DNA from: a bacterium
Lineage (GTDB): Bacteria > Vulcanimicrobiota > Vulcanimicrobiia > Vulcanimicrobiales > Vulcanimicrobiaceae
DNA length: 57,301 nucleotides
Assembly (NCBI GenBank): GCA_021778415.1
Contig: JAJYCL010000019.1
Coordinates: 1-57,301, forward strand
Reading direction: 5' to 3'
Below are positions 1 to 57,301 of the stretch, piece by piece. The notes below the pieces were generated by a model that had not been told where the DNA came from, made no database searches, and saw only the letters and a program-made list of their open reading frames with translations. Numbering within the stretch: the stretch's first letter is position 1; each line of letters begins with the position of its first letter. The position numbers were made by a program, and so were the translations under genes.

Positions 1-23
1 GCCTTTGGCCCAAGGAGATTCAT

Positions 24-68
24 GTGAAGAAAAGTCGCTTCACCGAAGCGCAGATCGTAGCCGAGGTT
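24..68 (+). mobile_element. IS3-family orfA 5' fragment
   Basis: A GTG start preceded by AAGGAG opens a peptide beginning VKKSRFTEAQIVAEV, the N-terminal helix-turn-helix signature of IS3-family OrfA transposase subunits. After about 15 codons the reading diverges and stops near 125, so only the tip of the gene remains. Bases 69-264 hold nothing I recognise. One of three IS3 scraps in the Rhs region. Confidence 0.6.
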
Positions 69-264
69 TTATTTTTCAGGCTCAATCGACCGACATGTTA
101 CCGGAACGGAATCCGGACTAATTAATACCGAAGTCCCGCGCAAATTGGGCTTACAAAAAGCCAAACGAACTGATTTTCGACAGTTCGAACCAGTCCATGA
201 ATCGGGCCAGGGTCAAACCAAGACTGACTCACTACCCGGCATTATAGAGACATGACCATTTACA

Positions 265-801
265 TTAGTTTCCGATCAATTTTCCAGTTGCAGCATCGAC
301 TACAAATGGAATTGTTCCGCGGCCCGGTATGTCTAGTGTACCAATTACCTGAGACTCGAAAATTCTTTTAATTTGAATCCCGTCCGCCTCGGTTTCGAGC
401 ATCCAACTTAGGCCTTCCGCTCCGAAGCCCCAAATATACGAGAAATCAAAGGCAACGACGCACCTCGCATCGGAGACAACACACATTCCTTGAGTCGATG
501 CCGAGCCAAAACATTCGTAACGGTCTGGGCATTCAAGGTCTACTACGAAAAGCGCGCCACGTGAAATCGTTACCATTTTTTTCCCATTAGCGCAAATAGA
601 CGCTCCACTGTACTGGCTCTCGCCTCGCGAAAAAAGTCCCCTCCATGATAATGAATTGTCTTTAAATACGTTTAGGATGGTCCCATCTACAAGCCGTCTT
701 CCTGTCAAATGAAAGGTAAACTCGCGTGCAGCATTTCCAGTGCGCTCGAGGGATTCCACGATTGTCCAATGCATATCTAAAGACGAGTCAATATGAATCA
801 T
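265..801 (-). CDS. hypothetical protein, candidate immunity protein of an orphan toxin tip
   Basis: I do not recognise the 178-residue product. It has no signal peptide or membrane span; it is rich in beta-type segments and contains several Cys residues, which suggests a compact cytosolic fold. The ATG lies 5 bases after the stop of the preceding ORF (807-1184) and that ORF's end supplies a GAGGGT ribosome-binding site, so the two are probably translated as a pair. In the setting of repeated Rhs toxin-tip/immunity cassettes an immunity role is the natural guess, but nothing in the protein itself proves it. Confidence 0.5.
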   Translation of the reverse strand: MIHIDSSLDMHWTIVESLERTGNAAREFTFHLTGRRLVDGTILNVFKDNSLSWRGLFSRGESQYSGASICANGKKMVTISRGALFVVDLECPDRYECFGSASTQGMCVVSDARCVVAFDFSYIWGFGAEGLSWMLETEADGIQIKRIFESQVIGTLDIPGRGTIPFVVDAATGKLIGN

Positions 802-806
802 GATGA

Positions 807-1184
807 TTACCCTCTATTTTTTGCGGTAAACGACGCGTGATCTACGACCAGTTTCCTGTTTGTCATCTTCCCCCCAACCTCGAACCAGCCTTCGTGACTG
901 ATTAGGCTTCCTCGGGAAAGGGCAACAACGTATCCTCCCGTGCCTCTGCTTACTTCACCGTGTTCAAGAACGCTCCTGACAGCTATGGCCGTGGGTGAAT
1001 GACCGGCGTCAATTCCTTTATCACTACGGACCAGAAAATTCCAGATTGACATCAATCCGTTTCCTGCCGCCGTAACACCCGCTGGCGTAATGCAGGTATT
1101 ATTACAAACGCATCCCGTCATCGGAGAACTTACCACGCTAGCACCGGGGCGGCGAGCGTATGCCCCGAGAGATAGTACCGGCAT
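807..1184 (-). CDS. small ORF, possible displaced toxin tip
   Basis: The 125-residue ORF has no recognised domain. The first third is Cys/Gly rich and the rest looks like a short globular domain ending TAKNRG. A stop lies just upstream in frame and AAGGAG sits three bases before the ATG, an unusually tight spacing. It precedes a probable immunity gene by 5 bases, the same order (tip then partner) seen elsewhere in this region. No Rhs core is attached, so it may be a toxin tip cut from its carrier or simply an unrelated hypothetical gene. Confidence 0.35.
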   Translation of the reverse strand: MPVLSLGAYARRPGASVVSSPMTGCVCNNTCITPAGVTAAGNGLMSIWNFLVRSDKGIDAGHSPTAIAVRSVLEHGEVSRGTGGYVVALSRGSLISHEGWFEVGGKMTNRKLVVDHASFTAKNRG

Positions 1185-1449
1185 TGGCTCCTTGGCCTAG
1201 GGGCTCGACGGGCACCCGCGGTCGTTTGCCCGCACGTCATCTACCATCGCACCCGAATACTTTCATTAGGGCAGTTGACTTTTTCATGTCTGCCAGAGAG
1301 AGCGGCATCATGCTAAAAATCCCCCTTATATTCGTGTCACGAGCGTAATACCGGTTGCTCGCAAAAATTTCTAGACTTTAGGCGAGGTGGTTCCTCTCAC
1401 TATCCAAACGACGGCTCTAACTTTACCGCTTAATATAAAAAATTCGTCC

Positions 1450-1764
1450 TTAGCAACCTGGGATCGAATTCCTTGCCCGCATTACTTTTTTTGCGCCACA
1501 AAGTACACTTCGCGAGACGTCGTCAAATGCACGCCCCGTTAATGCGTTTCGCTCGAGCGTCGTAACGGACCCACTACCGATTCCGTCATTTATGATGTCG
1601 TTGACCGGTGCATTGATCGCAGGGAGATTTATCAGATAGGCTGTCACAACGGGGCTGACAAGTTCAACGACCGTGGCTCCCGCTTCCTCGGCACACCACG
1701 CTGCTATAGGCCAAAAACAATACCCACTCGGATCGAAATACGATATTGGGTGAGGGTCACTTCG
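1450..1764 (-). pseudogene. orphan Rhs C-terminal toxin tip, carrier lost
   Basis: The open frame begins directly after a stop codon with the Rhs core/tip junction motif HPISYFDPSGY, then continues for about 90 residues of unique sequence (CFWPIAAWCAEE...) with a hydrophobic stretch and ends NSIPGC. The DPSGY junction marks where variable Rhs toxin domains start. There is no core upstream and the only start is an internal GTG at 1647, so this is a displaced tip that is probably silent unless recombined onto a carrier. The toxic activity cannot be named from sequence. Confidence 0.65.
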
Positions 1765-1811
1765 TTACGGGCACCATCGCACGGCTACTACATTCTCCTC
1801 GATCAAGCATG

Positions 1812-2870
1812 TCATTCGTGAATTCCGAGAAGCAAAATGGTACCTGTGCCCCGATCTTCGATGACATAGATGACCGGCTTCACTGTTGAAAAACGTCGAT
1901 TAAGCGGAATTGTCGATCCTGGGTCAGCGCTGACCGAGTAAGCTACGCGACGATATTGGGCGGCCCCATTTACGATGACCTTGGTAGGCTTAATCGTGTA
2001 ACCGTAAAAGGCAGCGCTAATGGCAAATCTAACCCCTTCATTGCCTACCATAATTGTCTGATTCGATACAATGGCATGCGGAAGTGCAAAGCCCGGGAAG
2101 AGCACTGTGCCAAAACTTTCTATCCCGTCAGGCATCAATTCTGTGTAGGACGATCGCTGCAAGCTAAGATCGTCGAGAAGATCGTCCTTTAGATAAAATT
2201 GACTAGCAAGCGACGCCCACCGAGTGGCATTCATCGATTTCCGAAACGAGCGAATGTTTTCAGCGGTCCCCCACAGGAGGTATACCGATGTTCTACCGTC
2301 GTTCGAATCGAGCCGTATACCTCGCAGAGTACCGTCGTCGAATGAGGGCAATCGGGCAAATACATTTGAACCACGTGCGGCGACTGCAAACGAGCGGCTC
2401 AAAGATAGCCCCACCATAAAGTCCGTGCTCTGTGGGATCTTGCTCGAATCGGACCAGGGAGCCCATTTGGTTGACGCGCAGAAAATACGCAGTGCCCTTG
2501 CGGCAGCATCGGATCCGAAGGTGGTCGTTTGTGAATTAGCCCAAACCGTCGAAGTAAAGTCCGAGTGCTCGCTGACGTGGCGAAGCAGCGCGGCGGCGAC
2601 AACGCCATGCGCGCTGCGCCAATTTACGTCAACGAAGCTGTTGAGATACCAGAGAGCGAATGGACTTACGGCATTATCCTGCCAGCCGCGTGCGGCATCC
2701 AGCTGAGAAAACGCTTCGAATCCGCGGCGATTTATCCTTTGGGCGAGTTCCCGACTCGCAGGGGTCACTTGACCAACGTGGCTCGTTGCGACGCAAGGCT
2801 GCGCCCGAGCTGGAGACGATACAGCACAGGCGATAAGGATCAGAAGTGGCACGGCGATGCTCTTATACAT
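1812..2870 (-). CDS. secreted serpin-like protein
   Basis: The 352-residue product starts with a Sec signal peptide (MYKSIAVPLLILIACAVSS, cleavage near ARA-Q). Serpin-like landmarks follow in order: an N-terminal AVSPFALWYLN stretch resembling the serpin NVxxSPxS helix; a central LPSFDDGTLRG...VYLLWG segment resembling the serpin GxLSMxxLLP strand pair; a late GVRFAISAAF segment; and a C-terminal VIYVIEDRGTGTILLLGI that closely fits the serpin end motif (PFLFxIRDxxTGTILFxG). Family length (350-400) matches. Bacterial serpins inhibit proteases outside the cell. The frame stays open upstream to 3287, but that part encodes a transposase scrap, so I place the start at the signal-peptide Met. It lies among Rhs tips and may protect against, or be cargo with, protease toxins (inference). 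Confidence 0.6.
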   Translation of the reverse strand: MYKSIAVPLLILIACAVSSPARAQPCVATSHVGQVTPASRELAQRINRRGFEAFSQLDAARGWQDNAVSPFALWYLNSFVDVNWRSAHGVVAAALLRHVSEHSDFTSTVWANSQTTTFGSDAAARALRIFCASTKWAPWSDSSKIPQSTDFMVGLSLSRSFAVAARGSNVFARLPSFDDGTLRGIRLDSNDGRTSVYLLWGTAENIRSFRKSMNATRWASLASQFYLKDDLLDDLSLQRSSYTELMPDGIESFGTVLFPGFALPHAIVSNQTIMVGNEGVRFAISAAFYGYTIKPTKVIVNGAAQYRRVAYSVSADPGSTIPLNRRFSTVKPVIYVIEDRGTGTILLLGIHE

Positions 2871-2903
2871 TTTGCTGCGATCCTGGACTAAACGCTGAGT
2901 GAT

Positions 2904-3047
2904 TTGCGGCTTTCGCCAAATCGTATTTGCGTAAATTCCACGCCTGCGACCAAGCTCCGTTGCCGGCGTTTCGCCATCTAGTCCCTTACGGAGCGCAACG
3001 ATCTGTGCCTCGCTAATGAGGTTTTCTTCTAAGAGAGAGAGCCTCCT
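2904..3047 (-). mobile_element. IS3-family orfA remnant
   Basis: In the frame that runs into the serpin-like gene, residues ENLISEAQIVALRKGLDGE and the following ELGRRRGI...IWRK match the N-terminal helix-turn-helix of IS3-family OrfA (FxEEQIxxxLRxxExG...CRxxGISxxTFYxWK). There is no orfB and no ends are visible, so it is a scar of a past insertion. Confidence 0.6.
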
Positions 3048-3102
3048 GAACGGAGCGGCCAAACACGCCATTTTCCACTCATAGTTGCCACTCGACCGCA
3101 AC

Positions 3103-3582
3103 CTAGCGACATTCCCGAACTCCATCCTTCGCGCGAATACTATGAACCATTGCCTTCGCACGTAACACCTCATCCGGCATTTGTGATGCAATATCAGCGA
3201 ACACAAATTTGTAACGCGAGTTTTCCGGTAATTTAATTTGATAATGTATTCCGTTTTTATCAACTTCTTCTCGGGAATGAAGGCCATTAATGCACAAATT
3301 TACATTCCGAGAGCTTTTAAATAACGCCGTCCGATTTTGATTAGTGACCCAGATTGTCATAACATGTTTCTTTCCCGAAATCCGATTTGCAAATACATCG
3401 TACGGGTACGCCTCAAAAGCCTGCTTCAAAGGGCGCAACGATAAAGTCCACCTTGGAGGGGCAAGGACTGATGCGGTTCCAAATGCTAAGTCATGTTTTA
3501 TGCCAAAACTGACAAGACTTCCAAGTGCACTTGCAAACGAATGAGAAACAAAAAGTAAAATAGCGAGGTTACGGATTATCAT
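3103..3582 (-). CDS. hypothetical secreted protein
   Basis: The 159-residue product has an N-terminal signal peptide (MIIRNLAILLFVSHSFASALG) and then a mixed soluble domain with four Cys-poor beta-rich blocks. I do not recognise the family. It starts 25 bases after ORF 3610-3933 and precedes the transposase scar and the serpin-like gene. Size, secretion and position fit the exported immunity-like proteins scattered through this island, but that role is inferred from context only. Confidence 0.45.
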   Translation of the reverse strand: MIIRNLAILLFVSHSFASALGSLVSFGIKHDLAFGTASVLAPPRWTLSLRPLKQAFEAYPYDVFANRISGKKHVMTIWVTNQNRTALFKSSRNVNLCINGLHSREEVDKNGIHYQIKLPENSRYKFVFADIASQMPDEVLRAKAMVHSIRAKDGVRECR

Positions 3583-3609
3583 TTATTATCTTCTCGATCT
3601 GATTAGCCA

Positions 3610-3933
3610 TCATTCCAAGCGCATTGGAATATTTATCACCGAGTCCCATGAGATGCCCTTTCTTGTAGCCAGCGGACCAAATTTTCTTCGCCCATGAAGA
3701 GCAAAGGAAACCTTTTTTGCGTCAAGGAGTAGCTGGTTAGCAATATGGTGCAAATTCCATTCGATAAACGCATGGGTTAGGCCGCGTTTTGAAGCGTTTC
3801 TTGGCAAGGGCAAGCTGACTTCACAGGATGAAGAGCTTTGCCCCTTAATTCGGCAAATCGTCGATGTCATAGAGGAGCGCGATATTTCGTATGGGATTGT
3901 CAGAAAACCGGCGAGCACGTATTTTGCCAGCAA
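3610..3933 (-). CDS. hypothetical ORF, possible toxin tip remnant
   Basis: The ORF is 107 residues from a TTG start and the frame stays open to an upstream stop near 4016. No domain is recognised. A stretch with paired aromatic and hydrophobic residues (FIEWNLHHIANQLLLDAKK) is probably helical. It precedes a secreted protein, the tip-then-partner order common here. Low confidence that it is expressed. Confidence 0.25.
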   Translation of the reverse strand: MLAKYVLAGFLTIPYEISRSSMTSTICRIKGQSSSSCEVSLPLPRNASKRGLTHAFIEWNLHHIANQLLLDAKKVSFALHGRRKFGPLATRKGISWDSVINIPMRLE

Positions 3934-4222
3934 GTAGCGAAGGTTATGCGAGAGGTCGAAAATCGCGGCAAAACGCTCCGTGCATTGAAGATAAGGGCAA
4001 ATTCTAAGCTTCAGAATTCAGGCGTCGCTTGCGCAAAGAATAGTATGGCGGAAAGCAGCTTCCTGACTTTTAATCGCGCCCCAGATGATTTGATTTTCGA
4101 GGCACGCGATTCGGCGCGCGCGATTACTTTCGACGCTCGGAAACGTCCGCCCAGAGCAGTTCTCGAGGAATCAGGCTGCATAAACCTCGTGTCTATAAAT
4201 CAAGGCCGCTCCACTCGCATAG

Positions 4223-4471
4223 CTACTTAACCAGCGTTAGGCTCGTACCGCACAGCACGAGAATAACGAGCCACGTGTAAAATTCAGGGGGTGTTCTTTT
4301 TTTACGGCTAGTTCGCAAAAATAGAAAAAGAAGAATACTTGATAGCGGAGGTAGTAACAGATAATCAAAGGGATAATTTCCGGAAAGAGGGTTAGCCCCC
4401 ATAATAATAATTGATTCTATGAGATTTAACACTGCAAATCCGCTCAAAAAAAAGTGCACTTTCCAAGGCAA
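4223..4471 (-). CDS. small three-span membrane protein
   Basis: The 82-residue product has three hydrophobic segments (about residues 5-25, 33-52 and 64-80) separated by a basic loop (RTSRKKRT). It starts at TTG and lies just after an Rhs core fragment. Small membrane proteins next to Rhs or CDI tips are often immunity proteins against pore-forming or membrane-acting toxins. Here that is context only; no family is recognised. Confidence 0.4.
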   Translation of the reverse strand: MPWKVHFFLSGFAVLNLIESIIIMGANPLSGNYPFDYLLLPPLSSILLFLFLRTSRKKRTPPEFYTWLVILVLCGTSLTLVK

Positions 4472-4513
4472 GTTCTCGTTTTCGCATCTACCGTGGTGCC
4501 CCGCTCCTCCACA

Positions 4514-4870
4514 TTAAAATATCGAAAAAATGGACCTGCCACATTGGCGGGGGGACTCGGAGTACTCGTATTTAAGCGTATGTTTTGAGCCATACGAGTA
4601 CACGTCAAAAGATGGAAACTGAGTCTTTTTCCCGCCAATCGAAACAGATCTGTACATGGATCCCGGAAACAGTGGCTCAAGGCTCGGTCCGCTGCCGCCC
4701 GGGCCGGTTGCGTCGTGGCAGAAAGCGATCTTTCCGCTTTGGTCGCGATCATGATAGGTAGCTCCCGAATACTGAGAATCAAACGGCGTGATATCCGCAA
4801 GCGTACTGAAAGACCGATCGAAGACGAGGCCTATCCCACCTAATGTACCCATCAAGGTATCAAATTCCAA
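4514..4870 (-). pseudogene. Rhs core fragment
   Basis: The segment LADITPFDSQYSG..YHDRDQSGKIAFCHDATG is the late Rhs-core block seen just before toxin tips (compare LADLTPLNSGYSE..YDDRDQNG at 13.6 kb). The last 50 residues no longer follow the core. It has no N-terminal YD repeats and no credible start, so it is a stranded piece of a former Rhs gene. It overlaps the tail of the broken immunity gene at 4852-5289. Confidence 0.55.
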
Positions 4871-5289
4871 TGTGTGACGGTCTCCGGCCGAGGAGAAGAA
4901 AAGCAGGTTATTACCATGTTTTGGTAGGCCTTCATGCTATAGCGTGCATACTCGACTCGGTCAGCAAACGTAGCGTACAAAATATGACGGCCAGGCTTGA
5001 GATTATAGAAAAATTACGATGCTTCACCATTTTTTGCAATTACCGGACCAACAATGATCGGCACTTCCTTATCCATCTGGACCGCAACATAGTAAGGCGA
5101 TTCTGCACCATAGCGGGTTGTCAAAACGGCAGACGAACCCTTTGATTTGAACCAAAGAGGCTCGATCTTAATACTGTCGGTTGGAATGATGACTTCATTT
5201 GCGCAATTTTGCGATTTCGCATGCGAAGCAATTGGCGATAATAGCAGCGACGCGCATAGAAAGAAAAATATTCTCGTTGAGGCAATCAT
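4852..5289 (-). pseudogene. secreted immunity-like protein, interrupted by an in-frame stop
   Basis: A signal peptide (MIASTRIFFFLCASLLLSP...SHA) is followed by QNCANEVIIPTD...YYVAVQMDKEVPIIVGP and then a TAA at 5014-5016. Beyond the stop the same frame continues FFYNLKPGRHILYATFADRV...THWNLIP to a TGA at 4852. Reading through gives exactly 145 codons, the length of the intact paralogue at 8219-8656. The two align end to end: CxNxVxxPTD, (Y/P)(Y/F)(Y/F)(V/I)AVxxD, IIGP or IVGP, and a shared xW(N/E)xIP terminus. Its ATG overlaps the upstream stop as ATGA. The likely cause is a nonsense mutation. Confidence 0.8.
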
Positions 5290-5489
5290 AATGTATCCAT
5301 TCCTGCAATAGAGTCGGTCAAAGAATTTATGTCGCCATTGGAATTTTTGGCAGCGATCTCCACATTTCCATGTGCCTTTCTAGGGGACGCATCCGAGCGT
5401 CGAATGTCGTCGCCTGCGACTGTACCAGATCTCAATAGCATGCAGCGCTTAACAGTCATCGCCAAAAACCGCCCAGGGCGCGTTCTCAT
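5286..5489 (-). pseudogene. C-terminal remnant of a zincin-type Rhs tip
   Basis: Only about 67 residues remain and an upstream stop closes the frame. The last 25 residues (KNSNGDINSLTDSIAGMDTL) resemble the end of the zincin tip at 8653-9774 (NLEGNRGAVTDYVAGLNPS). Both are followed by paralogous secreted proteins through the same ATGA overlap. This is therefore the stump of a related toxin whose catalytic part and Rhs core are gone. Confidence 0.55.
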
Positions 5490-5588
5490 CGATTGGTTGA
5501 AGAGGCATTAAACTTAGGGCTAAACCGCGTGGGGTACGAATGGTTTCTGGCCATAACCGGGCCAGCTTCAAAACCTAGGCGTTCTACG

Positions 5589-6194
5589 TTATAGATCGCC
5601 GTTGAAAATTTGAACCGCGCGAATAATCGCGGCAAAACATTCAAGGTTTTTGCTCGGGTCGCTAACGCGTATATCAATATCCTCATAATTGGCGAAAATC
5701 GAAACTATTGTGTCTAATGAAAGAAGCAGCGAGTGCGGTGGTACGTATGAAACCGCACTCTCTTCTTCCTGAAGCGTTCCATCGACCCATTCATCCAAGC
5801 GTGTCTCCAGGTTCGCTGCAACAAAGAGATCGGTTGCTCCCAATTGATACATGGCTGCGACAAGGGCTTCACGTGATCTCGGAATCACATTCGTTAGTGA
5901 GCCGAACGATAAGATTAGATTATCTGGTGATTTCGGTTTAGGGTTCTTGTCGTCATGTTCAAACACCGTCCAACCATCCACGGCGTCGCGCAACCGGGCG
6001 ATTGTCGCCTCGTCGATGGTAGGAGTTTCAATCACAACTCCCGAGCCAGGGAAGCTCGCTACTATTAGCGCAGCGATCTCGGCGACAAGCTTTGGAGGTG
6101 ACTGCGCAAGCGATCGGCCTGGCCCTTCGTTTCCAGATCCGCATCGTTCAAAATACATTCGTGTTTGCGATAGGTCTACTAATTTCAATCTCAT
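5589..6194 (-). CDS. hypothetical cytosolic protein, candidate immunity protein
   Basis: The 201-residue acidic product has no signal peptide. Alternating hydrophobic and charged segments suggest an alpha/beta fold. I do not recognise the family. The first 25 residues and a central D-x-L/Y-I...R-x-A...D-x-(F/Y)-x-x-A block faintly resemble the 162-residue protein at 11406-11894, so the two may be distant relatives. It lies between an IS3 scrap and a toxin-tip stump. An immunity role is a guess from context. Confidence 0.45.
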   Translation of the reverse strand: MRLKLVDLSQTRMYFERCGSGNEGPGRSLAQSPPKLVAEIAALIVASFPGSGVVIETPTIDEATIARLRDAVDGWTVFEHDDKNPKPKSPDNLILSFGSLTNVIPRSREALVAAMYQLGATDLFVAANLETRLDEWVDGTLQEEESAVSYVPPHSLLLSLDTIVSIFANYEDIDIRVSDPSKNLECFAAIIRAVQIFNGDL

Positions 6195-6398
6195 CAGGTC
6201 TCAGCCTTTTCGGAAGTGTCGGCGCTATGCGATCGGTATCGGAAGAAACTCAGGGATAACAACGGGCTCCGGAATTATGCCGCCTTTCACGAAAGGCTAC
6301 ATGAAAAAGCGGGTATTCTCCTTTGGGTTGAGCGATAAGTGGAGTCTGTGCTGCCGGCAGGTGCGCCTTATGAATTGGAGCAAAAATTGCCAAGACAT

Positions 6399-6488
6399 CC
6401 TCGCCGAAACCATTCACCGGCATTTAAAGCGAAGGTGGCGCTGGCCGCACTCAAGGGTGAAAAGACCGTCGCCGGGACCGATATCCGC
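6399..6488 (+). mobile_element. IS3-family (IS2-like) orfA remnant
   Basis: The plus-strand frame encodes RRNHSPAFKAKVALAALKGE followed by KTVAGTDIRK. This matches the start of IS2/IS1400-type OrfA proteins (RRxxSPxFKAKVALAALKGEKTxAEL). It breaks off after about 30 codons. Bases 6195-6398 hold nothing else recognised. Confidence 0.65.
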
Positions 6489-6538
6489 AAGGCACCTCGA
6501 TCTTTGCCGCAATCGTTGAATTGATTAGAGCTGCCTTT

Positions 6539-6883
6539 TCATTCTTCCCAGTCGCCAAGCCCGTAGAACGGAAATGTGCCATTTTTTAACTCGTGTTCCT
6601 TTTCGTTTCGCCAATTTTCATAACCACTTCCGTATGGTATTCCCGCTATGCTAAATGAAAAAAAACCTTCGTAAAAATATTTACATTTTCTGGCATCGCG
6701 AAGTGATTCACAGACCACTATGTTTTCAATTTCCTCGCGCTCTTCAGAGCTTAAAGAGTGGAGATAGCCCTTCACTAACCATTCATCGGTTATCGCCGAT
6801 CCGATACGCCCAAGCGTCATTACGCCAAAGCGCTTCCCGGATTTCGTTCGAACGCAAAGCGCAACTAAATCTTCCATTTGCAT
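6539..6883 (-). CDS. candidate immunity protein for the adjacent Rhs nuclease-like tip
   Basis: The 114-residue acidic soluble protein begins MQMEDLVALCVRTKSGKRFG. I chose this ATG because GGGAG lies four bases upstream; the frame is open to 6958, but that extension overlaps the toxin gene. It starts 10 bases after the tip gene ends. An acidic small partner after a basic nuclease-like tip is the classic toxin/immunity layout. The family is not recognised. Confidence 0.55.
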   Translation of the reverse strand: MQMEDLVALCVRTKSGKRFGVMTLGRIGSAITDEWLVKGYLHSLSSEEREEIENIVVCESLRDARKCKYFYEGFFSFSIAGIPYGSGYENWRNEKEHELKNGTFPFYGLGDWEE

Positions 6884-6893
6884 ATTTCTCCCG

Positions 6894-8218
6894 TTATGGT
6901 TTGCGTGGACTATTTCTTGGTCCGGGTTTAAAGTCGTTTTTACCGTGCGTTTTTTCACCCTCCGGATTTACATTAGTATGGGAACCATCTGGATGTTGGA
7001 CATCCCACTCCCATTCGTTGCCATATTTATCTTTATATCCACCTCGATTTCCCCTGTGGGAATATCCGTCTCTCGATTTCGGCAGTTGAAATATAATGTC
7101 ACCCTTATGCGCTCGTTGCACCGGGGATTGCGAGATCTGCACGGTACCGTCGTTGTTGTAGACCGTGGACGAGGAGATGCTCGTGGGATCGGTCACCGAA
7201 AGTTTGCGATTGAGCGTATCGTAGGCAAGCGTCCAGGCGCCGACGCCGTTGTTATAGGTGAGCACGTTGCTGTGCGCGTCGTACGACAGTACAGTTCTTA
7301 GACGGAGGTAGCCCGCCGTGGTTTGCACCATGGGAAGTTCAACGGCGACAGTATTGCCATTCGTATCGTAGGCGTAATCCGTCTCGTTCCCGTGTGCAAC
7401 GGTTCCGGCAATGATAGCGTTCTGAGATTCAACGCAGCCGACGTCACCAGCCAATGCCTTTCCGTCCAAGCGCTGGTTTGTGTCACGCGTTGACTCTGAT
7501 CGTACTCCCATATGCGGGCATGGCCGTCGGAATCGTTCATGTGCGTCGTACCGCTGCCAATTCCCGAAAACGTCGTCGTAATGAAGTTCTGCATACCGCT
7601 TGGAAGCCCATACTGCAAGGCCTGCTGCACCGTCGAGGTATCGTTCGGCGTGAAATTCACATTCGCAGTTTGCGTGATTGAAGATATCGGTCTCGATCCG
7701 ACGTAGGTGAAATTCGTGATGTCGCCATCGATCGCATTGCCGCCGTTGGCATACGAATACTGCTCAGCAATGGTCGGTGCGTTTGGATTTCCCGGACGAT
7801 CGACTTCGATGAGGTTGCCGGCCGCATCGTAGGAATACGTGGTAAGTAAACCATCCGGGCGACGGATCGAGGCGAGTTCCGGGAACGCTACGCCATTGAA
7901 TTTCGCAAAGATGAGCAAGAGATCTTGGCCATCCGTATTGACGACATCGATGCTCGCTAGGTTATTCGCCGAGTTGGCATTACCGCCGACGAATGCATAG
8001 TTAAAGACTAACATCCTGTTGTAATTACGCGATTGAATCGCGCCAACGCGGCCGCAGTAACCAGCAGGCGTGCCACAAGACGCATACGGCGTTTCAACAT
8101 TGTAGCGTGTACCGTTTTTCTTCGTCCAAAAATGGCCGTGGCCGTCCGCCGTGTAATCGTACCGTCCACCACTGGTTAAATCAGACTGACGCGACTTTTG
8201 CAGAGCAACCCTAACATT
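6894..8218 (-). pseudogene. Rhs core plus nuclease-like C-terminal tip, frameshifted
   Basis: The frame opens directly after the stop of the upstream immunity gene with no start codon. It encodes YD-repeat core (ASIRRPDGLLTTYSYDAAGN, DSDGHARIWEYDQSQRV) up to about 7430, then must change frame to continue as YAYDTNGN...LAYDTLNRKLSV. The C-terminal 70 residues form a basic tip with GNEWEWDVQHPDGSH..VNPEG and a KPGPRN end. It recalls compact colicin E3-like or related polymorphic toxin nucleases (EWDxQH core with Asp and His three apart), although the second E3 Glu is not obvious. The 5' part appears to have been displaced when a newer tip cassette was inserted upstream. Confidence 0.65.
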
Positions 8219-8656
8219 CTATGGAATTGTTTCCCAGTCGTCTATTTTATTGTTGCCAGGAATTTTAATGCAGGTCCTCACCAAGACACCTCCGTGAATC
8301 AATGATGAATACGCTTTGGGGGAACTTCTTGCAAATGCAACATTCAAAACGTGCAAGCCCGGCGAAATTCCGTTTATGCGTAATTTTCCGTACCCTGAAA
8401 GCTCGTGAACAGGGCCAATAATCGTCGCTGGGGCCGCATCAAGCCTGACCGCGATGAAGTAAGGTTTTCCCGAGCGAATCCTCGTTATAAGCTCAATGTT
8501 ATTTCCCGAAACTTGGAGTCTTATCGGAGTAACAGGGTCCGTATCGGTTGGCATCATTACATAGTTCGAACATTTAGGCTGTGGTTGCCGAGCTAAAGCC
8601 AAGGAAGTCGAAAATAGCATTGCCGTCCCGATCAACGCAAAAATTTGCCTTTTCAT
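8219..8656 (-). CDS. secreted immunity-like protein coupled to a zincin Rhs tip
   Basis: The 145-residue product has a signal peptide (MKRQIFALIGTAMLFSTSLALA) and then CSNYVMMPTDTDPVTPIR..., a short beta-rich domain with a Cys near each end (CSNY and RTCIKIP) that could form a disulfide. The ATG overlaps the toxin-tip stop as ATGA, so translation is probably coupled. It is the intact paralogue of the broken gene at 4852-5289, with identical length. Export suggests that it neutralises the tip outside the cytoplasm. No named family is recognised. Confidence 0.65.
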   Translation of the reverse strand: MKRQIFALIGTAMLFSTSLALARQPQPKCSNYVMMPTDTDPVTPIRLQVSGNNIELITRIRSGKPYFIAVRLDAAPATIIGPVHELSGYGKLRINGISPGLHVLNVAFARSSPKAYSSLIHGGVLVRTCIKIPGNNKIDDWETIP

Positions 8657-9774
8657 GAAGGATTTAAACCAGCAACGTAATCGGTCACCGCCCCTCGATT
8701 GCCTTCCAGATTGGCATTTGAGAATGGATTATTCTTAACATCGTATCCGTTATCGAATGTGAGACCCATTTGCATAAGGACGATATTTTCGACCAATTGT
8801 GCATCGGCCTCTTCATTGTCGCAATTCTTGGGATTTCGACACTCCCCATGACTATGAGCATCGGAAATATACTTCGCGAGACCTTTGGTCAATAAATCAT
8901 GGCCGTGCCCAGCCAACTCATGCGCCAATGCGGCCGCTGTTCCGGGTCGTGTATTATTAGCAAGAATCAAAACATCCATTGTCTTACCGCCCCAACGGCC
9001 GTTGACAAGGTGAGCTTGAATCTTCCCCTCACATTTGTCACAGTTGATGGATTTTACCAAAACGACATTGAAATTCCAGTTTTTGTCATTAGCCAGATCA
9101 TTGAAGAACGAGGCGAGTGGGATGCTTTCTCTTTTAAGCCAATCGAGAGTTCCGTTAAGCGAAGGATCAATGTAGGAGAAATCATACCCAGACGGGTCAT
9201 CTAAGGCGTAGGCGTCGGGGGATGTCCAGGAACCGAGTTGCGGATCGTAGCTACGCACGCCTTGGATGGTCGTGTATTGATCGGTAATGCCGTCGGTGCG
9301 CGGCATGCCTACCAAGTTTCCTAGTCCTACTCCCGTTGCGGTTCCCGGTGTCAGGCTTTGCGGCGTGACCGTTCCGCCGTTCCATACAATCGTATTTGGG
9401 AACGGCGCGGGATTAGGTCCCCAGCATACCGGCTTGGAATCGGATTCCGAGAGCATACGCCCGGCGGCATCGTGGGTGTACGTGAGGGCGGTATTTCCCA
9501 CGAGCGGATTGCCGGCGTCGTTGATTTGGTATTGGACGAGAGCGCCGTCGGCACCGTAGCTGTAGACGAAGAGCCCGGCTTGGGTTAAGGCGCTGGATTG
9601 CACATCTAGGCTTTTGAGTTTGCCGTCGGCGTAGTAATTGTGCGTGCTAGTTGCCGGGGAAGTGATCGCACTGCCGCTGGGTTCGGTGGATTGGATTTCC
9701 CGGCCGGCAATATCATAGGTGTTGTTGATCGCTGCATCGGTAGAGGCGTGGGCAACGAGTGTTCGGCTACTCAA
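8653..9774 (-). CDS. truncated Rhs core with zincin-like toxin tip
   Basis: The 373 residues hold late Rhs core with YD-type repeats (TYDIAGREIQ, YTHDAAGRML) and the pre-tip block GVRSYDPQLGSWTSPDAYA. The sequence then jumps to DDPSGYDF without the usual QKSYMYN-type linker. The tip (from about residue 200) carries AHELAGHGHD and, further on, NEEADAQLVEN. This suggests a gluzincin-like metallopeptidase, but the His-Glu-His spacing is one residue longer than HExxH. Four Cys (CDKC; CRNPKNC) may bind metal or form disulfides. There are no N-terminal secretion or shell-forming repeats, so the gene is a 5'-truncated carrier. The next gene overlaps by ATGA. Confidence 0.6.
   Translation of the reverse strand: MSSRTLVAHASTDAAINNTYDIAGREIQSTEPSGSAITSPATSTHNYYADGKLKSLDVQSSALTQAGLFVYSYGADGALVQYQINDAGNPLVGNTALTYTHDAAGRMLSESDSKPVCWGPNPAPFPNTIVWNGGTVTPQSLTPGTATGVGLGNLVGMPRTDGITDQYTTIQGVRSYDPQLGSWTSPDAYALDDPSGYDFSYIDPSLNGTLDWLKRESIPLASFFNDLANDKNWNFNVVLVKSINCDKCEGKIQAHLVNGRWGGKTMDVLILANNTRPGTAAALAHELAGHGHDLLTKGLAKYISDAHSHGECRNPKNCDNEEADAQLVENIVLMQMGLTFDNGYDVKNNPFSNANLEGNRGAVTDYVAGLNPS
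9205..9273. repeat. 69-bp direct repeat, copy 1 (Rhs core end)
   Basis: This segment encodes the IQGVRSYDPQLGSWTSPDAY block of the core. It is nearly identical (one visible mismatch) to 10464-10532 in the same orientation. Conserved core ends like this are the sequence over which Rhs tips recombine. Confidence 0.8.
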
Positions 9775-9813
9775 AAACAGTCCACAACTCCGTGAAACAC
9801 GATTGGCCCTCCC

Positions 9814-10065
9814 CTAGCCTACACCGATATTCCTTAACTGCGAAACCGGATTCCAGCCTTTTGGCGGTGCCTCCCTTTTGTTCCACCATTGACAGCCATT
9901 CGCAATCCATCGGTCTCGATACGACTCATAGTTATCGCCGTTCACACCGTCATCGAAACCAAATTCAAAGCCGCAACAGCTGCATATAAAGAACGACTCT
10001 GCAAGGGGAACATCTGAAAAACCCTCAATTGGGAATCCGCATACCGGGCAAAGCTCGTTGCTCAT
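9814..10065 (-). CDS. zinc-ribbon protein, putative immunity protein
   Basis: The 83-residue product has paired CPVCG and CSCCGFEFG motifs (two CxxC knuckles, about 21 residues apart) followed by NYESYRDRWIANGCQWWN and a short C-terminal helix. This matches a widespread family of small zinc-ribbon proteins (CPxCGFEFGxDD...YRxxWIxxGxxW) often found beside polymorphic toxins. The ATG overlaps the upstream tip stop as ATGA, and the product is cytosolic. The family assignment is good; the immunity role comes from context. Confidence 0.65.
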   Translation of the reverse strand: MSNELCPVCGFPIEGFSDVPLAESFFICSCCGFEFGFDDGVNGDNYESYRDRWIANGCQWWNKREAPPKGWNPVSQLRNIGVG

Positions 10066-10532
10066 GGGAGTGAACTCGCTGGCGAACCCGCGACATGGTT
10101 CATAAAGTAGTCATATCCTCCCATCGGACCACCTTTGGGCCTCATTATTTTCTCAAGCCCCCATTCAGAAATCATGTTTATCGAAATGGCGTGTAGCGTT
10201 TTCACGACGTGATTTAAATTTTCCGATATTCCATGAGTTGGCGCCGTCCTCAACGTCTTGAATCGAGTCGGGGGGTGATTCTTTTTGCTCTACATCTTCT
10301 TCATCATCTGCTTCTGCGACCTGCGCCACTAGGCGCCTCGACGGCCCGTCCGGCCAATTCACCGAAAGGAGTCCGGATTTGACCCGGAACCCACTCGGTT
10401 CGCTATACGACACGGGATTCTTCCCATTGTACAAGTAGCTTTGTTGGGACATGGGGTGGTGCCGGCGTAGGCGTCGGGGGATGTCCAGGAACCGAGTTGC
10501 GGATCGTAGCTGCGCACGCCTTGGATGGTCGT
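10062..10532 (-). pseudogene. Rhs core end plus toxin tip, frameshifted twice
   Basis: The 3' part of the Rhs core (SYDPQLGSWTSPDAYAG) runs into a frame change just before SQQSYLYNGKNPVSYSEPSGF, the junction with the tip. The tip (about 70 residues, ending RRENATRHFDKHDF) hits a stop at 10165, while a second frame continues ISEWGLEKIMRPKGG... to 10062 and overlaps the zinc-ribbon gene as ATGA. The HFDKH stretch recalls the start of some RNase-type polymorphic toxins, but this is weak. Both indels make a functional product unlikely. Confidence 0.6.
10464..10532. repeat. 69-bp direct repeat, copy 2 (Rhs core end)
   Basis: Same orientation and sequence as 9205-9273 apart from one mismatch. The two copies lie 1.26 kb apart and bracket the zinc-ribbon cassette. 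Recombination between them would excise it. Confidence 0.8.
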
Positions 10533-10654
10533 TTACTGAACCGAGATCCGCGAAATGACGGAACTACGCGACGAAACGACGTGCAGCAGTTCTGCGCGTA
10601 CGAATCGCCAACGGGACCAAATCTCGACGGTGCGAACCAAATTGCAGGTTCGCC

Positions 10655-11341
10655 CTATGGAAATGCGCTTCGTAAATCCGAATCTTTTATGTCGAATGTA
10701 AAAAATTGAATTTTGCCATTGATTGTAGTGCCTAAATATCGACGCAGCAGAAAGTTACCATGGCTGTCCGAGACCTCTACATATACTCGTCCTGCTAGAA
10801 GACTATCCGCATACACAAAACGGCCGTCTATCTCAGGTTCTGCGTATTCGTTTTCATTTACGGAATCACCAGTTTGGGAGCCAGTCGGCGCAATTACTAG
10901 TCGCACCGACAATCCCGAATTTGGTAGAGTACCCGCCACAAAAGTATGGCCGTCAGAATGCCGAAATGCGCCCAAACTCATAACGACATCGCGATAAACT
11001 CCAGGCAAGACGGAAAAACTATCTCCTCCAGCACAATATTTCGACGAGCTTACATACAAATCAATGATTCCGGGAGTCGTCGGAATTCGCATTCGAAATA
11101 GACCATTTGTTTCCGTAATTTTGTATCGGCTGGTCGTACGGTGACTCCCATCACGAGGGTCCCCCGAAATGACGGTTACGTCTTTTACCGGACCGCTGTT
11201 TCTACAAGGAAGTATCGTTACATGAAGACCCTGCGCGGTTGGTGGATCACCAAGTACCCTGATGGGAGACGCAAGAAGCGACGCATATACAATAGCAAAA
11301 AATATATGACACTTAAAGGATGCAACCAACTTTGTTTTCAT
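10655..11341 (-). CDS. hypothetical secreted beta-rich protein
   Basis: The 228-residue product starts at the Met that opens a signal peptide (MKTKLVASFKCHIFFAIVYA...). The mature part has two repeated-looking beta blocks (GLHVTILPCRNSGPVKDVTV... and GLSVRLVIAPTGSQTG...), the style of carboxypeptidase-regulatory or Ig-like modules. Two Cys could bridge. No family is named with confidence. It lies between probable immunity genes and Rhs fragments. The frame is open to 11413, but the signal peptide decides the start. Confidence 0.5.
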   Translation of the reverse strand: MKTKLVASFKCHIFFAIVYASLLASPIRVLGDPPTAQGLHVTILPCRNSGPVKDVTVISGDPRDGSHRTTSRYKITETNGLFRMRIPTTPGIIDLYVSSSKYCAGGDSFSVLPGVYRDVVMSLGAFRHSDGHTFVAGTLPNSGLSVRLVIAPTGSQTGDSVNENEYAEPEIDGRFVYADSLLAGRVYVEVSDSHGNFLLRRYLGTTINGKIQFFTFDIKDSDLRSAFP

Positions 11342-11405
11342 ACTTATTTGACTTTCTGCTCCGTAGCGGCCTAGGTACAAACGGAAGTGGGCTGGCTTCC
11401 CGGTT

Positions 11406-11894
11406 TTAAACACAATGCCGAACGATTACCAAGCCGGTATGCTCGGGCGTGAATCGAAACCGGCTTGAGTAATAGTCTTCCGTTCGCCTTAGTAGCCCTG
11501 CCACAACATAACGATAGATATCTGGGCCATTTACCTCCGATGTCGCTTCACATGCTATTTGAACCGCATTACGGTCTTCAGGTAAAATATAGATATATCC
11601 ATCCCGGATCCAATATTTCCCAGTATTTTGGACCTCACTTTGCGATTCCGATGCTATGTTTGCAAAATGCGCCCGGTGATAACCCTCTCGCAATAGACGA
11701 GAAAGTTTCCCCATGTCAGGTGGATGGCCATGGAGAAGAATTGCCGAGTCTTTCACTGATCGAGATATAGAATGCAGGACGGTGGATTCGATAATGCTGT
11801 TCTCCCCCATGCCAAATGACCAAGGTCCCGGGCCATCTCCGTGATTTCGAAAATTCATCCATGTTTCGGTTACTTTGACAAGATTGAGAAGCAT
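11406..11894 (-). CDS. hypothetical cytosolic protein, candidate immunity protein
   Basis: The 162-residue product has no signal peptide and no recognised domain. The start ATG follows GCGGAA. Its N-terminus (LVKVTETWMNFRNHG) and a central acidic block weakly resemble the 201-residue protein at 5589-6194. It is followed 64 bases on by a secreted protein gene. Bases 11895-12064 hold no gene that I can support. Confidence 0.4.
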   Translation of the reverse strand: MLLNLVKVTETWMNFRNHGDGPGPWSFGMGENSIIESTVLHSISRSVKDSAILLHGHPPDMGKLSRLLREGYHRAHFANIASESQSEVQNTGKYWIRDGYIYILPEDRNAVQIACEATSEVNGPDIYRYVVAGLLRRTEDYYSSRFRFTPEHTGLVIVRHCV

Positions 11895-12064
11895 TATTTT
11901 TCCGCCAATTGCAATGAAACAAATTCAGTATTAGAAGCCTATTTTCCACGGATCGCACTCGCCTGCCAACCGAGGGTTAGGGACTCTTCCCTGCTAAGCA
12001 GAAAGTGCCCATGGAATCGGGCCAGTCTCGGCTTTTCGATTGATTTCGCTTATGGGTTGGCTTA

Positions 12065-12613
12065 CTAAAAATCATAGGCGTCAAGGATGCCGCCGGGAAC
12101 GTCAGCTCTTTCTACTTCGAAGTAAAATCTTAGGCCACTTTTGTCGAAACTTTCGGACGTAATACATTTACCGTTCTGGCTTTTGTTTTCGAGAAAGTGC
12201 CCACCACCTCGAAAAGCTCTTTTCTCAATCACTCGGTCCCGGAGTTCATCTCCACAATCGAGTTTCGCCAAGCTCTCACCAAATTTTTGAGAGAGATCAA
12301 CATGAATGATCGCGGCACTTTTTTTCCAATTTTGATTAAGGGGCTCAGAGATATTGTGCGCGTGTTCACTGCGCAGCATTTCACGAACGGCCACCAGGCG
12401 ACTTCTTCCACGTTTGTCATATATTTCGACAACATTCCTACGGCTGCCGATGTAAAACACAAGCAAAAACTTACTTTTCGGAATCTGACTTGAAGCCACG
12501 TAAACTTTTTCGCCATGCGAGCCTTGGGAACAAGATGGAAGGTTCACTATAAGTAAGAATGAGAGCACGACTAGGCGCGCGAGTAACCGACCCCGCGAAC
12601 TAACATTAATCAT
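12065..12613 (-). CDS. putative lipoprotein, candidate immunity protein
   Basis: The 182-residue product has an N-terminal hydrophobic segment (LARLVVLSFLLIVN) ending in LPSC, a plausible lipobox, so it is probably lipid-anchored. The rest is a soluble alpha/beta-looking domain with two further Cys. It follows a frameshifted Rhs tip (12658-13025). Lipoprotein partners are common for toxins that act in the periplasm or on the envelope. The function is inferred from context. Confidence 0.45.
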   Translation of the reverse strand: MINVSSRGRLLARLVVLSFLLIVNLPSCSQGSHGEKVYVASSQIPKSKFLLVFYIGSRRNVVEIYDKRGRSRLVAVREMLRSEHAHNISEPLNQNWKKSAAIIHVDLSQKFGESLAKLDCGDELRDRVIEKRAFRGGGHFLENKSQNGKCITSESFDKSGLRFYFEVERADVPGGILDAYDF

Positions 12614-12657
12614 CCGGCGTTAGCCCCAATGGAATTGCGAAAGTCGCGTTAGTTACC

Positions 12658-13025
12658 CTATCCATGTTGAAATCGTCTCCGGAAGGCTTGTCCATATAGA
12701 ATGCCCATCGCGCTCTCATAGATGCCAGCTTCCGTGGCAATGGCTGATTCCCATTCACGATTAGACGGAATTTCATTGACGTGAAAAAGAGGTAGGGAGT
12801 CTGATCCAGCGATCTCTTCTGCTGTATGATATCGGATTATCGCTGTTGTACATGTACTTTGTTGGGACATTGGGTCGTGGACGTTGCCAGCTTAGGCGTC
12901 GGTGCGCGGCATACCGACGAGCTGCCCCGCTGGATTCGTAATAAACAAGAATGTATTGCCATCCCATCGGTATTGTTGATCGCAGCGTCGGCATCGTAGA
13001 GTGCGGCAAACGGAGCGCGCAACCG
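12658..13025 (-). pseudogene. Rhs core/tip junction with multiple frame breaks
   Basis: Three frames together rebuild a core end. ALYDADAAINNT matches the core at 9.77 kb (ASTDAAINNT). In another frame DGNTFLFITNPAGQLVGMPRTDA meets a stop. In a third, TKYMYNSDNPISY is the tip junction. The apparent tip (HTAEEIAGSDSLPLFHVNEI...FQHG) is about 60 residues. No single product can be made, so this is an eroded cassette. Confidence 0.55.
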
Positions 13026-13044
13026 CTGGCCCTCATCCGCTCAA

Positions 13045-13314
13045 CTAGGGGCACCTATTCCCAAGTAACACAACAAAAGCAACCGCCATGGCCATCGAAA
13101 TCAGAGATGCAAACGTTGACCACACAATAAAACCCATCAGAGTGGGGCTACCCGTCCCAAACGTTAGCAGAGACTTGCTTATACGGGCGGCCACTCCCGA
13201 CCCGAGACTCCAGCGCGAGTTCATTCGCCAATGAACGATGCGCGGATGTGCTCGGTTAAAAAGTGTTGTCGCAATTACGCCAACTGCGGATATAATAAAA
13301 GCTATATAAATCAT
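13045..13314 (-). CDS. small membrane protein
   Basis: The 89-residue product starts at an ATG with an excellent ribosome-binding site (GGAGGA, five bases upstream). It has an N-terminal membrane span (IYIAFIISAVGVIATTLF) and two more near the C-terminus (GFIVWSTFASLISMAMAVAFVVLL). The strong translation signal argues that the gene is live. It may be a membrane immunity protein for a neighbouring tip, but no family is recognised. Confidence 0.5.
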   Translation of the reverse strand: MIYIAFIISAVGVIATTLFNRAHPRIVHWRMNSRWSLGSGVAARISKSLLTFGTGSPTLMGFIVWSTFASLISMAMAVAFVVLLGNRCP

Positions 13315-13499
13315 TCGCTTCCTCCATCTGTGCACAGGACTTTACTATCGTCTATCCATTGATAACTCGCCGAGACACCAACTTTCAAGAATCCGATTCC
13401 CGTTCTTTCGGCGACCGTAATTAACTAGTTTATCCTGAGAATGGGATCCATGTTAGCGCGCCAGCGAGCCCTAGCCCTGCCATTGCGTTAACCGTCCGA

Positions 13500-13690
13500 C
13501 CACTTACGAAACTCTTGACTTCGGTGGATGACATTCGTTGTGGCAGAAAACGGTCTACCCGTTTTGGTCGCGATCATCATAGGCAATTTCCGAATACCCG
13601 GAATTAAGCGGCGTTAAATCCGCAATCGTCCCGACCGTACTTTCGTCGCGTTGCCCAGCTGGATTCGTCGTAAACAAGAACGTTCTTATT
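13500..13690 (-). pseudogene. Rhs core fragment
   Basis: The frame encodes LFTTNPAGQRDESTVGTIAD, then LTPLNSGYSEIAYDDRDQNG, a stop and VFCHN. This is the block that precedes tips in this Rhs family and is homologous to the fragment at 4514-4870. There is no start and no tip. Bases 13315-13499 show nothing else that I recognise. Confidence 0.5.
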
Positions 13691-14636
13691 CTCGGCCGAA
13701 ACCGTGAAAATATTCAGTCGAATCCGATGCCTGATAGACGAGTACGTAGGTATTTGCCGGTAAATCGTGCTCCGGTAGTCGATCGAAACAACAACGCGCG
13801 TAATAATTTGCCTGAATAACCATTCCGAAGCGAAAGCGATTACCGACGGAAATATGCGCTCTCTCCATCAGGTACTTATCCAAATATCCATGAGCATTCG
13901 AAGAGAGGGCATAATCTGGAATGGGAGTCTTGACGAGCATCGAGCGAAATTCAAATGCTGGAATCCCAATTTGGCGTGTCCATTTTGAGTAGTGAATAAA
14001 TCGTCTTAAGAAGTTTTCAACCTCAGTATTCTTGGCAGAGTGTACGCCCTCCGCAAAAAGAAAAATTAGGTTTGCGATTTTAATACGCCTGATTCGTCGA
14101 ATGCCCAACGGCAAGGTTCCTGTCCCTGCATTTTCGACGACGGCCTTTGTGCCGTTTGCGATTAGCGAACCAACAAGCGAGTAAACGCCTGTAGAGTACG
14201 ACGGCTGATATCCTAACCAGCTAACATCGACATCGTCCAGGCTGTTCCTAGATAACGTCTCGGCTTTCCGTGCAAGTATTTTGGCTGCCTGCTGGACTCG
14301 GTTTTCGTCGAGAAATGTTCCGTCGGAAGCTATGTGACTCCGATTACTGTTCATTTGCGGGAACGATCGCGACAAATTGGCGCCTCCCTCGCGCCATGAA
14401 AAGGCATCAAATTTTAGAGGCAATTTGTGCAACAATTCGGCAAGCGATCGCGAATCGTGCGAAGGCGCACGATTGCCTACGGCTGCCAATGCGATAATCA
14501 TAGACCGCTCCGGAAGGGTGAAGTTCTGGCTGGTGACGGCTGCTTGCGCCAGGACGGTTGCTGCAACAAAACTGCCACAGACCGCTAATTTGCCCATAAA
14601 AATCGTTCGAAATGCTTTACCTATTTGCAATCGCAT
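13686..14636 (-). CDS. second secreted serpin-like protein
   Basis: The 316-residue product has an N-terminal signal segment (FMGKLAVCGSFVAATVLAQAA). The chosen ATG has GAAGAG nearby; an internal ATG at 14597 is an alternative. Serpin-like landmarks are an early SMIIALAAVGNRA helix, a central RIKIANLIFLFAEGVH...FLRRFI segment (compare serpin LxxANxxFVQxG...FLxxxxxYY), a FRSMLVKTPIPDYAL strand region, and the C-terminal NTYVLVYQASDSTEYFHGFG (serpin end: FLFxIxxxxTxxxLFxG). It is more diverged than the copy at 1812-2870. Together they suggest a small local family of exported protease inhibitors in a locus with protease-like toxin tips. Confidence 0.5.
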   Translation of the reverse strand: MRLQIGKAFRTIFMGKLAVCGSFVAATVLAQAAVTSQNFTLPERSMIIALAAVGNRAPSHDSRSLAELLHKLPLKFDAFSWREGGANLSRSFPQMNSNRSHIASDGTFLDENRVQQAAKILARKAETLSRNSLDDVDVSWLGYQPSYSTGVYSLVGSLIANGTKAVVENAGTGTLPLGIRRIRRIKIANLIFLFAEGVHSAKNTEVENFLRRFIHYSKWTRQIGIPAFEFRSMLVKTPIPDYALSSNAHGYLDKYLMERAHISVGNRFRFGMVIQANYYARCCFDRLPEHDLPANTYVLVYQASDSTEYFHGFGRE

Positions 14637-14728
14637 TATACATCTCTTCGACGTTGATCGACATTTCGATTTCCGCTGGGTGGAAAATATCCCACGGAAT
14701 CGTGCCAGCTTCATTTTTCCGGGGAACG

Positions 14729-15682
14729 TCAAACGCATACTGTTACGAGATTTTGAAAGCCATTTTTCTCGTAACCAAGTCCAAAGACATGATCCTGGTT
14801 TGTTATTGGACCACCTTCAACGATCATTGTTTGCGGACCGAAGCCCTTGAGAGGCAAACGAGCCATATTTTTTCCGTTTTGTAAATTTTGCAAAACAATT
14901 TCATCGCCATTAAAACGACTGATGTCTACGGAGCCTAACAATTCCTTACTAGCGGTAATCAGGACGGCGATATGGCCTTTCGAAATCTCAATTGACTTAA
15001 CGGCAAGGTCGACTCCGATATCAACAACAGCAGGCTGATTACAATTCGCATTCGCTGACCTTTCACTTTTCGGAAGGGCATTGGTGGCGTAGGCGACGCG
15101 TTTGCGAACAAGGCATTCCACGCGTGAATTTCGGCCTAACAGGAATCTTGCCCCAAGAGGTTCAGCAAAAACGGCAGAAACTACGGTGGATCGCGGAATA
15201 GGAACAATTTCCGTGAACGCCCCACCGCTCCCGGTATCGACATTAAAAACAACGCGTGAATAATCGGGAATCCTAAACCCAGGAGGGAATTGAGCTGTTA
15301 GAAGCCCGTTTTTAACTCCGCAGAACATATTTGCTTTATAACTGGCGCTCGGGGTTGAAGCCATGTTTGGCGAGCTAACGCCTAACATTGGAACGCAAGC
15401 GAAAAGCAGCATACCTTGTAAAATTGTGTCTCCCAGTCTTCTGAACCAAACCCGAGCTTCGTTTTCGACCTGGGCGGGGCCCACAATTCCGAGTCGCCAT
15501 GGCTTGTACATCTGCGCAGTCCTCCCATTCGGGTATTCACCTTCGATTGAAATTCGATCCGTAAAAATAATATTTGAAAGATTTTCAATCACGTTAAGTG
15601 GATTGTGATTTTCGTACAATTCGGAACGACTGTGGTTGTGGCCGAGGCGCTCCCTACATAGCCACTTGATTGTAGGACTCAC
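14729..15682 (-). CDS. hypothetical exported or membrane-anchored protein
   Basis: The 317-residue product starts at a GTG that overlaps the previous stop as GTGA. A single hydrophobic segment lies near residues 85-105 (ILQGMLLFACVPMLGVSSP). Either this is a type II membrane protein, or the true start is the ATG at 15412, which would make that segment a signal peptide. The mature region has several Cys and a NCNQPAVVDIGVD stretch that resembles YCQAVVDMGAD in the secreted protein at 16280-16606. No family is recognised. Confidence 0.45.
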   Translation of the reverse strand: MSPTIKWLCRERLGHNHSRSELYENHNPLNVIENLSNIIFTDRISIEGEYPNGRTAQMYKPWRLGIVGPAQVENEARVWFRRLGDTILQGMLLFACVPMLGVSSPNMASTPSASYKANMFCGVKNGLLTAQFPPGFRIPDYSRVVFNVDTGSGGAFTEIVPIPRSTVVSAVFAEPLGARFLLGRNSRVECLVRKRVAYATNALPKSERSANANCNQPAVVDIGVDLAVKSIEISKGHIAVLITASKELLGSVDISRFNGDEIVLQNLQNGKNMARLPLKGFGPQTMIVEGGPITNQDHVFGLGYEKNGFQNLVTVCV

Positions 15683-16086
15683 TCAGAATTGCCGTCGACG
15701 TATATATCGCGATATGGGGGACCATAGTATGGCTCGTCACAGGAGCGGAAAAAACATCCAAAGCGCAACAAAAACGTCTTCGCTGATTCGTCGACGCCCT
15801 TCTCTCGTGCTATCGCGGCAAGCAACGTTTCAATAAATTCATTCATACTGCGTGCGTTAAGTTCATTGACGACCATTATGTTGTTAAGCACGCCGATCTC
15901 TCCAGCACTCATCTCGAGCAATTGCTTTCGCAGCACCACCGTTATATCGAACCACTCCGTAACCGGCGATTCCTCAAATCCGATTATCACTGAAAATTGA
16001 TTATTATCAGGCTGAAACCTGAAATCAGTCCCTAGAACGTCCCTCCCTAGACTGTCTATAAGGGCAGCGATTCTTGGTGTGAGCAT
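15679..16086 (-). CDS. hypothetical cytosolic protein, candidate immunity protein
   Basis: The 135-residue acidic soluble protein has no recognised domain; several amphipathic helices are likely (EIGVLNNIMVVNELNARSMN, EFIETLLAAIAREKGV). Its stop overlaps the next gene's GTG start (GTGA), implying a two-gene unit with 14729-15682. Size and acidity fit the immunity proteins typical of Rhs loci. Confidence 0.45.
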   Translation of the reverse strand: MLTPRIAALIDSLGRDVLGTDFRFQPDNNQFSVIIGFEESPVTEWFDITVVLRKQLLEMSAGEIGVLNNIMVVNELNARSMNEFIETLLAAIAREKGVDESAKTFLLRFGCFFRSCDEPYYGPPYRDIYVDGNSE

Positions 16087-16279
16087 CTTAATTTATTTCC
16101 GGTTTGATAGGTACGTGAACCTTTTTTTTCTCTTCGTATTCATCTTTCGAATTCTTGACCTGCGCTGCCTTATGAGTCGCGCTATTTTGTATTTGCTCCG
16201 CATGGAATTGGTGTTAGAAAAACGTACAGCGTTCCGCCACTAGCCACTGAAGTGGGGCTGAGACTTACTATAAAGGTTG

Positions 16280-16606
16280 TCACATTATGGTATAGCGGAA
16301 GAATGACGGTTTTATGAACGAGCCCGTGTTTGCGAATATTTCCACTTTTGCCCGGACACCCGGATCCGCACCCATATCTACTACTGCTTGGCAGTAGTTC
16401 ATGGTCGCGAAGGTATTTGCCACGGGAAAGGATCGTTGCCGAGCGCTCGATGTCGAAAGGAATTCAGCAAGTTGTATAACCGGGCCCTTCGTTATCGATA
16501 TTCGGGAAGAGCCTCGAATTTTTAGAGGAGGCGGAACATTAGCCAACGCGGCCCCGCTCCAAAGTGCGATGCAAACGAAAACACAGAAGCTCGATACCGC
16601 CCTCAT
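16280..16606 (-). CDS. secreted immunity-like protein, probably frameshifted near its end
   Basis: A signal peptide (MRAVSSFCVFVCIALWSGAALA) is followed by a short beta-rich domain. The ATG overlaps the upstream metallopeptidase-tip stop as ATGA. After the stop at 16280 another frame continues in a convincing way (HNVTTFIVSLSPTSVASGGT, then LYVFLTPIPCG) to a TAG at 16182. The original protein was probably about 30 residues longer and an indel has truncated it. No family is named. Confidence 0.5.
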   Translation of the reverse strand: MRAVSSFCVFVCIALWSGAALANVPPPLKIRGSSRISITKGPVIQLAEFLSTSSARQRSFPVANTFATMNYCQAVVDMGADPGVRAKVEIFANTGSFIKPSFFRYTIM

Positions 16607-17095
16607 AGCTTCCCAGAATTATTCATACACGACATGCACGCCTCAATCACGGTCAGCGTTTTTGTTCCAGAGCCTACGGCTCGCTTTAGGTAATTAAAAT
16701 CCCGCTGGTCAAGATTGCCCCAATATTGATTCATGATATTCGCTTTCCATTGGCTCACGAATTTTGCTCCGCCATACGCATCGGGAAGCCCGATATCATG
16801 ACCCGCTTCATGTAGGTCGCCCCATTTATTATATGCGTCACTTGTGCCTATTGTCCAATGATTTGTTCCATTGCTATTTCCAGACGGAGCGTCGCCGTCG
16901 ACTATTCTAACGGTATTTATAATTTTTGGCGGCTTTTCCCGCTTTGCTCGTTGTGTCTCCTACAAAATGTACATCGACCTGTATGTGGATTTTTTTCCCG
17001 GAAACAGTTACCTTAGATGTGTACCCGCTCGGGTCGCTGTATGAGACCGGGTTATTGTTGTTGTACATGTAGCTTTTAGCGTAGAGATTGCCGTG
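16603..17095 (-). pseudogene. Rhs tip with metzincin-like metallopeptidase motif, one-base frameshift
   Basis: The fragment opens inside the Rhs junction (SYMYNNNNPVSYSDPSGY) and continues VTVSGKKIHIQVDVHFVGDT. At a run of five A (16923-16927, minus sense) the frame shifts by one base and goes on KIINTVRIVDGD...DLHEAGHDIGLPDAYGG...ANIMNQYWG to the stop. HEAGHDIGLPD fits HExxHxxGxxD, the long zinc motif of metzincins and related proteases, and NIMN could be the Met-turn. The upstream core has been lost at about 17.1 kb. The single homopolymer indel may be real decay or a sequencing error; repaired, the tip would be about 155 residues. Confidence 0.7.
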
Positions 17096-17144
17096 CTACA
17101 ACCGGCGAGGAGCGTGTCGAGACTCGCGGCAATGAGTCTCGACA

Positions 17145-17968
17145 TTACATCCCTCTATTGCCTGGGCTGACCCAGCGCTGGTGGACCGGATCCCAGCGAT
17201 AATCCGGATCGACGGTGTTACGCAGTACAGGGTCAAGCATGGTCGCGACAATTTTGTGCGCATCCATGTAATCACCCGGAACGGCAATGCCCTCAGCAAT
17301 GGCTGGGTATGAGCGTTCCCAATGTGCTGGTGGCGGCGGAAAACTGCTGGGCAACGCCTCATTTCGGTTCGCAAACACATGTTCCAGCGCAAGGGCGAGA
17401 TCGACCAAGTCCTTCGCGCGCGAACTCACCCTACCGTTTGGGTGAATGCGAACGTATGCGTGGACCTTATCGCCGATATGGCGCGGCAATGGCACGGCCA
17501 AGAGCTCAACGGGCTTAATCCCTGCGAACTCGAGAAGGGGCCGCCCTACAACAACGTTTTCCTTCCGATAACGGCTACGATGCTGAAGCGGTACGCTGGC
17601 ACGTCTTCGATAATCAGGGCATCGGGAGTCTTCGTTATCGCAAACGAAAAATAATCTTGTAGGTCCGCGGCGGCCGCGTTGGTGATGAGATCCCTCGTCC
17701 CTTCCATGTTCATCGCGATGCGCGTTTCAATATCGATGTCTTTCGTACGTCGTGCTTCCGCCCGCGAGAATCTCAGGTCTAATGCGACCCCGCCCTTCAA
17801 GAGGAAACCCTCCGGCGAAACATGCTTCAATCGGGCGAGAAATCGATCGTAGGCGACCTCGCGCCGGAGACGCTTGACGTCAATAGCTTCATCCCTAGAG
17901 ACTATTCCAAGGCGTTGAATGAGGGCTACTTCAAAGTCGCTCGGCGTCTTGTACGTTTTGACGTCCAC
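17145..17968 (-). pseudogene. abiEii: AbiEii-type nucleotidyltransferase toxin, broken
   Basis: The first 140 codons (GTG start directly after the antitoxin stop) carry the AbiEii/DUF1814 nucleotidyltransferase signature: LLKGGVALDLRF and RRTKDIDIE, the GG and DxD metal-binding motifs. The frame stops at 17546. Another frame resumes LLEFAGIKPVELLAV...KVHAYVRIHPNG..RAKDLVDLALAL, the typical second half, and ends at 17145. Comparison with the family suggests that a stretch around the FxxDV segment is missing at the join, so this looks like a deletion with frame loss, not a mere base error. The toxin is probably inactive. Confidence 0.75.
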
Positions 17969-18583
17969 CTATACGTACGCCTTATAGTCGTCGACGACAG
18001 AAAGCGCGCGGTCAATCATCTCGAGAACGCCGCGGCCGCGCGCACGCGCTTCAGCCCGTAGTTCGCTCTCGGTCGTCATTCCACGGCCAAGTGCTTGAGC
18101 AACAGCCATTTCGGTCTGCTCACCGAGATACGCGCAATCCACGATCGTGCGCGCCGGCGTCGTTGTCGGAACGCCGTTCACGCTTACAACCTTCGGGCGC
18201 TTCGTCATTGTATGCAGCTTAAAGCGCGCGCTCTTCTTACGACCGCGATGCTCACGCGGAACGGTAAACTCATACACGCGCGGATCGACGTCGGAAAGAT
18301 CGTGAAGCGCGAGCGCTGTTTGATGCGACGCGATTGCGTCCTCACCAACCTTGCGCCATGCCGCAACGTAGTGGTCCTCATAGCGATCAGAGATGACCTG
18401 ATAAACGCCTCGGTCAAAGCGCGCGATGCGCATGGTCCCATCCGGATCGCCTGCCATCTTCGCGAGCGTCTTGCGGGAGATCCCGAGGCGCTCAGCATCG
18501 GCCACGGTAAAGGTATGCCCGCGGCGCCCCCGTGCGAGGGCGATCAGTGGACGAAGTCTCTCGCGAGTGCCCTTGCTAACCAT
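17969..18583 (-). CDS. abiEi: AbiEi-type antitoxin/repressor
   Basis: The 204-residue product has an N-terminal winged helix (TFTVADAERLGISRKTLAKM, then an R-G-V-Y-Q-V wing) and a C-terminal AbiEi domain (VPTTTPARTIVDCA and a helical end). This family is the antitoxin of type IV AbiE systems and represses its own operon. I chose the ATG at 18583, which lies about two bases from the predicted transcription start, so the mRNA would be nearly leaderless. The toxin partner immediately downstream is broken, leaving the antitoxin as an orphan. Confidence 0.8.
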   Translation of the reverse strand: MVSKGTRERLRPLIALARGRRGHTFTVADAERLGISRKTLAKMAGDPDGTMRIARFDRGVYQVISDRYEDHYVAAWRKVGEDAIASHQTALALHDLSDVDPRVYEFTVPREHRGRKKSARFKLHTMTKRPKVVSVNGVPTTTPARTIVDCAYLGEQTEMAVAQALGRGMTTESELRAEARARGRGVLEMIDRALSVVDDYKAYV

Positions 18584-18591
18584 CGTTTTTA

Positions 18592-18632
18592 AGTATACAA
18601 CGGGTACAAACCTATGACAACCCACATGTCAT
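18592..18632 (-). promoter_or_regulatory. abiE promoter with overlapping palindromic operator
   Basis: On the minus strand TTGTCA (18615-18620) and TATACT (18592-18597) are spaced 17 bases, a near-consensus sigma70 promoter. A perfect inverted repeat ATGACA-N7-TGTCAT (18614-18632) covers the -35 box and is a plausible AbiEi binding site for autorepression. Confidence 0.65.
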
Positions 18633-18715
18633 ACCTTTGTCTCCACGGATGGCACTTATCTACAAACCGGGTGAAGGTCACGGATGTGGCCGTCACGATG
18701 ACGGCGTGTGCCAGA

Positions 18716-20215
18716 TTAGGTTCCGATTTTTGCGGGCACCTTTGCGAGGTGTAAGACTTCGGCGACGTGATCGCGGACGCGGCTACAAAGGGCTGCATCG
18801 TCGGCGAGGGATCGGCCGTACGACGGAATCATCGTGGTGAGTTTTTCACTCCACTGCGGCAATTCGCTCGCGTACAAGCGCTTGAAGATATCGAGCATAA
18901 CGGCAACGGCTACGGATGCGCCCGGTGATGCACCGAGCACGGCGGCAAGCGAACCATCGGCGGCGGAAACCACTTCCGTGCCGAATTGCAATTTACCGCC
19001 GGCCTTCTCGTCGGGCATAATCACTTGCACACGTTGGCCGGCAACAATGAAGTTCCAATCCTTTGGATCGGCATCCGGGAAATACTCGCGCAACGAAGCG
19101 TATTTGCTCTCTTTGGATTCGAGCACCTGACCGACGAGGTATTTGGTAAGATCGAAATTATCACGACCGACGGCAAGCAGCGGCCCGATATTATCGCTCT
19201 TGATCGAACCGAAGAGATCGCCGAGCGAACCGTGCTTGAGAAATTTCGTTGAAAATCCCGCATACGGCCCGAAGAGCAACGAGCGCTTGCCATCGACGAA
19301 GCGCGAATCCAAATGCGGAACCGACATCGGCGGCGCACCAACGGAGGCTTTGCCATACACTTTTGCATGGTGACGATCGACGATCGCTTGATTTTCGCAA
19401 CGTAAAAAGATACCGCTGACGGGGAAACCGCCGAAGCCCTTGCCTTCCGGAATGCCCGATTGCTGCAAGAGTTTTAAGGCGCCGCCGCCGGCACCGAGAA
19501 ACACCGTCTTGGCTGCGAGTGTCCGCGTTGCACCGCTGGTCAGATCTTTCACGCTGACGTTCCACGTGCCGTCGGCGTTCTTTGTGAGATTTGAAACGTG
19601 GTGCGAATAGGAAATGGTGACATCGTTCTGTTTTTGCAGTTGCGCCAGCAATTGGCGCGTTACGGCGCCGTAATCGACATCCGTTCCGGTGAGCATGCGC
19701 GTCGCGGCGATTTTTTGCGCGGGATCGCGGCCTTCCATGATGAGCGGCATCCACTCCGAAAGCACGGCGTGATCTTCGCTGTATTCCATGCCGGCAAAGC
19801 AATGGTGCGCGCTCATCGCGTCAAAGCGCTTGCGTAGGAACGCGACATTCTCTTCGCCCCAGACGAAGCTGATGTGCGGAACATCGTGGATGAACGTGTC
19901 GGGTGCATCCATGGCACCTTTGCCGACCATATACGCCCAGAACTGTCGCGAGAGATCGTACTGCGTGTTCACAACGAGCGCGCGAGAGATGCCGACGCTA
20001 CCGTCGGCATTCTGCGGCGTGTAGTTTAATTCGCACAGCGCGGCATGCCCGGTACCGGCATTGTTCCACGCATTGGAACTCTCTTCTGCCGGAGATCCCA
20101 ATTGCTCGAAAATCTCAATCGACATTTCCGGACGAAGTTCTTTGATCATCGCGGCGAGCGTTGCGCTCATAATGCCGCCGCCGACGAGGACGAGATCGCA
20201 TGATTTCATGGCCAT
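18716..20215 (-). CDS. mqo: malate:quinone oxidoreductase
   Basis: The 499-residue FAD flavoprotein oxidises malate to oxaloacetate and passes electrons to the quinone pool, a membrane-peripheral TCA-cycle step. The N-terminal dinucleotide fold (LVLVGGGIMSATLAAMIKEL), SSNAWNNAGTGHAALCELNY, TDVDYGAVTRQL and a C-terminal ASPGASVA stretch are characteristic, and the length is normal for Mqo. It is transcribed alone or at the end of the minus-strand run from the thiolase. With cydAB in the same window it fits a flexible quinone-based respiratory chain. Confidence 0.95.
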   Translation of the reverse strand: MAMKSCDLVLVGGGIMSATLAAMIKELRPEMSIEIFEQLGSPAEESSNAWNNAGTGHAALCELNYTPQNADGSVGISRALVVNTQYDLSRQFWAYMVGKGAMDAPDTFIHDVPHISFVWGEENVAFLRKRFDAMSAHHCFAGMEYSEDHAVLSEWMPLIMEGRDPAQKIAATRMLTGTDVDYGAVTRQLLAQLQKQNDVTISYSHHVSNLTKNADGTWNVSVKDLTSGATRTLAAKTVFLGAGGGALKLLQQSGIPEGKGFGGFPVSGIFLRCENQAIVDRHHAKVYGKASVGAPPMSVPHLDSRFVDGKRSLLFGPYAGFSTKFLKHGSLGDLFGSIKSDNIGPLLAVGRDNFDLTKYLVGQVLESKESKYASLREYFPDADPKDWNFIVAGQRVQVIMPDEKAGGKLQFGTEVVSAADGSLAAVLGASPGASVAVAVMLDIFKRLYASELPQWSEKLTTMIPSYGRSLADDAALCSRVRDHVAEVLHLAKVPAKIGT

Positions 20216-20299
20216 AACCTCTCGATAATGAAGCCTGGGCGGCCGGGCCGATACGCCTTCTTCGACAGGCTCGCGTGCGACTTTTCCGGCAAACCGATT

Positions 20300-21073
20300 T
20301 TAATTTCCTTGATCGACGGAATGATAGACGACCAGCGAGTGTTCGAAGGACTCTGCGCTCAATGCCATCGGCCCGGAAAATGGCGTATTGAGCAAAAACG
20401 TCATGAAGAGCAACGTGCCGATCAATGCGGCCATCAGGCCCGATCCCAGCACATGCGGCCACGTCTGCTCCATATAGAGCAGGAACGTCATGCCGACGAC
20501 GATGATGCCTCCGATGAGGAGCCCGAGCCACAAGATGGGCGACAAATGCTCGTTGGCTTGCAGCGTGCGTCGATTGCGGTCATCGGCAACGTTGTTGAGC
20601 GTTTGCAGAAATGCGACGCTGATCGATGAGGAGGCAACGGCCGGTTTCATCGTGGAAAAGGCGCGGTACATATCGCCGAGCGCCTTGCGAGCGAGCGGGC
20701 TTGCGCCGCCGGTCTGCGCCTGAATCGGCCATTCCTTGCTCACGACATCTTCCGTATACTCGCGAATGAGTGTGCGAAGCGACTGTTGTTCAGTAGCGGG
20801 CATACCGTTGGTTTGCCGGTAGAGCGTCGTCAACGTCGATGCTTCTTCTGCTGCGTTATCTTTTGCGGCACCGTAATTTTCCCAGACGGCGATCACGAGA
20901 AAACCGAGGAGCACGGCGTAGAGCGTACCGGCGGTGAGGAACAACGGAACGAGAACATCGTTGTGACCTTTCCCGACATGCCCGTGCATCGAGCGGCGCA
21001 CGAAGACAACGCCAAGTGCGGCGAACAAAACGCTCGTTCCGATAATGAGAATCGCAATGCCTAAGGCAGTCAT
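20300..21073 (-). CDS. DUF4239-type membrane protein
   Basis: The 257-residue protein has two N-terminal membrane spans (about 3-25 and 45-66), a long soluble loop (AEEASTLTTLYRQTNGMP...EYTEDVVSKEWP) and two C-terminal spans followed by NTPFSG. This layout matches DUF4239 proteins, which are bestrophin-like and of unknown function. A second copy lies at 39272-40087. It is 84 bases upstream of mqo on the same strand. Confidence 0.75.
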   Translation of the reverse strand: MTALGIAILIIGTSVLFAALGVVFVRRSMHGHVGKGHNDVLVPLFLTAGTLYAVLLGFLVIAVWENYGAAKDNAAEEASTLTTLYRQTNGMPATEQQSLRTLIREYTEDVVSKEWPIQAQTGGASPLARKALGDMYRAFSTMKPAVASSSISVAFLQTLNNVADDRNRRTLQANEHLSPILWLGLLIGGIIVVGMTFLLYMEQTWPHVLGSGLMAALIGTLLFMTFLLNTPFSGPMALSAESFEHSLVVYHSVDQGN

Positions 21074-21106
21074 AGGTCCTATTTCTTTTTTTTTGTTACG
21101 GGGTGA

Positions 21107-21589
21107 TTATTTTTTAAGAGTGGCTTCGGCGTTGCTCATGGCAAGCTGGATGGTCGGATTCAAGCCCGACCACGTTGCCCGAATCATGCCTTTGGGATCC
21201 ACGACGATCATCGTCGGAAATCCCTGGACGGCAAAAAATCCGCGCGAAAGCGCTTGCGGATCAAGCGCGGCGTTGGGGAGATGATAGCGGCGTGCAAAAT
21301 CGGCGACGACGACGCGATCTTCGCCGACATCAATCGGGATAACATCGACTTCGGGATGCAAGCGTGCATACGTTTGCACCAGCGGCGTTTCAATCTTACA
21401 CGGTTCGCACCACGACGCATAGAAATCCAAAAAAATGACGCGACCGCGATGCGCCCACAGCGCATACGGTGGGCCATGCAACATCGTCCAGGTGACGCGC
21501 GGTGCGGGAAAGGCCTTGGCCGGAGAAAGATCGCGCGGAGCGATCACGAGTTTATAGATGACACCGAGAATGGCAAGGAGGGCAAGCAC
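21107..21589 (-). CDS. TlpA/ResA-like thioredoxin-fold protein, membrane-anchored
   Basis: An N-terminal membrane anchor (LALLAILGVIYKLVIA) is followed by a redoxin domain with DFYASWCEPCKIETP (CxxC active site) and the cis-Pro region GFPTMIVVD. It probably reduces exported disulfides, for example in c-type cytochrome maturation. The frame stays open far upstream across the end of the thiolase gene; I place the start at the GTG at 21589, inside the intergenic space, which gives 160 residues. Confidence 0.75.
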   Translation of the reverse strand: MLALLAILGVIYKLVIAPRDLSPAKAFPAPRVTWTMLHGPPYALWAHRGRVIFLDFYASWCEPCKIETPLVQTYARLHPEVDVIPIDVGEDRVVVADFARRYHLPNAALDPQALSRGFFAVQGFPTMIVVDPKGMIRATWSGLNPTIQLAMSNAEATLKK

Positions 21590-21635
21590 ATCGAGTGCTC
21601 GCCCCCAGGACCAAAACGGCTTCTTTTCCGCGCTG

Positions 21636-22844
21636 TTAGTCGACGGCGAAGACGGCAGCGATGCCCTGTCCTCCACCGATGCAGGCCGACGCAACGCCGT
21701 AGCCGCCGCCACGCGCCTGCAAATCGCGAATCGCAGTGAGCGCGATGCGCGCGCCCGATGCACCGAGCGGATGGCCGAGCGCAATTGCGCCGCCATGGCG
21801 ATTCAAGCGCGCATCATCACCGGCGATCCCCATCTCGGCCATACACGCCAAGACTTGCGGAGCGAAGGCTTCGTTGATTTCAAGCGATGTCACATCGCTC
21901 ATCACCATATTTGCCCGCGCGAGTGCCTGCGGAATGGCATATGCCGGGCCGATGCCCATGATGTCCGGCGCGACGCCAACGGCGCCGCCGCTGAGCAAAC
22001 GCGCCATCCACTTGACGCCATCCGCTTTGGCTTGCTTCACAGTGGTAATGACGAGCGCCGCCGCACCATCGGTAATGCCGCTCGCATTTGCGGGCGTCAC
22101 GACGCCATCTTTGACGAAACGCGCGGGCATTTTGCCCAGACGTTCCATCGTCAGGCCGGAACGCGGCCCTTCATCGCGATCGATCGTTTGCGTGGTGCCT
22201 TTCGGGCCTGGAACCGTGACTCCGACGATCTCGTCGGCAAAATACCCATCGCCTTGCGAAGCGATGGCGCGCTCTTGGCTGGCAAGGGCGAAGGCATCGC
22301 ACGCTTCGCGCGCTATCGAATATTTTTTCGCGAGATTTTCGGCGGTAATCGCCATCGGCGTGCCGGTGTACGAATCGGTCAGCGCCGTCCACAGTGAATC
22401 TTCAAACGGAATATTTGCTCCGAATGAAAAGCCCTGACGCGCACCACGCACGACATGCGGAGCTTGCGACATCGACTCTGCGCCGCCGACGAGTGCATAC
22501 GTTGTTTCGCCTAAACGCAGCGATTGCGCGGCGGTGAGCAATGCTTGCAAACCGCTGCCGCACAAGCGATTCAGCGTGAGCGCCGGAACTTCGATGCGCA
22601 ATCCGGTGCGTAGGCCGATATGACGAGCGAGATAAATGGCATCGGCACTCGTTTGCATCACGTTGCCGAACACAACATCATCGAATCGCTCTTTGGGGAT
22701 CCCGCTGCGCGCAATGGCAGCGTCGGCGGCGGCAACGCCTAAATCGGTTGCCGTGAGGGCGGCGAGTTGGCCGCCAAAGTTGCCGAACGGCGTGCGGGCG
22801 CCCGCAACGACGACGACATCGGAATCTTGAATGGGTGTTTTCAT
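21636..22844 (-). CDS. acetyl-CoA acetyltransferase (thiolase)
   Basis: About 402 residues with the thiolase landmarks: LNRLCGSGLQALLTAAQ (nucleophilic Cys), NEAFAPQVLA, NRHGGAIALGHPLGASGARI (catalytic His) and a C-terminal ASACIGGGQGIA (second Cys). It joins or splits acetyl-CoA units in fatty acid or acetoacetyl-CoA metabolism; the exact chain-length preference cannot be read here. The start is the ATG behind GGGGG; a GTG nine bases upstream is an alternative. Confidence 0.92.
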   Translation of the reverse strand: MKTPIQDSDVVVVAGARTPFGNFGGQLAALTATDLGVAAADAAIARSGIPKERFDDVVFGNVMQTSADAIYLARHIGLRTGLRIEVPALTLNRLCGSGLQALLTAAQSLRLGETTYALVGGAESMSQAPHVVRGARQGFSFGANIPFEDSLWTALTDSYTGTPMAITAENLAKKYSIAREACDAFALASQERAIASQGDGYFADEIVGVTVPGPKGTTQTIDRDEGPRSGLTMERLGKMPARFVKDGVVTPANASGITDGAAALVITTVKQAKADGVKWMARLLSGGAVGVAPDIMGIGPAYAIPQALARANMVMSDVTSLEINEAFAPQVLACMAEMGIAGDDARLNRHGGAIALGHPLGASGARIALTAIRDLQARGGGYGVASACIGGGQGIAAVFAVD

Positions 22845-22969
22845 GTCCCCCACACTTTCCCCGGCCTGCTTGCGGCCTCCCGGCAGGCGCTTGGAGCCTC
22901 TTTACCTAATTGGCGCGGGTCATGCCACCACAACACCGTCAAGCCGCCATCACGCTCGATGCCAGGTCA

Positions 22970-23872
22970 ATGTCACCTGCGACCAAGACCGAGCAGATTG
23001 TCGATGCTTTCGATAAGCTCACTATGGGCGCGGTCCTCGAGATCGTCGCCGAGAACGACCCGCGCTCGCTCCGCAACGAGATGGCGCAGCTCCGTCCCGG
23101 AAAATTCTCGTGGGACTCCCGGAATCTCGGGAGCAACCGCTGGACGATTCGCCTTGAGCGCATCGATGAGAATGCCGATGGCGAGCTTTTCTTGCAGCAC
23201 GTGCCATCTTTCTCTCCCGGAAAAGCTTCGACGCTCAAGGATCTCTCAACGCAGATGTCCGAGCGCTCGTTCAAAGCCGGCGAGACGATCTTCGACGAAG
23301 GCGAAATGTGGCCGTACTTGGGCATCGTTCGCTCGGGTAAAGTGATCTATACCCTGCTTTCGCCGGACGGCAAGACCCACACGCTGGGTGAACGCCTGAC
23401 GCACGATACGCTCAACGAATCCGGATGCTTCGATTCCGGCGGCGCAACGACGCGCGCTGAAGCCCTCACCGATGCCGTGGTGGTGACGCTCCCCAGCGAA
23501 GCGATCATGCACGCCTGCCGCAACGATGCGGAACTGGCCGTCGGCTTCCTCATCGCCTCCTCGCAGGCGCGTCGCCGTTCGATCGATACCATTGCCGATT
23601 TGGCCTTCGCTCACGTGCTCCAGCGCGTCGCGAAGTTCTTGCTCGGATACGCGCGTACGTCCGTGGGGATGACTCGCGGACTTCCCGGCGTCGAAAATCT
23701 CTCGCAGGCGCAGATTGCCGCAGCTGCCGGAACCGTCCGCGATATGGCGGCCCGTGCGCTGCTTCTCCTCAAGAACGCCGGCGCCGTCGATCTCGACCGC
23801 GGCCGCGTCAAAGCCATCGATCGCGCCCGTCTGGAAGCCTTCGCCTCCAACGTCCAAGCGCCACCAGTCTAA
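22970..23872 (+). CDS. DUF2249-Crp/Fnr fusion regulator
   Basis: The 300-residue product joins an N-terminal DUF2249-like domain (ILDV-type ... IVAENDPRSLRNEMAQLRPGKFSW) to a cyclic-nucleotide-binding-type beta roll (FKAGETIFDEGEMWPYLGIV..GKV) and a C-terminal winged helix with LSQAQIAAAAGTVRDMAARAL. Crp/Fnr proteins are global transcription regulators. No Fnr-type Cys cluster is visible, so oxygen sensing by iron-sulfur is not supported. Starts at 22910 (TTG) and 22922 (ATG) are also possible. The gene is divergent from the thiolase and is followed by a strong terminator. Confidence 0.82.
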   Translation: MSPATKTEQIVDAFDKLTMGAVLEIVAENDPRSLRNEMAQLRPGKFSWDSRNLGSNRWTIRLERIDENADGELFLQHVPSFSPGKASTLKDLSTQMSERSFKAGETIFDEGEMWPYLGIVRSGKVIYTLLSPDGKTHTLGERLTHDTLNESGCFDSGGATTRAEALTDAVVVTLPSEAIMHACRNDAELAVGFLIASSQARRRSIDTIADLAFAHVLQRVAKFLLGYARTSVGMTRGLPGVENLSQAQIAAAAGTVRDMAARALLLLKNAGAVDLDRGRVKAIDRARLEAFASNVQAPPV

Positions 23873-23897
23873 CCGGCGTCGCCGGCGTCACAATGAA

Positions 23898-23932
23898 AAA
23901 CACGGGAGCCGCAAGGCTCCCGTGTTTTTTTT
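23898..23932 (+). terminator. intrinsic terminator after the Crp-family gene
   Basis: A perfect 11-bp stem (ACACGGGAGCC with GGCTCCCGTGT) around a GCAA loop is followed by eight T. The A run on the 5' side makes it usable in both directions, which fits the convergent gene on the other strand. Confidence 0.93.
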
Positions 23933-23938
23933 GTGGCG

Positions 23939-24361
23939 CCCTTCGAGACGCACGCTTCGCGTGCTCCTCAGGGTGACGGGGGCCCTTCGAGACGCGCACT
24001 TTGTGCGCTCCTCAGGGTGACGGTGTTCTGTCATGCTGAGGAGCGATGCGGAGCATCGCGTCTCGCCCTTCGAGACGCGCACTTTGTGCGCTCCTCAGGG
24101 TGACGGGGGGCCCTTCGAGACGCGCACTTTGTGCGCTCCTCAGGGTGACGGGGGCGTGCTCCTCATAGTGACGGTGTTCTGTCATGCTGAGGAGCGATGC
24201 GGAGCATCGCGTCTCGCCCTTCGAGACGCGCACTTTGTGCGCTCCTCAGGGTGACGGGGGGCCCTTCGAGACGCGCCCTTTGGGCGCTCCTCACGGTGAC
24301 GGGGGGGCGCTCCTCAGGGGCCCTTCGAGACGCGTGCTTCGCACGCTCCTCAGGGTGACAG
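23939..24361. repeat. REP-like palindromic repeat cluster 1
   Basis: About eight copies of a 40-base element lie head to tail, some inverted. Constant flanks are CTTCGAGACG on one side and CTCCTCAGGGTGAC on the other, and a short variable hairpin lies between them. Stems here include GCGCAC/GTGCGC, GCACGC/GCGTGC and GCGCCC/GGGCGC, so both arms change together. The cluster fills the gap between convergent genes. Reading frames through it are artefacts. Confidence 0.95.
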
Positions 24362-24925
24362 CTAGACTTTTTCTAGTTCGGCGGTTTGGGCGGATTGGTG
24401 ATCGAAGGCGGCGCGTTTGGCTTGGGCGGCGGCTTCGGCGAGGGCCTGGCCCTTTGCCGGTTGGCCTTTGGCGGCGGCGCGGGTTTGCTGGCCGGCGAGG
24501 GCTTCGCTGCCTTTTCGCACCGACGCGATGGCGCTTCCGAGGCGCGCTTCCATTTCACCGAGCACATTGGCGGCGTAGGCATCGGCGCCGGCGCGAATCT
24601 TGGCGGCGCGTTCTTCTGCCTCACGCAAGACAACTTCGGCCGTGGTGCGAGCGCGCACAATAATCTCATGGTCGTCGAGCAATTCTTCGTGCTTGCTGGA
24701 CGCTTCGGCAACAATAGCCTCGGCTTTTTCTTGCGCGGCGCGGATGACGCGATCCTGATCGCGCGCAATCGATTTTGCCAGCGTTACTTCCTCGGGCATC
24801 GTCGAGCGGACTTTCTCGACAAACTCCAAGAGCTTCTCTTCGGAGAGGATGCGGTAGCCAGCCGGCAACCACGTGCCTTCGTGAATATACGATTCAAGCT
24901 TCTCGAGGACGCGAACAACCGACAT
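24362..24925 (-). CDS. coiled-coil protein (DivIVA/ATP-synthase-b-like)
   Basis: The 187-residue product begins MSVVRVLEKLESYIHEGTWL after GGAGG (seven bases upstream). It continues as a long coiled coil (AIARDQDRVIRAAQEKAEAIVAEAS style, Ala/Glu/Arg rich) and ends in an Ala/Lys/Gln-rich tail. Proteins with this N-terminus are common next to coaD and rsmD in several phyla and have no settled function; a scaffolding or division-linked role is often assumed. It runs 14 bases downstream of coaD in the same direction. Confidence 0.7.
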   Translation of the reverse strand: MSVVRVLEKLESYIHEGTWLPAGYRILSEEKLLEFVEKVRSTMPEEVTLAKSIARDQDRVIRAAQEKAEAIVAEASSKHEELLDDHEIIVRARTTAEVVLREAEERAAKIRAGADAYAANVLGEMEARLGSAIASVRKGSEALAGQQTRAAAKGQPAKGQALAEAAAQAKRAAFDHQSAQTAELEKV

Positions 24926-24938
24926 ACGTTGACCTCCG

Positions 24939-25421
24939 TTAGCGCGCTGTGCGCTTAGCATCCATGACCCGCAAAACGGGACTGGGAACGAGTGTAGAGA
25001 CTTCGCCACCGAGAAAAAAGACCTCTTTCACCAGCGATGAACTGACGAAAGAATATCCCGGATCGGACATCAGGAAAAACGTATCCACATCGGAGAGCGA
25101 CCGGTTCATCATCGCCAGCGACATCTCGGTTTCAAAATCGGACACGACGCGCAGGCCCTTGACGATGACATCGGCGTCGCTGCGTTTGACATATTCTGCG
25201 AGCAAGCCGCGAAAATGTTCGACGCGAACGTTGGGCAGATGTGCAACGCAGTCGCGGAGCATCGCTTCGCGTTCTTCCAGCGAAAACATCGGATTGTGCT
25301 TTTGCGGATTGACGACGACAGCAACGATCAGTTGATCGAAGCAACGCGCCGCGCGAGCAACGACATCGAGATGCCCGTTGGTGGGCGGATCGAAGGATCC
25401 GGGATAAATTGCGCGCGTCAT
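24939..25421 (-). CDS. coaD: phosphopantetheine adenylyltransferase
   Basis: The 160-residue nucleotidyltransferase transfers AMP to 4'-phosphopantetheine, the penultimate step of coenzyme A synthesis. The diagnostic YPGSFDPPTNGHLDVVARA (T/HxGH motif), KGLRVVSDFETE and the ISSS-like YSFVSSSLVKEV motif are all present, and the length is exactly typical. It is preceded by rsmD with a 3-base gap, the widespread rsmD-coaD pair. Confidence 0.97.
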   Translation of the reverse strand: MTRAIYPGSFDPPTNGHLDVVARAARCFDQLIVAVVVNPQKHNPMFSLEEREAMLRDCVAHLPNVRVEHFRGLLAEYVKRSDADVIVKGLRVVSDFETEMSLAMMNRSLSDVDTFFLMSDPGYSFVSSSLVKEVFFLGGEVSTLVPSPVLRVMDAKRTAR

Positions 25422-25424
25422 GCG

Positions 25425-25967
25425 CTAGTTGGGCGTAAAAAATGCGAGCGCGACATCACCGTAGACTTCTTCGCGCACCGGGCGATACCCCGGAAGATCC
25501 GGCAAAATCCGTTTGGCAGAATGCTCGTAAATCACATACGCATCCGGCGCGAGGAGCTTGCGCTCAAGCAGTAGACGGAACATCTGCAGCGGCGTTTCAT
25601 CGGCATACGGCGGATCGGCGTACACGAGATCAAACGGGCCCTCAATGCGGTAGAGCGCGCGCTCGACGGGAGCGGCGACGACGGTCAGCGTTTTTGCAAC
25701 GCCGAGGTGGCCGGCCGCTTCTTCAATCGCGACGGCGGTTTCGCGATGGCCTTCGACGCTCACGACGCGGCTGGCACCACGCGAGACGGCCTCAAAGCCG
25801 ATCGCTCCGGTTCCGGCAAAAAGATCGAGAAATGCAGCGCCTTCGATGCGCTGCATGAGAATTGAAAAAAGCGACTCTTTAACGCGCCCCGGCGTCGGCC
25901 GAACGTTATTGGATTTGGGCGATTTGAGTTTGCGGTTATTGAGTTCACCGCCGGTAATACGTGGCAT
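25425..25967 (-). CDS. rsmD: 16S rRNA (guanine966-N2)-methyltransferase
   Basis: The 180-residue Rossmann methyltransferase has the N-terminal MPRITGGELNNRKLKSP...RPTPGRVKESLFSIL, the SAM loop FLDLFAGTGAIGFEAVSRGA and the catalytic DLVYADPPYAD. It methylates G966 (E. coli numbering) of 16S rRNA during 30S assembly. It is directly upstream of coaD. Confidence 0.96.
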   Translation of the reverse strand: MPRITGGELNNRKLKSPKSNNVRPTPGRVKESLFSILMQRIEGAAFLDLFAGTGAIGFEAVSRGASRVVSVEGHRETAVAIEEAAGHLGVAKTLTVVAAPVERALYRIEGPFDLVYADPPYADETPLQMFRLLLERKLLAPDAYVIYEHSAKRILPDLPGYRPVREEVYGDVALAFFTPN

Positions 25968-25981
25968 AGATTATCCGAACT

Positions 25982-26710
25982 CTAGAGCGTGGGTTGAGCA
26001 AAGACGGTAAGCGCATCGCTCAACTCATCGAGGCTCGTAATCGTTGCATGCGGTTTTGGAGCACCGGTGGGATAGCTCATCCCGTCGCCGTTCATCCAGA
26101 TGGCCCGCATACCGGCCGCTACTGCACCAACGATATCGACCCGCGGATCGTCACCGACGTAGACGATTTTGTGCTGCGGGAGGGCCAGAAGCTTCACCAG
26201 CGCGGCAAAGGCCTGGGGCTCCGGTTTTTGTGCCCCGATTTGCGCACTGGCGAGAACCGACCCGCCGAAGCCAAGCCGTCGAGCCTTCTTCTCCTGAAGC
26301 GGATTCCAGCCGTTACTGAGGATGGCAATCGTCGCTCCGCGTCGAGCGAGTTCGCGCAGGACTTGCTTGGCATGCGGCTGCGGAACGCAGAGCGGATCGA
26401 CGAGCGAGACGGCGATATCGAGAAACTGTTTGACGTAGGGCTCGGGATCGGAGACGGCGTGATCGCGAACGAACAAGCGGACGGCGTCTTCGATCGTCAT
26501 GCGGCCGGCGCGCTGGGCCACGAGCAACTCGTCGATCTGCTTGCCTTGCGCTTCGAAGCCGCTTTTTTGCTCGCCGCCATGATCGACGATATGCTCGAGC
26601 AGGCGCAAAAATGCGACCCGCTCGAGTTTATTATCGATGATCAGCGTATGATCGAGATCAAAACCGATACCGAGTCCGGCTAAGCTGGGTTTTCCTGGCA
26701 CGCCAAACAC
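25982..26710 (-). CDS. HAD-superfamily hydrolase
   Basis: About 242 residues from a GTG start preceded by AGAGG. HAD motifs appear in order: FDLDHTLI (nucleophile Asp and acid Asp), AILSNGWNP (motif II), a conserved Lys in AQIGAQKPEPQAF (motif III), and VYVGDDPRVDIVGA (motif IV). The substrate is likely a small phosphorylated metabolite, but specificity cannot be deduced. The frame is open further upstream into the M16 gene, which I rejected. Confidence 0.85.
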   Translation of the reverse strand: MFGVPGKPSLAGLGIGFDLDHTLIIDNKLERVAFLRLLEHIVDHGGEQKSGFEAQGKQIDELLVAQRAGRMTIEDAVRLFVRDHAVSDPEPYVKQFLDIAVSLVDPLCVPQPHAKQVLRELARRGATIAILSNGWNPLQEKKARRLGFGGSVLASAQIGAQKPEPQAFAALVKLLALPQHKIVYVGDDPRVDIVGAVAAGMRAIWMNGDGMSYPTGAPKPHATITSLDELSDALTVFAQPTL

Positions 26711-26729
26711 GGTATCGGTCCTCTTTTCG

Positions 26730-29396
26730 TTATTTCGGCGGCGGTCCCGTAACGACGCGCACGAAGCCGTCGGGACGAATCCACTTCGCCATAGCTGCTT
26801 GGACTTGCGCTGCCGTTGCCGAAAGTTCGGCTTTGGCATCAAGACGATCTTGATTGAGCGGAAGACCATCTTCAGCGTAATAGGTCAGCAGCCCGGCGAG
26901 TCCATCAAAACTCGCAGTGCGCAGAGGAACCGCACCCATGAGGAGCGCTTTGGCCCGCAGGAGTCGATCCTTTGCTACCGGTTTGGTCTGCATTTGCTTG
27001 AGGATGGCAGCGATCTGATTCTGCGCCGGAATGACGTTCTGCGGATCGGAGCCGTAGGTGAAGCTCATCGACGACACGTTTTTGCCGAGCGACGCGTTGG
27101 CACCGACATAATAGACGTAGCCGTGAACTTCACGCAGATCGTGGTAGAGCAGCGATGAGTAGAAGCCGCCCGAGAGGACTTGTTGCGCCACCATGAGCGG
27201 TGCATAATCCGGGCTGGTGCGACGGACATCGATCAGCTCTTCAAGCTTTGTCGTCGACTGCACGCGGCCGTGCGCCGGGACGTTGATCTGGCTCACGCCG
27301 TTGAGCGGCGGGACCGGAGGGAACACCGTTGGTTTCGGCCCGGTGGCTTTCCATGCGCCGAAGTATTTCATGATCGTTGCTTTGGCATGCGCCGGGGTGA
27401 CATCGCCGACGATGACGATGGTGGTGAGATCGGGGCGATAGGCTTGTGCATACCACGCCTTCACATCGGCGAGCGTGATGGAGCGCACGCTATCGTCGGT
27501 GGCAAAGCGCGTGAGCGGATAGCCTGCCGGATAGAGGGCCTTCGCCAGTTGCACGGCCGCGAGGTGATCGGGAGCGTTGAGCATGCCACCGAGTTGCGCA
27601 ATCGTTTGCGCTTTGATGATTTTGAACGCAGCTTCGGGAAGTGCCGGATGCAATTCATCATCAGCTAAGAGCGCGATCGCGCGGTCGAAATGTGCGGAAA
27701 GCGTATTCGTGCCGAACGACGTTCCAGCTTGAATGGAGGCTGCAATGGCATCGGCTTGTGCAGCGAACGCTTTGCGATCGTAGGTGGTCGTTCCAAAGCT
27801 GAAAAGGGCGGAAAGAAGATCGTTAACGCCTGATTGGCCTTTCGGTTCTTGCACCTGCGGATTGTTGAGAATGCTTCCCGATACGACGACGGTCTTGGTG
27901 ACCGATTCCGGTTGCACGATGAGATGAATACCATTCGGCAGCATCGTTTCATACGGTGAAATGGTGCGCGCCGGAACGGCGAGATGATCGAGAACGCGCT
28001 GTGCGAAGGCCGGAAGCGGTTCGTGCTTGGAAGGCGGAATCGAATTGTCTTCTTTGGCCGTTCCGCTGCTGCCCATGGTGAGCTTCCCGTTGTTTTTCGG
28101 CACGGCGTAGGTGGCAACGCTTTTGCTTGCAACGAGATAGGTGCGCAGAACGCGGTTGACATCGGCGACCGTGACGTTCGCAAAACGCGCTTTCATCGCG
28201 TCGGGTGAGTGTAGGCCTTCAACGGCGACGGCTTGGCTCCACTGAAATGCCAACCCGGAAATGGAATTGCCGGAGAATTCAAGGCTCGCTATTTCGCTCC
28301 GTTTGGCAGCGGCCACGAGATCGCTTGGAACGCCGGTTTTTTGATACGACGCAACGACACCGCTAATGTTGGCGTCGGCGACCTCCGGTTTTTGGGCGAC
28401 CGGCACGGCTGCGTAGAGAAATGCCATCGATGCTTGCGCGAAGGGCTGGATTTGAAAACCGGCTTGGAAAACTTTTCCTGCGGCCGCGAGATCGCCGAGC
28501 TTGCTGCGCGTGTTCGAAAGAACGTCGGCAAGAATTTGCCCTGCGGCGTAATCTTTGCTTGCGAATCCCGGCATACGATAGCCGCGCGCGACTAAGGTAT
28601 ATGGCTGGTCCGAGGTATCGCGAAAAATTTTCGCAACGACGGGCTTCAAGTGAACCGACGGGCGGGCAGGGAGTTTAGCTGCCGGAATATTCCCGAAAAT
28701 TTCTTTTACCTTGGCAATCGTGGATGGACCGTCCACATCGCCGACGATGACGTACACCGCATTATTCGGGTGATACCACGTGTTATAGAAATTCAGAAGT
28801 TGCGGCGAATTGACGTCATTTTTAAAGCCCTTGACCGTCCCAAGGCCGTTCTTGGCATAGGGCGTTCCGCCGAGCAAACGATTCGTCATATTCTGAAGCA
28901 TACGGCTGATCACATTACTGTTATCCATCGTTACTTCTTGGGTGATCGCGCCGCGCTCTTGATTCCACTGGCTTTGCGCCATCTGCGTGCCGGTTGCGCG
29001 CGAACGCTCGAGGCGCAAGGCGATATCGAGATATTGGGAAGGGACGGTGAAATAATATTGCGTGACCGCATCTTGCGTATCCGCATCGAAGCTGCCACCG
29101 ACGACACTTAAGGTATCCATGAGTTGATTCGACGAGAGCGTCTTGGAACCGCGGAACATCATATGTTCAACGGCATGCGCCAAACCATCGACGGTTTGCT
29201 CATCGGAACCGACTTTGTAATTGAGCATCGTCGTGACCACCGGTGCGAGCCGATCGGTAACGACGACAATTTGTAAGCCATTCTTGAGAGTGGCGCGAGT
29301 GACGTGGAGCGGAGCGGCCGAAGCCGAAACCGTCATCCATCCGGCTACGCACAAGGCTCCTACGAGCGCGAGCGCCGCCTGACGTATAGAACGCAC
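26730..29396 (-). CDS. periplasmic M16-family metallopeptidase, two modules
   Basis: The 888-residue protein has a signal peptide (...LALVGALCVAGWMTVSASA) and two M16 modules in tandem. The first holds the inverted zinc motif HAVEHMMFRG (HxxEH) with the downstream Glu region EVTMDNSNV. The second (from about residue 480) starts with EPLPAFAQRV...ETMLPNGIHLIV and lacks HxxEH, as usual for the non-catalytic half. Such enzymes degrade peptides in the periplasm. The start fits the signal peptide. Confidence 0.93.
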   Translation of the reverse strand: MRSIRQAALALVGALCVAGWMTVSASAAPLHVTRATLKNGLQIVVVTDRLAPVVTTMLNYKVGSDEQTVDGLAHAVEHMMFRGSKTLSSNQLMDTLSVVGGSFDADTQDAVTQYYFTVPSQYLDIALRLERSRATGTQMAQSQWNQERGAITQEVTMDNSNVISRMLQNMTNRLLGGTPYAKNGLGTVKGFKNDVNSPQLLNFYNTWYHPNNAVYVIVGDVDGPSTIAKVKEIFGNIPAAKLPARPSVHLKPVVAKIFRDTSDQPYTLVARGYRMPGFASKDYAAGQILADVLSNTRSKLGDLAAAGKVFQAGFQIQPFAQASMAFLYAAVPVAQKPEVADANISGVVASYQKTGVPSDLVAAAKRSEIASLEFSGNSISGLAFQWSQAVAVEGLHSPDAMKARFANVTVADVNRVLRTYLVASKSVATYAVPKNNGKLTMGSSGTAKEDNSIPPSKHEPLPAFAQRVLDHLAVPARTISPYETMLPNGIHLIVQPESVTKTVVVSGSILNNPQVQEPKGQSGVNDLLSALFSFGTTTYDRKAFAAQADAIAASIQAGTSFGTNTLSAHFDRAIALLADDELHPALPEAAFKIIKAQTIAQLGGMLNAPDHLAAVQLAKALYPAGYPLTRFATDDSVRSITLADVKAWYAQAYRPDLTTIVIVGDVTPAHAKATIMKYFGAWKATGPKPTVFPPVPPLNGVSQINVPAHGRVQSTTKLEELIDVRRTSPDYAPLMVAQQVLSGGFYSSLLYHDLREVHGYVYYVGANASLGKNVSSMSFTYGSDPQNVIPAQNQIAAILKQMQTKPVAKDRLLRAKALLMGAVPLRTASFDGLAGLLTYYAEDGLPLNQDRLDAKAELSATAAQVQAAMAKWIRPDGFVRVVTGPPPK

Positions 29397-29526
29397 AGCG
29401 AAGTTCCCTTCCTAACGATATCTAAAAGAAGAAATGGTGAGAGCGGAAAGTCTTACGACTCCCCTATAGGCCTGTCTACGTTCGGAATCCGGGAAATGTT
29501 TCCTTATGAGCGGAGATACTGCGAGG

Positions 29527-31578
29527 TTACGACGATGTGAGGAGGCCCTGGGCGGAAGGGGTGGCCTCTACAGCGTTTCGTAGGCCGCTGTTACTGGAGC
29601 GAGCGAGCGTAGGGTCTTCGGCGAGGATGCCGATGGCAGCAGATTTTGCGCGCTTGTAAATGGCAATATCATCGCGCAGATCGCCGAAACGCAGACCGGA
29701 GGTACCGGATTGCGCGGTTCCGGCGAATTCACCGGGGCCACGCAGGGCAAGATCTTCTTCGGCGATTTCAAAACCGTCGATGGTGCGTTCCAATACCGCA
29801 AGGCGCACGCTATCTTCGGCATCATCGGCGGGCACGAGTAGACAGTAGGATTTTGCGGCGCCGCGACCGACGCGACCGCGCAGTTGATGCAGTTGCGCTA
29901 AGCCGAAGCGCTGAGCGTCGAGCACAACCATCACACTGGCGTTGGCAACATCGATCCCGACTTCGATGACGGTAGTGGCGACGAGCACATCGAGATCACC
30001 GCTTGCGAAACGTTGCATCACCGCATCTTTTTCTTTTGCGTTGAGTTTGCCGTGGAGTAAACCGACGCGAAGATCCGCGAGCGTTTTCGTTGAAAGTCGC
30101 TCGGCCACTTCGATTGCCGACGAGAGCCCGGCATCGGATTCTTCGATCGCCGGCGCGACGATGTACGCTTGCTGCCCACGGGCGACATTGGCGCGAATAA
30201 AACGTTCGATGCGATCCATGCGCGAAAGACGCACGACATACGTTTCGATCGGCGTACGCCCCGGCGGCAATTCATCGATCGTCGAGATATCGAGATCGGC
30301 ATTATAGGTTTGCGCCAGCGTTCGCGGGATCGGCGTCGCCGTCATGTGCAGTGTGTGCGGGGAGCCGCCTTTTGAGCGCAATTTCGCGCGTTGGGCGACG
30401 CCGAAACGATGTTGTTCGTCGATGATCACGAGCCCGAGGCGCGCAAAATCTACACCATCGGTGAGCAGTGCGTGCGTACCGACGGCGAGCGATGCTTCAC
30501 CCGATGCGATGCGTTGCGTCGCTGCGCTGCGCGATTTTGCTCCTTGGCTACCGAACACCGCTTCAACGGTGATGCCCAGCGGAAGCAGTAACGGTGCGAG
30601 TTTACTTGCGTGTTGCGCAGCGAGCACTTCGGTGGGCGCCATGAGCGCTGCTTGCAGTCCGTTTCGCGCCGCGAGGACGATCGCTGCTGCGGCAACCAGC
30701 GTTTTTCCGCTGCCGACATCTCCTTGGACCATGCGATTCATCGGAATATCGCGTGCCTGATCGGCCCAAAGCTCACCGATGACGCGGCGCTGGGCGTTCG
30801 TCAACGCAAATGGCAGCGACGCTTCAAACTCGGCCAGCAGCGTATCGGAGCCGGGCATCATCTGCGCATCGTGTTCGTGTTCGCGCTGGCGCCGACGTAA
30901 TTCGGCGGCAAGCGCCATCGTGAGAAACTCTGCGAACACAAAGCGCTCTCGCGCTCGGGCGGCGCTTTCCGGGGAGTCGGGGGCGTGAACTTGGCTGTAG
31001 GCGTCGGGGAGCGATGGGTAGCCGAGTTCTTTTGCTAGTGCCGGCGGGAGCGGATCATCACCGACAAGGCCGAGCAGCGTTTGGAAATTTCGCGTGATGA
31101 CGTTGTGAATTTTTCGCGTCGTGATCTCTTTGGAGGCGCGGTAGATCGGGACGAGCGCGCCGCGATACTCCTCGCCGTCGCCAAGCACGCGCCATTGCGT
31201 GACGTTGAGAGCCGGAGCGCCGATTTTCTGCGCTTCGTAGCGTCCGCGCACGAAGATGCGCATTCCGGCGTGCAAGCGCCCGAGGATGTAACGCCGGCGG
31301 CCGATCCATTTCGCAGTCAGCATCCCGTGATCGTCGGTGATGCGCGCATCGACAATTTCGAGATCGCGGACGCGACGCTCGTTCACGGATATTACGGTGC
31401 CGACGAAATTCTGCTCGCCTTCGCCGATTTTTACTTGCGACGTCGGCGTGGCAAAGCGCAAATCTTCGTAGCGGAACGGAAACGTCTGCAACAAATCCAA
31501 AGCCGTGCCGATACCAAGCGACAGCAACGCCGTCGCCGTCTTCGGCCCGACATCTTTCAGTTCGTGAATGCGCACCAC
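29527..31578 (-). CDS. recG: ATP-dependent DNA helicase RecG
   Basis: The 683-residue protein has an N-terminal helix-hairpin-like VGPKTATALLSLGI, an OB wedge (VGTVISVNERRV...), Walker A GDVGSGKT, the DEAH-type box IIDEQHRFGV, TATPIPRTLAQT and the C-terminal QLRGRVGRG. RecG reverses stalled replication forks and processes recombination intermediates. The frame starts with GTG at 31578. Confidence 0.96.
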   Translation of the reverse strand: MVRIHELKDVGPKTATALLSLGIGTALDLLQTFPFRYEDLRFATPTSQVKIGEGEQNFVGTVISVNERRVRDLEIVDARITDDHGMLTAKWIGRRRYILGRLHAGMRIFVRGRYEAQKIGAPALNVTQWRVLGDGEEYRGALVPIYRASKEITTRKIHNVITRNFQTLLGLVGDDPLPPALAKELGYPSLPDAYSQVHAPDSPESAARARERFVFAEFLTMALAAELRRRQREHEHDAQMMPGSDTLLAEFEASLPFALTNAQRRVIGELWADQARDIPMNRMVQGDVGSGKTLVAAAAIVLAARNGLQAALMAPTEVLAAQHASKLAPLLLPLGITVEAVFGSQGAKSRSAATQRIASGEASLAVGTHALLTDGVDFARLGLVIIDEQHRFGVAQRAKLRSKGGSPHTLHMTATPIPRTLAQTYNADLDISTIDELPPGRTPIETYVVRLSRMDRIERFIRANVARGQQAYIVAPAIEESDAGLSSAIEVAERLSTKTLADLRVGLLHGKLNAKEKDAVMQRFASGDLDVLVATTVIEVGIDVANASVMVVLDAQRFGLAQLHQLRGRVGRGAAKSYCLLVPADDAEDSVRLAVLERTIDGFEIAEEDLALRGPGEFAGTAQSGTSGLRFGDLRDDIAIYKRAKSAAIGILAEDPTLARSSNSGLRNAVEATPSAQGLLTSS

Positions 31579-31647
31579 ACCCGAATACGCGCAAACGAAG
31601 AATCTGCCCTCGTTCGTCTCACTTCTATGTCTCCGTCCCGCACCTCC

Positions 31648-31962
31648 CTGTCATGCTGAGGAGCGATGCGTAGCATCGCGTCTCGAAGCATGAGGAGCGA
31701 TGCGTAGCATCGCGTCTCGCCCTTCGAGACGCGCACTTTGTGCGCTCCTCAGGGTGACAGGGGGCCCTTCGAGACGCACGCTTTGCGTGCTCCTCAGGGT
31801 GACAGGGTGCTGTCATGCTGAGGAGCGATGCGGAGCATCGCGTCTCGAAGCACCATCAAAACGGAGCACGCGAAGCGTGCAACATTGGCCGCGGCCCTTC
31901 GAGACGCGCACTACGTGCGCTCCTCAGGGTGACGGGGGGCGTGCTCCTCAGGGTGACGGGGG
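31648..31962. repeat. REP-like palindromic repeat cluster 2
   Basis: Mixed orientations of the same element. Inverted copies read TGTCATGCTGAGGAGCGATG with a GATGC-GTA/GGA-GCATC hairpin. One long version continues CATCATCAAAACGGAGCACG with a second hairpin. It fills the recG to chemoreceptor gap. Confidence 0.95.
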
Positions 31963-31963
31963 G

Positions 31964-34366
31964 CTATGAGCTCATGGCTAGGATGCGGGGTTCGGGGAGT
32001 TCGGTTATCGGCTTTGCGTGTTTTTCGCCGTTTGGCAAAACTGCGATGATGTCGTTGCCGGTTTGGAAGCGGCCGAGATCGGCGTCGAGATGATCGGCGG
32101 CGGAGCGAACGCGATTGACGAGCATTTTCATTTCGTGCAACGCGTTTGATGAATCGACGGCTCTTTGCGTGAGTTCGTGCATTGCGATGACGACTTCGCT
32201 GATCGCATCGGCTTGGCGTTGCGAAGCAGTATCAACGGCAACCGAAAGACCAGCTACGTTTCGGAATCGTTCAGCGACATTTTCCAGCCCGCGTACTTGA
32301 CGCGTCGTTTCCGCGGCAACATTATGCGCACGAGATTCGATTTGCATGACGGCTTCACGAATGCGTTTGGCCGCTTCCCCGGAGGAACGCGCATCGTCGG
32401 CCGATTCGTCGGAGAGCTTCGAGACATCTTCTACGCCACGCAGAATGACGTGCAAGGCGCTTGCGGCTTCATTTGCTTGCGACGCGAGCGTACTTGCCGA
32501 CTGTGTCGAAATGGCGATTGCACTCGCGACATCGCGCGATGTGGACTGAATGAGCGACGTGCGAATCGACACATCACGAACGGCCTGGACGGATCGATCG
32601 GCGAGTTTGCGAACCTCGTCGGCGACGACGGCAAATCCGCGCCCGTGCTCACCGGCGCGCGCCGCTTCGATTGCGGCGTTAAGAGCGAGCAAGTTGGATT
32701 GTTCCGCGATATCTTCGATCACGGAGAGGATGCCATTGACTTCGCTTGCAGCAACTTGCAATTTTGCTGCTGGGTCTTCGAGGCGTGCAAGCTCGCCGCC
32801 AATGGTCGAGCCGCCGCTGATGAGCCCTTCAAGCAATGCGCCCGATGCCGTAATTTCACTTCGTGCCGAGGCGACGCGCACGCCGGCCCGCCCCGACCGT
32901 TCTTGCATCGACTCGAGGCGAACGAGCGTATCGTCGACGACCGATGATGCGCTCCGTGCAACATGCACCAGGGCTTCGTTTTCGGCTTCGACGCTTCGGA
33001 TCGATGTTGTCAGGACATCGATTTCACGCGATGACTCGGAAAATTCACCCTTGAGGGCCCGAGCCGAGCTCACCATCGCTCCGGCTTCGGCCCCGATTTT
33101 CGTCGCGGCAGCAGTCGTTTGATCGGCCGTAACGCCTTGCTCGGCAATGCGTTCTTCGACTGCTCCGATGTGTCGTTCCGTCTCTCTCGTTGCCCGAAGA
33201 ACATCTCGTCCGGCGACGCGGGCCTCCTCGATCGACGTTCTCACCCGTGCAATGAGAGCATTAAACGCTAAGGCGACGCGACCGAGATCGTCGCGTTGCG
33301 ACACCGGCAATTCTTCGCGCAGGTCGAGGCTCGAACTGATGCGTTCCATCGAATTCGCAGCGATGCGTGCTGTACCAAGGGTTAACCGCGGCAATAAAAA
33401 GATAATTGCGACGGCGAGAAGGATGACAACGACAAGGATCACGCCGCCTGTTACGATCGCCGTCATGCGTACCGGAGCCACAATAACACTCGTCGGAACA
33501 AATGTCGCAAACGTCCAACCGACGTATGCCACGGGGGCGACACCAACCGTTGCCGTGTCGGATGTAAACGGGCTCTTGGACGTCAACGACAGCGCATTTG
33601 CGGATGCAAGATGTGCGGCAATTGCGGGAAGGTTGAGTGCAGGAACTCTTGGTCCGAGCAATCCGCCGCGGCGAAGAACCGATGCTTTTTGCGGATCCAG
33701 GCGCGTGAGCGAAGCGAGGGTAAATTTCGTTCCGTCGGACGAGCGCAACACAATGCCATTGCCATCAATGAGCATCGCCTGCGTTCCGTCGGCGTTTCGC
33801 GCGCCATCAACAATGGCGAAAATTTGCGCCAGCGACACCTCAACGGCGATGATCCCAATAACGCCATTATCGCCCATAATGCCCGATGCGAAGTAGAGGA
33901 CGATATCACCGCCTGGTTTGCGGAATACTTGCGGAGCCGCCGAACCGCCGCCTTGGGCTGCACTGAGAAGTGCAGAATTTACCAGTTTTTTCGGATCGAT
34001 TTCCGGCGCTCCGTACAGAGATTTTACGAACGTTCCGTCTGCGCGATAGAGAAGCATCGCTCCGGAATCTGGGACGACATTTTCAAGTGCAGCTGCTTCA
34101 TCGGATCTAAGAAGCGCACCGCGCGCTGCTTGGATGAGCGTGGTTTGTTTGGCGAGCATCTGCGTCGCATACATTTCCGAGGCAATATAGCTTTGCACTA
34201 GAGCTGCGGAGGCTTTTGCTTGCGAGCGCACCGCACGCGCCGACGATTCGGTTTGCGCTCGCCATTGCATCGCCACTGCAACGAGCGCGAGTGCAATGAG
34301 CGGAATGATCGTAAACGCAGCACTCCAGAGAGAAAGACGACCAAAGCGAAGTGTACGTAATGACAT
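31964..34366 (-). CDS. methyl-accepting chemotaxis protein
   Basis: The roughly 800-residue receptor has a first membrane span just after the start ([21 protein letters not shown]), a large extracytoplasmic sensor region, and a second span ([20 protein letters not shown]). A HAMP-like linker and a long coiled coil follow, with the kinase-contact tip [20 protein letters not shown] and [16 protein letters not shown]. It signals to CheA/CheW, none of which lie in this window. No C-terminal CheR/CheB docking pentapeptide is obvious. Confidence 0.93.
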
Positions 34367-34422
34367 ACTCCTATTACGAGGCTTCAAGTTTATCCCTAGC
34401 TCAAGGATAAGTAATGCATGCC

Positions 34423-34848
34423 TTAACAGGCGCCGCCATCCTGAGGAGCACGAACCGCAACGCTGTCATCCTGAGGAGCACGAACCGCAACGCTGTCATC
34501 CTGAGGAGCACGAACCGCACCGCTGTCATCCTGAGGAGCACGCGTAAGCGTGCGTCTCGAAGGATCGGCGCGCGATGCGAGTCGTTGGATACCGGGCCAA
34601 TCGCTGGCGATGAGAGCGCGTTTTTTTGCACGCGACCAGCCTTTGAGTTGCTTTTCGAAACGTATTGCATCATCAATGCGCGGATACGCTGTGGCGAATA
34701 CGAGTTTTAGCGGACGTCGCGCATAGGTGTAGCAGGTTTCAAACGCACCATAATGATGTTGACCGATTCGCTTTTCAACATCGGAGGTAACGCCGACATA
34801 AAAACTACCGTCGCGGCACTCGAGCATATAGACGTGATATTCTTCCAT
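34423..34848 (-). CDS. GIY-YIG nuclease with a repeat-encoded C-terminus
   Basis: Residues 1-85 form a GIY-YIG nuclease domain ([20 protein letters not shown], then [16 protein letters not shown], and the helix [17 protein letters not shown]) like the YhbQ/UPF0213 group. Residues from about 95 on ([20 protein letters not shown] and similar 10-residue repeats) are encoded by REP-like sequence and a 30-bp tandem repeat. Because the repeat length is a multiple of three, the frame stays open through it. The domain proper probably ends near residue 92 and the tail is an accretion. It lies between two repeat clusters. Confidence 0.85.
34434..34563. repeat. 30-bp tandem repeat fused to REP-like element
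   Basis: Three head-to-tail copies of a 30-base unit (TGTCATCCTGAGGAGCACGA plus ACCGCAACGC) are followed by a REP-like unit with the hairpin CACGCGTAAGCGTG. The unit is the constant arm of the REP-like element with its hairpin replaced. It forms the 3' end of the GIY-YIG gene. Confidence 0.92.
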
Positions 34849-34913
34849 CGCAGATCACATCACGCGTATCTCGTGGAACGGCAAGCCTTATCGCCCGGAG
34901 GCTTTCAACGCGC

Positions 34914-35425
34914 TGTCATGCTGAGGAGCGATGCGGAGCATCGCGTCTCGCCCTTCGAGACGCGTGCTTCGCGTGCTCCTCAGGGTGACAACGTGCTGTC
35001 ATGCTGAGGAGCGATGCGGAGCATCGCGTCTCGAAGCATCATCAAAACGGAGCACGCGAAGCGTGCAACATTGGCCTGGGCCCTTCGACCCTTCGAGACG
35101 CACGCTTCGCGTGCTCCTCAGGGTGACAACCTGCTGTCATGCTGAGGAGCGATGCGGAGTATCGCGTCTCGCCCTTCGAGACGCACGCTGCGCGTGCTCC
35201 TCAGGGTGACAGGGGGCGTGGTCGTCAGGGTGGTGGTGTTCTGTCATGCTGAGGAGCGATGCGTAGCATCGCGTCTCGAAGCATCATCAAAACGGAGCAC
35301 GCGACGCGTGCAACATTGGCCCGGGCCCTTCGAGACGCGTGCTTCGCACGCTCCTCAGGGTGACAGGGGGCGTGCTCCTCAGGGTGACAGGGGCCGCGTG
35401 CTTCGCACGCTCCTCAGGGTGACAG
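34914..35425. repeat. REP-like palindromic repeat cluster 3
   Basis: The largest cluster has about nine units in both orientations, including two long versions that carry the extra GCACGCGAAGCGTGC hairpin (one mutated to GCACGCGACGCGTGC). It sits between the start of the GIY-YIG gene and the end of hisIE. Confidence 0.95.
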
Positions 35426-35432
35426 ACAGGGG

Positions 35433-36080
35433 TTAGCTGCCGGCTTTGGGGATTTTTCTTCGGAGGAGTTCGTCGCCGATTTTGGCGAGGGGGATTTCGC
35501 GGAACGCTAAGAGTGCGAGGAGATGGAAGATGAGATCGGCGGATTCCCAGATGAGTTCGTTATCGTCTTCGTTCTTTGCGGCGATGACGACTTCGACGGC
35601 TTCTTCGCCGAGTTTTTTGCCGATGCGATCGACACCGCGTTCGTAGAGTTTGGCAATATACGAATCCGGCGGTGGATTCTTTTTGCGTTCTTCCAAAATC
35701 GCCAACAAGTGAGCAATTGCTTCGAAGAACGCGCCGTCGTCTTCGATTTCGTTTTTCTTAGGCTCGAGCAACACTTCCGAGAAGCACGTCTCCGTGCCGG
35801 TGTGGCATGCCGGGCCTTTGGGCGCGACGCGATAGAGCACGGCATCGCTATCGCAATCGACGCGAATTTCGACGACGCGTTGGGAATTGCCGGATTCATC
35901 GCCTTTGCGCCAGAGTTTTTTACGACTACGACTCCAGAGATGCGTTTCGCGCGTTGCTATCGTGCGCTTGAGCGCTTCACGATTTGCCCAGGCGAGGGTG
36001 AGCACGAGGCCGCTGCGGACATCGCTGATGATCACGGGAACGAGCCCGTCATCATTCCATTTTATGTCGTCGATTTCCAT
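35433..36080 (-). CDS. hisI: bifunctional phosphoribosyl-AMP cyclohydrolase / phosphoribosyl-ATP pyrophosphatase
   Basis: The 215-residue HisIE fusion catalyses the second and third steps of histidine synthesis. The HisI half (1-110) has WANREALKRTIATRETHLWSRSRKKLW and the metal-binding DCDSDAVLYRV...GPACHTG. The HisE half (from about 120) has the all-alpha SYIAKLYERGVDRIGKKLGEEAVEVVIAA signature. The start overlaps hisF by 19 bases. Confidence 0.96.
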   Translation of the reverse strand: MEIDDIKWNDDGLVPVIISDVRSGLVLTLAWANREALKRTIATRETHLWSRSRKKLWRKGDESGNSQRVVEIRVDCDSDAVLYRVAPKGPACHTGTETCFSEVLLEPKKNEIEDDGAFFEAIAHLLAILEERKKNPPPDSYIAKLYERGVDRIGKKLGEEAVEVVIAAKNEDDNELIWESADLIFHLLALLAFREIPLAKIGDELLRRKIPKAGS

Positions 36081-36835
36081 GGTCGTATAGGGATGCCGCG
36101 TGCGGCTAAGGCTTCCTTCAATATCGGGAGTCGAATTTCACCAAAATGAAAAAGCGAGGCGGCAAGCGCGGCGTCGGCATCGGCGATGAGAAACGCATCG
36201 GCGAAATCGTCGATGCTTCCGGCGCCGCCCGATGCGACAATAGGCACATTCGTTCGTTCGCGGACGGCGCGAAGTAACGCGAGATCATAGCCCTGTTTCG
36301 TTCCATCCCGATCCATCGAGGTGAGCAGCACTTCACCCGCGCCGGTTGGGCCCGTCATCGCGGCAATCCAATCGCCGACATCGTGCTCCGTCGCGGTACG
36401 ACCGCCGTCAATGACCACATTCCAACTCTCGCCAACGCGTCGCGCATCGACGGCTAAGACGATGCACTGCGATCCAAATTCGGCTGCAGCATGATGCACG
36501 ACGCTTGGATTGCGCACGGCCGCACTATTGAAGGCGACCTTATCGCATCCTGCGCGTAGCAATTCGCGCACGTCTTCAACGCTGCTTACGCCGCCGCCGA
36601 CGGCAAAGGGAATGGAGAGTTCGCTTGCGATCTGTTTGACCATCGAGCGCGTTGCGCTGCGGCCTTCGACTGTTGCCGTGATATCGAGGAAGACGAGTTC
36701 ATCGGCGCCGTTGCGTTCGTATTCACGCGCTAAGGCAACCGGATCTCCGGCATCGCGTAGCGCGACGAAATTAACACCCTTGACGACGCGACCTTCGCGG
36801 ACATCAAGACACGGGATGATGCGTTTTACGAGCAT
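36062..36835 (-). CDS. hisF: imidazole glycerol phosphate synthase, cyclase subunit
   Basis: The 257-residue TIM barrel starts MLVKRIIPCLDVREGRVVKG, with ELVFLDITAT, PFAVGGGV, AVDAR and IVASGGAG phosphate-binding loops. HisF with HisH makes imidazole-glycerol phosphate and AICAR; hisH is not in the window. It overlaps hisIE downstream and the reductase gene upstream (10 bases), so the three genes form one transcript. Confidence 0.96.
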   Translation of the reverse strand: MLVKRIIPCLDVREGRVVKGVNFVALRDAGDPVALAREYERNGADELVFLDITATVEGRSATRSMVKQIASELSIPFAVGGGVSSVEDVRELLRAGCDKVAFNSAAVRNPSVVHHAAAEFGSQCIVLAVDARRVGESWNVVIDGGRTATEHDVGDWIAAMTGPTGAGEVLLTSMDRDGTKQGYDLALLRAVRERTNVPIVASGGAGSIDDFADAFLIADADAALAASLFHFGEIRLPILKEALAARGIPIRPWKSTT

Positions 36836-37785
36836 GATGGGCGTGATTCCGCGCGCAATTTGGTGAGCGCATAGAGCGCTGCGATTCGTGGGACCGGCAC
36901 GTTGAAAATGGAGGCGAGTTCGAGCGTTGCGCCGACGATCGGTTCTAATTCTAAGGCGCGTCCGGCTTCTAAATCTTGGAGCATCGAGGTTTTCACATCG
37001 GCGACGCTTTGAATATGCGCCATGCGCGCGTCCACGGTTTCGGCAACATCGATGCCGCTGGCGTGCGCGACGGCGCGGGCTTCAATGACAATCTCGCGCA
37101 GGAGTGCGCCGGTATCTGCATCGTCGACCATCGTGCGAACGGTCGCTCCGGTAAGCGCGCTGACCGGATTGAGTGCGACGTTTCCGAAAAGTTTGCGCCA
37201 GGTGGCGACGCGGATTTCATCTTCCGGTTCGGCCTGCAAGCCCGCTGCGCGAAAACATGCAGCAAGACGTTGCACGCGTTCGCTGATAACGCCGTGTGCT
37301 TCACCGAGCGGATAGCGAAAGTGTCCCTCGTGCCGCACGAGCCCGGGCTCGAGCAGCGTGCCGGATGCATGAACGACGCCGCCGATCACTCGCGAATCGG
37401 GGAGTTGAGCGCGGAGCGCCCCATCGGGATCGACGGCGCGCACTGGGCGATCGGGAAAATACCAAAAGGGCAGCCCATTTTGCAAGGTGAGAATAGCGGC
37501 ATCGCGAGACGGGCCTTGCACGAATTGTTCGAGCAACTCGCGCGTTTGATGCGCTTTCGTGCAGAGCACGATGAGTTCGACGGGCGGCAACGCGCGCACA
37601 TCCGCTTCGGCTTGCAATGTTACGTGCATCTCGCCGAAATGGGTGCTCGACACGCGCAATCCGTTCGCGCGAATGGCCGCAAGGTGTGCGCCGCGGGCGA
37701 CGACGCTCACGGTATTGCCGGCGCGCGCCAGCATGGCGGCGACAAAGCCGCCGATGCCGCCGGCACCGACGACCGCTAGACGCAT
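36826..37785 (-). CDS. panE: 2-dehydropantoate 2-reductase (ketopantoate reductase family)
   Basis: The 319-residue protein has an N-terminal NAD(P) fold MRLAVVGAGGIGGFVAAMLA, the CTKAHQT segment, LQNGLP and a C-terminal helical domain with WRKLFGNVALNPVSALTG, where the family's catalytic Lys lies. It reduces ketopantoate to pantoate for CoA synthesis, although family members with other 2-keto substrates exist. The start is the ATG at 37785; the frame is open upstream, but that part is antisense to the GH16 gene. Confidence 0.88.
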   Translation of the reverse strand: MRLAVVGAGGIGGFVAAMLARAGNTVSVVARGAHLAAIRANGLRVSSTHFGEMHVTLQAEADVRALPPVELIVLCTKAHQTRELLEQFVQGPSRDAAILTLQNGLPFWYFPDRPVRAVDPDGALRAQLPDSRVIGGVVHASGTLLEPGLVRHEGHFRYPLGEAHGVISERVQRLAACFRAAGLQAEPEDEIRVATWRKLFGNVALNPVSALTGATVRTMVDDADTGALLREIVIEARAVAHASGIDVAETVDARMAHIQSVADVKTSMLQDLEAGRALELEPIVGATLELASIFNVPVPRIAALYALTKLRAESRPSCS

Positions 37786-37899
37786 TCGAGCACACAAAAC
37801 GAGAGAATCATCAAGTTTTGATGTACGCCGTGAGGCGAAGCGTCCCATGCCTTGGCTCGAGTGCCAGGAACCTTCTTCAGCGGCGCAAAGCCCGCAGCG

Positions 37900-38706
37900 A
37901 TGAAAGTTCGCATTGCAACGCTGCTTTTTGCGTCCATCCTGCTGGCATCGTGCGGCGGCGGCGGCGCAGGTGCGGGTTCGGCCCCGAGCGTTCCCGTCGC
38001 GCCGACGGCAACGCCGAGCGCAACGCCGGCGGCGACGATCAATCTGAGTTCGTGGGATTCTTCGGCTTGGGTCAAACACGATGGGTACGCCAACGGCGGC
38101 GCGTTTGCCGTCGCGTGGTGCGCAAATCACGCCGTCACGCAAACGCCGAATTTGGTGATGACCTTGGATACGAATGGATGCACTGCGAATTCCGTCTGCC
38201 CGGCGGGCTGCGCGGGGCAAGCGTATGCGTCGGCTGAGATGGCGACGAGCGCGACGTACGGCTATGGAACCTATACGGTTGCGATGCAGGCGGCGAAGGG
38301 ATCGGGCGTTGTTTCGACCTTCTTCACCTACATCAATACGACGCCCGGCGGGCCGGAAACGAATGACGAAATCGATGTTGAGATTCCCGGAGCGAGAACC
38401 ACGACGTTGGAAGCGACGTATTACAAACTCGGTGACGCCGGCGTTTCCTCGGTGATCAACTTGCCGTTCGACGCGTCGCTGGCGATGCACACCTACAGCA
38501 TCGTGTGGCTACCGAATTCCATCTCGTGGGTGGTCGATGGGCAGACGCTGTACACGGCAAACGGATCGCCGGCAACGATGCCGACAACGCCGAGTAATCT
38601 GCTCCTGAATTTCTGGGCCGGAAACCCGCCGTGGCTCGGTGCATTTACCTACACCGGGCCGCTGCAAGTGCTCTACGGCAGCGCGAGTTTTACACCCGCG
38701 CAATAA
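37900..38706 (+). CDS. GH16-family glycoside hydrolase lipoprotein
   Basis: The 268-residue product has a lipoprotein signal (KVRIATLLFASILLASC), a Gly/Ala/Pro/Thr linker and a concanavalin-like domain. The catalytic GH16 motif ExDxxE appears as NDEIDVEIPG, flanked by typical strands (GYGTYTVAMQAAKG..GVVSTFFTY and HTYSIVWLPNSISWVVDGQ). GH16 enzymes cut beta-glucans, laminarin, xyloglucan or agar-type polymers; specificity cannot be told. It is likely anchored at the outer surface or in the periplasm. Confidence 0.9.
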   Translation: MKVRIATLLFASILLASCGGGGAGAGSAPSVPVAPTATPSATPAATINLSSWDSSAWVKHDGYANGGAFAVAWCANHAVTQTPNLVMTLDTNGCTANSVCPAGCAGQAYASAEMATSATYGYGTYTVAMQAAKGSGVVSTFFTYINTTPGGPETNDEIDVEIPGARTTTLEATYYKLGDAGVSSVINLPFDASLAMHTYSIVWLPNSISWVVDGQTLYTANGSPATMPTTPSNLLLNFWAGNPPWLGAFTYTGPLQVLYGSASFTPAQ

Positions 38707-38710
38707 ATTT

Positions 38711-38785
38711 TGGAGGCGACGGGCAGATTTGAACTGCCGAATGGGGCTTTTGCAGAGCCCTGCCTTACCACTTGGCTACGTCGCC
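38711..38785 (-). tRNA. tRNA-Cys (GCA)
   Basis: The minus strand folds as a cloverleaf with acceptor GGCGACG, anticodon loop CTGCAAA, T-loop GTTCAAATC and an encoded CCA. Confidence 0.95.
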
Positions 38786-38796
38786 GTATCTGGAAC

Positions 38797-38870
38797 TGGA
38801 GCGGGTAGTGGGAATCGAACCCACGCAGCAACCTTGGGAAGGTCGAAGGCTACCATTACATCACACCCGC
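38797..38870 (-). tRNA. tRNA-Gly (CCC)
   Basis: Minus strand: acceptor GCGGGTG, anticodon loop TTCCCAA (CCC), T-loop GTTCGATTC, encoded CCA. It lies 11 bases upstream of tRNA-Cys, so the two are probably cotranscribed. Confidence 0.95.
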
Positions 38871-38932
38871 GCAAGCGCTCACGTCGGTTCGGTCATCTCC
38901 AATCCATGTCCTACTAGCTTTCCGCGCCGCTG

Positions 38933-39263
38933 GCCCTTCGAGACGCGCACTGCGTGCGCTCCTCAGGGTGACGGAGCTCCCTGTCATGCTGAGGAGCGAT
39001 GCGAAGCATCGCGTCTCGAAGCATCATCGAAACGGAGCACGCGAAGCGTGCAACCTTTCCCCCTGGCCCTTCGCCCGCCGACGGGGGCCCTTCGAGACGC
39101 GCACTGCGTGCGCTCCTCAGGGTGACGGGGCTTTTTGTCATGCTGAGGAGCGATGCGTAGCATCGCGTCTCGAAGCATCATCGGAACGGAGCACGCGAAG
39201 CGTGCAACCTTTCTCCCCGGGCCCTTCGAGACGCGCACTGCGTGCGCTCCTCAGGGTGACGAA
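38933..39263. repeat. REP-like palindromic repeat cluster 4
   Basis: Elements with stem GCGCAC/GTGCGC and loop TGC alternate with inverted long versions carrying GATGC-GAA/GTA-GCATC and CACGCGAAGCGTG hairpins. The cluster reaches to within about 10 bases of the next gene's start. Confidence 0.95.
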
Positions 39264-39271
39264 AGGGGGAG

Positions 39272-40087
39272 GTGCGATGGTTCGCGCATGTGCTGGGGAT
39301 GACGTGGATTTATGCCTTGCCGGCTTGGGTGATGCTCGCAATGTCCGTGCTCATTTCCCTTGCAATAACTATCGTGTTGCTGCGATGGTTTCGCAGGTCG
39401 GCGTTTCATCGGGCGGAGATTTCGCATAACGATGTTGCTGGGCCGGTCGTGGCGACGGCCGGAACGGTGCTGGCAGTGATGCTGTCGTTTATGGTGGTGA
39501 CCGTGTGGCAGCAGTTCGATCAGTCGGCGGCCAACGTGCAAACCGAAGCGGCATCGCTCTCGGATCTTTATACCGTTACCAACGGGCTTCCCAATAGCGT
39601 TCGAGGCTCGTTGCAGAAACAGATTACGGGATACCTACGGACGGTCATCACCAAGGAATGGCCGTTGATGCGGGTGGGATTAGTGAGCCCGGCTGCACGT
39701 CATGATCTCTATGCGCTTTACCGGAGCATTGCGGACTATACGCCGCACACGCCCGAGCAACGTGAGGTTCGGGCCGGTGCGTTACGGACGCTTCAGACGG
39801 CCATCGACGCGCGGCGACGGCGCATTTACGATAACCAGGAAGGCATTCCGGGGGTTCTTTGGGCCGTGATGCTGGCGACGAGCGTGATCACCTTGAGTTT
39901 TCTCTTCTTCTTTCGCATGCACGATGAGCGAACGCATATTATTTTCACGGGCGGGTTGGTGATCATCATTGTGATCGTGTGCGTCCTGATTGCCGAGCTC
40001 GATTATCCGTTCCGCGGCGACATTAGCATCGCGCCGACGTCGCTACAAAATACGATGGATTACATTCACACGATCACTACGAAATAA
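39272..40087 (+). CDS. DUF4239-type membrane protein (second copy)
   Basis: The protein has about 270 residues with two N-terminal spans, a loop (QTEAASLSDLYTVTNGLPNS...YLRTVITKEWP) and two C-terminal spans ending ELDYPFRGDISI. It shares the loop signature and architecture of 20300-21073, so the two are paralogues. A GTG at 39272 and an ATG at 39299 are both possible starts; the first leaves almost no spacing to its GGGGGAG. Confidence 0.75.
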   Translation: MRWFAHVLGMTWIYALPAWVMLAMSVLISLAITIVLLRWFRRSAFHRAEISHNDVAGPVVATAGTVLAVMLSFMVVTVWQQFDQSAANVQTEAASLSDLYTVTNGLPNSVRGSLQKQITGYLRTVITKEWPLMRVGLVSPAARHDLYALYRSIADYTPHTPEQREVRAGALRTLQTAIDARRRRIYDNQEGIPGVLWAVMLATSVITLSFLFFFRMHDERTHIIFTGGLVIIIVIVCVLIAELDYPFRGDISIAPTSLQNTMDYIHTITTK

Positions 40088-40760
40088 TATTGATGGATCG
40101 TGAGACGACGACGGCGATGGCGACGAATGAGATCCCCGATTCAAGCAGCATGAGCATCTTTGCCGAGCGGGTGAGCGGCATCGTATCCGTGGGGCTAAAC
40201 GCGAGCGCGTTGGTAAACGCGACGTAGAGATAATCGAGAAAGAGCGGCTTCCACGTTGCATCGATGCAGCGGGCCTTATTGCCCGAGAGCGTCATCTGCG
40301 GAAAAAGAAAATCGACATCGCGCAGTTCGGCTTCGGAATGGGCATGAGAACGCGGTTCCGGGCCGCCGCCATCGATCTCCCAAAACCAAAGCCCGAATAC
40401 TAACACGTTCGACAACCATATTTGGCCGCCGGCGACGAGCAATTGCGTTCCGACGACGGCATGCAATTGCGGATGCACGATATGAAAGACGAGCAAGAGA
40501 ACCGATGCGAGATTAAAGAGATTGACAACCGCGATCAGCGCGATGGACCACGCGCGCTGCAGCTTGGTTTCTTCATGACGCGAGGGCGAAAAAACGAGCA
40601 ACGGCACGAGCATGGCGAGCACGATGAGCGGCAAGACCCACGCCGGCCCAAGCGAGAGGCGCGGCGGCAAAAAGAATTGCAGGGCCGCCGCCCCGAGGAC
40701 GGCGAGGGCCGCGTGCCAACGCGGTTCGTGATGTGCCCGAGGGCTGCTATGAACGGCCAT
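40077..40760 (-). CDS. DUF1345-like integral membrane protein
   Basis: The 227-residue hydrophobic protein has five or six spans and the segment WLSNVLVFGLWFWEIDGGGP, followed by DFLFPQM and LDYLYVAFTNALAFSPTDTMPLT, the typical DUF1345 signature. The function is unknown; it may be a small ion channel-like protein given similarity to K+ channel pore surroundings in that family (inference). Its end overlaps the convergent DUF4239 gene by 11 bases. Confidence 0.75.
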   Translation of the reverse strand: MAVHSSPRAHHEPRWHAALAVLGAAALQFFLPPRLSLGPAWVLPLIVLAMLVPLLVFSPSRHEETKLQRAWSIALIAVVNLFNLASVLLLVFHIVHPQLHAVVGTQLLVAGGQIWLSNVLVFGLWFWEIDGGGPEPRSHAHSEAELRDVDFLFPQMTLSGNKARCIDATWKPLFLDYLYVAFTNALAFSPTDTMPLTRSAKMLMLLESGISFVAIAVVVSRSINIIS

Positions 40761-40815
40761 GCGCCTCTCGTTCCGCGTCTGCAACCTCGGATACTCTTGG
40801 CGAGTCATTCTGGGC

Positions 40816-41487
40816 ATGAGCGATATGATTGAATTTACTCGCCCCGATGGTGCTATGGCACCCGGATATTTCATTAAACCCGCCGGAATCGATAACGCCC
40901 CGGGCATTGTGATGCTCGAAGAATGGTGGGGCCTCAACGACCAAATTAAGGAGACGGCCGATCGCTTAGCGAGCGCCGGATTTCGCGTGCTGGTGCCCGA
41001 TTTATATCGCGGGCGCGTTGCAGCGACGGGCGATGAGGCGAATCATCTTGCGCAGGGGCTGGATTTTAAAGACGCGGCCACGCAAGATGCGCGCGGTGCA
41101 GCTATGTATCTGGCGCGCAACGGCGCAAAGGTGGGCGTCATGGGATTCTGCATGGGCGGTGCGCTGACATTATTGTGCGCCATGCACGTGCCGGAGTTTG
41201 CTGCAGCCTCGGTGTGGTATGGTTTTCCGCCCGAAGAAGCGGGCGATCCGGGAGCGATCACCATTCCGGTGCAGGGCCATTGGGCACTGCATGATGAGTT
41301 CTTTTCCATTGCGCGCGTCGATGCGATCGAAAGCGCAATGAAGGCGGCGGGCAAGACGCCGGAGTTTCATCGCTACGATGCAAAGCACGCCTTCTATAAT
41401 CCCGGCGGCATCGGCAATCATCACGAAGAATCCGCCGAACTCGCCTGGGAACGCACGCTGGCGTTCTTTCATCGCACGCTGCGTTAA
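40816..41487 (+). CDS. dienelactone hydrolase family protein
   Basis: The 223-residue alpha/beta hydrolase has the nucleophile elbow MGFCMGGAL (Cys), a late Asp region and the catalytic His in DAKHAFYNPGG. The N-terminal APGYFIKPAGIDNAPGIVML and EWWGLNDQIKETADRLA match DLH enzymes, which open dienelactones in aromatic degradation or act on other esters. The ATG at 40816 is preferred over upstream in-frame codons that overlap the divergent gene. Confidence 0.9.
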   Translation: MSDMIEFTRPDGAMAPGYFIKPAGIDNAPGIVMLEEWWGLNDQIKETADRLASAGFRVLVPDLYRGRVAATGDEANHLAQGLDFKDAATQDARGAAMYLARNGAKVGVMGFCMGGALTLLCAMHVPEFAAASVWYGFPPEEAGDPGAITIPVQGHWALHDEFFSIARVDAIESAMKAAGKTPEFHRYDAKHAFYNPGGIGNHHEESAELAWERTLAFFHRTLR

Positions 41488-41502
41488 CCGCAGCGCTTAC
41501 CG

Positions 41503-42342
41503 TTAGTGCTGAAAGAGCGTTCCGGCGTTGATCGGAGCGCTCCGCAGCGCGCCTTGCGAGAGATGCCATTTGCTCAGCAGCGCGTCATACGTGCCATCGG
41601 CAATGACGGATTTTAGCGCGTTCTGAATCTGCGTCAGTAACGCCGCATTGCCTTTGCGCACGGCGATGCCGTAGGGGACGGCGGCGAATTGTCGGCCCGC
41701 GACTTCGTATTTTTTGCCGCCGTCGAGCGTGAGCGCGAGGTAGGACGCTACCGGGTAATCGGTGATGTGCGCGTAGGATTTTCCGGCGAGAAAGAATTTC
41801 AACGCCGCATCATCCGTTGGCGCCGTGAGCAACGTAATGGGGCCGAGACCCAGCGACGTACACGTTTTGGAGGCGGCGGTTGCCGCATCGAATTGCGAGG
41901 TGCCGGCTTGCAGATCGACGGTCATGCCGCAGAGTCCGGCGAGAAAAAAGATGCGTCGCGGATTGCCGTGCGGCACTAAGATTCCGCTTCCCGCGATAAA
42001 ATAATCGAGAAAATTGACTTGCTTTTCGCGATCTCGCGTATCGGACATCGCCGACATTGCGATATCGATTTTGCCCGCCTGGACATCTTTGATGAGGCTG
42101 TTAAAATCGGTGTTTTCAAAAAGGACCGGACGGCCTAACGCTTTGCCGAGCGCTTGGGCAAGATCGTAATCAAAGCCGGTGACTTGTTTGCTTGCACCTC
42201 GATAGAACTCCAGCGGCGCATACGAGATATCGGAACCGATGCGCAGCGGTGCAGCGGCCGAGGTGACGGCCGGAGCCGCCGAGAGAGCCAGCGCGCACAA
42301 AAGGGCGGCCGAAATGAGGCGGGCACGAAACGTCGATCGCAT
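41503..42342 (-). CDS. periplasmic amino-acid-type substrate-binding protein
   Basis: The 279-residue protein has a signal peptide (SAALLCALALSAAPAVTSAAA) and the family 3 solute-binding fold: PLRIGSDISYAPLEFY, GFDYDLAQALGKALG, FNSLIKDVQAGKIDIAMSAM, and PYGIAVRKGNAAL near the end. It would deliver an amino acid or similar ligand to an ABC permease, but no permease or ATPase gene is adjacent. Confidence 0.9.
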   Translation of the reverse strand: MRSTFRARLISAALLCALALSAAPAVTSAAAPLRIGSDISYAPLEFYRGASKQVTGFDYDLAQALGKALGRPVLFENTDFNSLIKDVQAGKIDIAMSAMSDTRDREKQVNFLDYFIAGSGILVPHGNPRRIFFLAGLCGMTVDLQAGTSQFDAATAASKTCTSLGLGPITLLTAPTDDAALKFFLAGKSYAHITDYPVASYLALTLDGGKKYEVAGRQFAAVPYGIAVRKGNAALLTQIQNALKSVIADGTYDALLSKWHLSQGALRSAPINAGTLFQH

Positions 42343-42356
42343 GGGAAGGCGGCTTC

Positions 42357-42390
42357 ACCAAAAGACAAAGGCCCGCCTGCGGCGGACACT
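42357..42390 (-). terminator. candidate terminator after tRNA-Phe
   Basis: On the minus strand a CCGCC-GCA-GGCGG hairpin is followed by GCCTTTGTCTTTTG. The T tract is imperfect, so termination strength is uncertain. Confidence 0.5.
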
Positions 42391-42401
42391 TGTGGAATCG
42401 A

Positions 42402-42478
42402 TGGTGCCAAGGGCCGGGATCGAACCGGCGACACCGCACTTTTCAGGCGCGTGCTCTACCAACTGAGCTACCTTGGCA
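42402..42478 (-). tRNA. tRNA-Phe (GAA)
   Basis: Minus strand: acceptor TGCCAAG, D-loop AGCTCAGTTGGTAGAGC, anticodon loop CTGAAAA, T-loop GTTCGATCC and encoded CCA. Confidence 0.95.
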
Positions 42479-42577
42479 TGGATGAAATTGCCGCTCGGGC
42501 GACCGCGCATGATTCTCGGGCCCGACTCAACTCCCTTCGTATCTTTGTCGCTTGTAATGCAAAACAACGCTGCAAAT

Positions 42578-43168
42578 TTAGGAGCGAGCAAAAAGCAGTA
42601 AGGGGCCGAGATCGTGCTTGTCGGCGGCCTGTAGGGCCTGGACATATCGCGCCCGGGTCTCCCCGGCATTCACAAGGCGTAGGCTGCCCCATGTGAAGGG
42701 CGGCTGCCCAAGATGGCACACGAGAAGATCTCCGACAAGACGCGAAAAGCGCCCGTTTCCATTTGGGAACGGATGAATGTACACGAGTCGGTGACTGAAG
42801 CGCACCGCGATTTCGTCCGGCGGATAGGTGGCATGTTCGATCCAATATCGCGCATCGTCGATAGCTTGCTGGACTTCCGTGACGATGCGATGTGCCTCGA
42901 CGCCGATATTGCGGGGAGTCGTACGATAGTGCCCAGCCCAATGCCATACGTCTCCAAACATTCGATGGTGAAGTTTTTTTAGAAACGCGCTATCGAGAAT
43001 ATCGCGCCTGCGGGAATCGGCCCAGCGTTGAGCGGCATCGATATTTACCTGTTCGGCTTCATTTAACTCGTGCCGCAACGTGATGTACGACGGGATGAGC
43101 GCTTCGCGCTCCTCGTCGGCGAGGGGCGTGTTGGCCTCATCATCATTGTCGAAGAGAGGATCAGGCAT
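42578..43168 (-). CDS. mobile mystery protein B (Fic domain)
   Basis: The 196-residue Fic-fold protein contains HPFPNGNGRFSR, the Fic active loop, with Asn in place of the usual Asp/Glu. An N-terminal LADEEREALIPSYITLRHEL and HRMFGDVWHWAGHYRTTPRN match the protein known as mobile mystery protein B. Fic domains transfer AMP or other groups to proteins. Its start overlaps the end of its partner by 8 bases, so the pair behaves like a toxin-antitoxin operon. Confidence 0.88.
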   Translation of the reverse strand: MPDPLFDNDDEANTPLADEEREALIPSYITLRHELNEAEQVNIDAAQRWADSRRRDILDSAFLKKLHHRMFGDVWHWAGHYRTTPRNIGVEAHRIVTEVQQAIDDARYWIEHATYPPDEIAVRFSHRLVYIHPFPNGNGRFSRLVGDLLVCHLGQPPFTWGSLRLVNAGETRARYVQALQAADKHDLGPLLLFARS

Positions 43169-43637
43169 GATCCGGTTCCTCGTCCCACAGGCCGCGTAGC
43201 GAGCCGGAAAGGATGACGTCGATCATACGCCGTTGTTCGGCGGCAAGATCTGACGTGAGGAGCGCCTGATTTTCAAGGCGCATCGTGTGATCGAGCCGCG
43301 CGATCTGCGTCCGCGCCTTCTGCGTGGCGCGATCCCGCAGCAAATCGTCGAGAGGCTCGATCGGCACGAAGGCATAGACGAAGGCACAGTTCATCGCCGC
43401 GGCGGCCTGCCGCAGTGTCCTCAATGTGGTCGCACCAGAAACTTCCGCTTTCTCAATGGCCGGGATTCGCGAAGGCACAACGCCCATACGAGCGGCAAGT
43501 TGACGAGCCGTCATCCCCAAGGACTCCCTAATGGCCTTCACCCAGCCTTTTGGAGGAGCCTCGATCGTCATTGCCCGAAGCGGCGCAAGTCGCCGCTCCA
43601 ATTGCTTGCGGGCAAGGGTCGCGTACTTTTCGTTCAT
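43161..43637 (-). CDS. mobile mystery protein A (HTH regulator)
   Basis: The 158-residue product has an N-terminal helical part and an HTH_3/Xre domain (AIRESLGMTARQLAARMGVV..RIPAIEKAE), then ALRTLRQAAAAMNCAFVYAFVP, the hallmark of mobile mystery protein A. It is the predicted DNA-binding antitoxin/regulator of the Fic partner. The Met at 43637 is preferred over the in-frame start at 43670, because the latter lies in the operator region. Confidence 0.88.
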   Translation of the reverse strand: MNEKYATLARKQLERRLAPLRAMTIEAPPKGWVKAIRESLGMTARQLAARMGVVPSRIPAIEKAEVSGATTLRTLRQAAAAMNCAFVYAFVPIEPLDDLLRDRATQKARTQIARLDHTMRLENQALLTSDLAAEQRRMIDVILSGSLRGLWDEEPDHA

Positions 43638-43665
43638 AAATATGTATCCTAACCGGACACAAAAT

Positions 43666-43716
43666 AACACTTCTAAGTGAACAAATCAACCAGATAGCAA
43701 CACTTAAAAGTGAACA
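43666..43716 (-). promoter_or_regulatory. paired operator palindromes upstream of mobile mystery protein A
   Basis: Two copies of the same imperfect palindrome, AACACTTCTAAGTGAACA (43666-43683) and AACACTTAAAAGTGAACA (43699-43716), lie 33 bases apart, about three helical turns. They sit just upstream of the HTH gene and probably overlap its promoter, so autorepression by the HTH protein is likely. Confidence 0.7.
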
Positions 43717-43796
43717 TGTTTCGCAAAAGCCATGCCATGCCGCCCCAGCGCCCGTGCTTTTAACTGCTTCTACTTCATTAAACGAAGCCTCAGAAA

Positions 43797-43826
43797 AGCA
43801 AAAACCCCCGATTTCTCGGGAGTTTT
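43797..43826 (-). terminator. terminator of the tRNA-Val/Asp unit
   Basis: On the minus strand CTCCCGA-GAAA-TCGGGGG is followed by TTTTTGC. It lies 34 bases past tRNA-Asp. Confidence 0.85.
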
Positions 43827-43859
43827 CGCATCCGGTCCACTGTAAGGAGGCCCGGGAAA

Positions 43860-43936
43860 TGGCGACGCTGGTGGGGCTCGAACCCATGACCTCCGCCGTG
43901 ACAGGGCGGCGCTCTAACCAACTGAGCTACAGCGCC
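43860..43936 (-). tRNA. tRNA-Asp (GTC)
   Basis: Minus strand: acceptor GGCGCTG, anticodon loop CTGTCAC, T-loop GTTCGAGCC, encoded CCA. Confidence 0.95.
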
Positions 43937-43940
43937 AAGG

Positions 43941-44015
43941 TGGTGGGCACGGTTGGGATTGAACCAACGACCCCCCGCGTGTGAAGCGGATGCTCTCCCA
44001 CTGAGCTACGCGCCC
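43941..44015 (-). tRNA. tRNA-Val (CAC)
   Basis: Minus strand: acceptor GGGCGCG, anticodon loop TTCACAC, T-loop GTTCAATCC, encoded CCA. It lies four bases upstream of tRNA-Asp, so the two are one transcript. Confidence 0.95.
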
Positions 44016-44130
44016 GTAGAGGGCCCACCATTGGACGAGACGTCATAGTATCCTACGAGCGGTGCCTCTGTAAAGCGACCTCTCTCGCTCTTGAAGCATT
44101 CTCTTTTGGAGGCCGCGAAGGAGCTCCGGT

Positions 44131-44562
44131 ATGCTTACTGACTTTCCTCTGGTGTGGCGCTTCTCGGTGCCGTTCGCCGATATCGATATGATGCAGCATG
44201 TGAACAACGTGGCCTACATTCGGTGGGCCGAAACGATGCGCGCCGAATATTTTTCGCAGGTGATGCGTTCGGATATCAACGGGGTGCTCGGCATGATTCA
44301 GGCGACGATCGATTTTTCATACGAGCGGCAACTGAGTTATCGCGAACGTATTGCCGTCGGCTGCCGCATCTCGCGGATCGGTAATAAATCGTTCGATTTC
44401 GACTACGAGATTTGGTCGGCCACGCAGGAGCACGTGGCGGCTCGCGGGCGCACCACGATGGTGGCATTTGATTTCGTCTCGAACTCCACCGTCGCCGTGC
44501 CCGAAGAATGGCGCGAGGCTATTGCCGCCTACCAGCGAGGACCGCAGCAAACGTTTTCCTGA
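44131..44562 (+). CDS. 4-hydroxybenzoyl-CoA thioesterase family protein
   Basis: The 143-residue hot-dog protein has FADIDMMQHVNNVAYIRWAE, the 4HBT/YbgC active-site segment with Asp, followed by the long helix and strands of the fold. It hydrolyses acyl-CoA thioesters; the chain is unknown. GGAGG lies upstream of the ATG. Its 3' end overlaps the convergent gene by 44 bases. Confidence 0.9.
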   Translation: MLTDFPLVWRFSVPFADIDMMQHVNNVAYIRWAETMRAEYFSQVMRSDINGVLGMIQATIDFSYERQLSYRERIAVGCRISRIGNKSFDFDYEIWSATQEHVAARGRTTMVAFDFVSNSTVAVPEEWREAIAAYQRGPQQTFS

Positions 44563-45466
44563 TCGGTGCCGGCAGCGCAGCGAGAATGCGCTGCAGATAA
44601 TTGCCTGGGCCTCCGATATAATCGGTGGAATCCGGGAATCTTCGTTTCGTGCTCGCGAGGCGCTCTTTTACGACGGTGATCGCCGATCGCGCTTTGCCAA
44701 TGCGCGCTTCATCGTAGAGATACCCGGCAAGCGCGGAAAGATCGAGAGACTTGGATTCATTTGCCGCGTATTGGGCGAGCGCGGCATCGGCATCATGCGC
44801 TACCAAAAGCGGGTAATAGTGCGTGACGTTTTCTATCCGGCCATTGCGAGGTTCGAAAACTTCGACAGGCAAGAACGCGCAACATTGTGCGCCGAGTGTA
44901 TACGCGAAGGTATCATTTCCGACAACAAGGAGGGCCTGGTGATGCGCGCCCCGTCCAAACGATTCCCACGTGTTGCCGAAATCTTTGCGGATCCAGTTTA
45001 CGCGGGAGGCACCACTGAATCCGATAAAGCTCGAAACGCAGCAATTATTTCCTCCAGACCATTCATCGACGACCACAAGCGATTGCCGCGAGTTCGGCAT
45101 CGCCAGGATTGCGAGACGATAGGCGGCGCCGCCATCGGTCGATAGTGAGCCGATGAGTGTGTGCCGGCGGTAGACCCGTATGGCACTCCTGAATGATCGG
45201 AACTTTACGATGTGCCCTCGATACTTAACAGGCGCAACGCGAGCAGCGACGCGCACAACGAGGCGAAGATCGCCGCGATGAATCTCGCGAATCATACTTG
45301 CGCCGGAGTGAACCTGCGTGACTTCGGCGGGAAACCACTGCGCGACGGTGAGCGGCTCTTCTGCCCCCACGCGCCCCGCCGTAGCAACGGCCAGCATCGC
45401 AACGAGCAGCGCGATGAGCATCGGCGGCACGCCGGAGCGGATTTTCGTGCGAGGAAACGGATGCAT
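44519..45466 (-). CDS. hypothetical secreted protein
   Basis: The 315-residue product has a signal peptide (PPMLIALLVAMLAVATAGRVGA) and a central DEWSGGNNCCVSSFI block with a Cys pair, a second QCCAF pair, and a C-terminal helical region. The (S)GGxxCC pattern occurs in uncharacterised exported proteins with a beta-propeller-like look. No function is assigned. Confidence 0.6.
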   Translation of the reverse strand: MHPFPRTKIRSGVPPMLIALLVAMLAVATAGRVGAEEPLTVAQWFPAEVTQVHSGASMIREIHRGDLRLVVRVAARVAPVKYRGHIVKFRSFRSAIRVYRRHTLIGSLSTDGGAAYRLAILAMPNSRQSLVVVDEWSGGNNCCVSSFIGFSGASRVNWIRKDFGNTWESFGRGAHHQALLVVGNDTFAYTLGAQCCAFLPVEVFEPRNGRIENVTHYYPLLVAHDADAALAQYAANESKSLDLSALAGYLYDEARIGKARSAITVVKERLASTKRRFPDSTDYIGGPGNYLQRILAALPAPIRKTFAAVLAGRRQ

Positions 45467-45896
45467 TTATGGCTGAGGAGATTCGCCGCGATGGAGCTCG
45501 CTACTGCTTGAGGTGATCTGATATGAAGCCTCAACGCAGAACACGGGGAGCCAAGATTATGGTCTATGGGGATTTTTTTTGCTTCGTTGCATCAGCGATG
45601 TTATTAGCGCAACGTACGAATCTCGGCGTCCTACACAATCGCCCTGCCGTCGCATTTTCATTGAGCAACGAATTTTTCCGTTAGTAAGAAATATGAAATG
45701 CTGCGAGATATACAGTCGCTAAAAAAAATTTTGCTAAGATTGGTTCGAGACTCCGATTATGTTCGATCGAGAGGCGTGGGTCCGCAAGCGGTTAGAGGAC
45801 GAATGGAAGAATGATAAACGTTAGGCACTACGTTTCTGGCACGATCGTTATAACCGTTACACAAAATGGCGTGAACACGTCAAGCCTTGCCGCGCC
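45467..45896. other. gap without a supported gene, leader-distal flank of the CRISPR array
   Basis: A 53-codon plus-strand frame (45523-45684) with an AGGTGA upstream and a 21-codon frame (45759-45824, MFDREAWVRKRLEDEWKNDK) are present. The second may be the start of an eroded gene, since FWHDRYNRYTKWREHVKP follows in another frame. I see no convincing gene. Confidence 0.4.
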
Positions 45897-46461
45897 GTCT
45901 CATTCTCCGAAAGACGCATTGGTAATATCATCGTATCGGTAGAGTGGCGAGCGGTGATCAAGTCCTACTTCCCGCAAAAAAAACGCATTGGTGATATCAT
46001 CGGGCCGGAAATGTAGCCACGGGTGCCGCGGTCTTACTTCCCCAAAAAACGCGTTGGTGATATCATAAACGTGAGCGTTTGTGCAATGGCGAGAATGTCT
46101 TACTTCCCCAAAAAACGCATTGGTGATATCATTACAGTTCGCCGAACGCGAATTGGAACTAGTCTTACTTCCCCAAAAAATGCATTGGTGATATCATGGA
46201 AAAGCGGGATGTCCATTTGATAACGCGGTCTTACTTCCCCAAAAAATGCATTGGTGATATCATCAAGAGGGCACCCACGAGCTTCGGGGACCGGTCTTAC
46301 TTCCCCAAAAAATGCATTGGTGATATCATCTCCGCATCGGTTGAGTCGCCACGAGTTGAGTCTTACTTCCCCAAAAAATGCATTGGTGATATCATATAGG
46401 CCACCCAATGCGCCACTTAACCCAAGTCTTACTTCCCCAAAAAATGCATTGGTGATATCAT
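45897..46461 (+). CRISPR. type II-C CRISPR array, 9 repeats, 8 spacers
   Basis: The repeats are 36 bases, beginning GTCTTACTTCCCCAAAAAAT and ending GCATTGGTGATATCAT. Starts are 45897 (degenerate, 35 nt), 45962 (degenerate, 39 nt with three extra bases), 46031, 46097, 46162, 46228, 46294, 46360 and 46426. Spacers are 30 nt except one of 29. The five copies nearest cas2 are identical and the ones farthest away diverge, so new spacers enter at the cas2 side. The tracrRNA pairs with the repeat's 5' part, which fixes crRNA sense as the plus strand. Each repeat ends TG-A-TATCAT, an extended -10 element, so crRNAs are probably started inside the repeats as in other II-C arrays. Translations through the array are artefacts. 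Confidence 0.97.
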
Positions 46462-46470
46462 ACGTGAACC

Positions 46471-46507
46471 CCAAAGGCCCGTCAGTACGGGCCTTTCCCC
46501 GTTTTTC
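46471..46507 (+). terminator. terminator at the cas2-proximal end of the array
   Basis: A perfect stem AAAGGCCCGT-CAGT-ACGGGCCTTT is followed by CCCCGTTTTT. It would stop crRNA transcripts running toward cas2 and, in part, cas mRNA from the other side. Confidence 0.88.
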
Positions 46508-46518
46508 GGCCTATAAAA

Positions 46519-46857
46519 TCAGAACAAGACAAGCTGTTTTGGAGGCTCTACTGGCGCTTTTTCTGGCTTTTCGCCACCTCTGTAATGGCGGATGTCTACA
46601 AATTGGCGGTCCGTCATCTCGAAGATAAGGACCCATCCATGCCCTGGCGGTATGAGCCGCTCAACTACCTTCTCGATGGTTGCTAAACGCTCGCGAGTCC
46701 GAGCATGAAAACCGTAAAATGAATACTGCACCCTCTCGAATCCAAGATTCTGGAGATTATGGCGGAAGCGGTTAGCGAGCTTGCGCTCATCGCTAGTCCG
46801 GACGGGAAGATCGAAACCTACCATCAACCACATGTTTCGATATCGTTCAGCCGCCAT
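46519..46857 (-). CDS. cas2: CRISPR-associated endoribonuclease Cas2
   Basis: The 112-residue product starts at the ATG behind GAGGAGCG and has the ferredoxin-like core (NMWLMVGFDLPVRTSDERKL, RFRHNLQNLGFERVQYSFYG, GWVLIFEMTDRQF). FDLP carries the usual Asp. Cas2 bridges two Cas1 dimers in the spacer integration complex. It overlaps cas1 by 34 bases and is the last cas gene before the array. Confidence 0.95.
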   Translation of the reverse strand: MAAERYRNMWLMVGFDLPVRTSDERKLANRFRHNLQNLGFERVQYSFYGFHARTRERLATIEKVVERLIPPGHGWVLIFEMTDRQFVDIRHYRGGEKPEKAPVEPPKQLVLF

Positions 46858-47726
46858 CGCTCCTCGTCGAACGCTATAGATGGGCATTCGGTATCTCCCC
46901 CTTTTAGAGCGCTTCGCCATGCCATACTGATGGATCGCATTGCGTCGATCACAGTGGCTCGATCGTCTTCGAGCCGGAGCATTCCGCCCAGATGCGCAAC
47001 AATCGCCCTCTTACAGTCTGGATTAAGGTCGTCTTTCACACAATCGTGGAGCCGGACGGCTATATCAACGACGGCTCGAAATGGCTCCATAAGATCGTCC
47101 ACGAGAGCGAACGCGTTCCTTGCGCTCGAATGATGGATAGGGAGCGCCGGATGCAAACCGATCGCAACCGCAGCGCGGGCCGTGGCCGCCCTTGCGACCG
47201 CGTAGCCATAATTTAAATGGTGATTTAACGGCGAGTCGTCTCCGCGTCGAAATGAGGGGCCAAACATGGCAGGGAAGTATGCCAGCGCTGCGCTTGCCTC
47301 GCGATTCTCCGGATCGCCAGATCGGACATTTTTCACCCACTTGCGCACCCCGGCGTCATCGAGATTGAAAAGACGAAGCGCCTGGGCCTGAAGCGAGACC
47401 TTTACTCGCACAACTGAGGCCCAAAAGCGCTTTTTACAGGGGAGGCTAGTTTGAATTTGTTCTGCAAGCACCGTCGGATGCGCATTTGTGCCTGAAATTG
47501 GCAAAAACATCCCAGACGGAATATATTTCTCATTACATACGAGAACTGCCACACCAGCATCAGCCGCCCAGCGAAGAAGTCCGACACCAAGTGAACCCGA
47601 GCGGCTACTGACAACAAGAACGTCGATGCCTTCAAGCGGCGTCCGCATTTCCGTCTGGAGATCCCTAAGAAAACCCCGATCCTTCACGAGCATTGCTCCC
47701 TCGCTCGCAATATCGACGATCCGCAT
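46824..47726 (-). CDS. cas1: CRISPR-associated integrase Cas1
   Basis: The 300-residue type II Cas1 has an N-terminal beta domain and a C-terminal helical domain. The metal-binding set is visible as ENREASAALAYFPAMFG (Glu ~143), GLHPALPIHHSS (His ~198) and FALVDDLMEPFR (Asp/Glu ~210-214). It integrates spacers with Cas2. The ATG overlaps the cas9 stop (TAATG). Confidence 0.96.
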   Translation of the reverse strand: MRIVDIASEGAMLVKDRGFLRDLQTEMRTPLEGIDVLVVSSRSGSLGVGLLRWAADAGVAVLVCNEKYIPSGMFLPISGTNAHPTVLAEQIQTSLPCKKRFWASVVRVKVSLQAQALRLFNLDDAGVRKWVKNVRSGDPENREASAALAYFPAMFGPSFRRGDDSPLNHHLNYGYAVARAATARAAVAIGLHPALPIHHSSARNAFALVDDLMEPFRAVVDIAVRLHDCVKDDLNPDCKRAIVAHLGGMLRLEDDRATVIDAMRSISMAWRSALKGGDTECPSIAFDEERWRLNDIETCG

Positions 47727-50700
47727 TACGCGCCTTTAAGTCTGATTTTTCGGCGAAAATCGCCGAGGACGCCAACGACGCCGAGTTCTACCGAAGAATA
47801 ACGCTCAAGGAGCGTTTGCAGACTCGGCTCCGCATCAACATCTTTCCCCGAATTTGCATCGACCAGTCCAAGTAGTAGGCGCGCTCCACGCATGCGCAGG
47901 CTCGAAATAATGCAAATCTTCCCGTCGAGCAGAAGCGCATCTCGCTTATAAATTCGGTTCGACGGTTTCGACGCCAGGAATTCTCGCAGGTCTTCCTGGT
48001 TTGCGATAACTTCCAATAATTTAAAAAGCCGTACCGAAAGCGGTGAAAGGCTTTCGATTACAGCGCAAAGATTTTCTTCAGATTTCCATTGACCATATAC
48101 CAGCCCGCGGCGTTTGTCGCAGGGGCCAAGGGGAAGTTTGCTTTCGCCACGGTCGGGCTTATTGGGCAAAAGGGTGAATTTACTAAAGTTCTCCCATTTA
48201 CAAATTGCGTTGAAAATTCTGCGAAACACGTCTGTGAAACTTCCGTGTAAACACTCCCACGGTTGAGTACATATCTCGCCAGTTTCAGACGGTGGACGCG
48301 GGCTAAGATTGGGACCAACTTTACCGTTACAGCGTAACCAAAATTCAGATTTTTGGCTGAGCAGGTTACGGAGGTTTAAAAAGCTTGGGGTGGTTTCCCC
48401 GAAATATTTGTCAAATATCTGGCGAAGGCGCTCTATTTCCTCCGGCGCACATTTCAGGGAGCCAATGGATTGATTTTCCGAAAGACGTTTCAGAAATTGC
48501 CGTGCTCGGTCGAGCGCCTTAGTAGCGTCTTCTCCGAGAATCGGCATTGACGACTTCGTAATCGACGCGGGGAATATCGCGCTAGCTTTCTGTCGCTTAA
48601 CGCCTGACTGCGGGTAGATATTTTCATAGTGTAAATCGCCTGGAACGCTGATCGCACGATCGCCATGCTCACTCAGCTGAATTTTCGGCCGGTCGGCCTT
48701 GTGGCTTGTGACAATCGCATAATATGCGTTGCGTACGTCCGTAGGGAAGCTCGCCCACACGTCGATATTTTCAATGGCAAAATTCTTTCCGGACGCGGCT
48801 TTCTGCAAAAGCGACCGACTAAGAACGGCGGTAATTAGCGCGTCGACAGCATGATGCCGACCATCCGTTACCCGCTCCCCGGCCTTGTTCTTTTTAATAT
48901 CTTGCAGGCCCCATTCCCGCCGCAAGGTATTCGTGAGCTCACCACGCGAGGCAAGTACGTTGGTCTGCACTTCACAAAGTGGCCTCAGCCACTCTAACAA
49001 CAATTTCGCGGCCCAAGACGTTGACGCGAGTTGATCCCCTAGGAATTTTGCGCGCGCCGTTTCAGGATCTAGGATCATTCGTCGTTTTTTAGGCGGCATA
49101 AAACTCGTCGCTTCACGAATTCTTTCCCACCGGGGTGCATCGGTCGCAAAGGCAGCAAACGGAGTCTGGGAGTCGGTTTTCTCCGAGTTGCATCTCGAAC
49201 ACGCGAGAGTAAGATTATTCATTTCAGATCCGCCGCCAAGCTTCCTCGGGAAGATATGCTCGACCTCGACGCTATTTCCATCAATGGCGTCCTTCATCGT
49301 AATTTCGTAAAGGCCGCAGTATGGGCAGAGCCGAGACTCCCGTTCACCACACTTGTAGAGTTCTTTCCATAAGCGGTATCGACGTATTCTTTTCCATTGA
49401 GGGTCGTCTTTGACCAGTTCGTCACGTACAGATCTAATTTCGTTCTTGGCCTCATCATTCAATTTCTCATTCCTAGCGATCCGCTTTAAAAGTAACGCTC
49501 GGCCGCGATCTGAAAGGTGCAATTGCCTTGTCGTTTCAACCACGACCCGAGTTGGACGCCCAAATCGTTTGATGATTTCATTGACAACCCGCTGCGTCTG
49601 GTTTAATGCAATATGAACCGAAATATTGGGAATTCTGCCATATCGTTTTTCAACGTCCATCACTAGCCGGGACGGGCCGAAGCTCTCGCTATACGGGCCA
49701 GTCCGTCGCACGGGCGGCTTCGGGTACATTCCATTAAACGCCGCTCCATAGTACGGCAAACGGCCCGCGTCGTATTCCCGCACCGCAAAGTCATCGGGCG
49801 GATTATCTTCGATGATCGCGTTAAACGCCGCATTTTTCGCTGCATACGGTTGGATACTTTCGATACGCGCCAGCATTTCATCAAGCATCGTTGTGCCGAA
49901 AGGAATTGATCCGCGTGGCGGCGCCACCATTAAGTTACGAACCTCGTCACGAATTTCCAAAGGAACCGGAGAGAAATCTCGATCTCCGCCCCGAATTGGC
50001 GCCTCGAATATTTTTAGAATTTCTTGGCGCAACTCGGCCCAATTGCTTGCACTACTCTGTGATTGCTCCCGTTGGTTTGCAATGTCGCGTTCGGTCATCC
50101 AGGCCCCTAGCGAAGCAAATGGATGGCCAACCCAATCCGCAGGTTTGCCGCTTGCATTGACTCTATTAAAGATTGTTGATTCCGGCAAGCGAAGAATATC
50201 GATTGCTTGTTTCCATGTAAGTCGTGTTTGGCTCAATAGTGCGTCGAGAAATTGGCGCCGGAGCGAACGTTCGCCGGAGGTTGCGCCAACGGGAATATCG
50301 CCATCAAGATCAATCTCGATACCGCGTGCATCGTAGGCGCGCAGGTTCCAAGCTTTTTCCCAAGCGAGATACCGTTGCGCGCGAGGATCAAATCTTGCAA
50401 CACGGTCCTCGGTCGGCAAGTATGGGCAGGGCCACCGAACAACATTGTATGGTGCGCGTTCAAATACTAGCGCATGCAGATCGTCCCAGGATAGTTTCGA
50501 CATTCCATACTTCGCAAACTCATCGGCCTGCGTCATGCGAATCCGCTCGAATTCTTCCATAACAAGCTTGCGGCTTGTTCGCCCCGGCAGACTCTGCGCC
50601 CCGACTCGCGCTAATGTCTCGTCATCTAGTTTTTTCCAATGAGCAGCGCGTGAATCTTTAGTGGCTTTCCTAGCGCGAATCGGCGCATAAGGATGGCGCG

Positions 50701-51427
50701 CGTGAAAATTTTTAGCTAGCCAGATGCCTAGACCGCCCTTCCCGCACTCCTCTGCAACTACGTCCTCACGATTCAAGCAATCGGCGAGTATCGATGCATC
50801 GCTTTCCTCAGTTTCTTTCGTCGCTATGGCCGGAGTCTTTTTTGTTTTTCCAGATTTGCGAGACTTCGGAGGTGCGCTTTCCTCGATGTCCTCAACAAAT
50901 CCATCGTCAGTTAGAAGCGTTCCGCGATTGACGAGTAATGAAAAAAGGGCGCGAGCGAGCCTCGCGCGATCATACTTACTCGATGCATCAAGCGTCTTCG
51001 ATGCGCAGGCTGCTCGCGCCGCAAACACAGACTCTTTTCTCAACCATTCGTCTCTATTTGACGGCGATGACTTAAACGGATCGATCCAGCTTACTCGAAC
51101 TCCCCGTCCGTGCCCGTTCGTTCGTATCAGGTTTAAGGACTCGGAAAGCATACGCAGCAGCCTGCCACGTCGAGCGCGATTGCGTTGATGCGCCCTTGCC
51201 GTGTTGATTTTTCTGCGCCGGGCGCTATGCAAGGTTTCACCGAGACTCTCGCCCATATGTGCCTTGTCAATCGCGCGCCCATCGGGAAAAAGACGCGACC
51301 CCATAGCGAGGAGTCCGGTGGCTCGATCGCTGTCTTTGGGATCGACGGCGAGAACGGCCCAGCCGAGCGAATTCGTACCGATGTCGAGTCCCAACGCATA
51401 CGGCTGAGGGGAAAACGAAGCTTGCAT
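47726..51427 (-). CDS. cas9: type II-C CRISPR effector nuclease Cas9
   Basis: The protein is 1233 residues. RuvC-I is YALGLDIGTNSLGWAVL (Asp15), followed by an Arg-rich bridge helix (HSARRRKINTARAHQRNRAR). RuvC-II is RVVVETTRQL (Glu ~628). The HNH domain has VEVEHIFPRKLGGGSEMNN (His ~724) framed by two CxxC knuckles (CPYC, CSRC), which suggests a zinc site. RuvC-III is GRHHAVDALI (Asp ~859), and the last ~270 residues hold the PAM-interacting part. All catalytic residues are present. With no csn2 or cas4 this is subtype II-C, larger than the common ~1050-1100-residue members. The first 46 codons are duplicated just upstream. Confidence 0.97.
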   Translation of the reverse strand: MQASFSPQPYALGLDIGTNSLGWAVLAVDPKDSDRATGLLAMGSRLFPDGRAIDKAHMGESLGETLHSARRRKINTARAHQRNRARRGRLLRMLSESLNLIRTNGHGRGVRVSWIDPFKSSPSNRDEWLRKESVFAARAACASKTLDASSKYDRARLARALFSLLVNRGTLLTDDGFVEDIEESAPPKSRKSGKTKKTPAIATKETEESDASILADCLNREDVVAEECGKGGLGIWLAKNFHARHPYAPIRARKATKDSRAAHWKKLDDETLARVGAQSLPGRTSRKLVMEEFERIRMTQADEFAKYGMSKLSWDDLHALVFERAPYNVVRWPCPYLPTEDRVARFDPRAQRYLAWEKAWNLRAYDARGIEIDLDGDIPVGATSGERSLRRQFLDALLSQTRLTWKQAIDILRLPESTIFNRVNASGKPADWVGHPFASLGAWMTERDIANQREQSQSSASNWAELRQEILKIFEAPIRGGDRDFSPVPLEIRDEVRNLMVAPPRGSIPFGTTMLDEMLARIESIQPYAAKNAAFNAIIEDNPPDDFAVREYDAGRLPYYGAAFNGMYPKPPVRRTGPYSESFGPSRLVMDVEKRYGRIPNISVHIALNQTQRVVNEIIKRFGRPTRVVVETTRQLHLSDRGRALLLKRIARNEKLNDEAKNEIRSVRDELVKDDPQWKRIRRYRLWKELYKCGERESRLCPYCGLYEITMKDAIDGNSVEVEHIFPRKLGGGSEMNNLTLACSRCNSEKTDSQTPFAAFATDAPRWERIREATSFMPPKKRRMILDPETARAKFLGDQLASTSWAAKLLLEWLRPLCEVQTNVLASRGELTNTLRREWGLQDIKKNKAGERVTDGRHHAVDALITAVLSRSLLQKAASGKNFAIENIDVWASFPTDVRNAYYAIVTSHKADRPKIQLSEHGDRAISVPGDLHYENIYPQSGVKRQKASAIFPASITKSSMPILGEDATKALDRARQFLKRLSENQSIGSLKCAPEEIERLRQIFDKYFGETTPSFLNLRNLLSQKSEFWLRCNGKVGPNLSPRPPSETGEICTQPWECLHGSFTDVFRRIFNAICKWENFSKFTLLPNKPDRGESKLPLGPCDKRRGLVYGQWKSEENLCAVIESLSPLSVRLFKLLEVIANQEDLREFLASKPSNRIYKRDALLLDGKICIISSLRMRGARLLLGLVDANSGKDVDAEPSLQTLLERYSSVELGVVGVLGDFRRKIRLKGA

Positions 51428-51610
51428 TGCGGCGTACCTTTCAATTATTCGGAAAAAAGACGTGATCCCATAGCGAGGAGTTCGGTGGCTCGATCGCTGT
51501 CTTTGGGATCGACGGCAAGAACAGCCCAGCCGAGCGAATTCGTACCGATATCGAGTCCCAGGACATATGGCTGAGGGGCAAACGAAGCTTGCATTGTGGC
51601 GTTCCTTTCG
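51278..51610. repeat. 167-bp tandem duplication covering the cas9 5' end
   Basis: Copy A (about 51445-51610) and copy B (about 51278-51443) are direct repeats with a period of 167 bases, about 92% identical. Each holds a ribosome-binding site, an ATG and the first 46 codons of cas9. Copy A ends in TAA just before copy B starts. Confidence 0.93.
51445..51594 (-). CDS. 49-residue Cas9 N-terminal (RuvC-I) micro-ORF
   Basis: The ORF runs from an ATG preceded by GAAAGG and reads MQASFAPQPYVLGLDIGTNS, then LGWAVLAVDPKDSDRATELL, then AMGSRLFSE and TAA. It repeats Cas9 residues 1-46 with only three amino acid changes. Among the ten differing codons seven are silent, more than expected if the copy were drifting freely. 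It contains the whole RuvC-I strand pair with its catalytic Asp. The stop lies 17 bases before the cas9 ATG, so cas9 translation may depend on this ORF as a leader. Alternatively it may be a recombination scar from a related cas9 allele. Confidence 0.6.
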   Translation of the reverse strand: MQASFAPQPYVLGLDIGTNSLGWAVLAVDPKDSDRATELLAMGSRLFSE

Positions 51611-51618
51611 GTTATGAT
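51589..51618 (+). promoter_or_regulatory. predicted tracrRNA promoter
   Basis: TTGCAT (51589-51594) and TATGAT (51613-51618) are separated by 18 bases on the plus strand, giving a start near 51625. The -35 box is the complement of the micro-ORF start codon region. Confidence 0.55.
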
Positions 51619-51624
51619 GTTATT

Positions 51625-51741
51625 GAGAGAACGTCGTTCTTGGTTTTTTCAATCGGGGAAGTAAAGTAAGATAAGGTTGCTGCGAGACGGCCGCAAGATA
51701 CCGACAATCGAGGCCTCCTTTCGGGGAGGCTCTTGCTTTTT
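51625..51741 (+). ncRNA. tracrRNA, divergent from cas9
   Basis: The anti-repeat lies at about 51648-51672. GTAAGAT with the two preceding A pairs with repeat bases 1-9, a 5-base AAGTA bulge follows on the tracr side only, then GGGG pairs with CCCC and TTTTTT with the repeat's A run. AUAAGG follows directly, as in known type II tracrRNAs. A stem (TTGCTGC...GCCGCAA) and a terminator hairpin (GCCTCC-N6-GGAGGC then TTGCTTTTT, 51713-51741) complete it. The exact 5' end is predicted, not seen. Confidence 0.85.
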
Positions 51742-52059
51742 CACTGCGCCGTTAAAATTAGCTTTCGTGAAATCGATCTCGAATCCCAATGTGGCGCCAA
51801 TTTCGCGCAAGGCCAAGATATCGCGCTGAACCGATCAACGCATGCGGCGCAATCGAGCACGCCATCGCTCAGCAGCGTAACGAGCAACCAGGATATGCGC
51901 AAAAGGTGCGCATTCGAGGCGTCACGACGACGCCCCGATCCCTCATGCGTGAGATCGACAAGTGTGGCCACGAGGGCCCTCCAAGACATGTTCCGGCTCT
52001 GGTGCCGCCGTTCCATCGGAACGGACGAGTTCCTCTGCCATATTGCGGGAACGTCGTAA
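51742..52059. other. gap without a supported gene
   Basis: Several short frames cross this stretch on both strands, the longest on the minus strand about 100 codons, but none has a recognisable domain, a good start or convincing codon use. It separates the tracrRNA terminator from the primase-nuclease gene. Confidence 0.4.
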
Positions 52060-53880
52060 TCAATGTGGACTAGTTAACACCACAAGTGCATCGTTGGCTA
52101 CTTCTGCGATGGATTCGATGGGATTGGTGAGCCAGGCGATGGCGAGAATGACGTCTTCTCGCGAGCACGCTTGCTTCGAATTGCTCGCTTGCAACGCTGC
52201 GTCGACGAGAAGCATGGCGGCATCTACGGTGAGATGCGGTGCGTTTTCTGCTCCGCCTTCTTCTGCTGCCGTTCGCTGGGCATTCCAGCCCTCGCGCTGC
52301 AACAGTGCGGCGATGGTCTTCACACGTTTGGCTTGCCCGTGTTGACGTTGCCAGAGGAGATCGCCGAGCACATCGCTTGCGTACCCGGGAACGAGAATCG
52401 TTGCGCGCAATTCCACTGGGTTTGCGGCGACGTTGAGGAGCGCGACGAGATCCGATGTGGTCAGCGCGGTGACGCGGTGCGTTTGCAATTCACTCAGCAG
52501 TTCGGATTCATCGGAAAACGCTGGGCCGACGATTACGCCGTACTCGGCATGCAACTCGGCAATTTCTTTTGCGACTTCGGCGCAATCCGGCTGCGTAACA
52601 ATCGTTTTTGCCGTTTTACATTCGATCGCGACGCGATAGCCGAGCGGACCGAGGAGCGCATCGGCGACGCCGTCGGCTTGATCGTGGCCGCCAAGATGCG
52701 TGGCGAGAAAACCGAGTTGTGCAAATGCATCGCAGACGGCGATTTCAAATGCGGCGGGATCATCACCGGTGGCCGTGCTTGTGAGGCGATCGCACAGGGC
52801 TTGTGTTTGCGCTGCATCGGCTGGCGCACTTTGCGGCGTAAGATCGGGCCAATCATCGGCCGGCTCGTTAATACGGAAGTTGCGCTGTTCATCTTGGATG
52901 ATCGGCGATTTGCGGCCTCGCCCGATGGCGCGGGCGATATATTCGATTAAGGCGCTGTAGACGTATTTGCGCAGCGTCGTGGCGGGGATGAGCCCGCGTT
53001 TGATGGCCTCGGCACACAGCGTTTGTGCATCGCGGGCAATACCGTCGCTGAGGATTTCGATAGCGGCGTTGATGATACGGCCGCGCGGTTCGGGCGTGTG
53101 GCCTGAGGAGATGGCGATGGTTGCCTGAGGCAACGTTTGCGCGCCGATCTGCGCGAGGTGGTGTGCGAAGAGATCGCCATTGGCATCGAACCATCGAGAA
53201 AACGTTGCCGCAGTGGATACCACGGCATCGACGGTGGCGAGTTCATTCCAGGCAATCGGCGTGCACATCGGCAGCGACGATGCGCCGCGCACACTATAGG
53301 GGACCGCGCTATAACGGCCGCAGGCGTTGCTGGCGACGTGGATGTGAACGCGATTGGGATCGTGCGTATTCGGTTGATTGCTTAGCAACGTTGGGTGCGC
53401 GGCGACGAGAGGATTGACAACGCTATGCAGCCACGCGCGGACGGCGACGGCGTACGGTGCATCGGCGAGCGGAATCCAGAGGGCGATGCCGCCGATACCA
53501 TCGACGAGTGGAATGGCCGCGATGTGCTGGCGGGAGAGCGCTTCGCGCAGAATCGTTGCCGCTTGCCGAACGCGCGGCCACGGAACATCGCGCGGCTCGA
53601 TGAGAATGCGCGCGAAACGGAGGCGCTCCTCATCGCCGATGAGTCCGGCCCACGAGTGAAACTCGATTGCATCGAAGCGATGCACACACCACAAGAGTTT
53701 CTCTGCGCTCAGCGGCACATCGATGATGGCAAAATGCGCCTGGCCGTGCAGGCCGGGCGGAAAATTTGCGTACACGATGGGTTCGCCGGCGAATTGCGCG
53801 GCGATCAAGGGCCCAGCAATTTTATAGTGGGCGAGAACATGCGGTAAAAGAGCCGCATCATCAAATTTGCGAGCTTCCAT
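52060..53880 (-). CDS. dead LigD-type primase domain fused to Mrr-type nuclease
   Basis: The protein is 606 residues. Residues ~10-220 follow the LigD polymerase/primase domain step by step: LLPHVLAHYKIAGPLIAAQF, AIEFHSWAGLIGDEERLRFA, VPWPRVRQAATILREAL, GGIALWIPLAD, RVHIHVASN...AVPYSVRG, TPIAWNEL. The metal-binding residues are gone: the family FDLDP is ILIEP (residues ~92-96) and the third Asp in FIDYL is His181. Residues ~268-340 look like a winged-helix (HARE-type) linker. Residues ~375-480 are a restriction-type fold (FEIAVCDAFAQLGF...QADGVADALL...YRVAIECKTAK), giving a D-ExK site at about D403-D407, E420 and K422. It probably binds DNA ends or hybrids through the primase-like part and cuts with the nuclease part. 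I place the start at the ATG at 53880. It may be a stand-alone defence gene. Confidence 0.8.
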   Translation of the reverse strand: MEARKFDDAALLPHVLAHYKIAGPLIAAQFAGEPIVYANFPPGLHGQAHFAIIDVPLSAEKLLWCVHRFDAIEFHSWAGLIGDEERLRFARILIEPRDVPWPRVRQAATILREALSRQHIAAIPLVDGIGGIALWIPLADAPYAVAVRAWLHSVVNPLVAAHPTLLSNQPNTHDPNRVHIHVASNACGRYSAVPYSVRGASSLPMCTPIAWNELATVDAVVSTAATFSRWFDANGDLFAHHLAQIGAQTLPQATIAISSGHTPEPRGRIINAAIEILSDGIARDAQTLCAEAIKRGLIPATTLRKYVYSALIEYIARAIGRGRKSPIIQDEQRNFRINEPADDWPDLTPQSAPADAAQTQALCDRLTSTATGDDPAAFEIAVCDAFAQLGFLATHLGGHDQADGVADALLGPLGYRVAIECKTAKTIVTQPDCAEVAKEIAELHAEYGVIVGPAFSDESELLSELQTHRVTALTTSDLVALLNVAANPVELRATILVPGYASDVLGDLLWQRQHGQAKRVKTIAALLQREGWNAQRTAAEEGGAENAPHLTVDAAMLLVDAALQASNSKQACSREDVILAIAWLTNPIESIAEVANDALVVLTSPH

Positions 53881-54092
53881 AGCGTGGTTGTCGCCAGCGT
53901 ATTCGCTTTGGCCTGCCGCCAACGGCCGAGCGACTCGGGCATTCGATCGGCCGCTCACGTCGCGGCAAGGGTCTCTCTCGCAAAGACATCGATTCGGTGG
54001 TGCGCGAATTGCGTGGGCCGTCGGCAAGTTGGTGACGAGCGATGCGGCGTTTTATCGTCGCGCGTTTTCTGCTCTCACGGTGATCGACGTTC

Positions 54093-54588
54093 GCGCCCTT
54101 CGAGACGCGCACTTCGTGCGCTCCTCAGGGTGACAGCATACTGTCATGCTGAGCCCTTCGAGACGCACGCTGCGCGTGCTCCTCAGGGTGACAGGGTTCC
54201 GTCATGCTGAGGAGCGAGCGAAGCGAGCGTCTCGAAGCATGAGGAGCGATGCGTAGCATCGCGTCTCGAAGCATCATTACAATGGAGCACGCGAAGCGTG
54301 CAACATTTTTTGCGGCCCTTCGAGACGATGTCATCCTGAGCGAGCGAAGCGAGTCGAAGGGCTCAGGGTGACAGGAGGGGCCGCGCCCTTTGGGCGCTCC
54401 TCAGGGTGACAATGCTTTCTGTCATGCTGAGGAGCGAGCAAAGCGAGCGTCTCGAAGCATCATCAAACGGAGCACGCGTAGCGTGCAACATTTTTTGCGG
54501 CCCTTCGAGACGCGCCCTTTGGGCGCTCCTCAGGGTGACAGGGGGCCCTTCGCGACGCTCGCTTTGCTCGCTCCTCAGGGTGACAGAG
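54093..54588. repeat. REP-like palindromic repeat cluster 5
   Basis: About nine units between divergent genes. Besides the usual stems it holds variants with GAGCGAGCGAAGCGAGCG, where the inner arms no longer pair simply, and a composite GATGTCATCCTGAGCGAGCG form. Bases 53881-54092 before it show no gene. Confidence 0.95.
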
Positions 54589-54642
54589 GGGGAATATGGG
54601 GTTGGATGGAGATTTGAATAGGGTGAGCGTTTTTGGGAGTGC

Positions 54643-55971
54643 GTGGTGACGGATCTTTTGTTGGCGGATCGGGTGCAGTTTGCGTTTACGGTGATGTTCC
54701 ATTACCTGTTCCCGATTGGGACGATGGGCTTGGCGCCGTTCATTGCGTGGTATACGTGGCGCGCGAGCCGAGGCGATAGCGACGCGGCGAAGATCGCGAC
54801 GTTTTGGACCAAAATTTTTGCCGTGAACTTCGCCATTGGCGTGGTGACCGGCATTCCGATGGAGTTTCAATTCGGGACGAATTGGGCTGCGTTTTCGGCG
54901 AAAGCAGGGAGCGTCATCGGGCAGCCTCTGGCGATGGAAGGGCTCTTCGCCTTCTTCTTAGAGTCGATTTTTCTCGGTATTCTGCTTTATGGACGGACAT
55001 CAGTTTCTTCGCGATTGTACACGCTCTCGGCGGTGATGGTTTGGCTCGGTTCGTGGCTTTCGGGATTTTTTATCGTCGCGACGGATGCATGGATGCAACA
55101 TCCGGTCGGCTATCGCATTGCTAGCGATGGCCGCATTGAATTGAGCAGTTTGTGGCTCGTGCTCACGAACGCATACGCGTGGTGGCAATATGCGCACGTG
55201 CTTGCCGGTGCGATGATTGCCGGCGGTGCGATTGTGGCCGGAATTGGCGCGTACTATGTGCTTTCGCGTCGCGATGAGACGTATGGGAAACGGTTTGTTC
55301 GCGCCGGCGTGATGACGCTGGCGGTGTTCTCGATGATCGCGATTTTTCCGACGGGGGATCGCAATAGTGCAGATGTCACCGCGTATCAACCGATAAAACT
55401 TGCGGCGATGGAAGGGCTGTTTGAGAGTACGGACGGCGCACCGTTGGCGATTATCGGCATGCCCGACACGCAGCATCGCATGCTCATTGATCCCGTGTTC
55501 GTTCCGAATGTGTTGAGTTTTCTCGCGTATGGAAATTTCACGGCGAATGTTCGTGGCCTGACGGCCTACGCAACGGAGTTATGGCCGCCGGTGGAGCTGA
55601 CGTATTACGCCTATCATGTGATGGTTGGACTCGGAACGATTTTTGTGGGCACGGGTTTTCTTGGCGTGGCGCTGTTGTGGTGGAAGCGGCTGTATTCGCA
55701 GCGTGCGATGTTGTGGCTACTGCTTCTGCTCATGCCGTTTCCGTATATTGCCAATGAAGCAGGATGGGTGGTGACCGAAGTTGGCCGCCAGCCGTGGATT
55801 ATTTATGGCCTGATGAAAACCGCGCAAGGAACGTCGACAACCGTAGCGGCCGGCGAGACGCTCTTTACGCTGATCGGATTTATGGGCATGTATTTTTTAC
55901 TGGGCTTGCTCTTCGTGCTGCTGGTTCTGCGCGAAATTAGCATTGGCCCGTCGCATGAGGTAACGCGATGA
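54643..55971 (+). CDS. cydA: cytochrome bd quinol oxidase subunit I
   Basis: The 442-residue membrane protein starts at a GTG behind GGGAG. The N-terminal RVQFAFTVMFHYLFPIGTMG has the haem-ligand His, followed by GIPMEFQFGTNWAAFS, a short Q-loop and the GRQPWIIYGLMKT motif. CydA carries haems b558, b595 and d and oxidises quinol with oxygen as acceptor at high affinity. The length indicates a short Q-loop type. It pairs with cydB by an ATGA overlap. Confidence 0.96.
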   Translation: MVTDLLLADRVQFAFTVMFHYLFPIGTMGLAPFIAWYTWRASRGDSDAAKIATFWTKIFAVNFAIGVVTGIPMEFQFGTNWAAFSAKAGSVIGQPLAMEGLFAFFLESIFLGILLYGRTSVSSRLYTLSAVMVWLGSWLSGFFIVATDAWMQHPVGYRIASDGRIELSSLWLVLTNAYAWWQYAHVLAGAMIAGGAIVAGIGAYYVLSRRDETYGKRFVRAGVMTLAVFSMIAIFPTGDRNSADVTAYQPIKLAAMEGLFESTDGAPLAIIGMPDTQHRMLIDPVFVPNVLSFLAYGNFTANVRGLTAYATELWPPVELTYYAYHVMVGLGTIFVGTGFLGVALLWWKRLYSQRAMLWLLLLLMPFPYIANEAGWVVTEVGRQPWIIYGLMKTAQGTSTTVAAGETLFTLIGFMGMYFLLGLLFVLLVLREISIGPSHEVTR

Positions 55972-56951
55972 ATGTGCTTGCGTTCGCGTTGATTGGCTTT
56001 ATGCTCACGGCCTATGTGCTGCTCGATGGGTTCGATCTTGGCATCGGTGCGCTCACGCCGTTTGTTGCGCGAACCGATGCGGAGCGAGCGGCTTCGATGC
56101 AGGCGATCGGACCGTTTTGGAATGGCAACGAAGTGTGGTTGATTGCGGCCGGCGGTTCGTTGTTTGCGCTGTTTCCTGAGGCGTATGCATCTTCGTTTTC
56201 GGGATTTTATCTGCCATTCATGGTCGTGTTATGGCTGCTGATGTTTCGTGGCATCGCGATGGAATTGCGCTCGCATCTCGCAAGCGAGCTCTGGCATACG
56301 TTTTTCGATGCCGCGTTCGCTCTTGCTAGTGGATTGCTCGCGCTGATTTTCGGCGTCGCGATCGCCAATCTCGTGCGCGGGCTGCCGCTTGATGCGCATG
56401 GGTATTTTCACGGGACGTTCGCATTTCTGCTCAATCCCTATGCGCTCTTAGTTGGCGTATTTACCGTCGTTGCGTTGGCGCAGCATGGCGCCACGTTTTT
56501 AGTCGTTCGCGTTGATGGGCCACCGGCGGTGCGTGCAATGCGGGCGTTGCCGATGCTGATTGCGACGAGCGGAGTTCTGTTTGTGCTCGTGACGGCCGCG
56601 ACGTATTATGTGCGCTCGGGTGTTTTCGGACTCTCGTGGTTGTATGCGATGCCGCTGCTCTCGCTCGGCGCACTGGTGGCGATGCTTATTTTCGTGCGAA
56701 GCAAGAATACTCGTGCGGCGTTTTTTGCATCGTCGGCGTTTTTGCTGACGTTGATGATTGAGGCGGCCGGGACGCTCTTTCCGAATCTTTTGCCCTCGTA
56801 TCCCAGTGGGCACGGGCTTTCCATCTATCAGGCCGCACCGTCACACACGGCGCTTATCTCTGCGCTCATCATCACCATCGTCGGCATTATCGCCGTGATC
56901 GTCTACGGCAGCATCGTGCTCCCGAAAATGTTGCAACGCATCCGTCTGTAG
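55968..56951 (+). CDS. cydB: cytochrome bd quinol oxidase subunit II
   Basis: The 327-residue protein has about eight spans, the conserved YVLLDGFDLGIGAL, GPFWNGNEVWLIAAGGSLFA and FPEAYASSFSGFY segments, and a C-terminal SHTALISALIITIVG. It stabilises the haem d site with CydA. No cydX-like small subunit follows; a repeat cluster begins 30 bases after the stop. Confidence 0.96.
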   Translation: MNVLAFALIGFMLTAYVLLDGFDLGIGALTPFVARTDAERAASMQAIGPFWNGNEVWLIAAGGSLFALFPEAYASSFSGFYLPFMVVLWLLMFRGIAMELRSHLASELWHTFFDAAFALASGLLALIFGVAIANLVRGLPLDAHGYFHGTFAFLLNPYALLVGVFTVVALAQHGATFLVVRVDGPPAVRAMRALPMLIATSGVLFVLVTAATYYVRSGVFGLSWLYAMPLLSLGALVAMLIFVRSKNTRAAFFASSAFLLTLMIEAAGTLFPNLLPSYPSGHGLSIYQAAPSHTALISALIITIVGIIAVIVYGSIVLPKMLQRIRL

Positions 56952-56979
56952 GTTGCGTCGTGCCGACCCTTTCGGGACG

Positions 56980-57301
56980 ATGAAATCCTGAGCAAGCGCC
57001 CTTCGAGACGCGCACTACGTGCGCTCCTCAGGGTGACAGAGGCCCTTCGAGACGATGTCATCCTGAGCGAGCGCCCTTCGAGACGCGCACTGCGTGCGCT
57101 CCTCAGGGTGACAGGGTGCTGTCATGCTGAGGAGCGATGCGTAGCATCGCGTCTCGCCCTTCGAGACGCGCACTTTGTGCGCTCCTCAGGGTGACGGGGG
57201 CCCTTCGAGACGATGTCATCCTGAGCGAGCGCCCTTCGAGACGCGCACTGCGTGCGCTCCTCAGGGTGACAGGGTGCTGTCATGCTGAGGAGCGATGCGT
57301 A
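56980..57301. repeat. REP-like palindromic repeat cluster 6, runs off the window
   Basis: About eight units with stems GCGCAC/GTGCGC (loops TAC, TGC, TTT) and several half-units ending GATGTCATCCTGAGCGAGCG. The cluster continues past the end of the sequence. Confidence 0.93.

Follow-up and report, generated by a model that had tools for sequence, protein, structure and literature searches.

The 606-aa protein encoded towards the right-hand end of the window, i.e. the whole stretch of 57,301 nucleotides that was analysed, is best explained, with a rough probability of one in two, as belonging to a so far undescribed family of putative anti-invader nucleases, in which the cleft of a pseudo-polymerase would act as the sensor controlling a PD-(D/E)XK nuclease. 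Its recurrence beside CRISPR and restriction genes, sometimes with a protease of its own, makes an antiviral defence role of this protein family probable.

Domain layout and active-site residues

The protein derives from a single minus-strand open reading frame, with its ATG at position 53880 and its stop codon at 52060-52062, and the following features can be placed on it:

52060..53880, minus strand: gene of the 606-aa pseudo-PrimPol / Mrr-FokI-type nuclease (open reading frame and Pfam matches)
53131..53880, minus strand: LigD-type primase-polymerase domain, residues 1-250, with substitutions at the polymerase catalytic residues (PF21686, E 3e-22; 2iru, E 4e-27 with the family profile)
53593..53610, minus strand: motif I, RILIEP, residues 91-96, against HFDLDP (first Asp changed to Leu/Ile/Met in 20/20, second to Glu in 17/20)
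53482..53502, minus strand: motif II, DGIGGIA, residues 127-133, against SGSKGxH (His lost in 20/20, Asp127 in place in 13/20)
53326..53346, minus strand: motif III strand, HIHVASN, residues 179-185, with His181 replacing Asp (13/20) and Asn185 kept (20/20)
52846..53097, minus strand: conserved winged-helix-like stretch of helices, residues 262-345 (mean column identity of 57% in alignment A5, no family match)
52411..52803, minus strand: PD-(D/E)XK nuclease of Mrr/FokI type, residues 360-490 (Mrr_cat above cut-off; FokI cleavage domain, E 0.01)
52615..52674, minus strand: nuclease active site D403...E420-x-K422 (D403 and E420 each in 37/37 sequences of nuclease alignment A4, K422 in 35/37)
52063..52398, minus strand: conserved helical C-terminal region, residues 495-606, of no known family (alignment A4)

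Alignment A1 comprises 20 fused homologues, and alignment A4 covers the nuclease half in 37 sequences. Pfam recognises LigD_Prim-Pol (PF21686) at residues 58-238, with an E-value of 3.2e-22, and Mrr_cat (PF04471) at residues 374-481, with an E-value of 1.2e-6 and 29 bits against a cut-off of 21; as both exceed their curated cut-offs, these matches are more than chance. The first-pass annotation had described a full-length LigD polymerase-like domain, and the A1 profile, which also matches four other LigD polymerases, covers residues 27-290 of the 303-aa M. tuberculosis PolDom (2iru, E 4e-27), so that the domain is nearly full length. The same annotation held that a predicted structure without a primase fold would speak against it. 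The sequence homology to solved PolDom structures, which bears on this point, is strong, and structure prediction from the sequences of the window protein, L033 and L034 reached a mean pLDDT of no more than 33 for the full length and 40 for the nuclease alone, too low to give a usable fold.

Regarding the nuclease, the FokI cleavage domain is the sole PDB match of the A4 profile and a marginal one (E 0.01), but the signature GxxxxHLGGxxxPDG...Y.V....K is convincing; together with the Mrr_cat match, they identify a PD-(D/E)XK nuclease of the Mrr/FokI kind, of unspecified subgroup, whose cleavage activity is predicted. Its D-ExK site had been called intact-looking, and the three residues D403, E420 and K422 are indeed present. 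Between the two domains, a winged-helix-like linker had been proposed: the helix pattern and the strong conservation of residues ~262-345 stand, but this segment matches neither a Pfam family nor, convincingly, a structure among PDB profiles, and the winged-helix label is therefore unproven. A HARE-type helix-turn-helix, suspected here from the pattern, is absent among the Pfam and PDB profile matches and was rejected. Besides, the Pfam search of the protein recognised no modification-reader domain.

For the polymerase-like domain, residue numbering and roles were mapped from PMC3898472 and PMC8656161. The replacement of the three metal-binding Asp residues, read initially in the window protein, extends to the family: the triad (Asp137, Asp139, Asp227) is intact in 16/16 ordinary LigD polymerases of the phylum and lost in 20/20 fused homologues, the equivalent of Asp137 being Leu, Ile or Met in all 20, that of Asp139 Glu in 17/20 and His, Arg or Ser in the others, and that of Asp227 His in 13/20 and Asp in 0/20. 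In motif II, the Ser, Lys and His are all replaced in the window protein, and among the homologues the Ser172 equivalent is Asp in 13/20 and the His178 equivalent Ala or Thr in 20/20. Homologues with a restored triad, named beforehand as the mark of an ordinary polymerase, do not occur in the family; the 16 triad-keeping LigD polymerases form a separate clade from it in the tree, with a support of 100/100. Being found in all aligned copies and coinciding with a separate clade, the loss of the triad is a family property rather than a recent decay. In the same line, pairwise dN/dS values lie at ~0.03-0.45 in all four segments of diverged pairs, and at 0.21-0.45 in the pseudo-polymerase segment, a 98%-identical pair having too few changes to be judged in this way; these values, well below one, indicate that selection preserves the dead domain as well as the nuclease. 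The alignments support a domain that is dead as a polymerase, next to a nuclease that looks intact.

The end-binding residues have gone as well. In PolDom, the 5'-phosphate pocket is formed by Asn13, Lys16 and Lys26 (PMC3898472), and Arg53 is the junction residue; the equivalents of Lys26, Arg53 and Phe63 (5'-phosphate pocket and ds/ss wedge) are lost in 20/20 fused homologues, and the position of Asn13 falls before the first residue of the window protein. With the pocket lost, the earlier proposal of a sensor for ends or primers finds no support. The same residues bear on whether the protein could be an accessory factor of non-homologous end joining, as its homology to the LigD PolDom might suggest. 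Such a role was rejected and is close to refuted: besides the lost end-binding residues, no Ku is found in the host genome (G000, 96% complete), nor in G082, G084 and G035, the host has no other LigD polymerase, and Ku, taken as a negative control in 24 carrier genomes, lies within 10 kb of copies in 0/20 cases.

What is retained outlines a different cleft. The equivalents of Asn231 and Tyr241 are kept in 20/20 homologues, that of Arg244 in 17/20, and an aromatic residue stands at the Phe64 position in 19/20. Judging from the alignment, the cleft of the main clade is re-formed by a set of residues that is itself conserved (Glu 17/20, Asp 13/20, His 13/20, Asn 20/20, Arg 17/20). The conservation of these replacements is also in favour of a pocket that would be changed rather than dead, in which Glu95, Asp127 and His181 would build a new metal or ligand site for another chemistry, such as nucleotidyl transfer or hydrolysis; nevertheless, in the alignments, protease-associated and some divergent members lack the Glu95/Asp127/His181 set and yet persist, which makes this reading quite improbable.

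Distribution and transfer of the family

The search for the same architecture and its neighbours, suggested by the first-pass annotation, revealed a real, selectively maintained and recurrent fused family, present in 38 genomes, all among the 117 genomes of one class, out of 149 genomes of the phylum that were searched. This count leaves aside matches of ~25% identity, which are ordinary LigD polymerases, and a restriction of the family to one class is not proven, other phyla having been scanned by short exact patterns only. No full-length relative of the protein was found in plasmids, phages and viral contigs. The number of copies reaches ~9 in one genome (G122), with several in G093 and G124, many of them split or broken, and in genus g37, among others, the polymerase-like half and the nuclease half are encoded by two neighbouring genes.

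A 1,897-bp segment is 98.3% identical between G082 and G084, two genomes whose rpoB genes are 78% identical. The identity starts 65 bp before the start codon and stops within the last codon, with abrupt ends and unrelated flanks, in which a 460-aa ISL3-like transposase (L036) and a TnpB-like fragment (L035) were recognised by eye from the translations. What passed between the two genera, and recently, is essentially a single gene.

Such a transfer raises the question of a selfish or mobile single-gene cassette, whose nuclease would spread its own gene in a homing- or transposon-like manner, the defence genes nearby being fellow cargo of foreign-DNA islands. The multiple copies, the decayed ones among them, the patchy distribution and the sharp ends of the transferred segment beside insertion sequences or unrelated DNA are all in keeping with this reading. 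However, the junctions of the L035/L036 pair showed neither terminal inverted repeats nor target duplications, the copies within a single genome have for the most part diverged and are spread over the tree instead of resulting from a recent burst, and the movement is explicable by the adjacent insertion sequences. A mobile cassette is therefore held to be unlikely, although common hot spots for foreign DNA, and not a common function, could account for some of the island signal, which weighs against the preferred reading of an anti-invader nuclease.

Neighbouring genes

As the first-pass annotation had stated, the gene lies beside a CRISPR locus, the start of cas9 being 0.63 kb away. The locus comprises:

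47726..51427, minus strand: neighbouring Cas9-type protein, 1233 aa (open reading frame list, named from sequence features)
46824..47726, minus strand: neighbouring cas1 (PF01867 match at 47055-47249)
45889..46461, no strand assigned: CRISPR array of 9 repeats, ~66 bp apart

Between cas9 and the gene, on the plus strand at 51650-51745, the sequence GGGGAAGTAAAGTAAGAT resembles the complement of the CRISPR repeat; next come a hairpin, GCCTCC...GGAGGC, and a run of T residues, and the ensemble was read by eye as a probable tracrRNA. A tandem duplication of 167 bp (51282-51448 and 51449-51615, 90% identical) spans the 5' end of cas9 and the DNA preceding it. REP-like dispersed repeats form many clusters in the window (23937-24361, 31644-31962, 34906-35425, 38930-39269, 54091-54591 and 56968-57301), one of them just upstream of the gene; a small conserved gene, suspected upstream of the start codon, was not found among relatives.

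Across 24 carrier genomes (48 loci, 72.8 Mb), cas1 lies within 10 kb of a copy in 3/18 cases (P 2e-3) and C5-methylases within 5 kb in 3/12 (P 1e-4), whereas N6/N4-methylases, at 1/21, show no significant association; the Poisson tests used treat related genomes as independent, so that these values are indicative. The three cas1 loci are that of the window, L053, where cas3 is directly divergent from the copy, and L054, where an array of more than 50 repeats stands beside a broken copy. At L054, the array (2626-6900) has at least 56 repeats with a spacing of ~72 bp, and adjoins cas1, the broken copy and a frameshifted M4 gene. One genome, G053, carries seven cas1-like genes on seven contigs, an unusually high number that may reflect casposons or several CRISPR systems. 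Functional coupling to the Cas9 of the window as a general rule was rejected, since only 3/~48 copies are near cas1, in three different arrangements. Elsewhere, the copy of L050 has a type III methylase gene and one of res type as its immediate neighbours. Only ~7/~48 copies have an obvious CRISPR, restriction-modification or methylase neighbour, most neighbours being unrelated and not conserved, and a universal conserved neighbour, sought across the copies, was not found.

The methylases bring in the possibility of a restriction enzyme proper, in which the pseudo-polymerase and a helix-turn-helix would read sequence or modification, in a type IIS- or type IV-like manner, sometimes with a cognate methylase. 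Besides the FokI-like nuclease match, a C5-methylase located directly downstream of the copy and on the same strand in L063, and others near L049 and L064, argue for it. Nevertheless, the methylase of L049 has its own NgoMIV-type enzyme and that of L064 its Vsr, ~45/48 copies have no C5-methylase nearby, and the window copy has neither a PF00145 (C5) nor a PF01555 (N6/N4) methylase near it, its genome containing no C5-methylase and a single N6/N4-methylase, on another contig. This alternative consequently appears doubtful.

An unexpected association concerns M4 metallopeptidases (PF01447), as all six M4 genes of the 24 carrier genomes lie within 3 kb of a copy (P ~1e-12, from the same indicative test):

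L051:5286-6329, M4 metallopeptidase gene beside a copy
L054:10474-11488, M4 metallopeptidase gene beside a copy
L059:8306-9334, M4 metallopeptidase gene beside a copy
L065:7526-8698, M4 metallopeptidase gene beside a copy
L066:6034-7041, M4 metallopeptidase gene beside a copy
L068:8002-9021, M4 metallopeptidase gene beside a copy

In L059 and L066, the start of the protease gene is a few bases at most from the stop of the polymerase-like gene, and in L051 the protease gene overlaps the start of the fused gene. The linked proteases keep the HExxH motif, and the gene of G093:C2 is frameshifted like the copy that it adjoins. In the whole class, eight M4 genes were counted; of the two that are unlinked, one belongs to G027 and the other, which is frameshifted, lies near the end of a contig in G106. 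M4 genes are lacking in the window's genome, whose copy must therefore work without the protease.

The claim of an undescribed single-gene defence system was thus only partly right. No PADLOC 2023 model matches the protein itself, neither PADLOC nor the literature searched yielded the pseudo-polymerase/nuclease architecture, and some neighbourhoods point to defence; however, the halves are separate genes in some genomes, and the M4 protease is a genetic partner.

Proposed mechanism and comparison with known systems

In the preferred reading of an anti-invader nuclease, a former LigD primase-polymerase domain would have lost its polymerase chemistry and 5'-end binding, and its re-formed cleft (Glu95, Asp127, His181, Asn185, Arg198 and the aromatic residue at the PolDom Phe64 position) would recognise nucleic acid or a nucleotide-like ligand. 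The winged-helix-like segment might then pass control from the cleft to the Mrr/FokI-type nuclease, which would cut DNA, perhaps only once dimerised, as FokI cuts after dimerisation. In some lineages the halves are separate genes, and where a copy adjoins the intracellular thermolysin/protealysin-like protease, this M4 enzyme might activate, release or remove the nuclease, or be a second toxic effector. Protealysin, an intracellular relative of this partner, cleaves RecA and FtsZ (PMC9505478).

Going one step further, the family could tentatively be seen as a defence system of a new type: a dead end-joining polymerase would sense foreign DNA or a nucleotide signal, and a linked M4 protease would turn a FokI-like nuclease either on or off, the solo gene of the window being the minimal form. 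Enzyme domains that have lost their activity serve repeatedly as sensors in immunity; the reuse of a LigD repair polymerase as an inactive sensor was not found in the libraries and literature searched. As the family is common in one class, has moved between genera and, over part of its range, shows a tight link with a protease, this pseudo-polymerase/nuclease/protease idea is directly testable.

Compared to known systems, the family is homologous to the LigD PolDom (PF21686; 2iru) across almost the whole domain and keeps Asn231, Tyr241, Arg244 and the aromatic residue at the Phe64 position, but differs by the absence of the Asp triad, the motif-II Ser/Lys/His, the 5'-phosphate pocket and Arg53, by the fused nuclease and by a host devoid of Ku. 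With the Mrr-type (PF04471) and FokI cleavage-domain nucleases, it shares the order of the PD-(D/E)XK motifs and the GxxxxHLGGxxxPDG...Y.V....K signature, whereas its similarity to FokI is marginal (E 0.01) and its N-terminal part matches no Mrr or FokI recognition domain. The winged-helix-fusion type IV restriction enzymes (PMC11037411) likewise combine a helix-turn-helix-like segment with an endonuclease and are solitary genes; unlike them, the family has no Pfam helix-turn-helix match and no recognised modification reader, and possesses an additional pseudo-polymerase domain. Finally, although it is absent from the window's genome and neighbours a pseudo-polymerase/nuclease instead of the usual inhibitor gene, the partner protease resembles the protealysin-like M4 metalloproteases (PMC9505478) in having no evident signal peptide, the HExxH motif and a short N-terminal PPYxLEAL motif.
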